From NCBI RefSeq assembly GCF_030253575.1, contig NC_080559.1:7964501-8028500 (forward strand): DNA of 64,000 bases. Reading direction: 5' to 3'. The DNA is from Rhododendron vialii (taxonomy: Eukaryota; Streptophyta; Magnoliopsida; Ericales; Ericaceae). A model generated the notes under the pieces. That model did not search any database and had not been told where the DNA came from. It saw only the letters and a program-made list of their open reading frames with translations. This document shows positions 1 through 64,000 of the stretch, piece by piece. Numbering within the stretch: position 1 is the first letter of the stretch; each line of letters begins with the position of its first letter. Position numbers and translations under genes: made by a program.

Positions 1-751
1 CTCTTACTCTTATTTTTTCATCTCTCTTACTCTTATATTTGTTCTTGTTGGGCCTTTATTTTAAAATTGCGAGAAATTTTTCATAATACTTTAGAAATGC
101 TATCGAAAAACTTATTTTAGGGGACACTCTGAATTTGATTAGAAACACCACTTGCTTAAGAAAAATTGTGAGTACATGGATACGTTAAAACATACTTGTA
201 AAATTGTTACTTTTGCCATAATAAATTTGGTTTCCACATCTATTGAACCATGTTATGGCATCATCATTGAATCATGTTAGATTCCATATGACTTTTATCC
301 TGGTAATTGCATGGTAAATTTGAGCATATGGTAAAGTTATATATTATGATGAATTCGGTGACCATATTTTGGAGAAAAAAGGCCAGGCTGCACTCCAAAA
401 AAAATTAAGGAATCCCTTTATAAAAAAGAAAGTAAGAGAGATAAACTTTTTTTGGGCAATAACTGATGGTAATAACTTACTTGACATAATTAAATCAAGG
501 TAGACTACATGTAATGTGAGATTTTGGTCATCACATGAAATTTTTTGAGTTTATGTTATATGTCCAATTTGAACTTGGTTTATCTCTCAATATTGTTGCT
601 TACAAATTTTTTCCAAATGTTAATTCGCTCAATCAGTTTTGGACGATATACGTAATGTATAGATGAAATGTCAAGTCAACCTTAGGACTAGAATTTACCC
701 CAATTCTTCAATTAGGACCCCAAATTGAGACTTAAAAAATTCATATTAGAT
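1..751. other. intergenic, no gene seen
   Basis: AT-rich sequence with only short chance reading frames. I see no coding signature, RNA gene or terminal repeat here. Confidence 0.5.
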
Positions 752-1205
752 GGCCAAAAAGACAATAATAGACGAAGAAAGAATCTTTTTTCAAATATTT
801 TTTTCTGTAGTCTTTTGGTCATAATTTTATACTTCATCAGCTCCTCTCATCAAGACTAATTGTGTATCCAAAATTATAATGCAAATTATTAGAGGGCCAA
901 AAGGACAATAATAGACGGTGAAAGAATCTTTTTTTCAAATATTTTTTTTTGTAGTGAACTTTTAAGTCTTTTGGTCATAATTTTATACTTCATCAGTTCC
1001 TCTCATCAAGACTGATTATGTATCCAAAATTATAATGCAAATTATTAGAGGGCCAAAAAGATAATAATAGACGGTGAAAGAATCTTTTTTTCAAATATTT
1101 TTTTCTGTAGTGAACTTTTTAAGTCTTTTGGTCATAATTTTAAACTTCATCAGTTCCTCTCATCGAGACTAATTATGCATCCAAAATTACAATGCAAATT
1201 TGACC
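752..1205. repeat. tandem repeat, three units of about 150 bp
   Basis: Three consecutive copies start with GGCCAAAA at 752, 895 and 1051. Each runs through a T-rich stretch, the phrase TCTTTTGGTCATAATTTTA and CAAAATTATAATGCAAATT (CAAAATTACAATGCAAATT in the last copy). The first unit lacks a short segment (GTGAACTTTT) present in units two and three, which explains its shorter length (143 versus about 155 bp). No coding content. Confidence 0.85.
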
Positions 1206-1734
1206 CCAAAAATGGTACCTAACATGTTATTCCGAACACATTCTAATCGAACTAAAACTCTGAACACATTATTAGAAGGAAGCTAAAAAAAATAAAAAAA
1301 ATATTCCGCATTAAGACGACCAAACTTCTTTACAACGAGAGGCTAAATTAAAGAAAACCTAACAGCAATGGACCATCCGATAAAATAAAAACAGCGATGG
1401 ACCACATTGTTAGAAGGACCTCTAGAAGTTACTCCTAGATCCTCCTTGAACTTCTGGGAGTACTTTACCGAAAGAACCAAAACAGTACCTCCTATAATAA
1501 GGAAAGTATTCCTCGAGTTAATATATAAATAGCCCACTTGTTTTATATAGTGTATATGAAGGAAATTAAGATTCATAGTTTTACCACAATAATAATAGTA
1601 CCAGACCAGTAGAAGGTTTCCATTGTTCGGCCATCTCACTCACCATTAGCAGCCATGAGATATCACACAATACCATGAGAGTCCACTAAGTTGGTTACAT
1701 ACTAGTATTTATATGTGTGTGTACATGATTGACT

Positions 1735-2093
1735 CGTCGTATATAATTTGGTGGCAATTAATCACGTATATTGTGACGATTATGATGATAGACTGACATC
1801 ATAATTCGGACACGAATTATTTCAGAGAAACATAATATTGTTATGATATGATAGACTTTCGTCATAATTTGGTCACATTTATAATCACGTAATGTAATGA
1901 CGAAAGGCTCGCAATATTATAATTTGGACACTAGTTATTCGTAGTAACATAATATTGTGAAACACAACATAATTTGCCTGCAAATTAGTCATAATCGCGT
2001 AACATTTTGACGGTAGACCCACGTCATAACACACTCCTAGTTACTCATAATCACATAATATTGCTGACGCGCAACATAATTCGGTCTCATATT
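1735..2093. repeat. degenerate repeat array (CATAATTYGG motif)
   Basis: The motif CATAATTTGG or CATAATTCGG recurs near 1743, 1800, 1864, 1919, 1967 and 2073. Each is followed by variants of TCACGTAATATTGTGACG. Spacing is irregular (about 50-105 bp), so this is an eroded array rather than a clean satellite. It overlaps no gene. Confidence 0.5.
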
Positions 2094-2183
2094 ATTTACA
2101 TCAACATTGTCAGTCTCATATATTTGATAGTGAACTTCATTTACATCAACATTATCAGTCTCATATATTTGATAGTGAACTTC
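2094..2183. repeat. 45-bp direct repeat, two copies
   Basis: Two head-to-tail copies of a 45-bp unit beginning ATTTACATCAACATT differ at one base (TTGTCAG versus TTATCAG). They lie at the end of the degenerate array. Confidence 0.85.
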
Positions 2184-2295
2184 GCCAATACCATCTAATT
2201 ATAAGAAGCCTGAAACCATTGATTTCCGCACACTGAATAGTTTTCCACTCTGGGGACCATCATTTTCTTAATTTGTCAAAACAAAAAAACTATCA

Positions 2296-2625
2296 GCAGA
2301 GACAATCCGCAGGGACAATCGCGTTTGGTTCCATTTGGATCCCGAAAAAATCTAAAAAAATATCTATAAATTTTTGAATATTATTTTATGGGGTCCTGTT
2401 AAAAATCAGCTCCAGTGGATATCGGTGAGTATTACTTTTGGATAAGTAGGGGCGAAACTGTCAATTCGCCCATACTTATCCAAAAGTAATACTTACCGAT
2501 ATCCACTGGAGCTGATTTTTTACAAGGCCCCATAAAATAATATTCAAAAATTTATGGATATTTTTTTAGATTTTTTCGGAATCCAAATGGAGCCAAACGC
2601 GTTTGTCCCTGCGGATTGTCTCTGC
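2296..2625. mobile_element. fold-back MITE with 3-bp target duplication TCA
   Basis: The whole 330 bp is an inverted repeat around about 2,455. The outer ends read GCAGAGACAATCCGCAGGG and its complement, and the arms match almost completely through CAGCTCCAGTGGATATCGG next to the centre. It is flanked by TCA at 2293-2295 and 2626-2628. Long inverted arms plus a 3-bp duplication suit a PIF/Harbinger- or CACTA-type non-autonomous element; the superfamily is inferred. A transcript through it would fold into a long hairpin. It lies about 1.7 kb upstream of the NF-YA start codon. Confidence 0.85.
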
Positions 2626-2938
2626 TCATAGCAGAACTGTTGTCAAAATTATAAAAATTTCATTAGTACTCCAGTAGAAAGGAAGAACAGATACACCGAA
2701 CAGGTAGGGGACCATCATTTAAGTAGTTGGAAAAATGAATAAAAGTGGAATGAGTGCTCCCAAAGTTGGATCAAATAAAGAAATGGTTAAGACTAGATAG
2801 AGCAACAGAGAAATATTAACAACTTGCTTTAACACATAAAACAAACAAACAAAGAAAGGCCTTGCATGAATGCTGTATTTCATTGGCCACTGCCGTGTAG
2901 TTCCATTAGAACACTTGTACAGTTGTACGCATCCATTG

Positions 2939-2940
<2 letters not shown>

Positions 2941-2973
<33 letters not shown>

Positions 2974-3161
2974 TTCATATTGTACCAACATGCCTCCAGC
3001 CAAATGGGGTTCCTGTCCTTCCTGATTTGAAGACACTGCTGGTACTGGCCTTGCCAATAGTAGGGTACCCCTAATAATACACTCTTAAGTATTATCTATG
3101 CAATTTTGGTAGTCCTGCTATAATACTCTCCCTCACCCTCACCCTCGCTCTCTCTCTGGTT
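2941..3161. repeat. CT-rich microsatellites in the NF-YA upstream/leader region
   Basis: A (TC)n run of about 30 bp starts at 2,941, and CT-rich sequence with CCCTCACCCTCACCCTCGC lies near 3,130-3,155. Pyrimidine-rich tracts of this kind are typical of plant promoters and 5' leaders. The transcription start was not located. Confidence 0.5.
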
Positions 3162-3962
3162 CAAGCTAACATCTGGAATCTATGTTGGTTTTTCATTGCC
3201 TTTCTTTTGGTTTGAGTGAATAATCAAAATTTCTATGCTCTTTGTCCACTAGCTTGTTTGATCTTTAGTAGATCTTCTTGTCTCTCTTGTGATGTTTTTG
3301 TTCGTATATACAAAAGATTTCTTTTGGGTATTTGTTAGTACCTAGTACCCTAGAATTTGAATTCTTGTTTTTTCATTCTCAATATTGGATTAATCCTCCA
3401 AATTTTAGCAAGTTGGTACCTTTTTGTTTGCTTTGTTGTTTCTTTTTTCTTTTGCAATTTTTGCCTTGCTCTTAATTTGTTGGGAGAAAATTTTCGAAAT
3501 ACCCGGGTGTCAAAGATCTTTGGTGAAGATCACTTGATAGGGGTTCCAATTTTTTAGTACCATGTAATGAATCCATTCCTGTAATGAAGAGAAATTCTAA
3601 GATTGAAGAAGTTTGTTATGTGACTAAATTGTAGGATAACTGGTTTTTTAAGATCTTTGGTGAAAGCACTTAGACGGGGATTTTCAACTGTTTGAATAGG
3701 ACTTGATGAATCTTTTGGTGGAAATTTTCCAGAATTGGTGAATGAAATCGGGGCATAAACAGGACTCGGTTTGCAGTTTGATTATGTCTTTGATGTCTGT
3801 AATCTGTAATCTGTAATTTGTAATTTGTATTATTGTGTAATGAACTGTTACCTGGATTGTTGCCGATTGGAATTCGTTTTCCCCCACAGCAATAGTGATT
3901 GGAATACCTATAATATGCAGGAATTGTGATTCAAGAACGGTAATCTGATTTATAGGTTTCAT

Positions 3963-6853
3963 ATGACCATGCCTGCTCTATACCTCAAGGAACATGAAGG
4001 GGTTGTTCGAAATTCTATTGGTCAGTTGCCATCGGCTGCAGTGCCATGGTGGAGTGGGATCGGATCTCAATCGACTTACAATGAACCTTTTGGCCAAATT
4101 AAGTCTTCATTTCTGGAACACCCTAACAGTGGAGGCCAGCTGACTGCAAATAAACGAGCGGAGAGGGGCACGGAACAAGGGCTGGAGAAAGGGAATACCA
4201 CCCAATTCACTATATTTCCTGGTAATTTCTTGGCTTATGCAACACCGATGCTTGTTATTTCATGTGGTCTATGGGGATTTGAATTAGTGTTGTTGGCCTT
4301 GTGGGGGCAATTGGGGTTAAATTCCTTTGGAATGTCAAATAATCATCTCAAGTTTCTGAACATGAGCAGAGACCTATAAATCTCCTATTGCTGTCTTCTG
4401 TATCATCGTTAGAGTAATTGTCACCTGCTTTTGGATGTGCCAATAATTGAACGCCTACCTAAATCAACCGATACGATATAAGATGCCAAATGCGCTAGAT
4501 TCAAATTTATCGTTAGATTGGGAGATGTGAGTTTTAGCAAGAAGATATGATCAAGGAAGATTCGAAGAACTACTTTTTTCTTACATTTTTCCCTTGGGGG
4601 AGAGGCGAATGGAGTATGTTTTTTCTACCAAAAACTACAGAGAAGCTCAAGACACTACCCAGTGGACTTTAGTCACTTTACAAATATGCTAACAAGTTAC
4701 AAAACCACTCTCCAGAATCTCTTGTCCCCCATGTTGTCCCCTAGCCTACGAAGAAAACCTCACCCTCTCACAACCATAGAGGCTAGGCTGCAAGGCCAGA
4801 GACGTGCAACATAAACACCTCCTTACGGTTTTAATAGATTGGGAAACGCCCTCCCACAGCTCAAGAGGTTAGGCATGATGAGCAACACCAAAAGAAACAG
4901 ATGGTCGCGCTATGCCACAGCAATTGTTTTATTTTCTTGCCCTTTAATGAATGATTTGAAATGGCTTTTACCTTTTCAAGGTTGAGGTCAGCAATTTTCT
5001 TGCTAAGTTTCATTGTAAATTTCATTTCTAAGAGTAGTATCAGTATTCTCGTCAGATCCATCCTCCTTTAGGTGGCCACTCAAAGTATCACTTACCTCGG
5101 TTCACAATCTTTGCTATCAGCACAAACCGTGGGCCTATATCCACAAGGAAGGTATGAAGGTTGTGATAAGAGCATGACCACTGCTTTAGGATCACGCCAT
5201 GATCGCACCTCTACATAGTTTGATAAAAATGAAACGAAAAATGTTACTTCGTTATCCATGTATGCAGAAGAAAGGTAGAGAGGAAGCAGTGGACTTTTGA
5301 TGAAAAGAAAGGTAGAGAGCTACTTATCAAGTGATGGAAAACGATTTGTTTTTGCTTCTTTATCCCCCACCCATTACTGCTGGTATTTCCATTATATGGT
5401 AACAACTCTCTCCAAAGAAAAGCGAAAGCTGACAAGTTGGTACCAAGATGGAATGAATGGTCTAAAGCTATGAATACATTAATGAAAATTCAAGTGCGTG
5501 GATTATCAATATCAATTTGCTCATTCTAGTACATGGATATTTCCAATAAATGAATTCCAAACTGAACAGAAGCAGTCTATCTGGATAACCTTGGGAACAA
5601 GAATTCCCACTAGAAAAAGCAATGGGTCACCTTGGATGAATTTGGAAGGTTTCGCGTTTAGCCGATGAAAATCCTGCTGAAGCAACGTTTGAAAACCTGC
5701 TTCCCTGATGCTTGTCCATATGTTTGTAATGCTGACATGTACTATGACCGGCGTTCTTAAATCTAATCCTTTAAGACCAAAACTTTTAAAACCTTCAAAA
5801 TTGCGGAAAAACTTCTAAAACATTATGGCTGAAAGGAAATGAAATCCAACCTAAAAATGCTTTGGTACTGACTCTGGTATTCCCAACACAACCTGCAACA
5901 CTAGAACTCCAGATTCTCACAGGTGCTTCCATGGTCTTGAATGCTTCATCCAAACTTTTTAGAAAGATGTGGAATACACCTGAGGATAATCTAACACTTC
6001 TGCATAATATTTGCCCTTTCATCTGAATTAGGCAAAATTGGTCATGTCTACGAGTACTCAAGTGAGCATAGAGATCACTTTAGTATTATTTGTGCAAAAT
6101 GTGGTAATGTCAATTATGCATACGAACAGCGAACAATGAGATTCTACTGTTTAACTTCATCCTAGCCAAATTCAGATGAATTTACATTTGGAAGGAAGAC
6201 ATGCCTATCGTGAGTATCACTAGATTCGCCCTAAGGTCCAAAGACGGGCATTTTTGTTTCTTGCGCATTAGGTTGTTACCATTTACCCATCTCTGAAGGC
6301 TTATATATTTTGGTGCTTTTTTTAATGCTCATGATCATGAAGGAAAGCTCAGCAATAAGTTCTGAGTCCTGCTACTGAAATTACTTATGCAAAAGGCACT
6401 TCCAACTGATTTTCCTTAACCATTCAAGTAGTTGCTCATTCAGGTGTACCCAAAACATCACCAAACATTCCTGTGCAATCTGCTCCACCTGAATACCAAG
6501 GTCGTTTCGAGCTAGGATATGGTCAATCTGTGGTAAGGTTTTGCCCGTATCTTATAAAAAAAAAAAAACATAAAGAACTCTGTTTCTTGTCAAGAAATGC
6601 TTATTATTTCCTGTACCCTGTACTAACACAGATCTGTGCAAAGTATCCTTATGGGGATCAATGTTATGGACTATTCTCAACTTACGGACCTCAGATTGCG
6701 GTTTGTCTTCCTTCAAATCTTGTTGCTCACAGAATTTTCACACATGTTTCCTGTATGTGGATAATCTGTTTACTTGCTTTCTATAATGTAAGCTTGTGTG
6801 ATTGGAGATGTACCTAACTTAGATATAACACTGAAGTTGTTTGCTTCTTTTCT

Positions 6854-6886
<33 letters not shown>

Positions 6887-9800
6887 AGGCTATTATAGAG
6901 ATTGAATTTGTAGAGTTGGGCCACTTGCTAGTGGATAATGGAATTTGTCCCTAGGGATAAGTCTAGATGAATGTAACTATGTAAGCAAGCCTGGACACCC
7001 TAAGTTAGCAAAAAAAAAATGTGACCAGAATTGTCAAACAACTGTCCAAAAAGTTCCTCTTTTTTTTTTGTTGAACAAGTTGCATGGACATGATATCTCC
7101 ACCATGCTTGCTAGTGTCCAAAACTCTATGTCTATGGTTACTAATTTTATCTTCTGAGTTCAATTGATGAGGGTTAGTCACTATCTTATGGATAAGTTTC
7201 ATATCCTTCATGGTTTACTTCGTTTTTAATACTGTTGTGAGATGTGGCTTGTATGGGGAAAAAAGGTCTGGACAGGGAAGGGGGCCATCTGAATGCCAGT
7301 GTCTGCAGACATATTGCGTTTGCAGCTGGTTTCTGTCTAGATGGGAATCAAATATCCAGACACTTGGTGACGTGAAGCATGTATAATGTGTGTTCATTTT
7401 ACGGTTTTTAGGAGAACCTTGAAACAACTAAGAGGCACAATTGAGGTGGCGACTGTGGAGCGTTGTTATTCTTATTGTTCAACCATGGTTTTCCCTTCCA
7501 TCGTGGATATAGGCACACAGTATTGTTTGTCAAACTACAAATTCCTTGTGTAATGTTCTTGTGTTTGTTGGTGTGCTTTCTTTCATTCATATTTATTGCT
7601 CGTGGTATATTGTTTTAGCTCATGTTGTTTGCATAACAATTGGTATCACATGTCTCAGGTGCCCTGTACGTTGTGGGGTGTCTTATGTATTTGCTTGTTT
7701 GTACCAAGCCTGATATATATCTTATGCAGTCAATGTATTCTTTAGGTATTTGGCCTATGAAGCACCGACACTCCTAGGAGGTCATTGTACCACTTTTATC
7801 CGTGTCAGACATGCCCGGGACACACCAAATTACATACGGGACGTCACCTGGTGTGTCCATTAAATTTAATAAGTATTTTGAGTTGGGAGAAGACGGTGAA
7901 ACAGCTGAGACACACAGGGACACGGGAGGACACTCAGAGATGTGGAGCATATATAATGTGCATTCATTTAGGATATTTAGGGAGAAACTTGAAAGAACTA
8001 AGAGGCACAACTGAGAGTGCTACTGTGGATCATTGTGATTCTTATCGTTCGATAGTGGATTTCACATGCCTATTTTGTCAAGCACTTCTTGTCATTAGGA
8101 AGTATTGTTCTGAAAGTAAACCTGGCTAATGGAACAAGATTATGAATTTATACGGATATCTGTTGTTCATGGACATGGATCTGGAGTAGGAAAGACTTAA
8201 TAAAGGAATGTTGCCACTCTTCGCACTTAAAAAATACACTTTGGTGTAAATCTGGAACCCTGACCTAGATCTGCCAATGGGTTTCTCAAAGTGTCCAAGC
8301 AGTTAACCATAACAGAAATTAAATGCATATAACCTGATTCGCTGGAAGTTTCTTGGTAGCAACTAATTTATCATTATTGGCTCTTGGGTAGATAATGGTA
8401 AAAGAGGGGTAAAATCCTATGGGTTACAGTTTTCTTTGGAAAAGAAGCCTCTACAATTGGTACAGTAAACCAATACAGCAGGGGGAACTGAAGAAGCAAT
8501 AAGGAACAGAATTCAGAATGTCAAATTGCTCTCAAAGTAAACAAAATGTGAAGCATGTTGCGAGAAAAATAACACCTTTTAAATATAAGAATGTCTACCG
8601 AGGAAAACTTTATAAACTATAACTAGCATATTGTTAGTCTCAGCAAGATTGAAAACAAAGAAAACACTAAACTCAACTGTTCACGGCAAATGATTGTTTC
8701 TGAATGCTTGAGACAGTAAATGAAATGATGAAGCCTTACATGCATTACATATGCATTTAGTTAATCCAACCCACTGCATGGCTATCCAAGGGAGTGTTTT
8801 TCCTGGCGTCAAATCCTCCATAAACTTCCAAAATTGGAACAATAAGATGCTGACAACAACAAGAGGCAGCATAATGGAAGAAACCTGCAATTCATGCATG
8901 CATGGGAAGCAAGTCTGGGGTATAATTGAGAACCAAATTGTGTGGGAAAATGTGTTATTAGTCAAATGTGAAGAAGTTAGGAAAGGGGTGAAATTTAGCA
9001 TAAACGCCTCAACTCAACAAAGGTTTTGGGGGTATTTGATGCCTACCTGAATTCTATTTTTCCATTATACAGGATTGGGACTAGGTGATTTAAAATTGAA
9101 CACTAAGCAGTAAGGCAGTATTCTGGAGTGATAACCTTACTTTTGAGGGATTCATCTCCGTAAACAAGTTCTTGTATCTGATGTTGCAAGGTAGAAGTTT
9201 CCTATTGCATTGTCTGCTTCATACTACTTTGGTTGGTGTTTGGCCTTTGATCTCTTACCCTCAGTTACCAGTTTACATTATTTCTTTACATTATTTAGGG
9301 CCGGCTTATGTTGACTGCGGATGATGGACCAATATACGTGAATGCTAAGCAATATCATGGAATAATCCGCCGCAGGCTCTCACGTGCAAAGGCAGTATCA
9401 GAGAACAAAGCTCTGAAAGTCCGTAAGGTATAATTTTGTGACTCAATATATCATGTGGGAATCATTACTTAATGAAGAACTTTTCGAGTAAACATACAAG
9501 TGTTTGACATGCTTTGGCAACAGACTCGTCAACATCTTCATTTTAGTGTCCACTTTTGTGGTCTTCTTTTTCCTTCGCGGACACGCTGGGACAGGCGGGT
9601 ATGGGGAACATGCTGGGGACATGAGGAAGATAACCGGGGAATGCGTTTGGGGTCAAAATGAACTTTGTGAAGTTGAAGCGATGTAAAGTTGTAGGTTTAG
9701 ACTAGAGGGAAAGCTGCATTTATTGTCAACATCAAGGAGAAACTAGTTTTGTTGCTATCTCGTAAGAAATGAGTTCTGAGATGTCTAAGATATATATCGT

Positions 9801-11171
9801 TGCCCAGTTTTAGCCAGCATTTTATTGCATTGTCTTCGCATGTAAGTTCTAATACAACAACAACAGAACCCATGGAGTATCCAATCATTGGGGGCATGTA
9901 AGTTCTAATATGTAAATATATTTGTAGATAATATGTAGCACTATATTTTGCATCTGTCCCCGCATGTTGTGTCCTGTAAATTAAAAAGATACGTGTCACA
10001 GTGTTTGTATCGGATACATGGCACGTCACAAATCTGTGTCTGTGCTTCTTTTAGTGACTAATGCTCCATTCTACTGGGAAATTAAATTTTGTAGGATCCA
10101 AAAAACGTTTTAGTTATACATGATGACCATGCCTTGAAGAATTACAATTGAAGACAAACTGATGATGATACAATGCAACTGTCTGTGCCATGAACTTTTC
10201 TTTTTCTGCAGCTAATCACTAAACTAATTCGTCCATTATTTTTCTAATATAATGTCTAATTAAGCTACTCATAATGTTCTTCTCGGGACTTTTCAAGCCA
10301 TTTGATTGGGTTGTCCATGGAAACTTGAATTGGGCAATAATTACAAAAACTACAAAAAGAAAAAAAATCCTGGCTTGGAGTTGCAGGCTTGAATCGGGTG
10401 TACCCAATGTTTTTTTTCATGACCCAATGTCCAAGCCTTCCGGGGCCCTGAAAGTAACGACCGGGCAAACTCTCCAGTGGCCCCAAGATTTAAAATGTTT
10501 GGTCTCTGTGGGATTCGAGGTGTAGCCATTGTTAAAACGAGGATGTCAGGCTGTTGTTGTCATACTATATTATCTAAGCTTTATTATGTTGTCCCCAAAA
10601 TCACAAGTCTCCTCTAAAATTCAGCTTTTTGTCAACTTAAAACCTTGGAATTTGACAAAAAATTGTTTTGGACCATTACTGGAACTGATGCCTCAGTCAC
10701 AACTTTTTTATTTCAATTTCTGTAAGTGTTCCCCCATTAATTGAGTTTCTTACGTTGTTTTTTCTTTCTTTCCCACAGCCCTACTTGCACAAGTCACGCC
10801 ATCTCCATGCAATGCGCCGACCAAGGGGCACTGGTGGCCGGTTCCTTAACACCAAGGCTTCAAAGGGTGCTAAAGGCAGAACTGAGAAGGAAAAGACTCG
10901 AAATGGACAACCCACTGAATCTCAAAATTCCGAAGTTTTGGAATCTGACAGCGGAAATTCAAGCTCAACAAAGGAAGCAAATGGAAGGAGGTCAAATACC
11001 CCAGGGTTTGAGGTGACTAGTATGCTTTTCAGGGAAGATGTAAATCATTTCACATTCAATCATCTTCTGCTACCTGTCCACTCTCTCTCTGGAATGAGTA
11101 CTGGGCAGGGCAGGGCCATGCCCAGTAAGTGGATGGCAGCAGCTGATAGCTGCTGCAATCTCAAAGTTTGA
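3963..11171 (+). CDS. NF-YA: nuclear transcription factor Y subunit A (CCAAT-binding)
   Basis: Five coding exons: 3963-4221, 6444-6532, 6632-6700, 9299-9427 and 10779-11171, all with GT-AG borders and matching phases, giving 312 residues. NF-YA binds CCAAT boxes as a trimer with NF-YB and NF-YC. The subunit-interaction helix ([16 protein letters not shown], about residues 151-166) is in exon 4. The DNA-binding segment ([20 protein letters not shown], about 184-203) opens exon 5, so an intron separates the two halves of the core. The acidic, Ser-rich C-terminus is ordinary for the family. Exon 1 opens soon after an acceptor (TTTATAG), so the leader has at least one intron. A second ATG two codons downstream could also serve. 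A miR169-type site follows in the 3' UTR. Which NF-YA paralogue this is cannot be settled here. Confidence 0.93.
7375..8060. repeat. pair of diverged repeats in NF-YA intron 3
   Basis: A segment around 7,375-7,490 (containing AACTAAGAGGCACAATTGAG) is repeated around 7,940-8,050 (AACTAAGAGGCACAACTGAG) in the same orientation about 570 bp later. The second copy is preceded by GGACAC-rich sequence (7,800-7,935). Related GGACAC/GTGTCC phrases recur near 9,580 and, in the TATDN1 gene, near 18,530 and 18,780. This suggests relics of one dispersed family that I cannot name. Confidence 0.6.
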
Positions 11172-11264
11172 GAGAAAAAAGGGACGAGGGGGTCTGGTTT
11201 CAAATCATTGTCACAGACCCTCTTGCTGCAACCAAGTGGGGTCTCTTGGTTTTGGTTGTTAGTG

Positions 11265-11285
11265 AAGGCAAATCATCCTTGGCTA
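11265..11285 (+). promoter_or_regulatory. miR169 target site in the NF-YA 3' UTR
   Basis: About 95 bases after the NF-YA stop lies a 21-nt site containing CAAATCATCCTTGGCTA. From memory of the miR169 sequence, it pairs with about four mismatches, two at the 5' end of the site, one at the 3' end and one internal. NF-YA mRNAs are the established targets of miR169, and their sites sit in the 3' UTR as here. This supports post-transcriptional control, classically linked to drought and nitrogen responses. Confidence 0.85.
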
Positions 11286-12233
11286 CTTACTTAAAAAAAA
11301 ACCAAAAAAAGAACCAAACGTACTTGCCCCATTTGCATTAAGGTTGTCTTTGCCACTCGTGTGGTTAGAGACAATAGGGCCTTAGTGCAAGAAAGAAGAG
11401 GGCAAGACTATGAATGGGTTAAGTCCTGTTTCTGAATAAAAACGGTGAAAATTGTGGATTTCATGGTTGTAATCTTGGAGTTGTTGATGTTGCTGAAGTT
11501 AGTATTTCGAGTGTGGATTTCAAACCTGGTGAAGTTTGTAATAACGTGTGCTGTCCTCTCTACCACGGAAGGCTGGATTTCGTGTTTGTGATGTTGGATT
11601 TGTTGATGTGTCTATGTATAGATTTTCGAACTTGGTGACGTAATGTAATAATATATCATACGGCTTTCGACTTAAGCTGCTGATGGGTGGATTTCGTGTT
11701 TGTGATCATCTTGTTGAAGTTCGGATAATGGGTCTGGACTGGATTTTATCCAACTTGGTGAAGTAAATGTATTGTAACTTGTAAGTGCTTTGACTACTTG
11801 TGTGTCTTTTCACCTGCATTGTTTATTCTGTTGCTGAAGTTTTGCATTGAGACCACATTTCTATCTAAAAGTGTAATATACATTGTTTTTATTGCTGTTG
11901 GAGTTGGAGTTGGAGATTTTTTTATCAAGACCTTGTTAAGGACCTTCCCAAGGCCTCAGAGTTGGTTCTGAGCTAAAGCTCGAGGTGCACCGCTTTAGGT
12001 CTCCAAAAATTTACAAACTTTAGGGGCTCTTGTTTGATGTCCAAAAAGTCCGCCTTTCTCCAAAGTCTCTGATGTAATTTTTTCTGGTAAGCAATTTTTT
12101 TTCTCCTTCCGCTGACCAAACATTTTAGCTGTTGGTATTCGAAGCGAGCTTTCTCAGGATCCATCGATTATGGACTTCAAGATGCACGACTCTTACCAAA
12201 TATAGTATTGGCCGTTGATAATCTTTAAAATAG
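11286..12233. other. NF-YA 3' flank with about 120-bp degenerate repeats
   Basis: No gene is evident. Between about 11,453 and 11,780 the phrase GTGGATTTC or CTGGATTTCGTGTTTGTGAT, followed by TTGTTGATG and AACTTGGTGAAGT, recurs about three times as a loose tandem repeat. The start of this stretch is probably NF-YA 3' UTR. Confidence 0.5.
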
Positions 12234-12499
12234 TACTCCTTTTTAAGTGTCCTGCTTCGTAAATCCAACTTATTAAAAAGACATCATTATTATATCTTTC
12301 ACATCAACTTTTTTCTCTATTTTTCCTACTTACCCATCATCATTACACTTTTACTCACTAACTTTTTAAAATGGAATCTACTTTTAGGGGCAAAATGGAA
12401 AATTCACCAACTTTTACCCACTAACTTTACAAAATAGACACTTATTAAGGGACAGCCCAAAATGGTATACTGGACTATAAAATAGGGACGGAGGGAGTA
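12234..12499. mobile_element. Stowaway-like MITE (eroded)
   Basis: The right end reads GGGACGGAGGGAGTA, the complement of the classical Stowaway/Tc1-Mariner MITE end TACTCCCTCCGTCCC. The left end begins TACTCC but has drifted afterwards. Both ends carry TA, the expected target dinucleotide. It lies between NF-YA and CP33. Confidence 0.65.
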
Positions 12500-13084
12500 A
12501 CTACTTAGCATTGTTTTTGGATGAAACAGTTTTTGTTTTTTTTGTGTGTGTAGTTGAAAAAATATCTCTAATCATGCTTTCTATAGAGACTGTAATTATT
12601 TGGGAACAACAAATATTTCGTAACCAATCCTGCATAACAGTTAAAAGGTTAAGGAATCAAGATCTGTTTTTCCAAATTATATCCCAAACACTATTTTACT
12701 GCAAAATCTATACGGCACTAAGCATCTAAATACAAGTTGAGTTTCATTCGCCCACCACTTAAGAGGATGAACATGATTCATAATATATTACTACTTCATT
12801 ATAACTCATATATACAAATCAAAATTTGCAATTTAAATTTTTTTAGCTCGTCAACGCCCCTGACTTATATGCCGATGTGACTAGGTCACATAATGCGCGA
12901 GCGTGAACGCGAACACAAGTTTGAGCATGAAAGCGTGTTTCAAAAACATCTCAAACTATTACATCCAAAACGATTAAAATTCGCGGGATTGAGAGCACGA
13001 ACATTGGGCGAGGATAATAAGAAGAAAAAAAAATGTGTTAATGCAATCCAGACGCCTCATCCATTATCTATTCAAAATCATCTC

Positions 13085-13119
<35 letters not shown>

Positions 13120-13130
13120 GTGGTGTTCCC
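12500..13130. other. CP33 upstream region with CT microsatellite in the leader
   Basis: No gene is seen before CP33. A (CT)n tract of about 38 bp at 13,081-13,119 ends about a dozen bases before the first in-frame ATG, so it probably lies in the 5' UTR. No confident TATA box was found. Confidence 0.5.
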
Positions 13131-13142
13131 ATGAGTGTCTCA

Positions 13143-16100
13143 ATGGCTGCCACTTCTTCTTCTTCAACCTCACTTCCTCTCCGCAGAAACCTCCTCCATT
13201 TCCACTCCGACTTCCACTCTCTCTCTCCAACCCCTAAACCCATAAAAGCCCTTAAACTCAAAACCCAATTCCCACATGCTCCTGCTTCGTCTCTCCTCTT
13301 TCGCTCCCTTCTCATTCGAGCTTCCGCCTACACTCAGCAACAAGAAGGATTCGGGCACCCAATAGAGCAAGAATATGAGGACCAAATTCAGACAGAACGT
13401 AGACTGTACGTGGGAAATTTGCCGTACTCAATGACTTCTGCTGAATTGGGCGAAATCTTTGGCGAGGCCGGTGTTGTGAAATCTGTGACGGTTTGTTTCT
13501 GGGTTATCCCTTCTGAATCGTGTTTCAAGAATAAGGTTTTTTTAGGTTTTTTTTAGGGTAATTTCAAGAATAAGATTTTGTTTCTGGTTATCCTTAGTCG
13601 AGGTGCACGAAAGTTGTTCCGGACACTGAGTTATCAAAGAAAAAAGATCAAGATTTTTTTAGGGTATTATGAACTTAAGAGCGTTTGGACTAAATAGTAA
13701 TTTTTTTTTTTTTAATCTTTTCGTCATAGGTTTTAGCTGCGGAATCAAAAAATACGAAAATATAGACTAAGAATGCTTAAGACACTACTGTTTTTTATGA
13801 ACATTTTTCGTTTCTAGGGACCATTTTTCATCTTTGGGCTATGTTTCTATACTGTTGGTCTATTTCTATTCTTTGCCAGATGGACAATTAATCCAAAAAA
13901 ATTTGATCCGAATGTAGTAAAAATTAAGAGAAAGTAACTAAAAAGACTTGGTCCGCTGAAAAGAAATTTAGACCAAAGGGGGCCGTTAAAGATTTTAAAT
14001 ATATTTGGTGTGATTTTTTTGTAAGGCATGCTATAGTTTTTCATCACTTTGTTAGATACACTATGAAATATCATTTTTATCAAGTGAATGGAATTTAGAG
14101 CATCCAGATTTCCTTAGGAACGACCTATAGAGGGGCTCTTGTATTTAAGTGCTACTTTATCTCCAAATAAGAAAAAATAAACCCCACAAAGTTGAGCTGG
14201 GAAAAAAAAATCTCTCTTCTGAAAGGTCAAATAAGCTGAGAAGTCAATTAAGTGATCAAAAGTTGCTATGAAACAGCATATTCCAGCCTTTTTTTAAAGC
14301 AAATAAGTTACCTCATAAGTATTGATTTTTGTATTGTTCGGCTATTGTGTTTTGTTTTAGATTGTGTATGATCGAGTTACAGATAGAAGCCGGGGGTTTG
14401 CGTTTGTGAAGATGGGTAGTGTTGAAGAAGCAAAAGAGGCAATTCGGATGTATGATGGATCTGTAAGTGTGTACATTCCATTCACGTTACCATCTGTTGA
14501 TTCACTCAGAAAATTTTATAATGTAGAGAAAGGCAAATGAACGAGTGGGAGTTTCATGTGTAACCCAATTCGTGGAATTTTGGAACCCTTTTCAGAAAAT
14601 TTCAAAAGCTAAAAATCCTATAATCCATGAGTTGTGAGTTGCCAATTAGGAAGTTTTGATAAACTACTGACAATAGGATAGATTTTGATACCTATGACCC
14701 TCTAATAACTTGAAGTTTTTCTAAAATGAGGAAATACAGGCGTAAGTTTTAACTTCAAGTAAAATGCTGCAGATTGAATTTGAATCCTGAGTGTGCCTCT
14801 TATATCCTTCCATGAAACAACTAGATTTCGCTGATATTGAACGTAATCTGTGTAATATAATGTTTTAAGAACTGCAATTTGTACTCATCAAGAAAGTGTG
14901 GGTTTGTGTAATTGATTTGTTTATATGTGTGCGGTTGCATAGCTAGTGTCTACCCATGTAACTGCATTCCGCTGGTTGGGCATATCCGGGCTTTCTTTTT
15001 GCAGGATCTTAATATGAAGCAAACATCTATGTCTTTCCCCATTGTTGATTGAAGGTCATGCATGTTTTTCTCACTTCACAGTTGATGCAGTACAATGAAT
15101 TTCCTGATACTTGATGGATTGATGCAATTCATTGATTCCTTTAATCCAGTAGACATCTGCATGCTGGATATGGGTTTTTTTTTTTACCTCCTTAGTGACT
15201 AATGAGCCCCATACCAGGTCTGGTTGCAACCTCATGCACTGGTATCTTGCATAAAACCACCCAAAAACACGGCTTTCCCGATCCCCTATGTTGGTGAAAT
15301 TCCTTCTGGAATTCTGGTGAACTTCGGTGCAATAGTGAATTTTTTTTTTTTCTAGAAAACTCCAAAAATTGAGCATCCTGAATCGGGCAGTGCGTCACTG
15401 GTAAATTGGGCTTGAAGGTTCTTGTACTTCAATAACTGTACCCCATTAAAATTCCTAGACTTTTACCGAAGTCTAAAGCATTACTTCAGATTCTCATCCC
15501 TAGTGTGGCAGTGACCTTAATCCTTGTACGTTACTGAGTTTTTGTTCTTTTTGTGGTTATTATTGGTAATGTTGGAAATGGTCACAGCAAATTGGAGGCC
15601 GAACAGTGAAGGTAAACTTTCCAGAAGTGCCAAGGGGAGGCGAAAGGGAGGTAATGGAGCCAAGAATACGAACCAGCGACCAAGGCTTTGTAGACAGCCC
15701 TCACAAACTCTACGCAGGAAACCTCGGTTGGAATATCACTTCCCAAGGGCTTAGAGAAGCTTTTGAGGGCTACCCAGGTCTATTAAGTGCCAAGGTCATC
15801 TACGACAGGGACTCTGCAAGATCTCGAGGCTACGGATTTGTAACCTTTTCATCTGCTGAGGAGGTGGAATATGCCCTCAATGCTATGAATGGAATGGTAA
15901 GACTAACATGGGCAGTATAACTTGCTCAGTTTGGACTCTCTTATCTTGTGTTAAAAGTATTATTTTTATTCTAAGTGGTATTTTTAAACTTCTGTTCAAG
16001 TTTTGTTTCTTTTCGACTTCTTGTCTTGTGCATAATGGCTTGTTTTTGGCTTTTCTATTTATTTTAAAATTTTCGGTCAAGGCTTTCAATTTTTCAAGAA

Positions 16101-16612
16101 GAGGAGTCGAATATCAATACAGTAACTTTTTTCTTATTCCTTTCATCAAAACCAATAGAAGGATTATAAAACTTCGAAAGGAAACAGAATATCCAGAGAA
16201 AAAAGAAAAAGAAAAAGAAGCCATTATGGATAAGCTTGGCCAAACTCGGTGGATCTTTTGCTCTAATATCTCTATCCCTTTGTTGTAACAAATTGACACC
16301 CATGACCATATGTCATGGGGTTTGTGTGTTTCGAGATTCGACCACATTGTGCATCTGGCAATGCATCAGATAGAGGAACGTGTATATTTGAAGGCAGAGG
16401 ATTCCTCACCCATCTGCTGATACTTTTGTTTTTTTTTTTTTGTTTCCTTGATTACCTATCTATTTTTGTGGTACTATTGGAACTAGGAGTTGGAAGGGCG
16501 ACCCTTGCGGTTGAATCAAGCCGAGGAAAGAGCTCCTATTCCTCCAAGGCAAGCGAGAAATTCAGAAAACAGTTTTGGCGGCAGTGAAATGATTTCAAGT
16601 TTCAGCAACTAA
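13143..16612 (+). CDS. CP33: 33 kDa chloroplast ribonucleoprotein (two RRM domains)
   Basis: Four coding exons, all phase 0: 13143-13490, 14361-14462, 15588-15896 and 16487-16612, giving 294 residues. The N-terminus is Ser/Thr/Leu-rich and basic, like a chloroplast transit peptide. RRM1 has RNP2 LYVGNL (88-93) and RNP1 RGFAFVKM (127-134); RRM2 has LYAGNL (191-196) and RGYGFVTF (230-237). The linker phrase QIGGRTVKVNFPEVPRGG is characteristic of CP33. Such proteins bind and stabilise plastid mRNAs in the stroma and support their processing. An in-frame ATG at 13,131 would add four residues. The last exon must be read from 16,487 (ELEGRPLRLNQAEE); a longer frame over the same bases is a shadow. 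The acidic linker before RRM1 seems shorter than in the Arabidopsis protein as I recall it. Donor 1 is ACG/GTTTGT, slightly weak. Confidence 0.93.
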
Positions 16613-17005
16613 GGAGGAAAATCGACTGGATTAGATGCTTTGGTTGTTCTTGATTTTATGATGGAGAGTTCCAAAGATGTGAGCTAAATTGGTGCTTCAC
16701 AAAATTGAGTTTCCAATTGGTCTCTGCAGATTGAGCAAGAAATCAAGAAAATGTGTTTTAACCAGATGGCATTATTAATTGGAGCTGCTTATTGTAATTT
16801 GGTAGTTTGAGGTGTAACTACTCTTTGTTATATTGGGATTGAGTTCTAATTGCAGCTCCAAACATGTCGTGTGAGGTACTAATATGTCGATACCAGTATG
16901 ACCAAATAGATCTGTTCAGTATTCTTGCAATCTTCTGGACTTGTTTACTATCTGAATTTAACATGGCCTGCAATTAGCCAATAAGCAACAATATGCGGGT
17001 GAGTG

Positions 17006-17058
<53 letters not shown>

Positions 17059-17602
17059 GAATTTTCTCTCGGCAGTATGTTCATTTCTGTATATTACAGA
17101 CGACGATTGTTAGAAATTGACAGCTGGTCTTCCATTGGAGCCATGTTGCCTCTGCTTCGAATAGTTTTTGAGAAGTCAAGGAGACTAGGTGTAACCAAAA
17201 AAGATGAAGCAAATCTTTTCTACGATGTATTAGGAATCAACAATAATGCCAAAATTGGAATTTTGTGTCATGGGAAAAAAAAACTCAGCACTGGTTTCAA
17301 GCTTGGCCTCTATTGGCTAACCAAGGAAAAGCCGAATTCACAACACACGCAGAAGCAATCTCAGACAAGAATGACAACGACAATTTCCAAAACTGATCAC
17401 TTACCTGAAAAATCAACTTACAACAGTTCCCATTTCCAAAACAGCTTGAAGTTTCATATCCGCGAATATAATTTCATTTTCTATGCCATGTATCACATTA
17501 AGAAGAATAAAATTGTGACTCCTTTTCTTACTCAAAAACAAGGAGAACATAAAAAAATGTGACCCAAAAAGAAAAGTTCTTTCACCAGCGAGGTGCATGC
17601 TT
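16613..17602. other. tail-to-tail spacer between CP33 and TATDN1 with (GA)n tract
   Basis: The two genes converge across about 990 bp. A (GA)n microsatellite of about 46 bp occupies 17,009-17,054. A long open frame that starts through this tract is a repeat artefact. Nothing else is identified. Confidence 0.6.
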
Positions 17603-20600
17603 TCACTCGGTACCGTGACCACCAGAAAGAATAGCATCTGCCGCAGAGTCCAAGTCATGAGGAAAGAAAACCCTGCATGACAGCTTTATCATGTAGAGAA
17701 ACAACAAAAATCCCCAGGGAACAAAATAGGAGACAACCTTAATTGCAATGCATCAGGAGCTATGAAGCACAAATACTTTTAAAAGATAGTCGTATTGGTG
17801 TGGTACCTGTATTGAGTTTATCCGATAATCCTGGGATACTCATGGAGACATATCTGATACTTTCTAAACATTCCCATTATTTGAGAGTAATTTTCTTTGA
17901 CTTAAGAAGTAACGAATCTATTATGCCCTATAAACATATCCATAATTTGGAATTAATTTTGTGATTTAATAAGTATCAGACACTTTTCCGATTCTCAGAG
18001 TTACATATCCGAACTTTTCTCAAATTGGTAGTGAAAGTAAAATATACAACAATTCACAACCGGCTGGGGCTCACTAAAACTCATTTTACAACAATGTTGA
18101 GAGCCCACCCAAAGCCAAACCTTCACTTGTTATCCATCTAATATGCACCCATTCTCTCTTCACCTATTATGGGCCGAAACTCTAATTGCTAACCACCACT
18201 CAAACCCACTCCCCGACCCCGTGAACCAGTCACCCCACGAACAAGAAAGTTCTTCCCTCCAATTGCCTTTTGTGGGTATGTATTTGTGGTCTGTGTGTCT
18301 TTGGTGATGGGTCAAAATCAGAGGTGATGTCTGTGTAAGTGGTTGGCCAAAATGAATGGTGGGCTGATGGTTTGCCACCTTGCTGGATCAATGCTGGTTC
18401 ATACTGGATTTATTAGAGGTGTTTGTAACATGCATAGAGTTCAGGTTAGCATGGGAAGAAATTATCGACCCCCGTTGACTACATATGGTGTCCTATGTTA
18501 CATGGATCCTTCATTTTGGCTCAAGCACCCCTGTGGATGTGTCCGACACCCGTATCCTTTTGGACACTCGGATCCTCTAATTGTTAAGATACTTAGAGAA
18601 AAGGACTATCAAATTAGCTAGAAAACCAAAATTTCGAGTATTTCACATAGACAAGAAATAGGGAAATAGCAAAAACATAATTTTCTTAACCCTTTCTTGT
18701 TTAACTACATTTGTAAACATAGTTTACAGTACATAATTTGAGAAAATTATGCAATATATAATAGAAAAAAGAGTTCAGGACGTGTCCCCGTACCCGTACC
18801 CAAGTTGGGGACACATATCCACATATCCTAAGATTTAAATTTAGGAAGGTCCAACACTTGAACTCGCACCCGCACCCGATACTTGCACCGAGTCCATGTA
18901 ACATAAATGGTGTCTAGAAATTAGTATGGGAAGAAATTAAAGGGCTACAAAATTTCTGCATACATATGAGATCATAACAAAATTATTGGTTGTTTTAGTA
19001 GGATCAAATTGCGTTGGTAGTGCCTTTAGGCATAGGTTATAGCTAGTAGCCCAGTATCCTGCATTTTGAGAATTTTTGAATTGACGAAGCCTTATTAAGT
19101 CATAAGTTCATAACTGTGTAGATGAGTGGATCCAAACTTTATATACTTCATACACTAGCTTCTAGCTTATCAAATCCCTAATTCCTATATCGGTTTCTCA
19201 TCATTAACTTATCCGTAGTATCATCCTACAAACATAAACAACAAATTTTACATTCGTTGGCATACACATATTCTATCGCTATCCTGCTTCATCAGTCACC
19301 ATGTAGAGACAAGGTAGAAACCTAGCCCATTATACAAACTACGATTATAATTCTATAGTTCGCATATCTTTTCATCATTTGTTGGAGTAGAAAATCACAA
19401 TCGCTCAATGAAAAATATCAAATACTAAACTTTTCTCATAGCTACTGGTTAACCTCTTTAAAGGTTAACTACTCAAACGAACACAACAAAAGTTGAAACA
19501 ATTAACTGTATTAAGTACCTGCATGTATTGTGATACAAGGTCTTGCTCAGCTGATCCATGTCAGCAATACCTCTACAACCAGCAACCACCTCAAGGACTT
19601 GCCTGGAGACAATGGTCATGTAGTTCAATTACAAAAATTCGAGGCAATCAAACTCTAGAACATGCCATCCTTAAATGAACTGCCTTGCATTCAGCGGGGA
19701 TGAACTTTAAAGATCAAAATCCCAAGCATACCATTAAAAATTGATTCTATATTTTCAAAAATTAGCAGATCATGTCTATCAATTACAGAAATCAGAGATT
19801 GCAGTTAAAAGTAGGTCTTCCAGACAACTTATGATAGTCAGATGTCATCTATTGTGACATAAAGTACGTCATTTCTACATGACAAGCTTTACAATGTGTC
19901 CCGACAACGTTACAACAGTAACTCGAGTTTGGTCAGAATGAAATTCCATCAATACCCAAATCCTGTGATAACATCTTCTCCATTCACTTTTGTTAGTACC
20001 TTTTGGAAGCTCTAACTTTTTAAGGAAACAAGCAACGAATGTGTGGAAGTACTTCAATTTCAATCTCAAAGCATTAAATCCAACAACCCCCTTTCATTGA
20101 AATTTGTGAATGTAACTTATGAGGAATAGGTTTGGAAATCTAAACAATTTCCCCTTCGACTTCCCAAAGAGGACCAATATTTTTGGAAGTCCCAATATAG
20201 AATGACTGACAATAAGGACAAAGAAAGTAGATAACAGCATAGCACAAAATAACAAGCCCTAGACGCTGAAGCTGGGTCTTAAAAGATCTTGAGTGAGCCC
20301 ATAAACCAGGGGCACCAATATGTTGTGTCAATTAGGATATGCACGCACACATGCAATCTAATGAATCTAGATAACCACTTATTCCGGAGGAAATAACCAT
20401 TTGTTCTTCTTACACCGTCTTGTGCACCAGCAGGGACACAGTCACACAGCTACACAGAAGAATTTGAATAATGGAACTGTAGTTCACCATTGCCAAGCCT
20501 CTGAATCATTTCAAAAGTAGGCCAACACCCTTAAACCAAGTAGGCCCCTCATACCAGTCAATTTTAAAAGCAAAAAGCTACGTATCAAACAATATAAGAT

Positions 20601-23600
20601 GCCGTTTTCTGTATGGCTCTACGCAAACATTTTTACTCACCGTACTAAACAAGGCTCGTTGCGACCTTTAACAATGCAGTCTTGATCGTACTTTTCTTTC
20701 TTCTTAGAAGGCCACAAAGATTTAACAAAATGACCCCCGGCATGAGTGTTCTTGATTTCACAGTATGGAGAATCTGTCTCAATCATCATTCTCTCAACAG
20801 GAATGCATTTTACAACTTCAAGGTTCTCAGGGGTCTTTAGAGAGCAGCCATTTATACCTATTATTATGGAGTCATTGAATATCTCAAAAAAAAAGGGCAA
20901 ATAAAAAATAAGGAGACATTCAAAATATGATATCTCAAAAAGGGAATACAACAAAATAAGGAAACCTTAATGCTAAATGAAAAGCTTGGAGATAAGCATT
21001 GGAGTCAAAAGGATTTATGATTAGTATGAGTAAAACGGAGTATATGGAATACAAGTTTAGTGGTATGGAACGTAAGTTTAGTGGTAGTCAAGGTGCTACT
21101 GTTGACAACGTGAGATAGAGTGACCCTCCAAAATCAGGAAGCGAGCATTTTAAGTATCTTGACTCAGTTGTTAGCAGAGATGGAGAGATTACGGAGGATG
21201 TGGCGCATAGACTTACAAGTTGGATGGCTCAAGTGGCAAAGTGGTTCAGGCTTGTTGCGTGAGTGCATGATACCCACAAAGTTGAAGGGGAAATTCTACC
21301 ATACATATATGAGACCAGCCATGTTATATGGCACGCAGTGTTGGGCTACTCATAAATAACATGCAAGTAAGATGAGTGTAATTGACATGCAAGTCCCGTA
21401 AGACTTTGCGAGATAGAATTAGAAACGAAAACCTTCATGGGATGGTAGGGGTAGCACCGAGAAGATGAAACAAAGAAATTATGCGACCGACCTATACTAG
21501 CAAAATCGTAAGGTAAATTTTAGAGAAAATTATACGACTAAGGACAACCCGTAAATAAAACGAGTGCAGCTGAATGGAGAATATAAAGGTGGATGTGGGG
21601 GGTAGAGAATTCAAAATGAAAATACCCGGAAATAGTAGGGATTGCACCAATTGGAGATAAATACAGAGAAAATAGACAAAGGTGGTTTGGATAAAGATCG
21701 AAGACCAGTGGATGCCCATAGATGATGAAGTCAGCAAGGGTATGAATTTGTTGAATTGAATTGAACATACAACTTTCAATAGAGCAGAATAATGGGAAAA
21801 AAATGTGCATAAAGTTATAAACAATTGATTGGGACATAAAGCTTAGTTCGGTTTTGTTCGGTTAGGCAAAAGATTCAGGAACATCTTAGTATATAAAACA
21901 CAAGACTGCAACTGAGATCAACTCTAAATTAAAGTTACAATGAACAAATGGTTTTCACCTATGAACAGGGTACTGAATGAGAGAACCTTGTTACAGTCTT
22001 CTGCACTGCCAGTGAATGAATGGACAACCCCAGCACTGAACCTGTCAGACATATTGGAAATTGATCAAGTGGATGAATTTGGTACATTTTCATCAAGGAA
22101 TAACAGCTGCATAAAATAAACTGAAATTTAATACTTGGAGCTTTTCCTCCTCATACTAATTCACCAAAATGGAAAGCAACGTTCAGGGGAAAGGAAACAT
22201 AGAACATGGTTTATGCAGTTAGTAAGAGTCTGCTAATTGTACAGCGATTTTCTTCCAATCTCAAAGTATCATTCTCTATAAATTTTATTTTTAGAAAGAC
22301 CTTTACAGGAAAGAAATTCAAAATTTCACAGTACCCACTTTCCATTTCTCTCCTCTAGAAAATTTCATTTTACTTTTGCACTAACCTGTTTTTCTAACAT
22401 CATACTTGTACCATCTTTATCCACATGGTACAGAAGTGACTCACTCTGACCTACCATTGTCAATTTCAATTTCCAATATTTCCATTTCACGCAATAGGGT
22501 TTAGGTTTCCCTTTGATACACATTACACACAATCATGAAGAAAAATTCATTCTTAGTTGGCATGTCAGTAGACTTCTTGGAAATGCAGAAGGTAGAGGGG
22601 GCAGAAGGGGGAGAGGAGAAGACAAGGGCCACATCCCAAATCCCAAAGACAATGAGACCTCATTTTCAGTTGTACCAATAAAAAACACAATGAGAACAAG
22701 ACAAGGACCAAAGCCTTTGATTAATGGGCTATAAAGAAGATAAGAATGAGCATCTTAATCCTATAAGGAAAGAACTCACAAGATCACTAATTAAACTATA
22801 ACGAACAAGAAATTAAATACTACATCTTCAAAGAACAGTAGTCAATAAAATTGTAAATATAGAAATTGTTGCCCATGTGCACAAATAATGTTCTGCATCA
22901 CTTCTGCCTAGAGTGCATACTGTCTTTTCTTGTGACTCATAAGGTTCCCTTGTACAATATCACTTCCTATTGAGGCAAGAATGACATTAATTTACGCTTC
23001 TGGCATTCAGTCTTCTTAACAAATGTAAACACTTCTACCAGTTAGGTTAGTCCTCTACCTTTTTTGAATTTTGTCCGGAATGGTTTTTCTTGGTCTCTTA
23101 TATAATCTCAAACTCCTTAGTGAAGTTAAACCATATGGCAATCCAGAAGAACTACATTGCTATATTAGAGCAGAGTGATGCTCAGTGACTACACGATTTT
23201 GAATTGATTTTTTGAAATTGATATAGTCTCGAAAATATAAGGTCCGTAGATATCACCTGTCTTTATTACGCTCAAGAATGTTGCAGAAATCTTCGGCTGC
23301 TGCTCGCATATGAAGAAACATCGGGAGCTTCGTGAGATATGCTAATTCAAACTGCTTCTCAAAATATCTAGTTCAAAACACAGAAACTTGATAAATGCAG
23401 GACCATAACCATTCGAATAGAATTGGGAAATACACAAATGTGAAGACATACAATATATGCTTACTAAAGTTTTTCAAGCAAGACATTCTCAATAAAGAAA
23501 ACAGTTACTCTGAGCAATTACATACTTCTTTTGAAGATCAGATGGGCAAAAGTGAAGTCTGTCATAGTCCAATCCACATTCACCAATTGCAACAACCTTG

Positions 23601-26318
23601 AACGAAGAAATATTAGAGATACAGCATTAAAACATACCTAAGAAAAAGCATCTAACAACACCATGAAACGAAAACATCTTATACTCTTTACACGTTCCAG
23701 AAAATATAAGAGTATTATTAACAAACCCACTTCTCATCTGAACTGTGGAACTCATTGATAAACACGACTTGTGAAGCAACGACATGTTGCATAAATCTTT
23801 CTGTGAAAAAGCACCGAAATTTGAAATGCATACCTTCCCTTTCTCTGCACCCTTTTTAGCCAACGACAGAAGTTCCTGAAAATGCTTTTCTGGATCCCCA
23901 CTCTCGTCAAATTCCTGACAAACAACACCCGCAATTACACAGATATACAGATTACAGATGCACCTCCATCTATATACATTTACGGGTAGAAAATGTAAGT
24001 CCCGGGAAACAAATACCCACTTTGCATCTTGTTGGGTGCACACCAACGGTACAGAAAAGCCTTGCTGCCATGAATAAAAAACTGCCACGATTAGCCAACC
24101 CAATTAGCTCAGAAAAAGAATGGTCAAGATGGGGAACCAAGTTTGGATAAAGGCAATGTCCGGACAGACCATCTGTTGCTGCAATGGCAAGAGCTTCCTT
24201 TGATTCCTCAAGTGACCCACCAGTGACCTGCAACATAAACCTAGACTGAACTGTAGTGCTGTATGTGTTAAAAGAAAAAACTGAAGAGCTGGAGTCTATG
24301 CTACTATCTCGCGTGTACAAAAGCTGAATGATTCCATCAGATCTACAAGATAAGTAGATAACCAATAATCATTGAACTTTTCCAAAGTTTTTCATAGCAT
24401 TTGTGGCCAAAATAAATGAAATAAACAAAATCGAATATTGAACTATTTGCCCCTTCTTGTACCGACACAGAAATATGGTAAGCGAAGCATCCTTTTCAAT
24501 TTGATATTCTTAAAATCAGTTTTCCGTATTTTAGATGGTTACCCGTAGAAAGGAAGAAAAGTGGTGGTGGTGGAGTGGCCTTTCAACTCAAGAAAACAAG
24601 TACCAGAGACGGCTCAAAAATATTGAAAACCTCATTCTTGCTTTTTTTAAATGCAATATGGGCTCTTGTTTTCTTTCCTTCTTCTCCACATAAGTCAATT
24701 TCTTCTGTTGATGCTTTTATTTGAGTATATTCTGTTCATACAAAAAATTATCAAAAAAGTAACTTTCAAGTATGATATGCTGATGACATTTCTCAAATAA
24801 CAGTTTAGTCTTCATGCTTGTGTCTTTTAAAAGTGAAAGACTCAGATGTCATTCTTGGAGTATATCAGTAACATTAATGAGAGTGCTAAAATTCCTAATG
24901 ATTAAATTCTTTATTTCCGTTTCGCATTCCTTTTGTTCAGTTTTATTTACTTATCTATCGGACCTATACATGTTTATGAGTTATGAGGAGAAACTAAGTC
25001 GGATATAAATCTTCTTATTCAGTTGGCTTGAGGCATTTGTCTTATTGCCCATGTGTCTAGAGAAACTTAAACAGAAAAACTGCGCCACAAGAAAGATAAT
25101 AGATTGTTCTTTGCATTTAAAAGGCAAGAAAGACGTTTTAAACGTAAAATCGACAGGTGACTACATAAATAGAAAAGGATAGGTTATATTTTCCCCAACG
25201 GCCTCAAAAACTTTTGGGTGCATCTGTTGTTCTAGTTTTTACGGCCATTCCACACATTCCTCCTTTTCTCCAAGTAATCAGCCAATTATTGTGACCAAAC
25301 TTATTTGCAAAATACCAAATTAAGAATGCTATGTTAATTCTCTTTCGTATGTCTACAAACAATAAGCAAAATTTGGCCGCCGCTACTCCATCGTCACCAA
25401 CGTGTGGCTGCCGGTGGGTTGCGTTCATGGTTGTGGTTCTGGTTAGTATCTCGAGGTCATCGGAGGTCCGTGATTTGTGGCTGTGGTCACAGTGGTTTTA
25501 CCAGTGACGGATAAGGACAGTTTTATGATGTCATGTGATTTTTTCCCCCTTTTTTCTATTTACTTTTTCAATCGGATTTCAATCGAAGCTTATGGCGAAG
25601 TCTGTGTTTTTGGCTGGGAAAGGTTGGTCTCGTTTGGGGTATAGCCATTGGGCTGAGACCCCACAGTTGCTCGGTTCCCTGTCTATGGACGCGTCTTCTA
25701 CTTGATGTATTTTGATTGAGGCTAATAATATCATTTGTTATCGTTTAGGCAAAAAAAAATTACATTTATCCAATGCCCAAAAATAGATCACATTCACAGA
25801 TAAGTTAAAAAATACTAATATACTACTAGATGCTTCTTTGTTCCTGCAATTTACAGACCAGAAGCCTAAATTACCATGGAGCTCATATGAGGCGCGAATA
25901 AACTATAAAAGATACAGTAAAAAGAAAAAAAAGACTTACAATGATTCTATCAACCCCAGCACTCCAAGCCCTGCTCAAAACTGCTGCAATATCCGGCTTG
26001 TGGCATTGTTTCCCATGGTATAAACCCTTGAACATGCCATCTGCATTTGGGTTTGATTGAGTGCAAAATCAAGAGGGAAAAAAACCCAATAAATCGATAC
26101 GTGAAACAGTTGTGGTGAGTTAAGTTTTGGGTTGAATTAGACTGACCTGTGAAGTTCACGGCTATGTCTACTACAGAGAGCGAGCGAGAGAGAGAGAGAG
26201 ATTAGCAGTTAGTCCCATTTGGTGCTCAACCTACACAAGTGTGTTACAGAAAGAAAAAGTAAAAAAAAAAAAAAAAAAAAACCTAGATTTACTTGCCTAT
26301 CATTCGAGGTGTTGCCAT
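17603..26318 (-). CDS. TATDN1: TatD-family metal-dependent deoxyribonuclease (TATDN1-like)
   Basis: Twelve coding exons on the minus strand: 26318-26297, 26167-26147, 26040-25940, 24227-24170, 24064-24021, 23914-23834, 23596-23526, 23367-23257, 22041-21959, 20857-20641, 19602-19519 and 17672-17603. Phases agree at every junction; the product has 320 residues. TatD proteins are TIM-barrel metal-dependent 3'-5' exonucleases linked to DNA repair and to nuclear DNA breakdown. Family motifs are present: DIAVNFTD at the start (8-15), [10 protein letters not shown] with E115, FLHMR with H152, VVHSF with H177 and IETDSPYC with D226. Length fits the family. Intron 1 uses a GC donor (AG/GCAAGT) and exon 2 is only 21 nt. 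A LINE fragment lies in intron 9. Start choice: the ATG at 26,318 is the only one giving the conserved RMIDIAVNFTD N-terminus. Confidence 0.93.
21000..21750 (+). mobile_element. RTE-type LINE fragment, antisense in TATDN1 intron 9
   Basis: Forward-strand translation gives, with breaks, phrases typical of the C-terminal part of plant RTE-clade reverse transcriptases: [34 protein letters not shown] and, about 350 bp further on, [18 protein letters not shown]. Stops and a displaced middle section show it is dead; extra sequence around 21,440-21,620 separates the conserved phrases. Boundaries are approximate. It runs opposite to the host gene. Confidence 0.75.
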
Positions 26319-26491
26319 GGTCGAGCTTCCAGTTAGCTAGAGAGACACTCGAGTCTTCTCTTTATCACGTCTGGGAAACACGGGCACGGTGAGAACAAAG
26401 AAAGAGAGAGAGAGAGAGAAACACAGGGGGTTGAGTTTTGTTCGTCCTCGGCTAACATGGACAACGTTATTTTCTTTTTTATTAGTTAAAA

Positions 26492-26590
26492 TAATATGTA
26501 CTTCACTGCAAAAAAAAATGATGTCATGCTTATTAAAAAATATATATTATATAAAAAATATGACACCATTTTATAGTGAAGTACACATTA
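26492..26590. repeat. small imperfect inverted repeat
   Basis: TAATATGTACTTCACT on the left and AGTGAAGTACACATTA on the right are near complements, with ATGATGTCAT and ATGACACCAT forming an inner pair. This is a roughly 100-bp hairpin in the TATDN1 upstream region. It may be a tiny MITE; no target duplication was found. Confidence 0.5.
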
Positions 26591-27023
26591 CAAAATTGCA
26601 CTCAAACACAGGCATTGAGAAGAAAGAAAATAGGTTTTCAAAATGAAAAGAGAAAATAGGGAAAAATTCACTATAGCCCCTTGTGGTTTGATACATATTC
26701 GGTTTTACCCCTTTACATACACACATTAGAATGTGTAGTGTGTATGGGACCCACCACTCATGTGAATTGTGGGTATGTGTTTGGGTGTGAATATGGGTAT
26801 AGTTCTAGCACCATTGTTTCCCATCCGATTTGACAAAAAATAAAAATGACAATAACAATCTCTTATCTCTCTCATTATTTTCCTTTTTTTCTTCTTCCTC
26901 ATCTCTTCGTTCTATGTTCCTCCCCTTCTCTCAGTACGTGTGTGTAAGCAAAGATAATCGGAACAAGCCATATACACGCAATGCAAAAAATATGCATAAA
27001 AGCATTAGTCGAATGTCATTTAA

Positions 27024-27333
27024 GAGCATCTCCAGTCTTGACTCATTTTAAGACTCAAATTTAAAAATAAAGCAAAAATCACAAAAATCTCTTTCCAATC
27101 TTTGACCCAAACCCTTTCCCATTTTAGGTTTTACCCATTTTTTTGCTCAAATCTGAGATAACTTTTGCCTTGACCCATTTCTTCAACGGCTAGTTAGAGA
27201 GAGAGAGAGAGAGAAAGAGGGAGATGTGTAAAATTTGGGTTTGATAATTGGACATGTGTCGACCCAAAATGGATTTTTACCCAAAATTTAACTCAAATTT
27301 GAGAAAAAATATGGGTGAAGACTGGAGATGCTC
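27024..27333. mobile_element. Tourist/Harbinger-like MITE with TAA duplication
   Basis: Terminal inverted repeats GAGCATCTCCAGTCTT and its complement AAGACTGGAGATGCTC enclose 310 bp and are flanked by TAA at 27021-27023 and 27334-27336. The arms continue to match imperfectly inward (CTCAAATTT). TAA or TTA duplications are the hallmark of PIF/Harbinger MITEs. It lies in the divergent spacer between TATDN1 and the SWIM gene. Confidence 0.85.
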
Positions 27334-27930
27334 TAAACAACACATCTGTCCACAAAAAATGCCACGAAACCAGACCTTGTGCAAAATTATACAAGTAGAT
27401 TCTTATTCTATGGACAAAGACATAAACCATGATGTTAATGATCAAATCAATTATGGACCAAAAAAGAGGAAAACCTCCGCAACATAGAAAAAGGATCAGA
27501 GTCGTCAGACCAATCAAACAAATGATTTTCACGGGTGTTATTTACGAATTTAAGAGATGTTTACGAGTAATTTTTTTTTATTAAAGACATGTTGATTTTC
27601 GAATTAGTATTTGAGTTTGTTCAAACTTGAGCTTTAATCTCGTTTACTAAACATGTCGAAATCGATGTTCAAAAGTTTGACTTGGCTTGCAAAATTTTTG
27701 CTCGTTCGTATAACTCGTAAAAAGTTCTGTTCATTTGGATAAATTTGACTCATTTAAAGAGACTCATTAAATAAATTAGTTAAACTTGACTTGTTAATGG
27801 CCCAACTCGTTTTAAAGACAAGCTCTACTCATTAAACGAGTCGAACTCGAACATGACGTTTGCAGCCCAGAGCCACAGCCTTAGGCTTATCTCCCGCCCT
27901 TTCCAACCCACTTCTCCCGCTTCTTCTCTC
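27334..27930. other. upstream region of SWIM gene with CTCGTT-rich repeat
   Basis: No gene seen. From 27,540 to 27,860 the strand is full of ACTCGTT, GTTTACTAAAC and ACTTGACTTG variants, like degenerate dispersed repeats common in eudicots. The family is not identified. Confidence 0.4.
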
Positions 27931-27931
27931 C

Positions 27932-27960
27932 TATAAAGTCACAGAAGCCCTTCAAACCAA

Positions 27961-27991
<31 letters not shown>
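27932..27991 (+). promoter_or_regulatory. putative core promoter and CT-rich leader of the SWIM gene
   Basis: TATAAAG at 27,932 is followed about 30 bp later by AACATTCTCTCTC and a (CT)n tract (27,963-27,991). This spacing is usual between a plant TATA box and its start site. The coding start is 1.3 kb downstream, implying leader introns. Confidence 0.6.
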
Positions 27992-28338
27992 CACAGGCAC
28001 ATACATATATACCTCTGTATAATCACGCTCGTATAGGCGTATACAGTGCTACAAAGAAAGTTTTTCGCGCTTGTACTGGTATGGCGCTTTCGATCTTCAT
28101 TTTCTATACACGTTTCGGTGCTATTTCTAAGTCTCTTTTTTTTAATATGTGGCGACATCTTGTTTAGTTCATTAGGGTTCGGTCTTCCCTTTTGATTTCC
28201 TACATTGCGTGTTGATACAGTGCGTTTGATTGCTACTAGTGACTAGTAAAATCGCTTAGTGTTACAATAAAAAAGAGAGGAAATTTTGTATCCATTGGCT
28301 GTGCATTTTTTTTTCCCATTCATTTCTTGAGTATCCAG

Positions 28339-28389
28339 ATGGATGGGTATTCAGTGAGGGTTTCGATGCCGGGTGACGCTGAACGATGA
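28339..28389 (+). other. possible upstream ORF in the SWIM gene leader
   Basis: A 16-codon frame (MDGYSVRVSMPGDAER) begins just after a CAG acceptor-like site at 28,338 and ends in TGA shortly before a GTAGTC donor-like site. If this segment is a leader exon, the uORF would be in the mRNA. Exon status is inferred from splice-like signals only. Confidence 0.35.
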
Positions 28390-29230
28390 TACTCATGGTA
28401 GTCCTTTACTATTTGTTCGTTAAAATATGAAGAGGAAGGTTAAACGTAAAATCATGGTTTGTATTTGGCTTTACTTTCTGTTTTAAAAAATAAAGGTTTG
28501 ATTTAACTATCTTGTGTTCTTTAAATGAATGTCATTGAGATGTTATTTTTATAATCCAAAGCATCTTTTGTTTAAATCGCTAATTTTCTCAGCAGGGTGG
28601 GTAAAAAACCAAGTTATTCGTATACCGATAAATACTTTTTAATCAAATTCTCTTAGTGTGAAATATTTTTTTTCAGAACCGGGGTGGCATGTGCCACTTC
28701 CCCCTCCGTATACCTCTGGGATGTGAAAAGTGAACAAGTGAAGCCAGAGAGAATTTGAGTTATTTGGTTATACACTATTTGAATTCACAGTGTTCTCTAG
28801 ATAGTGACCATTTATCATCATGCTAACAATCAAAACAGCAGCTACATTTCGATTGTTCTTAAGGGAATTGAGAAATGTAACCTAGGTTTCATTTCTGAGA
28901 CCATCTCCATTGCTTACCATTTCTCTTAGTCATATTTGAGTAAAAAGTTGGTTAAAAACTTGATTGAGATGGACTGCTCCAATGGTTTTACATCAAAAGA
29001 ATTTTCAGGCGTACCCTGAAATAATGTGGCAGAGAAAAAAAAATTTGTTTTGCTGGTGTAGCATTTTAGATTTTCATTTTTCTCTCGAATTTTCTGTTTT
29101 ATTAGTACATCTAGTATATTTATTCCCTTAGAATTCAATGCAATTTGTGGAATACAACTCTCATGTCCTAATCTTTTAGTCATGAAGAACTAATGCCCTT
29201 CTGTTTCTGTGTGATTATAGTTCTACCACA

Positions 29231-32200
29231 ATGCAGTTTGATAGTCGTGACTCTGGTGGTGTAAATTTGGAAAGGTTTGTCTTCTCCGTGGGGGAAGCTT
29301 TGGTGGTGGGCACTCTGGAGATTGCTTTAGTTGCAGAAAATTGCCTATTTTGGCTCCTATCGGCAATAGGATCGCTACCAAATGATTTTTTTGCAGAAGT
29401 GTGGCAAAATGATCAGAGGTTTCCAATTAACGGAGCGAGAGAGCCTGACATTGAAAATGATGATGCTGGTAAAACGGAGGATGGTACTGTTAAAGATCAA
29501 TGTGATCATGATGACGAGAACAATGCCGATATGACTGAGCAAGATGGGAGTTATGATGGTGATGAGGATTCCGAGAATGAGGATGATAATGATGATAGTG
29601 GCGATCCGAATGGTGAAAGAGGAAGTAGTGATGGAGATGAGGGTGACGATGATGACGAGGATGATGGGTGCTCGGAAGATGACTACGATGAAGAGGATGG
29701 AGAAGAATACGAAGAGGATGAGGAGGGAGAAGGCATACCCAACAGACATTCTAAGAAGCACAAGTACTACATATTTCCTTTATGTCTTGCAAATAGACTT
29801 CAAACAACAAACACATTCCCATATGGTCACTTTTAATACACATCTATTCCTTAGAGAAAGCTAGCCTAGACTTCTATTCTTGCAGGGTAGCATATATTAT
29901 GTGTCTTTTCTGAGCTGTGGACAGTCATTATGCAGTGACTCAGCTGTTCCCTTGTCCCTTGGTATAAAGTTACAATAAAGAGAATGACTAACATAAAAAA
30001 TAAAACAATAAAAAAGGAAAACTATAGCATCACCTTATGTTTTCATGCTGGGACAATGTAATTAAGAATTATTTTAGTTGCGGTGAAGATTTAAATGACT
30101 CAAATTATTTAATGTCAAATCTCGTTCATTTGTTTGCCTTGCTGTTACATGTTATTTTTATCATGTACTTTAAGCCTGGTGTTCTATTAAGTGAAATATT
30201 TATGCTTATCCTGTACCAAGAAACTTATGCTATAACCGGCAACTCCCTGCTTATGCCATGACTATTTTATCGTCCATGTCTTTTGGGTCTAATCGATGCT
30301 TCTCTGTCATGAATTCTCTATGCAACTTGAGGTGCCACTATACAAGATCTGATTAGATTATGGAACTGTGATTTGTTGTCGAGCACATGTTTTACGGGGG
30401 AATTCCTCAAATAATGGACGCCAGTCAATTACGCTGCGTGATAGTAATTATACTGTGTTTTGAAGTTGTGGATGAAATTGTAAGCCAGTTTTACCTTGGT
30501 TTCACTCTGTACCTCAGAGGATGGTTATCTGGTGTTAATTTTCTTATTCAACTCGTTCTTTCATATACATGCTATTATGTCTTTGTGCATCTATAGTCAC
30601 TACTAGTTTTCAAAATTATTTTCAGTCGTTACTCTTATAAATGTCACAGGTTATTTAATTAGTCTTTGTTCTCATGGAAGGTCAGTGGATGGTTACAGTG
30701 ATGATACAACAGGTTCTGAATATGATGATGATACTGATGATGACCCTGGCTATGGTTCTTTGCTGAGGCATGCAAGAGAAGTCTACGCAGTAACCAGTTA
30801 TTGCCTATTTGAAAGTGAGTACAAGAAGACGAAAACTCTGTCTGTTGATGTCACCGATGAGGAAAGGTTCGTCTTTGACTACAAAGTTCGAAAGGATGGG
30901 CAATTGTTTAGAGAATACAAAGTTACTGCAGCGCCATTTGATGGCCTGATAAATTGTAGTTGCAAGTACTTTGATCTAGTTGGAATCTTGTGCTGTCATG
31001 CACTAATAGTTCTTGGATGCTTGCGGATTGAGAAGATTCCGGAGCGATATATACTGAAGTGGCGGAGGAAAAATGGAAAGGGTGGTACTGGAGAAGAAAC
31101 TCAGAGTCTCACAGACAACTACAAGGGACATGGATCGTCTTCAGATTTCATCCATCATAGTCGGTACGATTTTGTTTTGGTAAAATTGTTACTCCTTTCG
31201 GTCAACTGACTGATTTACCTTCACATGACATGCTATCATCCTCTCCTGTTCCATGTTAAACATTTAGTGTTCCTCATACGTACATATAACCTAAGCGGCA
31301 GTTTAATCAGGAGAATAATGTGTTTTTAATTAATTTTTCCCTCGTGATAATTGGTCATTAGGAAATTGAGATCTATCTGTGTGACAGTTGAAATTTTCCC
31401 ATAGTTTTCTCTATATTTTCTTGGGCTTTATGTTCTTGGTGGGTGTTTTGTCATGAATCTACTTGGTCAAATTTGTAGCTATTCGAGGTTAGTATAGGAT
31501 GTTGTACATGAAATTGCAGTTTTCGTACAAGTGATGGTTGCTACAGTGCTTTCTGTTCACAAATAGTGAAATAGAGGAGGGGGTATATTTCTTCCCAAAT
31601 AGTGTAAAATTGCATGTGCATCTGATGTCGGTTCTTCTAATGTACCAACCCCCAAAAAATTGATGTTGGTACTACCTCTTTGTTCCATTGCCTCGAAGAT
31701 TCTAATGCAAAGGAACTGTATTACTGTAATCGCTAATCACTGTTTTACATACAACTTAGCTTCAGGGCACAGCATTCTTGACACCCAGTAATGCCAATCA
31801 TTATGCATTTTCTAGTGACCCAAGGCATGGATATGAACTTTATAACTGTTTCTGGTCATTTGTGTTTCAACTTTTACCATTATTTTGTGGTTTGGTCATT
31901 TGTTTTCTTCTGAACTTGAAGGTTAATGGATACTGGCATTTTTCATCCAGTCCATTCTAAAGATGACTTGGACATGCTTACTAAACATGTTGATGCCCGT
32001 ATATTGAGGCGTCCTTTGGAAATGCCTATTGATGCCCGTCTATTGAGCCGTGGATTTTTCTCTTATATGCGAAGTGGTACAATGTCGCAAGAGGAAAATA
32101 AAAGATTGGAACATCTATCTGTTGACCCTGTCCATATGGATTTGGAAGAAAGAGAGCCTATGGACTCAAGATACCACGTTGATGCCCCTCTCCTAAGGCA

Positions 32201-33049
32201 TGCAAGGGACATTTATATGCCCAATATCTATCGTAAGTTTCGAGAAGAACATAGAGAATCAGAATATCTAGATGTTTTTATTAAGAATGACACTTTTGAT
32301 GATCATGGGCTAGCTTTTGATTTTGAAGTACTAAAGCCTGGACAATCCATATGCCATAAAGTTCATGCGGAACCAGATGATGGGGGTGTGAAGTGTAGTT
32401 GCAAAGGGTTTGAGAAAAAAGGTATATTATGTCGTCATGCACTATCTGTCATGGACCGATTATTTATAGAGAGGATCCCAGCTAAATATATCTTAGATAA
32501 GTTCGCGAAAAATCCAGGGGTTGGCATGGCAGAAGATATTCATGGAGAAAAATACTCTGAATTGCAACGCTTCGTCCGGTGGAAAACTTTGAATACCATG
32601 TATGATAGAATTGCACAAAAAGCTGCTAAATCTGATGCTACTCAAACTATATTTCTTGAGCATATGGAAAAACTACGAGTCATGTTGGGATGCTCGTCAG
32701 ATGAGGCCAATGAAGCCTCCATGAATGCATGTGCAGGGGAAGGTGATAGGGATATGAACGGTCTGGGGAGCAGAAATGCTATTGAGGACAAGGCAATGAA
32801 GAAAGCTAAGGGCTTGAATTATGGTCAAAATCTTATGCAACCCAATGCTGAGGAATTGGAGGCAAAATGGGGTCAGCAATCTGCCACTAGTGGTCATATT
32901 TCTCAGGTAGCAATTTCATCAAGATTATGAGATTAAATAGTGAATTCACCAAGTCCCAATGTATTTTTCCTCATATTTTATTCTTCCTCCCCCTTCTTGG
33001 TGAGTGTTTGCTCAGTGTGAATTTATTTTTGATGTTTCAGCCTGAATAA
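29231..33049 (+). CDS. tandem SWIM zinc-finger protein related to FAR1/MULE C-termini
   Basis: Four coding exons: 29231-29763, 30681-31163, 31922-32906 and 33041-33049, with matching phases at all junctions and a final exon encoding only PE and stop, giving 669 residues. The N-terminus has a hydrophobic stretch (about 19-60), then a strongly acidic Asp/Glu region (about 76-170). Two related modules follow, each opening LLRHARxxY and ending in a CxCx(9)CxH SWIM finger: C270, C272, C282, H284 and C497, C499, C509, H511. Such fingers occur in FAR1/FHY3 factors and MULE transposases, but neither the FAR1 DNA-binding domain nor a transposase core is present. The phrase VDARILRR, IDARLLSRG, VDAPLLRHA repeats before finger two. 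DNA or protein binding is likely from the family; the actual role is unknown. The 5' exons and start are the least certain part. Confidence 0.8.
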
Positions 33050-33263
33050 TGGTGCAGCACTGGTGAAACTTTCAGCCTGTTTCACTTTCAGGTAACAATG
33101 GTGCAGCATGGAAGCATCAGATCAAAGTAAGACTGGCTGAGGTAATTCTCCCTCTTATTGCAAGTAAGACGTCCCTTGAACTTTTTTTTTTCTTCTAAAC
33201 TTGTACATAACCGTGTTGATATAAAAAGTATACCTGAGTTCTAAGAGAAATATTAGATTGTTA

Positions 33264-33530
33264 AGTGTTAACAACCAACTCATCTAAAAGCTTAAGTTGT
33301 TAGAGAGGGACAACTTTATTATTTATACCTTCGACACACCTCCTCACGTGTAGCCAGGCTCTCCTCCATAAGCGGGCTAACTACGTGTAAATATTTTTAC
33401 ATTAGGTAGGCGGTAGGTTCGGATCTATTGTCTGCCTTGATACCATATTAAATTGTTAACCACCAACTTATCTCAATGCTTAAACTGTTAGAGAGAGAGG
33501 CAACTTTATTATTTATACCTTCAACAAAAA
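33264..33530. repeat. direct repeat pair downstream of the SWIM gene
   Basis: A segment of about 70 bp (GTTAACAACCAACTCATCT through CAACTTTATTATTTATACC) recurs about 190 bp later with small changes. It resembles dispersed sequences seen in many eudicot genomes; the family is not assigned. Confidence 0.55.
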
Positions 33531-33788
33531 CTACCCACTAATTAACCATGTACATGCTCATTATTAGTTACCCAAATAATTATAGTATCCAAATTAGGGA
33601 CCAAACTAATTACTATAGAATCTACACGCCTCCTATAACTAAAAACGACCCAATACCCGTAATTCACTAAAATTATACATGTACCCTCAAAACTACAATA
33701 TGTCACTAATACCTTGAGCGCAGAAACAATTAAATAGGACCGTACTATAAATGCCAAATTTCTAGTGAAAAAAAAAATTTAATCGGAA

Positions 33789-34490
33789 AAAGATAAGGTA
33801 GGGCATAACAGCTATCTTGGGAAGGCTTGGGATCTTACAACTAATGCTTGGTGTAGTCTATGTTCAAATGGCATAGAGTCCCATAGTCACATATTACCAG
33901 TTTTCTTAAGTGGATTTTTGGAAGATGTTTAAGAGGTGTGGTGTTCAGTGGAGCAATTAACCACTGCTGTGGAATGGATAAGTCGGCACTCTAAGAACAG
34001 GAGAGCTAACGATGCTGTGATGAAATTGGCTCTAGCAGCTACTGTATACCACATTTGCCTTGAGGGGAATAGCAGAACTTTAATCGCTAAGTTAGAAGCA
34101 AGTATCGATAGTTTAGTACCCGATTTCTCTGTCCTGCCTGTGAATCGAAGCTGCAATTTAAGAACCTTGATGCCGAGGGGGTCCTTGCGAAGATTAATAA
34201 AGATTTGAGGGAAACTCTAGCCGCTTAGAGGAAGGTCCCCTCATCAGAGGAAACTACAGCCAGACAGTCGGGGATTGCCCCGTAGTTTCACCAGTAGCAG
34301 TCAAAAGTTTATGGTTTTTAGAAGTTTTAGGAGCTAGGTGGCTTCTCTGTTGTGTTTTGCTGTTTGTATAGCTTTGTTGGAGCTTGCTCCTTCGTTGTTT
34401 TGGTTAGGCTTTCTAGGATAATCCTTGGCCTTTTGTTTTTTTGGTGTTTTTTCTTAATAAGTATGAACTTACCAAAATTTTATTTTTCCT
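33789..34490 (+). mobile_element. LINE remnant with zf-RVT-like end
   Basis: Interrupted forward frames give CSNGIESHSH at about 33,860, then NRRANDAVMKLALAATVYHI (33,999-34,058) and LEGNSRTL. These match the zinc-binding tail that follows reverse transcriptase in plant L1-type LINEs. About 250 bp of T-rich 3' tail sequence follows. It lacks the reverse transcriptase body and so is a 5'-truncated copy with damage. Confidence 0.75.
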
Positions 34491-35091
34491 AAATTGCAGT
34501 CCGGTTCTGCATGTATCTTACCCAAATATATTTAGCAGGTATGTATCTTTCTAACTAAATTCTCACATATTGTTTTCAGGTTGGCAGCAGTCTTTCCGGG
34601 TTCTATCTTTCCAATTTTTTGAAGCAACATGACAACGCCGGTTGAACTGTCTAGGTTTTTTTTTCCCCTTGGTACTGAATGCAGGTCCTTTTGAAGAAAA
34701 TGAGAGCTTTTTGATAGTTATGCATGTTATTCAGGTTTTGCATTTTGATGTAGTGAACTTGCAGAATATTGTATATATGCTATCATGGATTACTGAATGC
34801 TGCAGATATCAATGATGATCGTTCTTCACTTGTGCACTTGTGCTTGACTAGGTAGAATTTGATGATGATGCTTCAAAAATTGCTATTCCATATCTGTCTT
34901 GCTAATCATCGTCCATAACATCACATAAGGGGAAAAAACGTTATTTTTTTCCCGCTACCGGTTTATATATTTCTATGATTGATTCAAATAATTTTTTTTC
35001 CCGCTACCGGTTTATATATTTTTATGATTGATTCTATTTGAACTCAAAAACTTTCTCCAACCTCATAAAAACTACATATTTTCTCATTATA
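34491..35091. other. intergenic, short duplicated phrase
   Basis: No gene seen. TTTTTCCCGCTACCGGTT followed by TATATATTT occurs twice, near 34,947 and 34,995, as a 48-bp tandem duplication. Confidence 0.5.
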
Positions 35092-35329
35092 GGTTAACGA
35101 GTGCAATTTTGTTCACCCTCTTTTAAAGAGGGTGAACATTACCCTCTCTCTTATTCGTTCAAATGGTGTGGATCTCATCACAGAGTGATGTCATGCTTAC
35201 CATGCAATACATTTTTAATAAGCATGACATCACTTTGTGGTGGGGTTCACATCATTTCAACCAATAAGAAGGAGGGTAATGTTCACCTTCTTAAATGGAG
35301 GGTGAACAAAACTCAACTCCAGGTCAACC
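35092..35329. mobile_element. inverted-repeat MITE
   Basis: TTTTGTTCACCCTC at 35,106 pairs with GAGGGTGAACAAAA ending at 35,311. Inner arms also match (GTGATGTCATGCTT and AAGCATGACATCAC). The similarity extends outward to GGTTAAC/GGTCAACC. It is a hairpin element of about 240 bp; no clear target duplication was found. Confidence 0.7.
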
Positions 35330-36290
35330 GCTAAAAAAAGACAATTAAGGACAAAGCTTTACAACATTGTTTGTGATTGTTCTCTCTTTAACCCCAAAGT
35401 CTTGTACATTGTGACGGTTTTGTCTGTAAACCCCAATCTTCTCTAGTGGTCCTGTCATGGATTTATTTATTTATTTTTGATTAATCACATCTGGTCACCC
35501 TAGACTATCAAGTTTTGTAAATTATCCCTGAAACTACAAAACATGACACTTGAGCACCTTAAACTACCAAAACAACTTTGCCGTTTATTAGTCACGACAG
35601 TTATAGAGCTCAAGAAAGCACTCAAATGGTATTTTTCAAAATGTGACGAGAATGCACGGAACAATTTGCATTTTAACTCTCTCTTTTTTATTGACAAATA
35701 CGAGTGTAAACTTACATATCTAATACAATCAGAATTGCGTATAGTATTTTTCACTTCATCCATGGCAATCTTATCTACTCCATCTTTCTCTATCTATATT
35801 TTCCCCGATCTAAACAAATTAAAATGAGTAAAATTTTCTGTCCCACAAATTTCCCCTGCCACCGTGTTTTCCACCTAATTCTACATGTCATGCCAGTACT
35901 AATTACACCCATTTGGAATTGGAACTATCTTTAATTTAACTCGCTCAACGACCCTTCCCATTGGCATTTTACTCTTTCCCTTCATTTATCATCCCCTCCA
36001 AACACAACTTTGACCGATCCAAAAATTGAAAAAAGGAAAAAAGAAAAAGAAAAATAGTCGGACTTGGTCTCCTGATAACGAGTAGTTGAATCCGCCCGCC
36101 ACGCGCTCTCTCTTCTCTCTCTCTCTAAAAAACGTCTCTCTCTCTCTCTCTAAAAAACTCGTCTTCTGACTCTTCTCCCTCATACCAATTCCGACTCCCC
36201 TGTGCATTAACTTCCCCATACCCAAGCCCAACTCCAATTCCATTTATTCATCACATCACACTCCCCATACCCATATTCATATACACAACA
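35330..36290. other. syntaxin upstream region
   Basis: AT-rich sequence without a gene, ending in CT-rich tracts (36,105-36,155). An open frame on the minus strand here is low complexity only. Confidence 0.5.
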
Positions 36291-36298
36291 TATAAATC

Positions 36299-36330
<32 letters not shown>
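36291..36330 (+). promoter_or_regulatory. putative TATA box and (GA)n leader of the syntaxin gene
   Basis: TATAAAT at 36,291 is followed directly by a (GA)n tract (36,301-36,330). The start codon lies 135 bp beyond the tract. The start site is inferred to fall in or just after it. Confidence 0.5.
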
Positions 36331-36333
<3 letters not shown>

Positions 36334-36464
36334 ATTTCTGTTAATTCTCGTACGATCATCGGTACTTCCCCAATCGAATCCGACACAAAGACGAACTCTG
36401 TTCGTTTCGAGTCTCTAGAACCAACCCATCTCTCCGTACGGTCCACAATAAAGTTTCGCTCAAC

Positions 36465-39217
36465 ATGAACGATCTCTTCTCCAGCTCCTTCGCTCGGTTC
36501 CGGAGCGAAGACCAGTCTCCGCCCCACAGTACCGTCCAGATGTCCGGCTTCCCTGCGGCGGCCACCTCCGGCGTCAACCTCGACAAGTTCTTCGAAGACG
36601 TGGAAGGCGTCAAGGACGACCTGAGGGACCTCGAGACGCTGTACGCCAGCCTCCAGGCCGCCCACGACCAGTCCAAGACCCTGCTCAGCGCCAAGGGCGT
36701 CCGAGACCTCCGATCCAAGATGGACGGCGACGTCACGTCGGCGCTGAAGAAGGCCAAGGTGATCAAGGTCCGTCTCGAGGCGCTGGACCGGAACAACGCC
36801 GCGAACCGGAGCGTGCCCGGGTGTGGGCCGGGGAGCTCCTCGGACCGGACTCGGACTTCGGTCGTCAACGGGCTCCGGAAGAAGCTGCAGGTAAGCAAGG
36901 AGGGAGCTACCGAGAGGCAACTGGACTTGTAGACCCCACTTTATTGAGATCAATTGGCTAGGGTAACTTTTACCCACGGTGGGGTATGTTGGGAGTATCG
37001 AATCGGTAATCAGAATCGTTTATTTTGTAAAAATTGATTTGATAGGAGATGGTGCGAAAATTCAGCTCAATCTAATTCCGGCAAGTATTTGATCACGTAG
37101 CTACCGGTATCTACGGGTATCTGATTGAGTTGAATGTTTGTGGATTCTCTTGACAAATCAGTTCCTACAAAGTGCAAATTACTGAATCGAAACCCGCAAC
37201 GTGTCTTAACGAATGTGGGTAAAATTCGTTTGGATGAACAAAATTGCTTTCCGTTTTACTACCATTTGGCTTTTCAATAAAAACTAATTATATGTTGCAC
37301 TCGATATTTGCTATTTTGACCCTACAACAGTTTTTATTTCGTCCTAAACTTGCCATTGTTCTCGTTTTGGCCCCACGAATTCAAAATTCTGACTGTCTCT
37401 GGCTGCAGGACTCGATGAACTCGTTTAATGATCTGCGGGGGAGGATTGGATCGGAGTACAAGGAAACGGTGCGGCGGAGGTATTACACGGTGACGGGAGA
37501 GAGCGCGGACGAGTCGGTCGTGGACCGGCTGATATCGACGGGGGAGAGCGAGACGTTTTTGGCAAAAGCGATACAGGAGCAGGGGAGGGGGAAGGTTATG
37601 GATACCATCATGGAGATTCAGGAGAGACACGAGGGGGTTAAGGAGATTGAAAAGAATTTGAAGGAGCTTAACCAGGTACCATACATACACGTACATTCTT
37701 ACATTCGAGTTTAAATGACCCTTTCCAAAAGTGTTTTTGTACCTTTTACGTGCAATTTCAGCTACAAGATTGAGACTCTAATTGGTATGAATGTGTTTGT
37801 TCGATTCTTTGACTAAAATTGCACGGGCGGCACCAAATAGGTCCGTGATAGGACCTATTTCGTACTAGCTAGTACAAAAGAAAGAGTTAATGGATTCATT
37901 TCTTTTTAAAATTGGACGTTTTTTTTTATGCCATTGGACTTCCTATTCTTAAAATAAACGTTTGTGATGATGAACGTTGTGCAGATTCTTTTCTATCATT
38001 ATCGTTTCGAAAAGCTTGTAGCATTGGTCCTAATAAACTTTCATTTGTTGCTTGGCTTCTTCATTGGACGTAATATGTTGTTAGTACTATTCGCTAAACC
38101 TCTCGATAAAATTTAATCACAAACATCCAACCGTATTTGTCTCCCGTGTACGTGATAGAGATAGAGCAGTTGATATTCCTAAATTAAAAAATAATTGTGC
38201 ATCATTCGAATAATTAATCTTTTTGATGTATTCTATAAGACTCACTTTAGATTCCAAAAAGTTCAAAGCTGGCCACGTAACGAAGAAAGAATTTTCTTCG
38301 TCACACAGTTTGTTCTCTTCGTTTAGATGGGTCGATTGCGGCTGCCCAAATGTACTATATATCTCAGATCATCTTTCTCAAACACTATAAAAGTCCAAGC
38401 CATAACGGATGAGGTGTTGTAAAATTGCTTTGATAGCTGGTCCTTTTAGGTTCTTCAGTTTCAATATCTAATTGCTTTGATGTATATATGGCTTATTGCT
38501 GCCTCCAACCCCGAATCATTCTTTCATCCTTTCGGCCCGACAATTTTGACACTTTATTTGAGTTCCAGGGTCTACAGGCCGATAAAATAATTTTAACCTA
38601 GCCGTAATTGTTCGTGTATTAGCGGATGATATATATATAACATACACATGTGGTGTAAGCGCTTGTGTCGACAATGCATTGCCACTCGAAATTAAGATAC
38701 TGGATTTGGTTCCTTTGTCTTTCCCCCTGAATTATGCCTTAAGACCGGGTGTCAGATGGGGTCACGAGCATTCACTTTGTTCAGCTCAACGATCTGACTA
38801 TGGAGAACCTTAGCGTAGATCCTTTCACTCATCTTTTTTTGTGACCATCATATGATGCAAAATAGGATCCGTTGTACGAGACATTTCGAGCGATGCATTT
38901 TATAGGTCTCAATGTGTTTATGAGCTGTGCAAAAAATCAAGTTATGGGTGACAACATTCTAAAAGTTACACAATCTTGATTTATATGTCTAGGTGTTTCT
39001 CGACATGGCGGTGCTGGTGGAGGCGCAAGGTGAACAAATCGACGACATAGAGAGCCAGGTGAATCGGGCCAGCTCCTTCGTTAGGACAGGAGCCCAGCAG
39101 CTGGAGGTTGCTCGGAAGCACCAGAAGAATACCCGCAAGTGGACTTTCATTGCCATTGTTATCCTCCTCATTATCATCCTCTTTGTGGTTCTGTTCTCTG
39201 TGGAGCCATGGAAATAA
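36465..39217 (+). CDS. SYP122: plasma-membrane Qa-SNARE syntaxin, SYP121/SYP122 type
   Basis: Three coding exons, all phase 0: 36465-36890, 37409-37675 and 38993-39217, giving 305 residues. SYP12 syntaxins drive fusion of secretory vesicles with the plasma membrane and take part in focal secretion during defence. The N-terminus MNDLFSSSF is typical of the group. The Habc bundle fills exon 1 and early exon 2. [18 protein letters not shown] is a conserved linker. The SNARE motif spans the exon 2-3 junction with the zero-layer Gln at Q243 ([13 protein letters not shown]). A single C-terminal anchor (about 283-301) ends in PWK. Family members usually carry a longer tail after PW; a small deletion created an earlier stop here. 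Exon 1 is GC-rich compared with the rest of the window. SYP122 is chosen over SYP121 mainly from gene order, so the symbol is tentative. Confidence 0.9.
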
Positions 39218-41241
39218 ACTAAAGAGCCCTTTGGATTTGGAGGTCTGGTCCATGGTCTTATCTTGCACCTCATTGCAATACCAGTCGGGGCACGAACAGG
39301 GATTGTGTGTTTTTTTTTTTGAAATGGGCTAAATTTGACGAGGACGACGAAATGGGGTTGATTTGTTAATTCTATGGAATTAGGAGGGGTGCTGGTGTTT
39401 GGGTTTGTTCTTCTCTCTTTATTTCTTTCTTTTCTTTTTTGTCTTTTTGTTTTTTTTTTTTTGAAAAGAATGTATTTTTTTGGATCCTTGCATTCGTAAG
39501 TATTAGTGTACGATCACCTTTACTATTGAATCTCATTTTATATACTTCTACTTCTCTTGATTGACTTGTGGACAAATTATCAAGATTGACCCATATACTA
39601 AATTCCTTTATTCCACATTAGTTTCTATCTCACCCCCTAATTTTTTTTTTCAATCTATCTTCAACCTTCAAACCCCGACACTTGGGCCAACCTCAACCGC
39701 AACTGAACACTTCCTCCAGCTCCTTCTAACCACTGGTTGCCACCCCCACCTCCTCCATCCCCACCAGTGGCGACTCCATAAATTTTAGCTAGTGGTGTCA
39801 TAATTTATAACATCACTTATCTTACAAATCTCTAAAAAAAAAAATGGCAAATTAATTTATATTTTCTCAAACCATAAATTACAAGGTAGTTTAACATACT
39901 TAGTATGTGTTCAAAATTATACTCCTATATATATACTAATAAAAAGAAACACAAAAACCTGAATTTTTACCATATTGACATGATTCCCCTAATTTTTTTT
40001 CCTTGGAAAACTCAACTATGTTAATTAAATTAAATTATTCATGAGCAGAAATTTTTCAAAGTTGCATCACAATTCTATGTGAGTTCGGAAAAATATGTAA
40101 TTTTACATTTGCTATATTTTTGTCTTTACCCACCTACGAATAAAGAAAACAAAGATCGAGTCAAGTGGTCTGTTAGGACAGGAGCCCAGCAACTGCATGT
40201 TGCACCGAAGCTCCAGAAGAATACCCGCAAGTGGTCTGTCATTGCCGTTGTTATCCTCTTCCTTATCATCCTCTTTGTGGTTCTGTTCACTCTGAGGCCA
40301 TGGGAAAACAACAAAAAATAAAGAGCCCTTTGGATTTGGAGGTCTGGGCCATGGTCTTATCTTTGCACGTCAATGCAATACTAGTTGGGGCATGAGCAGG
40401 GATTGTTTTTTTTGTTTTGAAATGGGCTAAATTTGATGAGGACGACGAAAAGGGGTTGATTTGTTAATTCTATGGAATTAGGAGGGGTGCTGGTGCTTGA
40501 GTTTGTTCTTCTCTCTTTATTTCTTTCCTTTCTTCTTTTTTTTTTGTTTTGTACTGGAGTATATTTTTTTTTTTCTTGACAAAGAATGTATTTTTTGGAT
40601 CCTTGCATTTGTAAGTATTAGTATACGATTGTTGAATGTCATTTTATATACTTCTACTTGTATTGATTGACTTGGTGGACAAATTAATACTAAATTCCTT
40701 TATTCCTCATTAATTTCTACTCAATTCCTTTATTCCTCATTAATTTCTATCTCACCCTGTAATTTTTTTTTCAATCTATCTTCAACCTTCAAACCCCGAC
40801 ACTTGGGCCAACCTCACACGCCATTAACACTTCCTCCAACTCCTTCTAACCACTAGCTGCCACCACCTCGACTCCATAAATTTTAGCTAGTGGTGTCATA
40901 ATTTATAACATCACTTATCTTACAAATCTCTAAAAAAAAATTGGCAAATTAATTTATATTTTCTCAAACCATAAATTACAAGGTAGTTTAACATACTTAG
41001 TATGTATTCAAAATTATTACATACTAATAAAAAGAACACGAAAACATTAATTTTTACCATATTCACATGATTCCCCTAATTTTTGTACTTGGAAAACTCA
41101 ACCTATGTTAATTAAATTATTCATCAGCGGAAATTTTTCAAAGTTGCTTCACAATTCTATTTGAGTTCTGAATAATATGTAATTCTGCACTTGCTATATT
41201 TTTGTTTTTACCCACCTACGAATAAAGAAAATCGAGTCAAG
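39080..41241. repeat. tandem duplication of the syntaxin 3' end, units of about 1.09 kb
   Basis: Unit one (39,080-40,171) begins inside exon 3 at GTTAGGACAGGAGCCCAGCA. Unit two (40,172-41,241) begins with the same bases and follows the same order through the 3' UTR and flank, including GGACGACGAAAWGGGGTTGA and the phrase CCCACCTACGAATAAAG near each unit's end. Small indels and substitutions separate the copies, so the event is not very recent. Confidence 0.9.
40166..40321 (+). pseudogene. duplicated syntaxin C-terminal exon fragment
   Basis: An open frame encodes the last part of a syntaxin: VRTGAQQL, then QKNTRKW, a hydrophobic anchor and the tail LRPWENNKK followed by TAA. It has no SNARE zero layer and no own start, so alone it is a fragment. 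The tail is longer and more family-like than that of the intact gene. An AG lies just before it at 40,164-40,165 in the right phase for splicing from exon 2, but no good pyrimidine tract precedes it. Confidence 0.75.
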
Positions 41242-41608
41242 AAAAAATATATAGTGGTTTTTTTAGATGGGTTTTTTTTTTTTTTTTTACCGGAAAGAAA
41301 ACACAAGTTATATTGATACAAATTGCGAGGCCCATAGGCCGAAAAACAACAAAACAAGAACAAAAAACAGAAACAACAAAGAACAAAAAATGAAAAGGAA
41401 AGGCTGCTCAGCTCCGATGTTGGACCCAACACTCCGCTCGTGGTGTAGCAAAGAGAGAGAGATGAATAAGAGGGAAATTGTAGGGTAGGTAGTGTTCTCT
41501 ATGTTTCCTAGCGGTTTTGTGAGCTAGGAAAATGCCAGCCGTAGGATGTAGTTGTAAACATGCGAACAATGGGTTCAAGGGATTTTTCTAATGGTGTCAT
41601 CACACTAG

Positions 41609-41751
41609 GACCATGTTTGTTTGGGTATCTTGAATTTTAAATTCTCTCTATGCGCATGGTTCCTAATAAATTTTTTTTAATCATTACTCTTATTTTACTC
41701 TCTACTCATTACCTAAAATTTAAAATCTAAAATGCCAAAACAAACATGGTC
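41609..41751. mobile_element. short MITE
   Basis: GACCATGTTTGTTTGGG at the left and CCAAAACAAACATGGTC at the right are inverted, and TTTTAAATT/AAATTTAAAA continue the pairing inward. The target duplication is unclear (TA-containing on both sides). Confidence 0.6.
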
Positions 41752-42714
41752 TAAATGTTTTTCAAAGAGAGAAAAGTTAGAATCTGTAAACTTTTGGATT
41801 TTGGAGCTCACTGGATTCACGTGACACCAGTCATTGTACATTGGCGTCGCCACTGATCCCCACCCAGGCACCCAAGCCAGCCCCAGGTACAGGCCAGAAG
41901 ACAATTGCCTAGGGTCCCAAAAAAATCCCTAAATTAAAGGGTAATTTGAGAAATTTATTTGGTTTGAAGTGTAATGATGATGACAATTTAAAATCTCTGA
42001 TTCCGAAGAAGGGATCAAAATTTCATAACAGAGGGAATACCATTTTTTAACATATGTTTCACAGTTACTCTTTAATGAGAATGAATAAGGGTTCCATTTT
42101 TCAAGCTCGCCTACCGCTTCTAAAATCTCAGCTCGGCTCCATTTCCACGTTTGACACACTCGAACTCAGCTCTCCCCACCTTTTAGAAAAACCTTCCCTG
42201 AAATCCAGCGCCGTTGTCACCCCTACATCACATCGACGTCGGCTTATCTAGTCAAAGTACCGATTCAAGTGGAATACTCCATCCAAAATCCTAACTGTTT
42301 GTTAACGGAAGGGGTTTCTTGCCATAAGAGAATACATGAAGGAGGTTAGGTGTTTGAGTTTAAACATCAAAGAGCAATTCGGAAATCTGTGATAGTAGAA
42401 GGGGGTTTAACGTTGTTTATCCTTCATTACTTTAAAACTGAGTTAGTTAGATTATGAGACGGGATACACACGCAAGAGAAAACTCGTCGTTAGATTGTCA
42501 CCGACTCACTGCGATCTCACACTGGATCTCTAGGGGGTTCATCAATCACCATGGTGAGTTTTCTCCCTCCTTGAAAACATGTAGTACTGATTAGATGGAA
42601 CTTCTCTCCCTCTTGGACGTGGGAATGCTCAAGTTTGAATTTCCTTTCTAATTATGAGTTCGTTCTTGCTGATTTCTGGTCATTTCTTGGGTAATTGCTC
42701 TATCTCATTGCCTT
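41752..42714. other. intergenic, no recognised gene
   Basis: Several short frames but no family motif. ACCATGGTGAGTTTTC near 42,550 looks like a start codon followed by a donor site, which may belong to the interrupted frame downstream. Confidence 0.35.
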
Positions 42715-43012
42715 TTGCTATGTTTTTTCTTCAGTCTCTATTATGGATCTTGTGAATACTTGTTAATTTCGACTTGTGTGGGTGATGTGGTTGCTTTAAA
42801 TCATACTTCTACCCATTCTCCTGGACCTGGGAGGCTATCTCTGACTCCTCCTTCCGGTTCGTCCCCTAGGGTTTCATCCAAGGATGGTCTTAGGGTTTCT
42901 CCGTCAGATGGTCCTAGGGTTTCTGGAATGATTGAATCTAGGCCTTCCACCAATATTACTTACGTGCTGGAGAAAGTTATTGTCCCTAATCTTATCGATT
43001 CACTCACTGCAA
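42715..43012 (+). pseudogene. unknown reading frame cut by a solo LTR
   Basis: The frame encodes a Pro/Ser-rich stretch with near repeats (SPRVSSKDGLRVSPSDGPRV), then NITYVLEKVIVPNLIDSLTA, where the LTR starts. Joined across the LTR the frame stops a few codons later (SESPP then TGA). I do not recognise the family. The in-frame repeats AGGGTTTC..GATGGT are visible in the DNA. It could be a gene fragment or part of an older element. Confidence 0.35.
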
Positions 43013-44776
43013 TGTAAGGACCCGTATTTTTGGAAATTAATAAAAAGGTTTATTGGTTATCATAATGGAAGAAAATATGTGATTTATTGAGTTTAAATGA
43101 ATTGGGGGGAATGTGATGGAATTGTTTGTAGGAGGGTGCATGTGCAATTTGAGTATAGGTAATATATATGTGTGTGGGTGTGTGTGTAGAGGAGTAAAAG
43201 TACTCCTCACTCTCTCTCTCTACCTCCCGACCTCTCTATCTCTCTCGGCTATCTCTCTCTTTCTCCTCCAAAACCCAAAATTTCATTCAATCACTCAAAA
43301 ACCCATGACAAATGACCTTCAATCTTTCATCTATTCGCGTTATTGAGCGTGTATCTCGTTGGGTTTAGCTCGGAGAGGAGTTTTCTTGCTCGGTTTCGAC
43401 TTTGGAGTTCTAGGGCTTGATCAATCTTTTTGGGTTTCAATCCTTGACAGCAGGTAGAGATTTCTTACTTGTTCTATACGTTGATGAGTTAAATTTGTAC
43501 CTAAATCTCGTGTTTGATTGTTGTTTTGAAGTGTATTGTTGGCCCTTGAAATCTGTGTATTGCACTGAAATTTCCAGGCGCTACCCGTAGTCCGTTTTTG
43601 GTACTACCCGTAGCCACTGATCAGAAACTGAACATTTGTCCCGCTACCCGTAGTCCGTTTTTGGTCCTACCCGTAGCCACTGCAGATTTTTGTAAAAACT
43701 CTTGTTCTCATATTCTAATGTCGTGGTTTGTTTCCATAAGTGATGGTATGTATCTTTATGAGTTCAAGGACGTTAACTTACACTTAACGGGAAGTATGAC
43801 GATAGCTTGATGTATACGATTGCCGAATGCCGAAAAGAGAACTAAAGCCACTTTATGTGAGGTATATGATTGAAACGGAGCACACGAACACCGAATGCAA
43901 GTTATGAACCTCGTGACTTCGTGACTTAGTGATGTAACAGTAATCAACGACATGAGTAATGAAACGGCTTGAGGAAACTTGAACGGGCCCGTCAATCGGC
44001 GTGGTGACCGGTAGGGGATGAACGGGATCCTAAATACCCGGAATGAACGGGTCCACCTATTGGTGCGATGACCGGCAGGGAATGAACGGGTCCACCTGTT
44101 GGTGTGATGATCGGTAGTAGGTGAACGGGTCCACCTATTGGTGCGATGACTGGCAGGGGACGAACGGGGTCCCAAATACCCGGAATGTGCACTTGGAACA
44201 AAAGACATACATTATTTACTATGACACACGGGACACCTTGAATGTGACGGAGAACTAGTTGATTGTTTCATTTTCAGTTTGTCGTTTCGTATTCTCGTTG
44301 ATTCACTGAATTCTTGATCTCTTATCCATATGTCTACTTATTGGTGCATGATCATCTCATTGACATATAACATGAGTATAGAATTCTCTACTGGGCGCGT
44401 GTTTGCTCAACCTTATTATCATTTTCAGGTACACCGCAGGGGCATTGACATGACGTGCATGGAGTGCATGATTGATCATTCTTTTGAAAACTAACATGGG
44501 AAATTATTTTAGCATCTTTTTGTAAAACCCCTTTTGAGATGTAACTGTAATTTCAATTATCATTTTCGTTTTGACTATGGATGACTGTAGACTCATAACT
44601 CCTTCCTTTAGTATAAGTATTAGGTTACTTTGAGCCGTCGAATCGAGGATGTAACCTTTGAACTCAATTTGCTTGTTTTGGGAATGAAGTATCTTTTGGG
44701 GTATAATAGCGTGTATTTGAGAGATTTTGTTTATTAGAAGTCATTATTAATTATGTTGAAAATCGAGGGCGTGACG
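43013..44776 (+). mobile_element. solo LTR (1,764 bp) with 5-bp target duplication TGCAA
   Basis: The left end reads TGTAAGGACCCG and the right end GGGCGTGACG. The duplication TGCAA is at 43008-43012 and 44777-44781. TGTAAGGACCCG at the start and a GGGCGTGACA-type end are usual for long LTRs of plant Ty3/gypsy elements; the terminal CA has become CG. Inside are two tandem arrays: CTACCCGTAGTCCGTTTTTGG repeated at 43,580-43,690, and GAACGGGTCCACC-type 39-bp units at 43,982-44,190. No internal region or second LTR remains, so the element was lost by LTR-LTR recombination. Confidence 0.88.
43982..44190. repeat. 39-bp and 25-bp interspersed tandem units inside the solo LTR
   Basis: Units beginning GAACGGG occur six times in the order A-B-A-A-A-B. 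Type A is 39 bp (GAACGGGTCCACCTATTGGT...), and type B is 25 bp and ends CAAATACCCGGAAT or TAAATACCCGGAAT. The ordered mix suggests duplication of a compound block. Confidence 0.85.
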
Positions 44777-44822
44777 TGCAATCTCGGAATCCCCTCCATG
44801 AATATCTTGAAGTCCGGCCCAA

Positions 44823-44991
44823 TGGGTTGGCCAAGTGGTTTTGGTCTGGAACTAAGGTGTTTGCTACATCTTAAGGTCTCAAGTTTAATTCTCCTCACCA
44901 ACAACTCTTGGGATCAATGGCTGTGGGAGGGGAGATTAGTCTGAGGTGCGCATAAACTGGTCTGGAACACCCTGCATTACCCAAAAAGAAA
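44823..44991 (+). mobile_element. tRNA-derived SINE
   Basis: TGGCCAAGTGGTTTTGG resembles an RNA polymerase III A box and GGTCTCAAGTTTAATTCTCC a B box at tRNA-like spacing. They are followed by an unrelated body (GGGATCAATGG..GGAGGGGAGATTAGTC) and an A-rich end. This is the layout of plant tRNA-related SINEs such as the Au family. The B box has drifted (TTTAATTC for TTCGANTC), so it is probably inactive. Confidence 0.78.
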
Positions 44992-45267
44992 ATTTGTTGG
45001 GGTGCTTAGTTAGATTTGGTAGGAAATTGGACAAGAAAAATGGAATTTTAATGAAAGGATGGATTATTGATGCAATAAGCACAAAGGTGTTAAACCTCAA
45101 GAAAGTTTTTCAGTTGATTAACAGTTTGTTGAGTTGATTTGAGTCTACGAAAGTGAATGTGTTGTTTTTATTGGTAGATTCGGTGATTTGATTTGGGATA
45201 ACTATTAGTTTTGAATTTTTTCTTTGAGGTTACAAGACTCGTCATTCATAATCAGATTTCAGGGTCC

Positions 45268-45349
45268 ATGTCTGACTTAACAACCATTGAGCAGCAAGCC
45301 AGGGAAAAATGTCTGAGTTAACAACCATTGAGCAGCAAGCCAGGGAAAA
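45268..45349 (+). repeat. 41-bp exact-type tandem duplication
   Basis: ATGTCTGACTTAACAACC... at 45,268 is repeated from 45,309 with one change (GAC to GAG). The second copy opens a 70-codon frame (MSELTTIEQQAREKCEAIKV...) that I do not recognise. The first copy runs into a stop in the second. Confidence 0.8.
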
Positions 45350-45537
45350 ATGTGAAGCAATCAAGGTGTTATCTCTCCAACTTACTCAATCTCCAGGCGG
45401 TTCAGAGAGGTTTTTCTGGTCGATTCGGGCCGGATCCCAGATGCGCTCGACGTTCAGGATGCAACCGCACGCTCCATTTTCGAATTTGAGGCTCCTAGGT
45501 TGGCTTTTTAGAAGTGGTTAACCAAGCTTTATTTATA

Positions 45538-45861
45538 GGGCGCCGCTATTCGCAGCCCTCTATTTACTCCCGTAGCCCACTAAATTTCGGTAAATGATTG
45601 TTGAAAATCATAAATAACATTTCGGTAAATTGCTGTTGAAAACAAGATTATATTTCGGTAACTACATGTCGAAAATATGTTCAACTTTCGGTAAACAACT
45701 GCCGAACATGCATCTTCGGTAAACATCTGTTGAAAAAAATATTATATTTCGGTAATTGGATGCTGAAAATATATCTCAATTTCGGTAACTAACTGTCGAG
45801 TATAATTGAAAATTTTTAACGGGCTATGGGAGTAAATAGAGGGCTGCGAATAGTAGCGCCC
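45538..45861. mobile_element. hAT-like MITE carrying seven short hairpin repeats
   Basis: Ends GGGCGCCGCTATTCGCAGCC and its near complement enclose 324 bp. A perfect 8-bp duplication TATTTATA lies at 45530-45537 and 45862-45869, and 8 bp is the hAT signature. The core is seven copies of TTTCGGTAA-N5-TGYYGAAAAT, each able to fold through TTCGG/CYGAA. The superfamily is inferred from duplication length only. Confidence 0.82.
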
Positions 45862-45869
45862 TATTTATA

Positions 45870-46922
45870 TAGCAATTCCACTGACCCCCTCTTTTCTAGA
45901 ATTGTCTAGTTAATTACAAAAATCTCTCCAGCTCTAGAATTATCTAGTTTTACCCATGTACTTAAATACAAAAATCTTCCTAGCGTAATTATTACTTCTA
46001 CAAACTTCTAATTATTTTTTAGCTTTAGATATTTTAACACTTATTCTACATATTCTATAAGATTACAAATTACTTTTTCTAACAGAAGAAGTCTATCGAT
46101 AGGCCAGACGTTTGGTCATTTTTCTGAAATGATAATCACTGAAATGGCAAAACTAACAAAAAATTAGTCACTGAAATAATAATGACATTTTTTATACCAT
46201 AATAATCACTGAAATGATAAAACTAAAAATTTAGTCACACGTTGGCCAAATCATGACTTTAAAACTGCCTTAAACCATAACTAGACATAAGTCTAAAAAC
46301 AAAATACTTTTGTGTGGTTTTAGCTAAAAATCCTATGAAGAGGTCAGCCCCCAAACTTTGGTTTTGCCCAAACCTTTTGCTTTCTGATCAATGTGCACGG
46401 TGGACGGCTTGAAGAGGACAAGGCAATTATGGGATAATATGAAGGTCTTTCCATAGCCTATAGCGCCAAATTGATTTATTTTGGACGTTTTTAGCACAAA
46501 GGCATAGTGCTTAGGAAGTTCAAAATATTCAGTTGATATAAATATTGGGAAAAAAAAAATGTTATGAGTTGGGGTTTAATTGTAATAATTCGTGTAATAA
46601 GGAGATAAGTGCAATTAGTGATATGTTGTATTGTTTGTTAGGCAGTGGGTACAATATAAACAACTGTGGCCCTGAGTCCCGCGGGTCGTTTTTGTTTTGT
46701 TTTCTATACCTCTTGAAGAAAAATAAGATTCAGAAGTTTCCCTGTTTCTATTCTTCTGGTGTGATCTTCCTCTTTAGTCATAACATTGATATCAGACCCA
46801 GCCACCACATCTGAGTATGGGATTGGACGCACCTGTGTAAGTATGGACTTGTATGGGTGCAGTTTTGCAGTTCGACTCCCGGAGGAGGCGACCTATAGGT
46901 TGGATTAAAATACTTAAAAAGC
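45870..46922. other. intergenic, no recognised gene
   Basis: AT-rich sequence with repeated AATCACTGAAATGATAAAACTAA phrases around 46,130-46,230. Nothing coding is identified. Confidence 0.45.
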
Positions 46923-47350
46923 TGATGTAGAACAAAAATTGAGAGTTTTTGTATTTTATTTTTATTGTTTTAGAATAAGATTTGGACTAGGAATATTTTC
47001 GTTTAGGTTAGAATTATTAACTTTTCGTATTCAGTTTGATTTTGATTTCTACCTTTATTAGGATTCTTGGTCTACAAGAATTAAGATTTTATTTTAATTA
47101 ATTAGGAAATATTTTTTCTTTAATGCCACTTGTTTTGGCATGATTTAAGATTTCTTTTACAATAGGATTTCTAGAGTTAGAGTCTTATAAAAAGGGCTGT
47201 AACCTATTCAATTATTCAACTTTAAAGCTTTTTATCAATAATATTCAAAGATTCTTTCTTTCTTGTGTGCAAGATTTGCTCGTTGCGACGAGTTGTTTAT
47301 ATCGTTTGGACCAGTACGCTAACTAGTCTCTCGTAAATACCGCTGCTTCA
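46923..47350 (+). repeat. 5' LTR of the small retrotransposon
   Basis: 428 bp; contains TCTTATAAAAAGGGC (TATA-like) near 47,185, consistent with an LTR promoter. The direct repeat partner is at 48510-48926. Confidence 0.85.
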
Positions 47351-48509
47351 AGTGGTATCAGAGCAAGGCTTTGCTTGGTTCGATGGCACCAAACAAAGTT
47401 GAAGACACACCCATTGACGTTGGTCGTGGTGAAGGATTTAACAAGACTCGCACCAAGGGATTTGCTCATGGTCCACCTGTTAAACCCAAAATTGATAGGA
47501 ACCGCGTTGAGGAATTTGCCCACAACCAACCTATTAACCAAAACGTCTCTAGAGAATATTCTTATTATCACTACGATAGTAGGAATAAATTTGAAGGCGA
47601 ACTATTTAAAAGTCATGGTGATTATCAGTCGATAAAGCGACAACAAAATTTTAGGTATTACGATAATTTGCCAAAATTTAGTGATCTTGAATTTTTTGAA
47701 GATCGTTTGGATTGAATTCTAGACATCGAAGATTCCTTCGAGTATGCAAAAATTCCGATAGAACAAATGTGGAGGTATTTGTTAGTGAAGCTTATGGGTC
47801 CAGCGCTACGATGATGGCTAAATTTGTAATTTCTAAGAGATCGATTGGGTAAGCGTCGAATTCACGCATGGTACAGAATTAAAAAACGTATGATGGAAAG
47901 ATTTTTACCATGGAATTATGAGCAATTGTTGGAGGAAAAATATAGACCAAAACAGTATCATGCAGAACAAATTATTGTAGAAGCATTGGGAGAGGTCAAA
48001 ATTGAAGTTGAAGATCAAGACGAAATTGACATCGATGCTTGTGTGCAAGAGGATACTGAAATTGCTTTGGATGCGGTTGCGGAGGAACAAAAGAATATTG
48101 CATTGGAGGTTTGTGCGTTTGGGCTTGATGAATCACCCACAATGGAGTTGACTGCAACACTACAAGAAAATATGATTGTTGCTGAAATCCGATTTTCTGA
48201 CAAGGGAGTGCCAACCAAGCACTCTATAATAAATCAAAGTCTAGAGAATTAGCAACCTCAACATAAGGTTCTAGTTGTCGATTTTTTTGGAATGCAACAA
48301 TTTGATTGGGTTTCCAACATTCCTCCAGTGAATTTTGTCAACAAGTTAAAGCATGTTGAGAAACAATATTTGCAAATACACTTTTTCTTGAAATTTTATT
48401 TCAAGTTAAGAAAGGAGTTGAAGTATTCTAAGTATCTGTTTCTTTGGCATGGAAGATGGCAGATTCCCAACGAGAACTCGAGGTCGAGTTCTTTTGAAGA
48501 AAAGGAGAC

Positions 48510-48926
48510 CGATGTAGGACAAAAATTGAGAGTTTTTGTTTTTTATTTTTATTGTTTGGACTATGAATATTTTCGTTTAGGTTAGAATTATTAACTTTTA
48601 GTATTTAGTTTGATTTTAATTTCTACATTTATCAGGATTCTTGGTCTACAAAAATTAAAATTTTATTTTAATTAATTAGGAAATATCTTTTCTTTAATGC
48701 CTCTTGTTTTGGCATGATTTAATATTTAAAAACAGTAGAATTTCTAAGATTAGGGTCTTATAAAAAGGGCCGTAACTTATTCAATTATTCAACTTTAAAG
48801 CTTTTTATCAATAATATTCAGAGATTCTCTCTTTCTTTCTTGTGCGCAAGATTTGCTTGTTGCGATGAGTTATTATCTCGTTTGGACTAATATACTAACT
48901 AGTCTTTCGTGAATTCCGCTGCGTCA
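48510..48926 (+). repeat. 3' LTR of the small retrotransposon
   Basis: 417 bp; begins CGATGTAGG where the 5' LTR has TGATGTAGA, and ends GCTGCGTCA. It lacks the TTTTAGAATAAGATT segment of the 5' copy. Confidence 0.85.
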
Positions 48927-49571
48927 AAAGTATTGAATATTGATAAGTGAGTGGAGCCGCCAAAAAAAGAGAAAGGGCAACCATCGGGTCAGTGTCAATA
49001 GAGTGGGCCGCCGTAGACATCGGCTGTGGAGCGTGGTGGTATGTTATGATCCATTGTCCCACATCGGCCAAGTATGGGATTGGCCATGTGCATATAAGCC
49101 CTTGGGCACCCTCTCCTTATAAGTCGGTTTTCAAGGGTGAGTTCTACCTAAGGATAAATCCATGATGGGTTGTATAGTAGTATGCTTGTATTGGTTTTTC
49201 AAAATTACGTTGATATTTTCCTAAACAAGTTTAGACCAAGTTCCAAACATGATTTTATAAAATCCAATTCTCCCTGATCATTGAAAAATCGTGTCATGTC
49301 ATGTTCGAGACGTATCATTTCGGGTCAATGGGTCAACACGGAAAATTAAACGGTCATTCATCGTGTCCTTATCAAGTCACGCGAGTCTAACCCGTATTCG
49401 TCCAATTTAATTTTGTGTTGTCGGGTCGTGTCATATTTATATTTGTTTCAAAAAATAGTCGACACAAACCCTCTAACTTCCTATTGGATTCGTGTTGCGC
49501 GTGTCAGGAATTCACTCTTCTAGAACCATATCTCCCTTTACTTCTCCCTCACTCCTTTTCCAATACTCTTA
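48927..49571. other. possible LTR fragment
   Basis: Around 49,028-49,165, TGTTATGATCCATTGTCCCACATCGG leads to TATAAGCC and TCCTTATAAG. The TCCCACATCGG phrase is common in plant Copia LTRs, so this may be an LTR piece, but no ends or duplication were found. From 49,280 to 49,450 CGTGTC/CGGGTC-rich phrases resemble a dispersed repeat. Confidence 0.4.
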
Positions 49572-50495
49572 GGGCCTGTTTGATAGCCCGCTTGGGGCTT
49601 GGGATAGGACTCCGAAAGTGAAGTATCATTCAAAAAGTGTGTTTGGTTGAATTTTTATCTCATGGATTACAAATCCCATGGAATACCAATCCCCTCATCT
49701 GATGGGATTAGTCAACCCAAGGGGGGTGGTATCACTAATCCCTCTCCCATGAGATTGGTGGTGAGTGACTTTTATACCCGCCCTTTTTACATATTTTGAC
49801 ACAACTGCCCTCGTCTTTATATATATATATATCATATTTATTTTGGAGAACAATAAAAAATTATCAGACTTAATTTTTTATTAAGTTCTCCAATTTTGAT
49901 ACTATTTATATATTAAAAAATGGTTAAAAAATTAAGTGCTCTGATTTTTAATCTGTTTGAATCGGTACCAAGATCTTATTATTCTAATCATATTATACTA
50001 AAGAGTCATAAATAATTTTTGTTTCTACGGCTTTCATTTAGGACCCTGTAGAGCAGATACTTGATTAGTAAAGTTTTAGAGACAAAAATTGATCATAACC
50101 CTTTAGGATAAAATGATTAGAAAAATAAGATCTTCGCATTGGTTAAAACGGATTGAAAATTGAAGCACTTAATTTTTTAATATATAAACAATAAAAAATT
50201 ATTTTTTATGACTTAATTTATTAACTAATTTTTTTAATGTTTGCTTCATTTTCATTTACCATTTTTTATATCAGTTTGGCACAAGGGTAAAAATGAAAAT
50301 TGACATTTTCAATCCAATCATATCCCATGTACAACAAACATGTTACATAATAATCCTATCATTTAATCCCATGCAAAACAAACATGCAAATTACTAATCC
50401 CACCTCATTATCAATCTCTTTTCCTTACCAATCACAATCCTAATTCCATCTCATTACCAATCCCCTCGAAACGAATCCTGCAATCAAACACGCCC
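49572..50495. mobile_element. Harbinger/Tourist-like element with TTA duplication
   Basis: The left end GGGCCTGTTTGATAGC pairs with the right end GCAATCAAACACGCCC, and TTA flanks both sides (49569-49571, 50496-50498). The 924-bp interior is AT-rich with CCAATCCC/GGGATT phrases repeated in both orientations near the ends. No transposase frame was seen, so it is non-autonomous. Confidence 0.82.
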
Positions 50496-50877
50496 TTAAC
50501 CCTCAACTACCTTAAGTCAACTAATTCGTGTAGTTATACACTGAAAAAATCAAAGTATAAAGGGGTTATAGAGATAGGCCCCATTTTTTAGGTTTGATCT
50601 TCAAATAGTCCTGCTCAATTATTTATATTTTTTATTCCAACTATGGCCTTGCCTTCCTCACACGCACAGAGTTAGAGAACATATAGTATAGGAAAATTAT
50701 CCAATGCTCCATGATCATTGGTGCACCATTAAAATATTGTTTAAATTTTAAAAAGTCATATATTTTGTTGTAGATATTCATTTTTTTTTAAAAATTTACT
50801 TTTGGAACATACTCAACGATATTTACTGAACAAGATCCATATTGAATATGAAATTATGTAAGATTAAACAAATATCC

Positions 50878-51260
50878 TTTGCTATGAGAATTGTTTTTAT
50901 GAGAATTGACTCTATTAGAATTCTTCCTATGAGAACTGTCCCTCTGAAAACTGTTTATATGAGAACTGTTTTTATGAGAATTGACTCTATTAGAATTCTT
51001 CCTATGAAAACTGTCCCTCTGAAAACTGTCTTTATGAGAACTGTCACTATGATAACTGTCTATGAAACTAGCTATAAGAACTGTCCACAATTCACGTAGT
51101 TTCACCACACACTAAAATACACAATTCTCGTAGAAAATACACAGTTCTCATAAAAATACACAGTTTTTATAGAAAAATACACAGTTCTCATAGAAAATAT
51201 ATAATTCTCACAGACAGTTCTCATGAACAATACACAGTTCTCATAGAACAATATACACGC
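50878..51260. repeat. inverted pair of 18-bp minisatellite arrays
   Basis: From 50,878 to 51,100 units like CTATGAGAACTGTC repeat about a dozen times. From 51,118 to 51,255 the complement (ACACAGTTCTCATAGAAAAT) repeats about eight times. The two arrays face each other around about 51,105. The long frames on both strands here are products of the periodicity, not genes. Confidence 0.8.
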
Positions 51261-52133
51261 GAACAAAAATTGAACGAAAACAAAAAAAAATATTACAAAA
51301 CAAAGTAATTTAATTGGAGAGGAGAAAAACATAATTGAATATCCTACCATGTCACCTGTGTGTGCACCTAGAAAAAACATAATGAAAAACTTGAACAAAT
51401 ATTCAATTCCAGCCTGAATTATTCCTCCACCACCACCTTCTTCTAGTGCCAACGCCGATTCGACCACGACGCCGAGACTAGTTCAACTCACTTCTCACCG
51501 CCATCGGTACCACCACCCGACGCCTTTCGTCCACCGCCGTCCAGTCCTCTCGCCAACACCTCCATTTTCGGTTGACGTGGGAAATGCTGGCACCTCCATT
51601 TCCGATTACTTCTGTGGGCAATCAGATTACTTCTCCTCCACAGAAAAATTTAGCAACACATCCTCCTCCACCTTCATTGACGTCTTCAACACCGATCGGA
51701 GACCTCGACGATGGCAACTCCAACAAGTTCTCCACGCCCTTAGCGGCGACCACAACCACAATCCAAATCCAGCGCCTCCTCCGCTGCCGTTATTGTACTG
51801 GTGTCCGATCATGAGGCCGAAGTTTTAAATGCGTGCCGGCGTCGGGAAATTGGAGCCATTGGAGTGAAGAAATGACCAAGTGCCCATTCTGTCGCATCGC
51901 CGTTGTCCATGTAAATCCGAACGGCAGATGGTGTTTCGGTGTCGGGCCGCTGACCGGAAATGCATTTGAACGAGAAATGGATTCGATGTTGGGCCACTGA
52001 CCGGAAATGGCACAGTTCTCTGGCCACGTTATCTACTTCCCGATCTTCGCCACCTGTTCCGAGAATCTGAACAGTTGGTGAGCTCCTTCAATTCTCTTGT
52101 GATCTCGGCAAAGCAACACACACACCACGGATC
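51261..52133. other. GC-richer stretch with no assignable gene
   Basis: Overlapping open frames on both strands (51,570-52,030) have Pro/His/Thr-rich translations but no known motif. CCACCACC/CACCGCC phrases suggest low complexity. Possibly the inside of an unrecognised element. Confidence 0.35.
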
Positions 52134-52475
52134 CAATGAGGGATTCCTTACCAGTCTACAGTGCGGACCTCCCCTTTCCCGATCGAATTGCGACGATCCG
52201 AGCCGCTCAATGTGTTCAGAACGTGATTTTAAGGGTGCTCGCGAGAAATCAGCCAAAAAAAATGATCGGGAAGGGCTTAATCCGAGCAGTTTTTACTGAA
52301 CCGTTCAATAAAAACTGCTCGGATCAAGCCCTTCCCGATCATTTTTTTTGCTGATTTCTCGCAGGTACCCTTAAAATCACGTTCTGATCACTTTGAGCGG
52401 CTCGGATCATCCCAATTCGATCGGAAAATGGGAGTCCCGCACGGTAAACCCGTGAAGAATCCCTCAAGGGAACCG
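52134..52475. mobile_element. long fold-back element
   Basis: Near-complementary arms of about 165 bp meet at 52,296-52,308, with a 13-base spacer. The inner pair is CGAGCAGTTTTTA/TAAAAACTGCTCG, the middle pair GATCGGGAAGGGCTTAATCC and its complement, and the outer pair GAGGGATTC/GAATCCCTC. The inner about 100 bp pair almost perfectly and the outer parts less well. No target duplication could be fixed. It is probably a MITE or other hairpin-forming sequence. Confidence 0.75.
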
Positions 52476-52659
52476 GACTCATATATATATATATGTGTGT
52501 GTTCTGGTTCTGGAATTTGGGAGATTTTCTTCCCCTGGAGCAATAAAGTCATAATGCAACATTGCCGACCCTATTTAGGTTCCAGAATAATATTCTGGGT
52601 TGGAATCAAACCGAATCTAAAAATTAGACTATCCTTCTAATTTTCTAAAGTATAAAATT

Positions 52660-52826
52660 GATTTATTGGCTTATTTTTGTCTTTATTCAAAAAAAATTAG
52701 ATTTTGATCGTAATTTTTTACTTTTTAAATTCCTTTCGTCATGACAAAGCAATAATTCTCAAAAAATCGACGAAAAATTAACAAATGCAAAAAAAAATTG
52801 AATAAAGACAAAAAAAAGCCAAATGA
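52660..52826. repeat. hairpin of about 165 bp
   Basis: ATTGGCTTATTTTTGTCTTTATTC at the left pairs with GAATAAAGACAAAAAAAAGCC at the right. The phrase ACTTTATTTAGCCGAATGAGG just after it recurs at 53,666-53,686, past the next MITE, which suggests one older element or a duplicated flank. Confidence 0.6.
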
Positions 52827-52851
52827 CTTTATTTAGCCGAATGAGGCCTAA

Positions 52852-53616
52852 GAGCATCTACAGTGGAATAAGCAAAATAAAAAATTGTTAAAGTTAGTAA
52901 TGTTGGATAAAAAATGTGCTCACATTGGAATAACCAAACCTAACAACCTCTTAACAACTCATCAAATTTTGGTTCTTCAATAATCAAAACTAGCAATATT
53001 TTGTCAATAACCAAATTTTATCTCTCAATCAAGTACACCAACATTACACAAAAATATTCTCTCTCTTTCTCTCTCTCAACAATGTTTTCAAAAAATAATT
53101 TTAAAAAACTTTCAGATTTTTTTCTGTTTTTTTTTCATAAACTTTTTTTTTACAAAAAACAAAATTTTCAAAAATTTTAAAAATTGTAAGTAAATAAAGT
53201 GTGTTTTTCAAAAAACTGTTTTTGAAATTTCAAAACTCTTTTATAGAAAACTGTTTTTAAAAAACTGTATTTATAGTTTTTAAAATTTCAAAATTATTTG
53301 TGTAAATACAATTCTTTTAAAATTTCTCAAAATTGTATTTATAATTTTTAAGTGAACAAAGTGTGTTTTTTGAAAAACTATTTTTTTTAATTGTTTCTAA
53401 CATAAACTGTTTTTTTTCCTTCAAAAACCGTTTTTTCAAAAAATATGCGCGAAATGACGGGAAAAAGTTTGGAGAGCCCATTAGTTTTGATTATGGGCAA
53501 AAAATAACTAATGTGGGATTTGATATTATTAACTTTAGCAACCTCTAAATGGATAATCAAAATCTGATGTGGCATGTTTTGATTATTCATATTTGCTTAT
53601 TCCTCTACTGATGCTC
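52852..53616. mobile_element. Harbinger/Tourist-like MITE with TAA duplication
   Basis: GAGCATCTACAGTGGAATAAGC at the left and GCTTATTCCTCTACTGATGCTC at the right are inverted, with TAA at 52849-52851 and 53617-53619. It is 765 bp long, very AT-rich with TTTTTCAAAA phrases, and has no transposase. Its ends resemble those of the 310-bp element at 27024-27333 (GAGCATCT), so they may be one superfamily. Confidence 0.83.
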
Positions 53617-53697
53617 TAAGTACTTAAAAAATAAATTGAGAAATGGTACTGTGCAATGGTGTTGTACTTTATTTAGCCGAATGAGGCGTAAGTACCA

Positions 53698-54145
53698 TAC
53701 CAAAATGCTGATTATTCAACACCATTATTTTAACCGCAAGATTCTCCGCCCGGATTGTCGCCAACTCCTAGACATTCATCATAAAACTCCCATCTCCATC
53801 GATGTCAACAACAACAGAATCAGGTCTGGCAACAGCGGCTCCCATTGCAGTAGGCAATCCAAAACCCATAGCCCCGAATCCGCCAGAAGTAAGCCACTGC
53901 CCTGGCCTACTGTACTTGTAAAATTGAGCAGCCCACATCTGATGCTGCCCGACAGCCGTACTTATTATCTCGTTCCCATTCGATAACTTGTACAGGACCT
54001 GAATTGCATACTGGGGTGGAATGGCATCACCAAAGGTCTTAAAGGTCAACGGGTGCTGAATTTTCTGCTCCTTTAGCTCCTTCCATGCAGAAAAATCAAG
54101 CTTGAGCTTGCCTCTTTTACCCTCCAAAACCTTCTTCATACCTTT
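53698..54145 (-). pseudogene. ALS: acetolactate synthase fragment D (C-terminal part)
   Basis: Minus-strand translation gives [68 protein letters not shown] and [14 protein letters not shown], unmistakably the catalytic subunit of acetohydroxyacid synthase including the thiamine-diphosphate motif. The conserved Gln codon after MNV is TAG (53768-53770). Homology continues past this stop ([14 protein letters not shown]) and breaks off at about 53,698. The enzyme makes acetolactate for branched-chain amino acid synthesis in plastids; this copy cannot. Confidence 0.92.
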
Positions 54146-54816
54146 TGTAGCAGGCCGAACACATAACTTCACTGTGGTGTGGGCCGAGCATAGCTCGTGT
54201 CAGTCCAAAACCTTGTGCACGGCTCCCGTCCTTATTCTTCATCGTCACCCCACTTGCCGCAGGCTCGGCTGATTATCGGCCCGTGCTCGGCCATTCCCTT
54301 GCAACGTGCCCTCTCCTATCGGTCGCGTGCCAGGGTCGGCAGGGGCGTGCTCGGCCACCCGCGGAGCATGGCCGCTACCAACGACGGATGGCTATTGAAT
54401 CACGCGTCTTCCCACGCGCAAAAGCGGTTATAACGGAAGATGATCATGGGCGCACATGGGTGTGACGACTCGACCCTAAAAACGATTACCAGATCTATTC
54501 GGTGACGTCACGGTGAGATCACCCGACCCGCGCGAGGCACGTGCCTGTGCTTGGAGAACAAGTCAGGGGGACTCTATAAATATTGAAGGATATAACGCCT
54601 CTAGAAAGGTACGCACTCATACACGCGAATTCCCACTCAAAACCCTAGTCTCTTTCCTTTCTTCATGCACATACTTATCCTCTCGCCGGAGGGCCTTGCC
54701 GGGCAGCCTCCGGCCAGGTCTTAGTCATGCGCTCACTGTGCAGGCTACGTGGAGAAGGCTAGGAAGCCACTGAACCAGCGGAGGAAGGACTCGGACCAGA
54801 TATCACGGGCCACACA
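54146..54816. mobile_element. solo LTR (671 bp) inside the acetolactate synthase copy
   Basis: Ends TGTAGCAGGCCG and GGGCCACACA show the TG..CA form. A perfect CCTTT duplication lies at 54141-54145 and 54817-54821. Removing the element and one CCTTT joins the synthase frame. It is GC-rich and contains CTCTATAAATATTG near 54,570, a likely LTR promoter. No second LTR or interior remains. Confidence 0.85.
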
Positions 54817-55111
54817 CCTTTCAATGCAAATTTCACATCCCCACAAATCGACACATGGGGTTGCTTATTCTTCCCTATCTCAGCTGAATCAATATCGATA
54901 TGAACAATCTTAGCTCTGCTAGCAAAAGCTTCAAGCTTCCCAGTCACGCGGTCATCAAACCTGACCCCAAAGACAGGCAACAAATCGCTACTATTCACAG
55001 CATAGTTGGCATAAACTGTACCGTGCATTCCAAGCATTCCAAGAGACATATCATCCGCAATCGGGTACGCCCCAAGACCGATTAAAGTACTCGCGACCGG
55101 AACCCCGTAAG
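54817..55111 (-). pseudogene. ALS: acetolactate synthase fragment C
   Basis: Minus-strand frame: [68 protein letters not shown] and [15 protein letters not shown]. This is the middle domain of the enzyme in an open frame. It is bounded by the solo LTR on one side and the hAT-like element on the other. Confidence 0.92.
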
Positions 55112-55743
55112 CAAGGATGGAACCAGGGGGGGTCTAGTGGCGGCGGCCGCCACGTCAAGAATTTTAGAAAATGTAATTATTATATGTGACAATTTTTTTT
55201 ATCCCCAACTTATATAATCTTGCCACTGCTAGGTTTTTTTCCTTATTTTTTTTATTACATTCTGGTCATAAATCTTCTATTTTTTTTTTCAAGAAAGGAG
55301 ACTCAAAAAAGTATTTCAAAACTAAATTCAATGGGCCAAAGTGAAATAATATAAATGATGATGTGTAATTAAGAAAAAAAATTCCACACTCTAACCCTAA
55401 AACAACTGAACCTAAAAAATTAAGAAAATTTAATTATTATGCCATTATCAATGCCCAAAATTAAAATTAGTCATTTTTCATACTCCATGTGTAAATGACA
55501 AACATCATTTAGTTTAGTTTTTGTTATGTTATTTTTTTTTTGGAGCCAATAACTATTAATAGTGCAATGCATTTTTGTATTGAGGATCAGTCTTTACGAA
55601 CTTTATCTCGACTTTAATTGAATCCCCGCTAATAAACAGTGGATGAGATCTATCTCCAAATTAGTCGTTCTATTAGGTTGGATATCGAGTCATGCAGAAA
55701 AATGAGTCTTCAAGCCTGCATAAGGAAATTAATGAGTACAAGG

Positions 55744-55780
<37 letters not shown>

Positions 55781-57326
55781 TAGAGATTTTCCAGTGCTTC
55801 GGGAACACAACCACGTGGATATTCTTGTATTCTTTATTTAGTTTACTTTTGCTTGAACCCAATCAAATCTACGACTATGACTATGCAACCAAAACTAATG
55901 AGCTAACCAAGATTAAGAGTGATCAATCTGATTCAAATATTGCCAGGTTCATTAGAAAACATTATTTGGAGACAGCTATATTCCTTACTTTTTGTAATCA
56001 CGTATATCTCAGTGTCTCGTGCCACTTTTAATTAATTAGTTGGAGATAGATTCCTTAAATTGTCTTTCGAGACCATTCCAACTATAACATTCATAAGATC
56101 GAGAATTAAGAACCAGATCAGAAGTTACTATGGGAGGATTTCTTGACCTGGGAATTATCTTGCTGACAAGTACGTATGTGTACTATTCAAATAGTCTTGG
56201 TCTCTCTTTTTGGTTTCATTTAATTGAGAATGATGGTTTGGTGTCTAATGAGAGAATATTATCAACTTATTGTTGAACGAGGGAATCGAAAAGGATTGAA
56301 TGAAATTCATTTCCCACTGAATTAGTAGGTCCCCACTTTATCAGCTCCCCACTTTATCAGCTGGTGGCAAACAAGGGCCTCATACGTTGTTATTGAAGCT
56401 GACTGCAGAAGTCTTCACTGAAAGTCTGCTAAAATAAACAAAAGAAATGTCTCAAATGCACATTGAATGAGCTTATCCTCACACAGTCATTCTCGTATTT
56501 GACAAGGATTGTGTGTGGAATTTTTTTGCTCAAATCCAATATTGGAAGACTCTGCACTTCATTAATTTGTTTTTTTGTTTGTTTGATTGATTGAAGATTC
56601 GTCCATTTGGATTGGAGAAGCCAGTAAATGTTTTTTTTTGTGTGGAAATTAGTATTTTGCGAGACTTGATTTAAGAGAGAGTTTTTGTAAAGAGTTTTTG
56701 ATTGCACTTTTGGTGAGAGAATTTATAATAAATGGCCATACACTATAATATTGCATCATTATAATGTATGACCTATAATGACTTGCACCAGCTAACATGC
56801 TAACCAAGGATGGAACAACGGAGGTCTAATGGCGGCGACCGCCATGACAAGAATTTTAAAAAATGCAATTATTATGTGACAATTTTTTTTTATCCCCAAC
56901 TTATGTAGTCTCGTCACTGCTAGGTTTTTTTCCTTATTTTTATTATATACTAGTCATAAATCTTATATTTTTTTTCATGAAAGGAGATCCAAAAAAGTAT
57001 TCCAAAAATAAATTCAATGGGCCAAAGTGAAATAATATAAATGATGATGTATAATTAAGAAAAAAATATTCCACACTCTAACACTAAAACAACTTAACCT
57101 AAAAAAATTAAAGAAATTTAATTATTATGTCATTATCGATGCCCAAAATTAAAATTAGTCTTCTTTGTACTCCATGTGTAAATGACAAACATCATTTAGT
57201 TTTGTTTTTGTTATGTTCTTTTCATTTTTTCTGAAGTTGATGACTATTAATATTGAAATACATTTTTTAAAATTTTTTTAGTATACATTTCGCCACTGCT
57301 AGGGTAAAATCCTAGTTCCGTCCTTG
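55112..57326. mobile_element. hAT-like element (2,215 bp) with 8-bp duplication
   Basis: Ends CAAGGATGGAACCAGG and CCTAGTTCCGTCCTTG are inverted. A perfect CCCGTAAG duplication lies at 55104-55111 and 57327-57334, in the synthase sequence. The 8-bp duplication and CAAGG end suit hAT. A block of about 460 bp at the left end is repeated directly at 56,806-57,280, again starting CAAGGATGGAAC, so the element contains a nested or duplicated end. The 1.2-kb middle has (TA)n(CA)n near 55,745 and no transposase. Confidence 0.85.
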
Positions 57327-57509
57327 CCCGTAAGCTCGACAAACCTCCTCAACTCCTCACTCGAATTCAAACACCCACCACCCACAGACAAAACTGGTTT
57401 TTTCGACTCCAATACAAGCCTAACAACTTGTTCCAAATAAGTCTCTTCAGGCTCTTTAGGCAATCTAGCCATATCCCAGGTAACCTCATGGGCTGATCCC
57501 AATTGGTAC
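57327..57509 (-). pseudogene. ALS: acetolactate synthase fragment B
   Basis: Minus-strand translation gives [39 protein letters not shown] and RRFVELTG. Near its upstream end the conserved [10 protein letters not shown] lies in another frame, and one base appears lost within the GY-M codons (about 57,475). So this piece has at least one frameshift besides the insertions. Confidence 0.9.
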
Positions 57510-58681
57510 TGATAAGTGCCAAAATATACATATTTTGGCCCTTCAATCTACATTTATTAGTCCTTTATTTTTGTTAACTGTTTTTTTTATTATGTGTTTT
57601 TATGTTTATAGGTTGCTCGAGTCCGTTATCTAAGACTTTGGCTAAAAAGAAGATTTTAAAGAAGTTTGGGATTCAAATGCGAAGTGATTCAAAACTGAAT
57701 GGTTCATATGTTATTTTATGAAATCCAAAGGACCTTTGTGTGATTTAAATCCTCAATCCCTTTATAAGCAATTGACCTACTGCTTCAGTAGGTAGCAGCC
57801 CGTGGAGAAAAAAAAGGAAAAAAAGCGGTCTTCTGGCAGAAAAGAAAAGCTGCGCATGAAGCAGTAGCGGTACGACAGCAGTTTCGATTTTTACTTGACA
57901 GCTTTAGATTTCTGTTCTTCTTTTCAGAGCTCTTTTTTTACCTTAAGTCTTGAAGCTTTATTCAAATTACTCGCACTTTGGTAATTAATTTTAATTTTCG
58001 TTCTTCATTAAAGTTATTCGATTGTTTTTGTTTGGTTTGGATCTCCTGTTTATTTTTCATTTCGAGTAATTGAAGCATGTCTCAAATTAGGGTTTCTTTT
58101 GTTTCTTTTTTTAATAATGAGTGAGTAGACGTATGGGTAGGGTTGCGGGGTGATTAGCACACCATAGCCAGTTCGGACACTGCTTCTATTTTCAAACAAT
58201 GTAAAAATGATTTAACATAGGAGAAATACTTCCCGCGGACGAACTCGGGCATTGTCGGAGCCTATGTGAACGGGAGAATGGGGGTCCAAAACTCATTCTC
58301 CGTTGCGCATGGATAAACGGCGACCATAGGGTTTCGCATTTTGCGGGGTATCTTTTCTAATCTTAAATTGAACATTTTTAAGAACATCGAATGGAGCAGG
58401 TTATTCTGGACTGGTTGCGAGTGCTATGAACCCTACAACCGTACCTTTCTTTTAATTATTTGAAAAGTACAATCAATTTTTAGATTTTTGTAATCTCAAT
58501 CAAATCAACAAGGGGTGGCTACCTGAGAGCCTATTTAAATTATAACAACCCGAATTTTTAGTCAGCACACATTACCGTCTTTGTGGATTCGACTCCGGAC
58601 TTACCGGATATTATGCTGCATCGGTCTCCGCCCTACGCTTGGGGCAACCCATTATTTTAGGTCTAGGAAATCGGTCAAGCA
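57510..58681 (+). repeat. 5' LTR of the gag-only element
   Basis: 1,172 bp. CCTTTATAAGCAATTG near 57,768 is a likely TATA region. I saw no mismatch to the 3' LTR in reading both. Confidence 0.92.
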
Positions 58682-58685
58682 TTTT

Positions 58686-58703
58686 TGGCGCCGTTGCCGG
58701 GGA
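58686..58703 (+). other. primer binding site, tRNA-Asp
   Basis: TGGCGCCGTTGCCGGGGA is complementary to the 3' end of plant tRNA-Asp(GUC), as I recall it, over all 18 bases. It lies four bases after the 5' LTR. Confidence 0.88.
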
Positions 58704-58798
58704 CGGTAGCGTGTGTTAAGAATTCGGGTAGTTATTTTTTTTTATTTTTTTTTTAATTTATTTTTTATTTTTTATCGTTGAAAAGCAAAAAAAAAAAA

Positions 58799-59977
58799 AT
58801 GGCCCATTTTGCGGGGAGGTATGGAGGTTATGCAAAACAATTTGATTGTTCAGTGTCGCTTCCTATATTTTATGGTTTTGCATCAGAAAATCATTTTTCG
58901 CATGTTCATAAACTTGAGGAAGCTTTTGCTAGTGATGAAGTGGCTCTTTTACATGTATTCCCAGCATCTTTGCGTGATAGTGCTCTAGATTGGTTTAATT
59001 GTTTGAGTCCAAGATTGACATGGGGTGAGATTGTAATACAATTTTTTAATCATTTCAATCCCTCATATGAGACTCACATGCTTTTACAAGAACTATCAGA
59101 TTTCTCTCAACATGATGATGAGTCTTTGTCACAGTGTTGGGAGCGATTTAAATTTGTTGTATTCTCTTGGACGTTTAATTGTGAGCTTGGCAGTCTTCTG
59201 GTTATCTTTTGCCGTGGTTTAAACTTTAAGTCATGCGAGGTGGATTTTAGGTCCACTGACGAATTTCTGGATAAAACCCCTGAAGACGCTTGGGATTTCT
59301 TAGATGAATTAACCCAAAAGCTCCAATTTAGTGAGTTGACCAAAAGTTCTGAGGATACCAATTTTGATGCCAGAGAAAGAGAGGAAATAGAGTCACTTCC
59401 TGAGGATATTAATTCTGATGCGGGGGAAAAAGAAGAAATAGAGTCACTTCCTAAGAATTCTGATGCGAGAGAAAAAGAGAAAATAGAGCTGCTTGTCATT
59501 AGTGAAGGCTATATGCCTTTTGAGGAGTCATTGCCTATAGTTGCACTAGATTATATGCCTTTTGAGGAGACATTGTCAATAGTTGCACGGAATAATCCAG
59601 TACTCTCAGCTCTAGATTGTGCCACCCCTGTTTCTGAATCTCCACTTTTGCAAGAGTTTTTAAATGTGGAGCTGATTGATTTTCTTGGTGTTGATGAATT
59701 TAATTTAGTTTATCATCCATATCTTGTGGATTTTGTCAACAATTTGAAAATTAATCTAATTTGGGCTATACATTTGTTGGAATTTAAATGTCTAAAACGA
59801 ATTCGGCAAATGTGCTACTCGAAGTATCTTATCTTATGGTATGGTCGGGTTCAATACTTGATAAAAGGTGTAGAATGGAGCGTTATGTTCATTGTCTTAG
59901 CTTTCATTGGCATGATAAATGTTCGGTACCCACGTTTGGCTGCTTATACTTTTTTTTTTTTTTTTGGTCTGGTATAG
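58799..59977 (+). CDS. gag-like protein of the gag-only retrotransposon
   Basis: 392 residues from the ATG at 58,799; the frame opens seven codons earlier but without ATG. A retrotransposon gag core is recognisable in the first third: LPIFYGF, HKLEEAF, HVFPASLRDSALDWFN, WGEIVIQFFNHFNPS and ESLSQCWERFKFVV. The middle carries internal repeats: three of the type EKEEIESLPKNSDA and two of YMPFEESLPIVA. No CCHC zinc knuckle and no protease motif are present. The frame ends in a run of Phe encoded by a T tract, so the C-terminus may be altered by slippage there. It would form particles with a helper's pol proteins. Confidence 0.78.
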   Translation: MAHFAGRYGGYAKQFDCSVSLPIFYGFASENHFSHVHKLEEAFASDEVALLHVFPASLRDSALDWFNCLSPRLTWGEIVIQFFNHFNPSYETHMLLQELSDFSQHDDESLSQCWERFKFVVFSWTFNCELGSLLVIFCRGLNFKSCEVDFRSTDEFLDKTPEDAWDFLDELTQKLQFSELTKSSEDTNFDAREREEIESLPEDINSDAGEKEEIESLPKNSDAREKEKIELLVISEGYMPFEESLPIVALDYMPFEETLSIVARNNPVLSALDCATPVSESPLLQEFLNVELIDFLGVDEFNLVYHPYLVDFVNNLKINLIWAIHLLEFKCLKRIRQMCYSKYLILWYGRVQYLIKGVEWSVMFIVLAFIGMINVRYPRLAAYTFFFFFGLV

Positions 59978-61931
59978 CCACCCGTTTCTCGCTTGAGAAA
60001 TGGGAAGAAAAGTAGTACTCGTGTCTTTCGCGTGAAGAAAGTGAATGTTTTTTTTGTATTTTATTTTTCTTTCTTACCTTGTTTATTTCTTTTAGTTATT
60101 TTTCTTGCTGTTTTGGAGGCTAACATTTTGCAGGTTGTTCGATTCAAGTTGGGGGGTTTCCCTCACTCTCTAATTTACTCTGCTTAGCCCTCCTTTCCGA
60201 GGTGATATCTCTCCTCTCTTTTTTGTTTATGTCCGATCTTTATTTATTTTTATTTTTTTTATGCTTTCAATGCGGACATTGAATAGTTCAAGTTGGGGGG
60301 AGGAATCACTTTGTTCTTTATCTTGTTAATAAAAAAAAATTTAAAAATTAAAAATACTTGTTGGATCTTTTCTACTTGAGACTTGAAGATTGCAATGTTT
60401 ACTTGTTGGTTGCTAGTGTTGAGAATTGTTGGGCATTACTTGAATATGATATTGCATGTTAGTTCTTTTTGCTAACTTGGCGATAGAAATTTATTCTGGC
60501 ATACATTCTTAGCATCTTTACATTGCACGTTTGTTGGACCTTGACTGTTTGTGAGTTGTGACTTGAGTGCTTTCAATGGCTAGATTAGTGGAGACTTACG
60601 CCCATGTGAGCTTTAGTGCCTTATCTTTCTTTGGAGTGGTGTCACATAAACTCTTCGTTTGTCGTAAAAAAAAAAAAAGAAAGAGAAAGAAGCTTAATCG
60701 TTGTCGATCTCATTATCTTTGTCGTCAAGTATTGGGACTTAATGCATGCCTATTATATCTTCTTTTGGGAATGGAAAGTTATATGGTTGTATTGCCCCTA
60801 GGAGATGATAATAGGCCATCTTTGCTGATTGAGCCGGTTCGTTTCTTTTTCTTAAATACTTATCTTTGCGAGCCACATTGAGCCTCTTGCATGAGCCTTT
60901 TTCTTGTTAAGCTTTACCAACCAAATTGTGTCTTGAGAATGGCGAGCTAATCATGTGAAGATTAATTTTTGAAGAGAATGGAGGAAGTGTATTTGAGAGA
61001 GTTGTGCTTGAAATGTGGTGTATTCTTTCCCATAGCTAAAAATAAAAAAAATTGAGAAAATAGAAATAAAGAAAAAAAAATAGAACTTGAATGAAAAAAG
61101 GGAAGACACCCTTGCATTTGTTTGAAAAAAGAAACGTGTGAATTTCACTGGGGAATTGTGTGAAGGGTGAAAAATAAGAGAGATGTGGCGGAGTTGAAAA
61201 GAATGATAAGAGGGTACACATTGTTACACTTGCCCTATGTTGTTATAGCCGATTCTCGGACACTTCTTTATGATTTATCCTAACCTTTGAAGCACTTTTC
61301 CTTACCCAATGATATGACCGAATAAAAGTCCTATTTGATCTTTGGGGCAATGGGTTATGGATCGATGGATAGATAGTCTTTAATGCTTGACATTCCTTTC
61401 ATGAAGATCATGTGTCTACCTTAAAAAGCTTTCTATTCGTGTCTAAGTGTGCTGGGTACTTTGATTCTTTATTGCAAAACTTTCGCCCGCACACATTGAG
61501 AGTTTATTAAATGCACCTTGTTTCGAGTGTTTTCTTTTGTTGAGTGCATGACACGGTGAGAATTGAAGTCGAGACTCGGTCCGGAGAGAGTACTTGGTTG
61601 TGGTTCACTTGTGGTTAAGGTCTTTGCTCACACACGCTAAGGTTTGGTGTCATGAATTATTTCTATGTTTTGATAGCCTCTAGAACTATTTTCGCATATG
61701 CTATATTCTTGGCATTGGCGTATCAAAGAGTTGCATTGCAGTTCCTTTTTGAGTTCCAAGTAAAAGGATCCACGGTGTTTTGTGGATGATCACTGCTGAA
61801 AATCCTCACGAGACTTCACTCGTCCTACCGGGGCCACCCGGGGGTTTAAAAGATCTATCCCTTAGTCAGTTGTTTTATTTATTTATTTATTTTCTTTGCT
61901 CGAGGACTAGCAAAGTGTAAGTTGGGGGGTG
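59978..61931. other. non-coding interior of the gag-only element
   Basis: About 1.95 kb without a credible long frame. AAGTTGGGGGG occurs at 60146-60156, 60290-60300 and 61919-61929; only the last is adjacent to the 3' LTR. Confidence 0.7.
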
Positions 61932-63103
61932 TGATAAGTGCCAAAATATACATATTTTGGCCCTTCAATCTACATTTATTAGTCCTTTATTTTTGTTAAC
62001 TGTTTTTTTTATTATGTGTTTTTATGTTTATAGGTTGCTCGAGTCCGTTATCTAAGACTTTGGCTAAAAAGAAGATTTTAAAGAAGTTTGGGATTCAAAT
62101 GCGAAGTGATTCAAAACTGAATGGTTCATATGTTATTTTATGAAATCCAAAGGACCTTTGTGTGATTTAAATCCTCAATCCCTTTATAAGCAATTGACCT
62201 ACTGCTTCAGTAGGTAGCAGCCCGTGGAGAAAAAAAAGGAAAAAAAGCGGTCTTCTGGCAGAAAAGAAAAGCTGCGCATGAAGCAGTAGCGGTACGACAG
62301 CAGTTTCGATTTTTACTTGACAGCTTTAGATTTCTGTTCTTCTTTTCAGAGCTCTTTTTTTACCTTAAGTCTTGAAGCTTTATTCAAATTACTCGCACTT
62401 TGGTAATTAATTTTAATTTTCGTTCTTCATTAAAGTTATTCGATTGTTTTTGTTTGGTTTGGATCTCCTGTTTATTTTTCATTTCGAGTAATTGAAGCAT
62501 GTCTCAAATTAGGGTTTCTTTTGTTTCTTTTTTTAATAATGAGTGAGTAGACGTATGGGTAGGGTTGCGGGGTGATTAGCACACCATAGCCAGTTCGGAC
62601 ACTGCTTCTATTTTCAAACAATGTAAAAATGATTTAACATAGGAGAAATACTTCCCGCGGACGAACTCGGGCATTGTCGGAGCCTATGTGAACGGGAGAA
62701 TGGGGGTCCAAAACTCATTCTCCGTTGCGCATGGATAAACGGCGACCATAGGGTTTCGCATTTTGCGGGGTATCTTTTCTAATCTTAAATTGAACATTTT
62801 TAAGAACATCGAATGGAGCAGGTTATTCTGGACTGGTTGCGAGTGCTATGAACCCTACAACCGTACCTTTCTTTTAATTATTTGAAAAGTACAATCAATT
62901 TTTAGATTTTTGTAATCTCAATCAAATCAACAAGGGGTGGCTACCTGAGAGCCTATTTAAATTATAACAACCCGAATTTTTAGTCAGCACACATTACCGT
63001 CTTTGTGGATTCGACTCCGGACTTACCGGATATTATGCTGCATCGGTCTCCGCCCTACGCTTGGGGCAACCCATTATTTTAGGTCTAGGAAATCGGTCAA
63101 GCA
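61932..63103 (+). repeat. 3' LTR of the gag-only element
   Basis: 1,172 bp, same length and order as the 5' LTR with a constant offset of 4,422. Confidence 0.92.
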
Positions 63104-63298
63104 GGTACCACCAATTGTTGCTGTAGATTTTTCGGCACATCAATCAAAACCGGACCAGGACGGCCTGAACGAGCAAGGAAAAAAGCCTCTTTCACAATCC
63201 TAGGAATATCCTCTGCATCTAGAACAAGATAATTGTGCTTCGTAATAGGCCTAGTTACCTCAACAATTGGGGTTTCTTGAAAAGCATCGGTACCTATC
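63104..63298 (-). pseudogene. ALS: acetolactate synthase fragment A (most upstream piece in window)
   Basis: Minus-strand frame: [53 protein letters not shown] and KNLQQQL. It is open and well conserved. Its upstream edge stops exactly where another LTR begins, so the N-terminal half of the gene, if it survives, lies outside the window. Confidence 0.92.
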
Positions 63299-64000
63299 TG
63301 TTTATGCCTATTTTTGGAACATAATCTCGGACCAGTGCTAGAGGGCCATTTAATTAGATACTAATTAAATTGGGTCGAGATTTACAAGTTTCTCGGGCTA
63401 AAAATTAGTGGGTCATATTAATTTTGTGATCTGAAGCAAGGCTCAATTAATTAAAGCCCAAGTGAAGCGAGATACGCCGAATAATCTTCCATGGAAGTTT
63501 TTATTCGGAGCTTTAGAAAAAAAATGAAGGCAACAGGCAAGTGATTGTTCTAAAAGTGGAGTGGCCCACGAGCCACGATGCAGGAGCAATTAGGTTTTTA
63601 CTTGGAAGTTACAAGTAATTGTGGACACTTGGCATCCAAAGAGCAAAGGAGGGAAGTTATTTGCCAAGTCATGGGATACTTGTCAACATACAAGAAACCC
63701 ACTCCCTGTGATCTCACTCTTCCACAATTCGGGCTGCTTCTTTGCTCTTTTCTGCACAACCTTGGAGCCTATATATAACAGAATCGAAGATAGAAAAAGG
63801 GTTCAACACCAATTAAAACATAGCGCTTAAAAACATTTTTCTATTTTCAACAAAGTAGACTATCGAGTACCTCGTGCTCAAATCTCATTCGAACTTACTT
63901 CTTTAAGTAGTTTGAATTTTACTTTTCTTGTACCACTTTATTATCCCGGTATAATAAAGTTTACGTTTTATATTTTACGCATTTCCTATACGACTAGAAA
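63299..64000. mobile_element. partial LTR of another retrotransposon, running off the window
   Basis: TGTTTATGCCTATTTTTGG starts immediately after the synthase bases. CCTATATATAACAG near 63,768 looks like a promoter, followed by U5-like sequence with CTTTATTATCCCGGTATAATAAAG. No second end is visible. The call rests on the TG start, the abrupt junction and the LTR-like layout. Confidence 0.6.

Follow-up and report, generated by a model that had tools for sequence, protein, structure and literature searches.

How a plant acetolactate synthase (ALS) gene came to lie in fragments in Rhododendron vialii, and which copy now supplies the enzyme, are the questions raised by this locus. The window, that is, the whole stretch of 64,000 nucleotides analysed (NC_080559.1, positions 7,964,501 to 8,028,500), was originally predicted to hold four collinear minus-strand pieces of one ALS, dismembered by three nested insertions. 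The 653-aa ALS encoded on contig 8 was used as the tblastn query against the window and 59.8 kb to its right, and ordered matches were obtained on the minus strand: aa 1-186 at 64776-64222, beyond the window edge, aa 184-250 at 63303-63103, aa 247-260 and aa 264-310 at 57516-57326, aa 310-411 at 55106-54801, and aa 373-555 at 54232-53690. These local alignments slightly overshoot the true piece borders. Their order and strand confirmed the four predicted pieces, whose coordinates agreed to the base with the exact borders of the elements; an N-terminal piece past the window edge and the lack of the C-terminal ~100 codons had been overlooked. The locus is one ALS copy split into five pieces by four elements (E1 to E4), and its similarity to the contig-8 gene is collinear over approximately codons 1-554.

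For all four elements (4/4), the borders are exact and the target duplications perfect. From the 5′ end of the gene, the N-terminal piece with the start codon (C3:8028726-8029276, minus strand) lies outside the window, beyond E4, followed on the same strand by the piece at 63104..63298, whose last 5 bp, CTATC, are the first copy of the E4 duplication and whose first 5 bp are the second copy of GGTAC. The next pieces are at 57327..57509, beginning with the 8 bp of the second CCCGTAAG copy, and at 54817..55111, beginning with the 5 bp of the second CCTTT copy. The 3′-most piece, 53698..54145, covers approximately codons 405-553 of the contig-8 ALS, and its homology may reach 4 bases further, to 53694. 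Each gap between the pieces in the window holds one element with its own duplication (GGTAC, CCCGTAAG and CCTTT), as had been predicted, and all three insertions are real, but a fourth, E4, was missed. The description of the insertions as nested did not hold, as E1-E4 lie side by side, each separated by ALS sequence, with no element inside another.

Both E1 (54146..54816, plus strand, 671 bp) and E4 (63299-64220, plus strand, 922 bp, crossing the window end at 64000 and reaching C3:8028720) are solo LTRs with TG...CA ends, flanked by the duplications CCTTT (54141-54145 and 54817-54821) and CTATC, respectively. Relatives of E1 recur in pairs approximately 11 kb apart, pairs that are known by coordinates and flanks. 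Fourteen relatives were fetched, and the 2 on the opposite strand were excluded from the flank count and the tree; among the 12 on the forward strand, 5 have the same post-LTR sequence, as the 5′ LTRs of full elements would. The one full element fetched from the E4 family has two LTRs and is flanked on both sides by GAGAT. E4 may belong to another subfamily, as its central part (85-488) could not be aligned with this element. We infer that the solo state of E1 and E4 arose by recombination between their own LTRs.

An 8-bp duplication and short inverted ends characterise hAT-type non-autonomous DNA transposons. E2 (55112..57326, 2,215 bp), flanked by the 8-bp duplication CCCGTAAG, is a hAT-like non-autonomous DNA transposon that ends in 16-bp terminal inverted repeats with 2 mismatches (CAAGGA.GGAAC.AGG). 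Its interior contains a direct repeat of approximately 0.45 kb at a spacing of 1.69 kb, and no transposase family was recognised in the 2 frames scanned. Both family copies fetched (2/2) carry their own 8-bp duplications (AGCATAGG and CGTGGGGT) and CAAGG... ends. The private changes of E2 (37 in 2,190 columns) correspond to at most 0.017, a value that serves as an age bound only.

The features of an LTR retrotransposon are all present in E3 (57510..63103, plus strand, 5,594 bp, duplication GGTAC), namely, two LTRs (57510-58681 and 61932-63103, plus strand), TG...CA ends, a 5-bp duplication and gag, the latter as an open frame of 399 aa (58778..59977, plus strand; PF03732, E 7.5e-8). A TGGCGCC motif, which we take to be primer-site-like, was also present. 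No polymerase genes were found in the 7 other inner frames of at least 60 aa that were scanned, and a match to zf-P11 in an E3 frame was weak (E 0.063, below the cut-off). E3 is presumably a gag-only non-autonomous LTR retrotransposon (TR-GAG). Its LTRs are identical (0/1,172 positions differ), and therefore E3 probably hit a gene that was already dead; gene conversion or assembly could be other sources of the identity. Being very young, E3 may be missing in some individuals or in the other haplotype, in which case it would provide a simple presence/absence marker.

Smaller lesions accompany the insertions. The TAG at 53768 and the frameshift near 57475 reported earlier are real, the first being an in-frame nonsense codon (53768-53770, codon 529) and the second a 1-nt deletion at codon 261. 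Two further 1-nt deletions were found at codons 250 and 309, adjoining the E3 and E2 sites, and the pseudogene carries three 1-nt deletions and one 3-nt deletion in total. The copy has no intact open frame that includes the C-terminal thiamine-binding part: it is interrupted by four inserts and by the TAG at codon 529, and codons beyond ~554 were not found. Further left, no separated C-terminal ALS piece was present in 53.7 kb of the window, and the last ~100 codons of the pseudogene were not found in the whole-genome protein search (22 candidates scored, 21 matches), in which only the contig-8 gene, two further copies, C3b and C3c, and a damaged second contig-8 copy matched in this part. A non-ALS stretch of ~75 bp (53617..53693) lies at the 3′ break and contains the second copy (53666-53692) of a 27-nt direct repeat, the first copy being at 52826-52852. 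Next to it is a MITE-like repeat of ~765 bp (52852..53616; ends GAGCATC/GATGCTC, TAA flanks), which all 14 of the 14 fetched copies match across the whole or nearly the whole length. The 22-nt core of the stretch at the break occurs exactly twice in the genome, each time at the locus, and with 2 mismatches at 10 sites elsewhere. The stretch could not be traced to a known repeat, and may be filler copied from a template or a fragment of some repeat.

Five other ALS-like loci were identified in the whole-genome protein search (532.6 Mb). The contig-8 gene (653 aa, different chromosome) is the only full-length undamaged one, and the remaining 4 bear deletions, stops or frameshifts. All three TPP_enzyme domains are present in the contig-8 ALS, and its residues 71-653 align to a solved chloroplast ALS chain. 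An intact copy elsewhere, as anticipated, was recovered by the genome search, and the contig-8 gene is likely to supply the enzyme. Between the pseudogene and its two nearest full relatives, dS is 0.35-0.44, which marks it as an old copy. To its right, at ~10 kb and ~46 kb, lie the other members of its three-copy cluster. C3b, the best tandem sister, has an open frame but has lost 17 codons of a conserved segment, which makes it a doubtful supplier of the enzyme. The pseudogene groups with C3b at support values of 57/48, which are weak.

In a branch model of 453 codons, omega was 0.099 for the contig-8 gene, 0.251 for C3b and 0.261 for the pseudogene. An omega of 1 was rejected for the pseudogene (2ΔlnL 31.6), and equality with the contig-8 gene was also rejected (7.5). 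The neutral share of the pseudogene branch was 0.18 (0.05-0.35) and the neutral distance 0.036 (0.010-0.054) substitutions per site, both from 240 bootstraps. The copy is old, evolved under constraint along most of its branch and lost constraint ~0.036 neutral substitutions per site ago, within a wide range, which supported the earlier claim of a fairly recent loss. Direct dating applies to E3 only, by LTR identity, whereas E2 is bounded and E1 has a weak upper bound. The E2 and E3 dates fit insertion after the loss of constraint; death of the gene first, followed by E2, is likely but short of proven, because the age is wide and 8% of the bootstraps place the loss of constraint below the E2 bound. 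The history, claimed earlier to be readable, is partly so from omega, the E3 LTRs and the E2 bound, but not from nesting.

We have proposed a model for this locus in which we place high confidence: an old ALS duplicate, long constrained and then dead, received four independent side-by-side insertions and suffered point decay and 3′ loss, with the contig-8 gene as the likely supplier of the enzyme. Purifying selection would have acted on a duplicated ALS catalytic-subunit gene during the greater part of its existence; the gene would then have lost its function and would now be decaying. Four independent insertions would have entered the coding sequence side by side, E1 and E4 as LTR retrotransposons later reduced to solo LTRs via LTR-LTR recombination, with the hAT-like E2 and the very young gag-only E3 completing the set. 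Point decay and the loss of the last ~100 codons would have finished the damage. E1 or E4 may have contributed to the loss of function, and E2 and E3 probably arrived afterwards.

As a sub-case of this model, insertion of E1 or E4 is a possible, if tentative, candidate for the event that killed the working gene. The branch omega points to long constraint preceding the loss, and the end branch of E1 (0.085, a weak upper bound on age) permits an insertion age matching the loss. However, E1 and E4 are poorly dated, and the first lesion might equally have been the nonsense codon, one of the small deletions or the loss of the 3′ end.

The odd point in this otherwise ordinary pseudogene decay is that ALS duplicates repeatedly lose the same C-terminal segment. 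The pseudogene breaks at ~base 1661 of the coding sequence, an 81-nt deletion starting at ~base 1658 is common to C3c and C13, and C3b bears an in-frame deletion of its own, 51 nt long and starting at ~base 1674; the region past codon 552 contains the conserved QWEDRFY segment. C3b has kept an open frame and a branch omega well below 1. A wider explanation, in which the duplicates of this lineage repeatedly lose the stretch after codon 552, C3b is an ALS-like protein kept for a non-catalytic role (e.g., subunit partner), and the site is a break hot spot or its loss was selected, appears very unlikely.

It is highly improbable that the locus retains a function, for instance as a gene that is split or spliced around, or through small RNA directed at its paralogues. 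Its N-terminal part can be read without a stop over 240 codons, and together the 1-nt deletions, three in number, amount to one codon, but the C-terminal end was not found, a nonsense codon is present, E3 alone inserts 5.6 kb, and omega is raised on the pseudogene branch. That the pieces are different ALS copies joined through rearrangement is scarcely credible: at sites where C3b and the contig-8 gene differ, the three 5′ pieces side with C3b (48:35, 19:13 and 12:8) and the two 3′ pieces show no such preference (11:14 and 17:17), but both gene halves were placed alike, external to the contig-8 pair and to that of C3c and C13, and weakly beside C3b (39/3 and 71/81), and order, strand and exact duplications tie neighbouring pieces together. 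Collinearity, the duplications and this shared placement speak strongly against an origin in different paralogues, and the single-paralogue origin assumed in the original prediction was upheld.

As an old duplicate that died, the locus provides a clean worked case of how a duplicate gene decays: it holds four different insertions, and the interval from loss of constraint to the latest insertion is measurable. That a single full-length undamaged ALS was found in 532.6 Mb is useful information for genome annotators, since copies with an open frame but with damage might wrongly be taken for enzymes. Judged by titles and the starts of abstracts, none of the literature listed in searches on ALS pseudogenes with transposable elements, tandem ALS families or Rhododendron ALS describes this locus.

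Compared with the plant ALS (acetohydroxyacid synthase) catalytic subunit, the pseudogene is collinear with a working paralogue over ~codons 1-554 and differs by four elements, one nonsense codon, frameshifts and ~100 missing last codons. E1 and E4 are like other solo LTRs in their TG...CA ends, 5-bp duplication, lack of an internal part, and genomic relatives that come in pairs or have two LTRs, and E4 differs in its middle from its one fetched full relative. E2 shares the 8-bp duplication and short terminal inverted repeats of hAT-type transposons, but differs in its internal direct repeat and in that no transposase was recognised in the 2 frames. E3 resembles TR-GAG elements in its two LTRs, primer-site-like motif and gag (PF03732) with no other domain recognised in the 7 other frames scanned, and nothing notable sets it apart. 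The locus represents an ordinary type of gene death that is unusually easy to read.

In this analysis, the ALS (acetolactate synthase) locus at the right end of the window was found to be an ordinary pseudogene, preserved well enough for its history to be read in part. With the intact contig-8 ALS (C8 gene, also the reference for codon and base numbering) as the query against the window (C3:7964501-8028500) together with the next 59.8 kb on the right, five collinear minus-strand pieces of one ALS were recovered. They included all four pieces that the original prediction had joined into one gene, and the start codon is on the fifth, immediately beyond the window edge at C3:8028726-8029276. About 1,654 nt of coding sequence are left, and the inserts total 9,402 bp. 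The observation behind the prediction was thus right and careful, and its interpretation holds in part.

Trees were built from codons 85-552 and from each half separately. In all of them, the pseudogene fell outside two pairs, each supported at 96-100: the C8 gene with a second, damaged contig-8 copy, and C3c, an ALS-like gene further right on contig 3, with the contig-13 copy. It stood beside C3b, the nearer ALS-like gene on contig 3, with weak support (57/48; halves 39/3 and 71/81), and in a site-by-site comparison C3b was favoured by the three 5' pieces but not by the two 3' pieces. Both halves were placed alike, and the pieces behave as one gene rather than as fragments of different paralogues, with the nearest paralogue not firmly settled.

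Four mobile elements interrupt the gene: E1 (54146-54816, 671 bp, target duplication CCTTT), E2 (55112-57326, 2,215 bp, CCCGTAAG), E3 (57510-63103, 5,594 bp, GGTAC) and E4 (63299-64220, 922 bp, CTATC). The claim that each gap is one element with its own duplication was borne out by the borders and duplications of E1, E2 and E3. The insertions had also been called nested, but the four lie side by side with ALS sequence between them, and none is inside another. From sequence comparison, E1 and E4 are interpreted as solo LTRs, because their relatives are paired (spacing ~11 kb for E1 and ~3 kb for E4) and the one E4-family element fetched has two LTRs of ~920 bp with GAGAT on both sides. The LTR ends of this relative align with E4, and the E4 middle (85-488) does not. 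Fourteen E1 relatives were fetched, and after exclusion of two on the other strand, 5 of the 12 forward-strand relatives with flanks printed had the same inner sequence after the LTR. Both E2 copies fetched, on contigs 4 and 8, have their own 8-bp duplications. E2 is hAT-like and carries an internal direct repeat of ~0.45 kb (55128-55576 and 56820-57267, spacing 1.69 kb); tandem units of ~187 bp seem to be present in some of its relatives elsewhere. E3 has two LTRs of 1,172 bp without a difference and a gag frame, and no polymerase family was found in the seven other listed inner-part frames (at least 60 aa each).

Pairwise dN and dS from codon 86 onward, including the Ks estimate proposed with the original prediction, were 0.072 and 0.440 between the pseudogene and the C8 gene, 0.083 and 0.353 to C3b, 0.194 and 0.521 to C3c, 0.097 and 0.511 to the second contig-8 copy, 0.197 and 0.496 to the contig-13 copy, and 0.059 and 0.396 between the C8 gene and C3b. 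When each branch was given its own omega in a codon model (453 codons), the estimates were 0.099 for C8, 0.251 for C3b and 0.261 for the pseudogene. Omega = 1 was rejected for the pseudogene (2dlnL 31.6) and C3b (21.2), as was an omega equal to that of C8 (7.5 and 5.7). Should the excess represent a final neutral stretch, this stretch makes up 0.18 of the pseudogene branch (95% 0.05-0.35; 240 bootstraps), or 0.036 substitutions per site (0.010-0.054). The private changes of E2, 37 in 2,190 columns (0.017), set an upper bound on its age, and loss of constraint fell below this bound in 8% of bootstraps. With 0 differences in 1,172 sites, divergence of each E3 LTR is capped at ~0.0013 per site (95%, Poisson); at 0.65-1.3e-8 substitutions per site per year, this places E3 below about 0.1-0.2 million years. 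In these comparisons, which are rough as mutation rates of elements and coding sequence may differ, constraint was lost recently relative to the duplication, in line with the fairly recent loss predicted. From the neutral distance, the E2 bound and the LTR identity, E3 is much younger than the loss of constraint and E2 is probably younger. The history is readable to this extent for the loss of constraint, E2 and E3; for E1, an end branch of 0.085 gives a weak upper bound on age.

Small-scale damage comprises the predicted nonsense TAG, at codon 529 (53768-53770), a 3-nt deletion at codon 423, and three deletions of 1 nt each, at codon 250, codon 261 (the frameshift noted near 57,475 in the original prediction) and codon 309; two of these three directly adjoin the E3 and E2 sites. 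ALS homology ends between 53698 and 53694, which corresponds to bases 1657-1661 in the coding sequence of C8. Because the last ~100 codons have no ALS piece in the window and no extra match in the genome search, the 3' end was probably deleted. Beyond the break, ~75 bp without ALS homology lead to a 765-bp MITE-like repeat bordered by TAA at either end. A 27-nt direct repeat (52826-52852 and 53666-53692, 26/27 identical) flanks this element. Its 22-nt core had no match in 100 window shuffles and no exact copy elsewhere in the genome, with 10 further sites at two mismatches. Nearby, at 52128-52475, is a large inverted repeat with 134-nt arms (84% complementary) and an inner 48-nt pair (96% complementary).

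Several changes recur among the duplicates; they were noticed post hoc and may reflect chance. Sequence from codons 553-579 is lost in the pseudogene, C3b and the C3c/C13 pair, with breakpoints near bases 1661, 1674 and 1658, respectively, each within a few bases; the 81-nt deletion of the pair starts at nearly the same point as the pseudogene break. The codon-529 TAG is common to the pseudogene and the second contig-8 copy, which are not sisters; two separate C-to-T changes are the simplest account. In 4 of 6 loci, 9 nt are deleted at codon 333, within an LGMLGM repeat, for which slippage is the simplest explanation.

Elsewhere in the window, SWIM zinc fingers (PF04434) are encoded by two frames at 30685-32930, perhaps FAR1/MULE-type transposase-like genes, and 36465-37714 and 13035-13556 hold syntaxin-like exons (PF00804, two frames) and a frame with an RRM domain start (PF00076).

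The genome search (532,647,506 bases, 13 contigs) gave 21 matches, of which 16 form six ALS-like loci (five at the window locus) and five, at 25-30% identity, are other enzymes or remote relatives. C3b and C3c are on the plus strand, ~10 kb and ~46 kb beyond the pseudogene. C3c (C3:8074879-8076564) is interrupted by a stop at codon 477 and carries, within codons 553-579, the 81-nt deletion common to the frameshifted contig-13 copy (C13:14966127-14967661), and the second contig-8 copy has stops and frameshifts. C3b (C3:8039507-8041384) keeps an open frame of 626 codons. It has a 51-nt in-frame deletion (17 codons, QWEDRFY region) beside a conserved segment, a W-to-R change at the QWEDRF tryptophan (C8 residue 557, which we take to be the herbicide-site Trp574) and further substitutions where the solved chloroplast ALS and its relatives agree in sequence; annotation may list C3b as an enzyme, yet it is doubtful as such. 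The expectation that sister copies supply the enzyme therefore narrows to one: the intact paralogue sought genome-wide was found at C8:30.02 Mb, and as the only full-length undamaged locus of the six, it points to the contig-8 gene as the supplier. This gene (C8:30019454-30021412) is one open frame of 653 codons with all three TPP_enzyme domains, and it matches the solved chloroplast ALS over residues 71-653.
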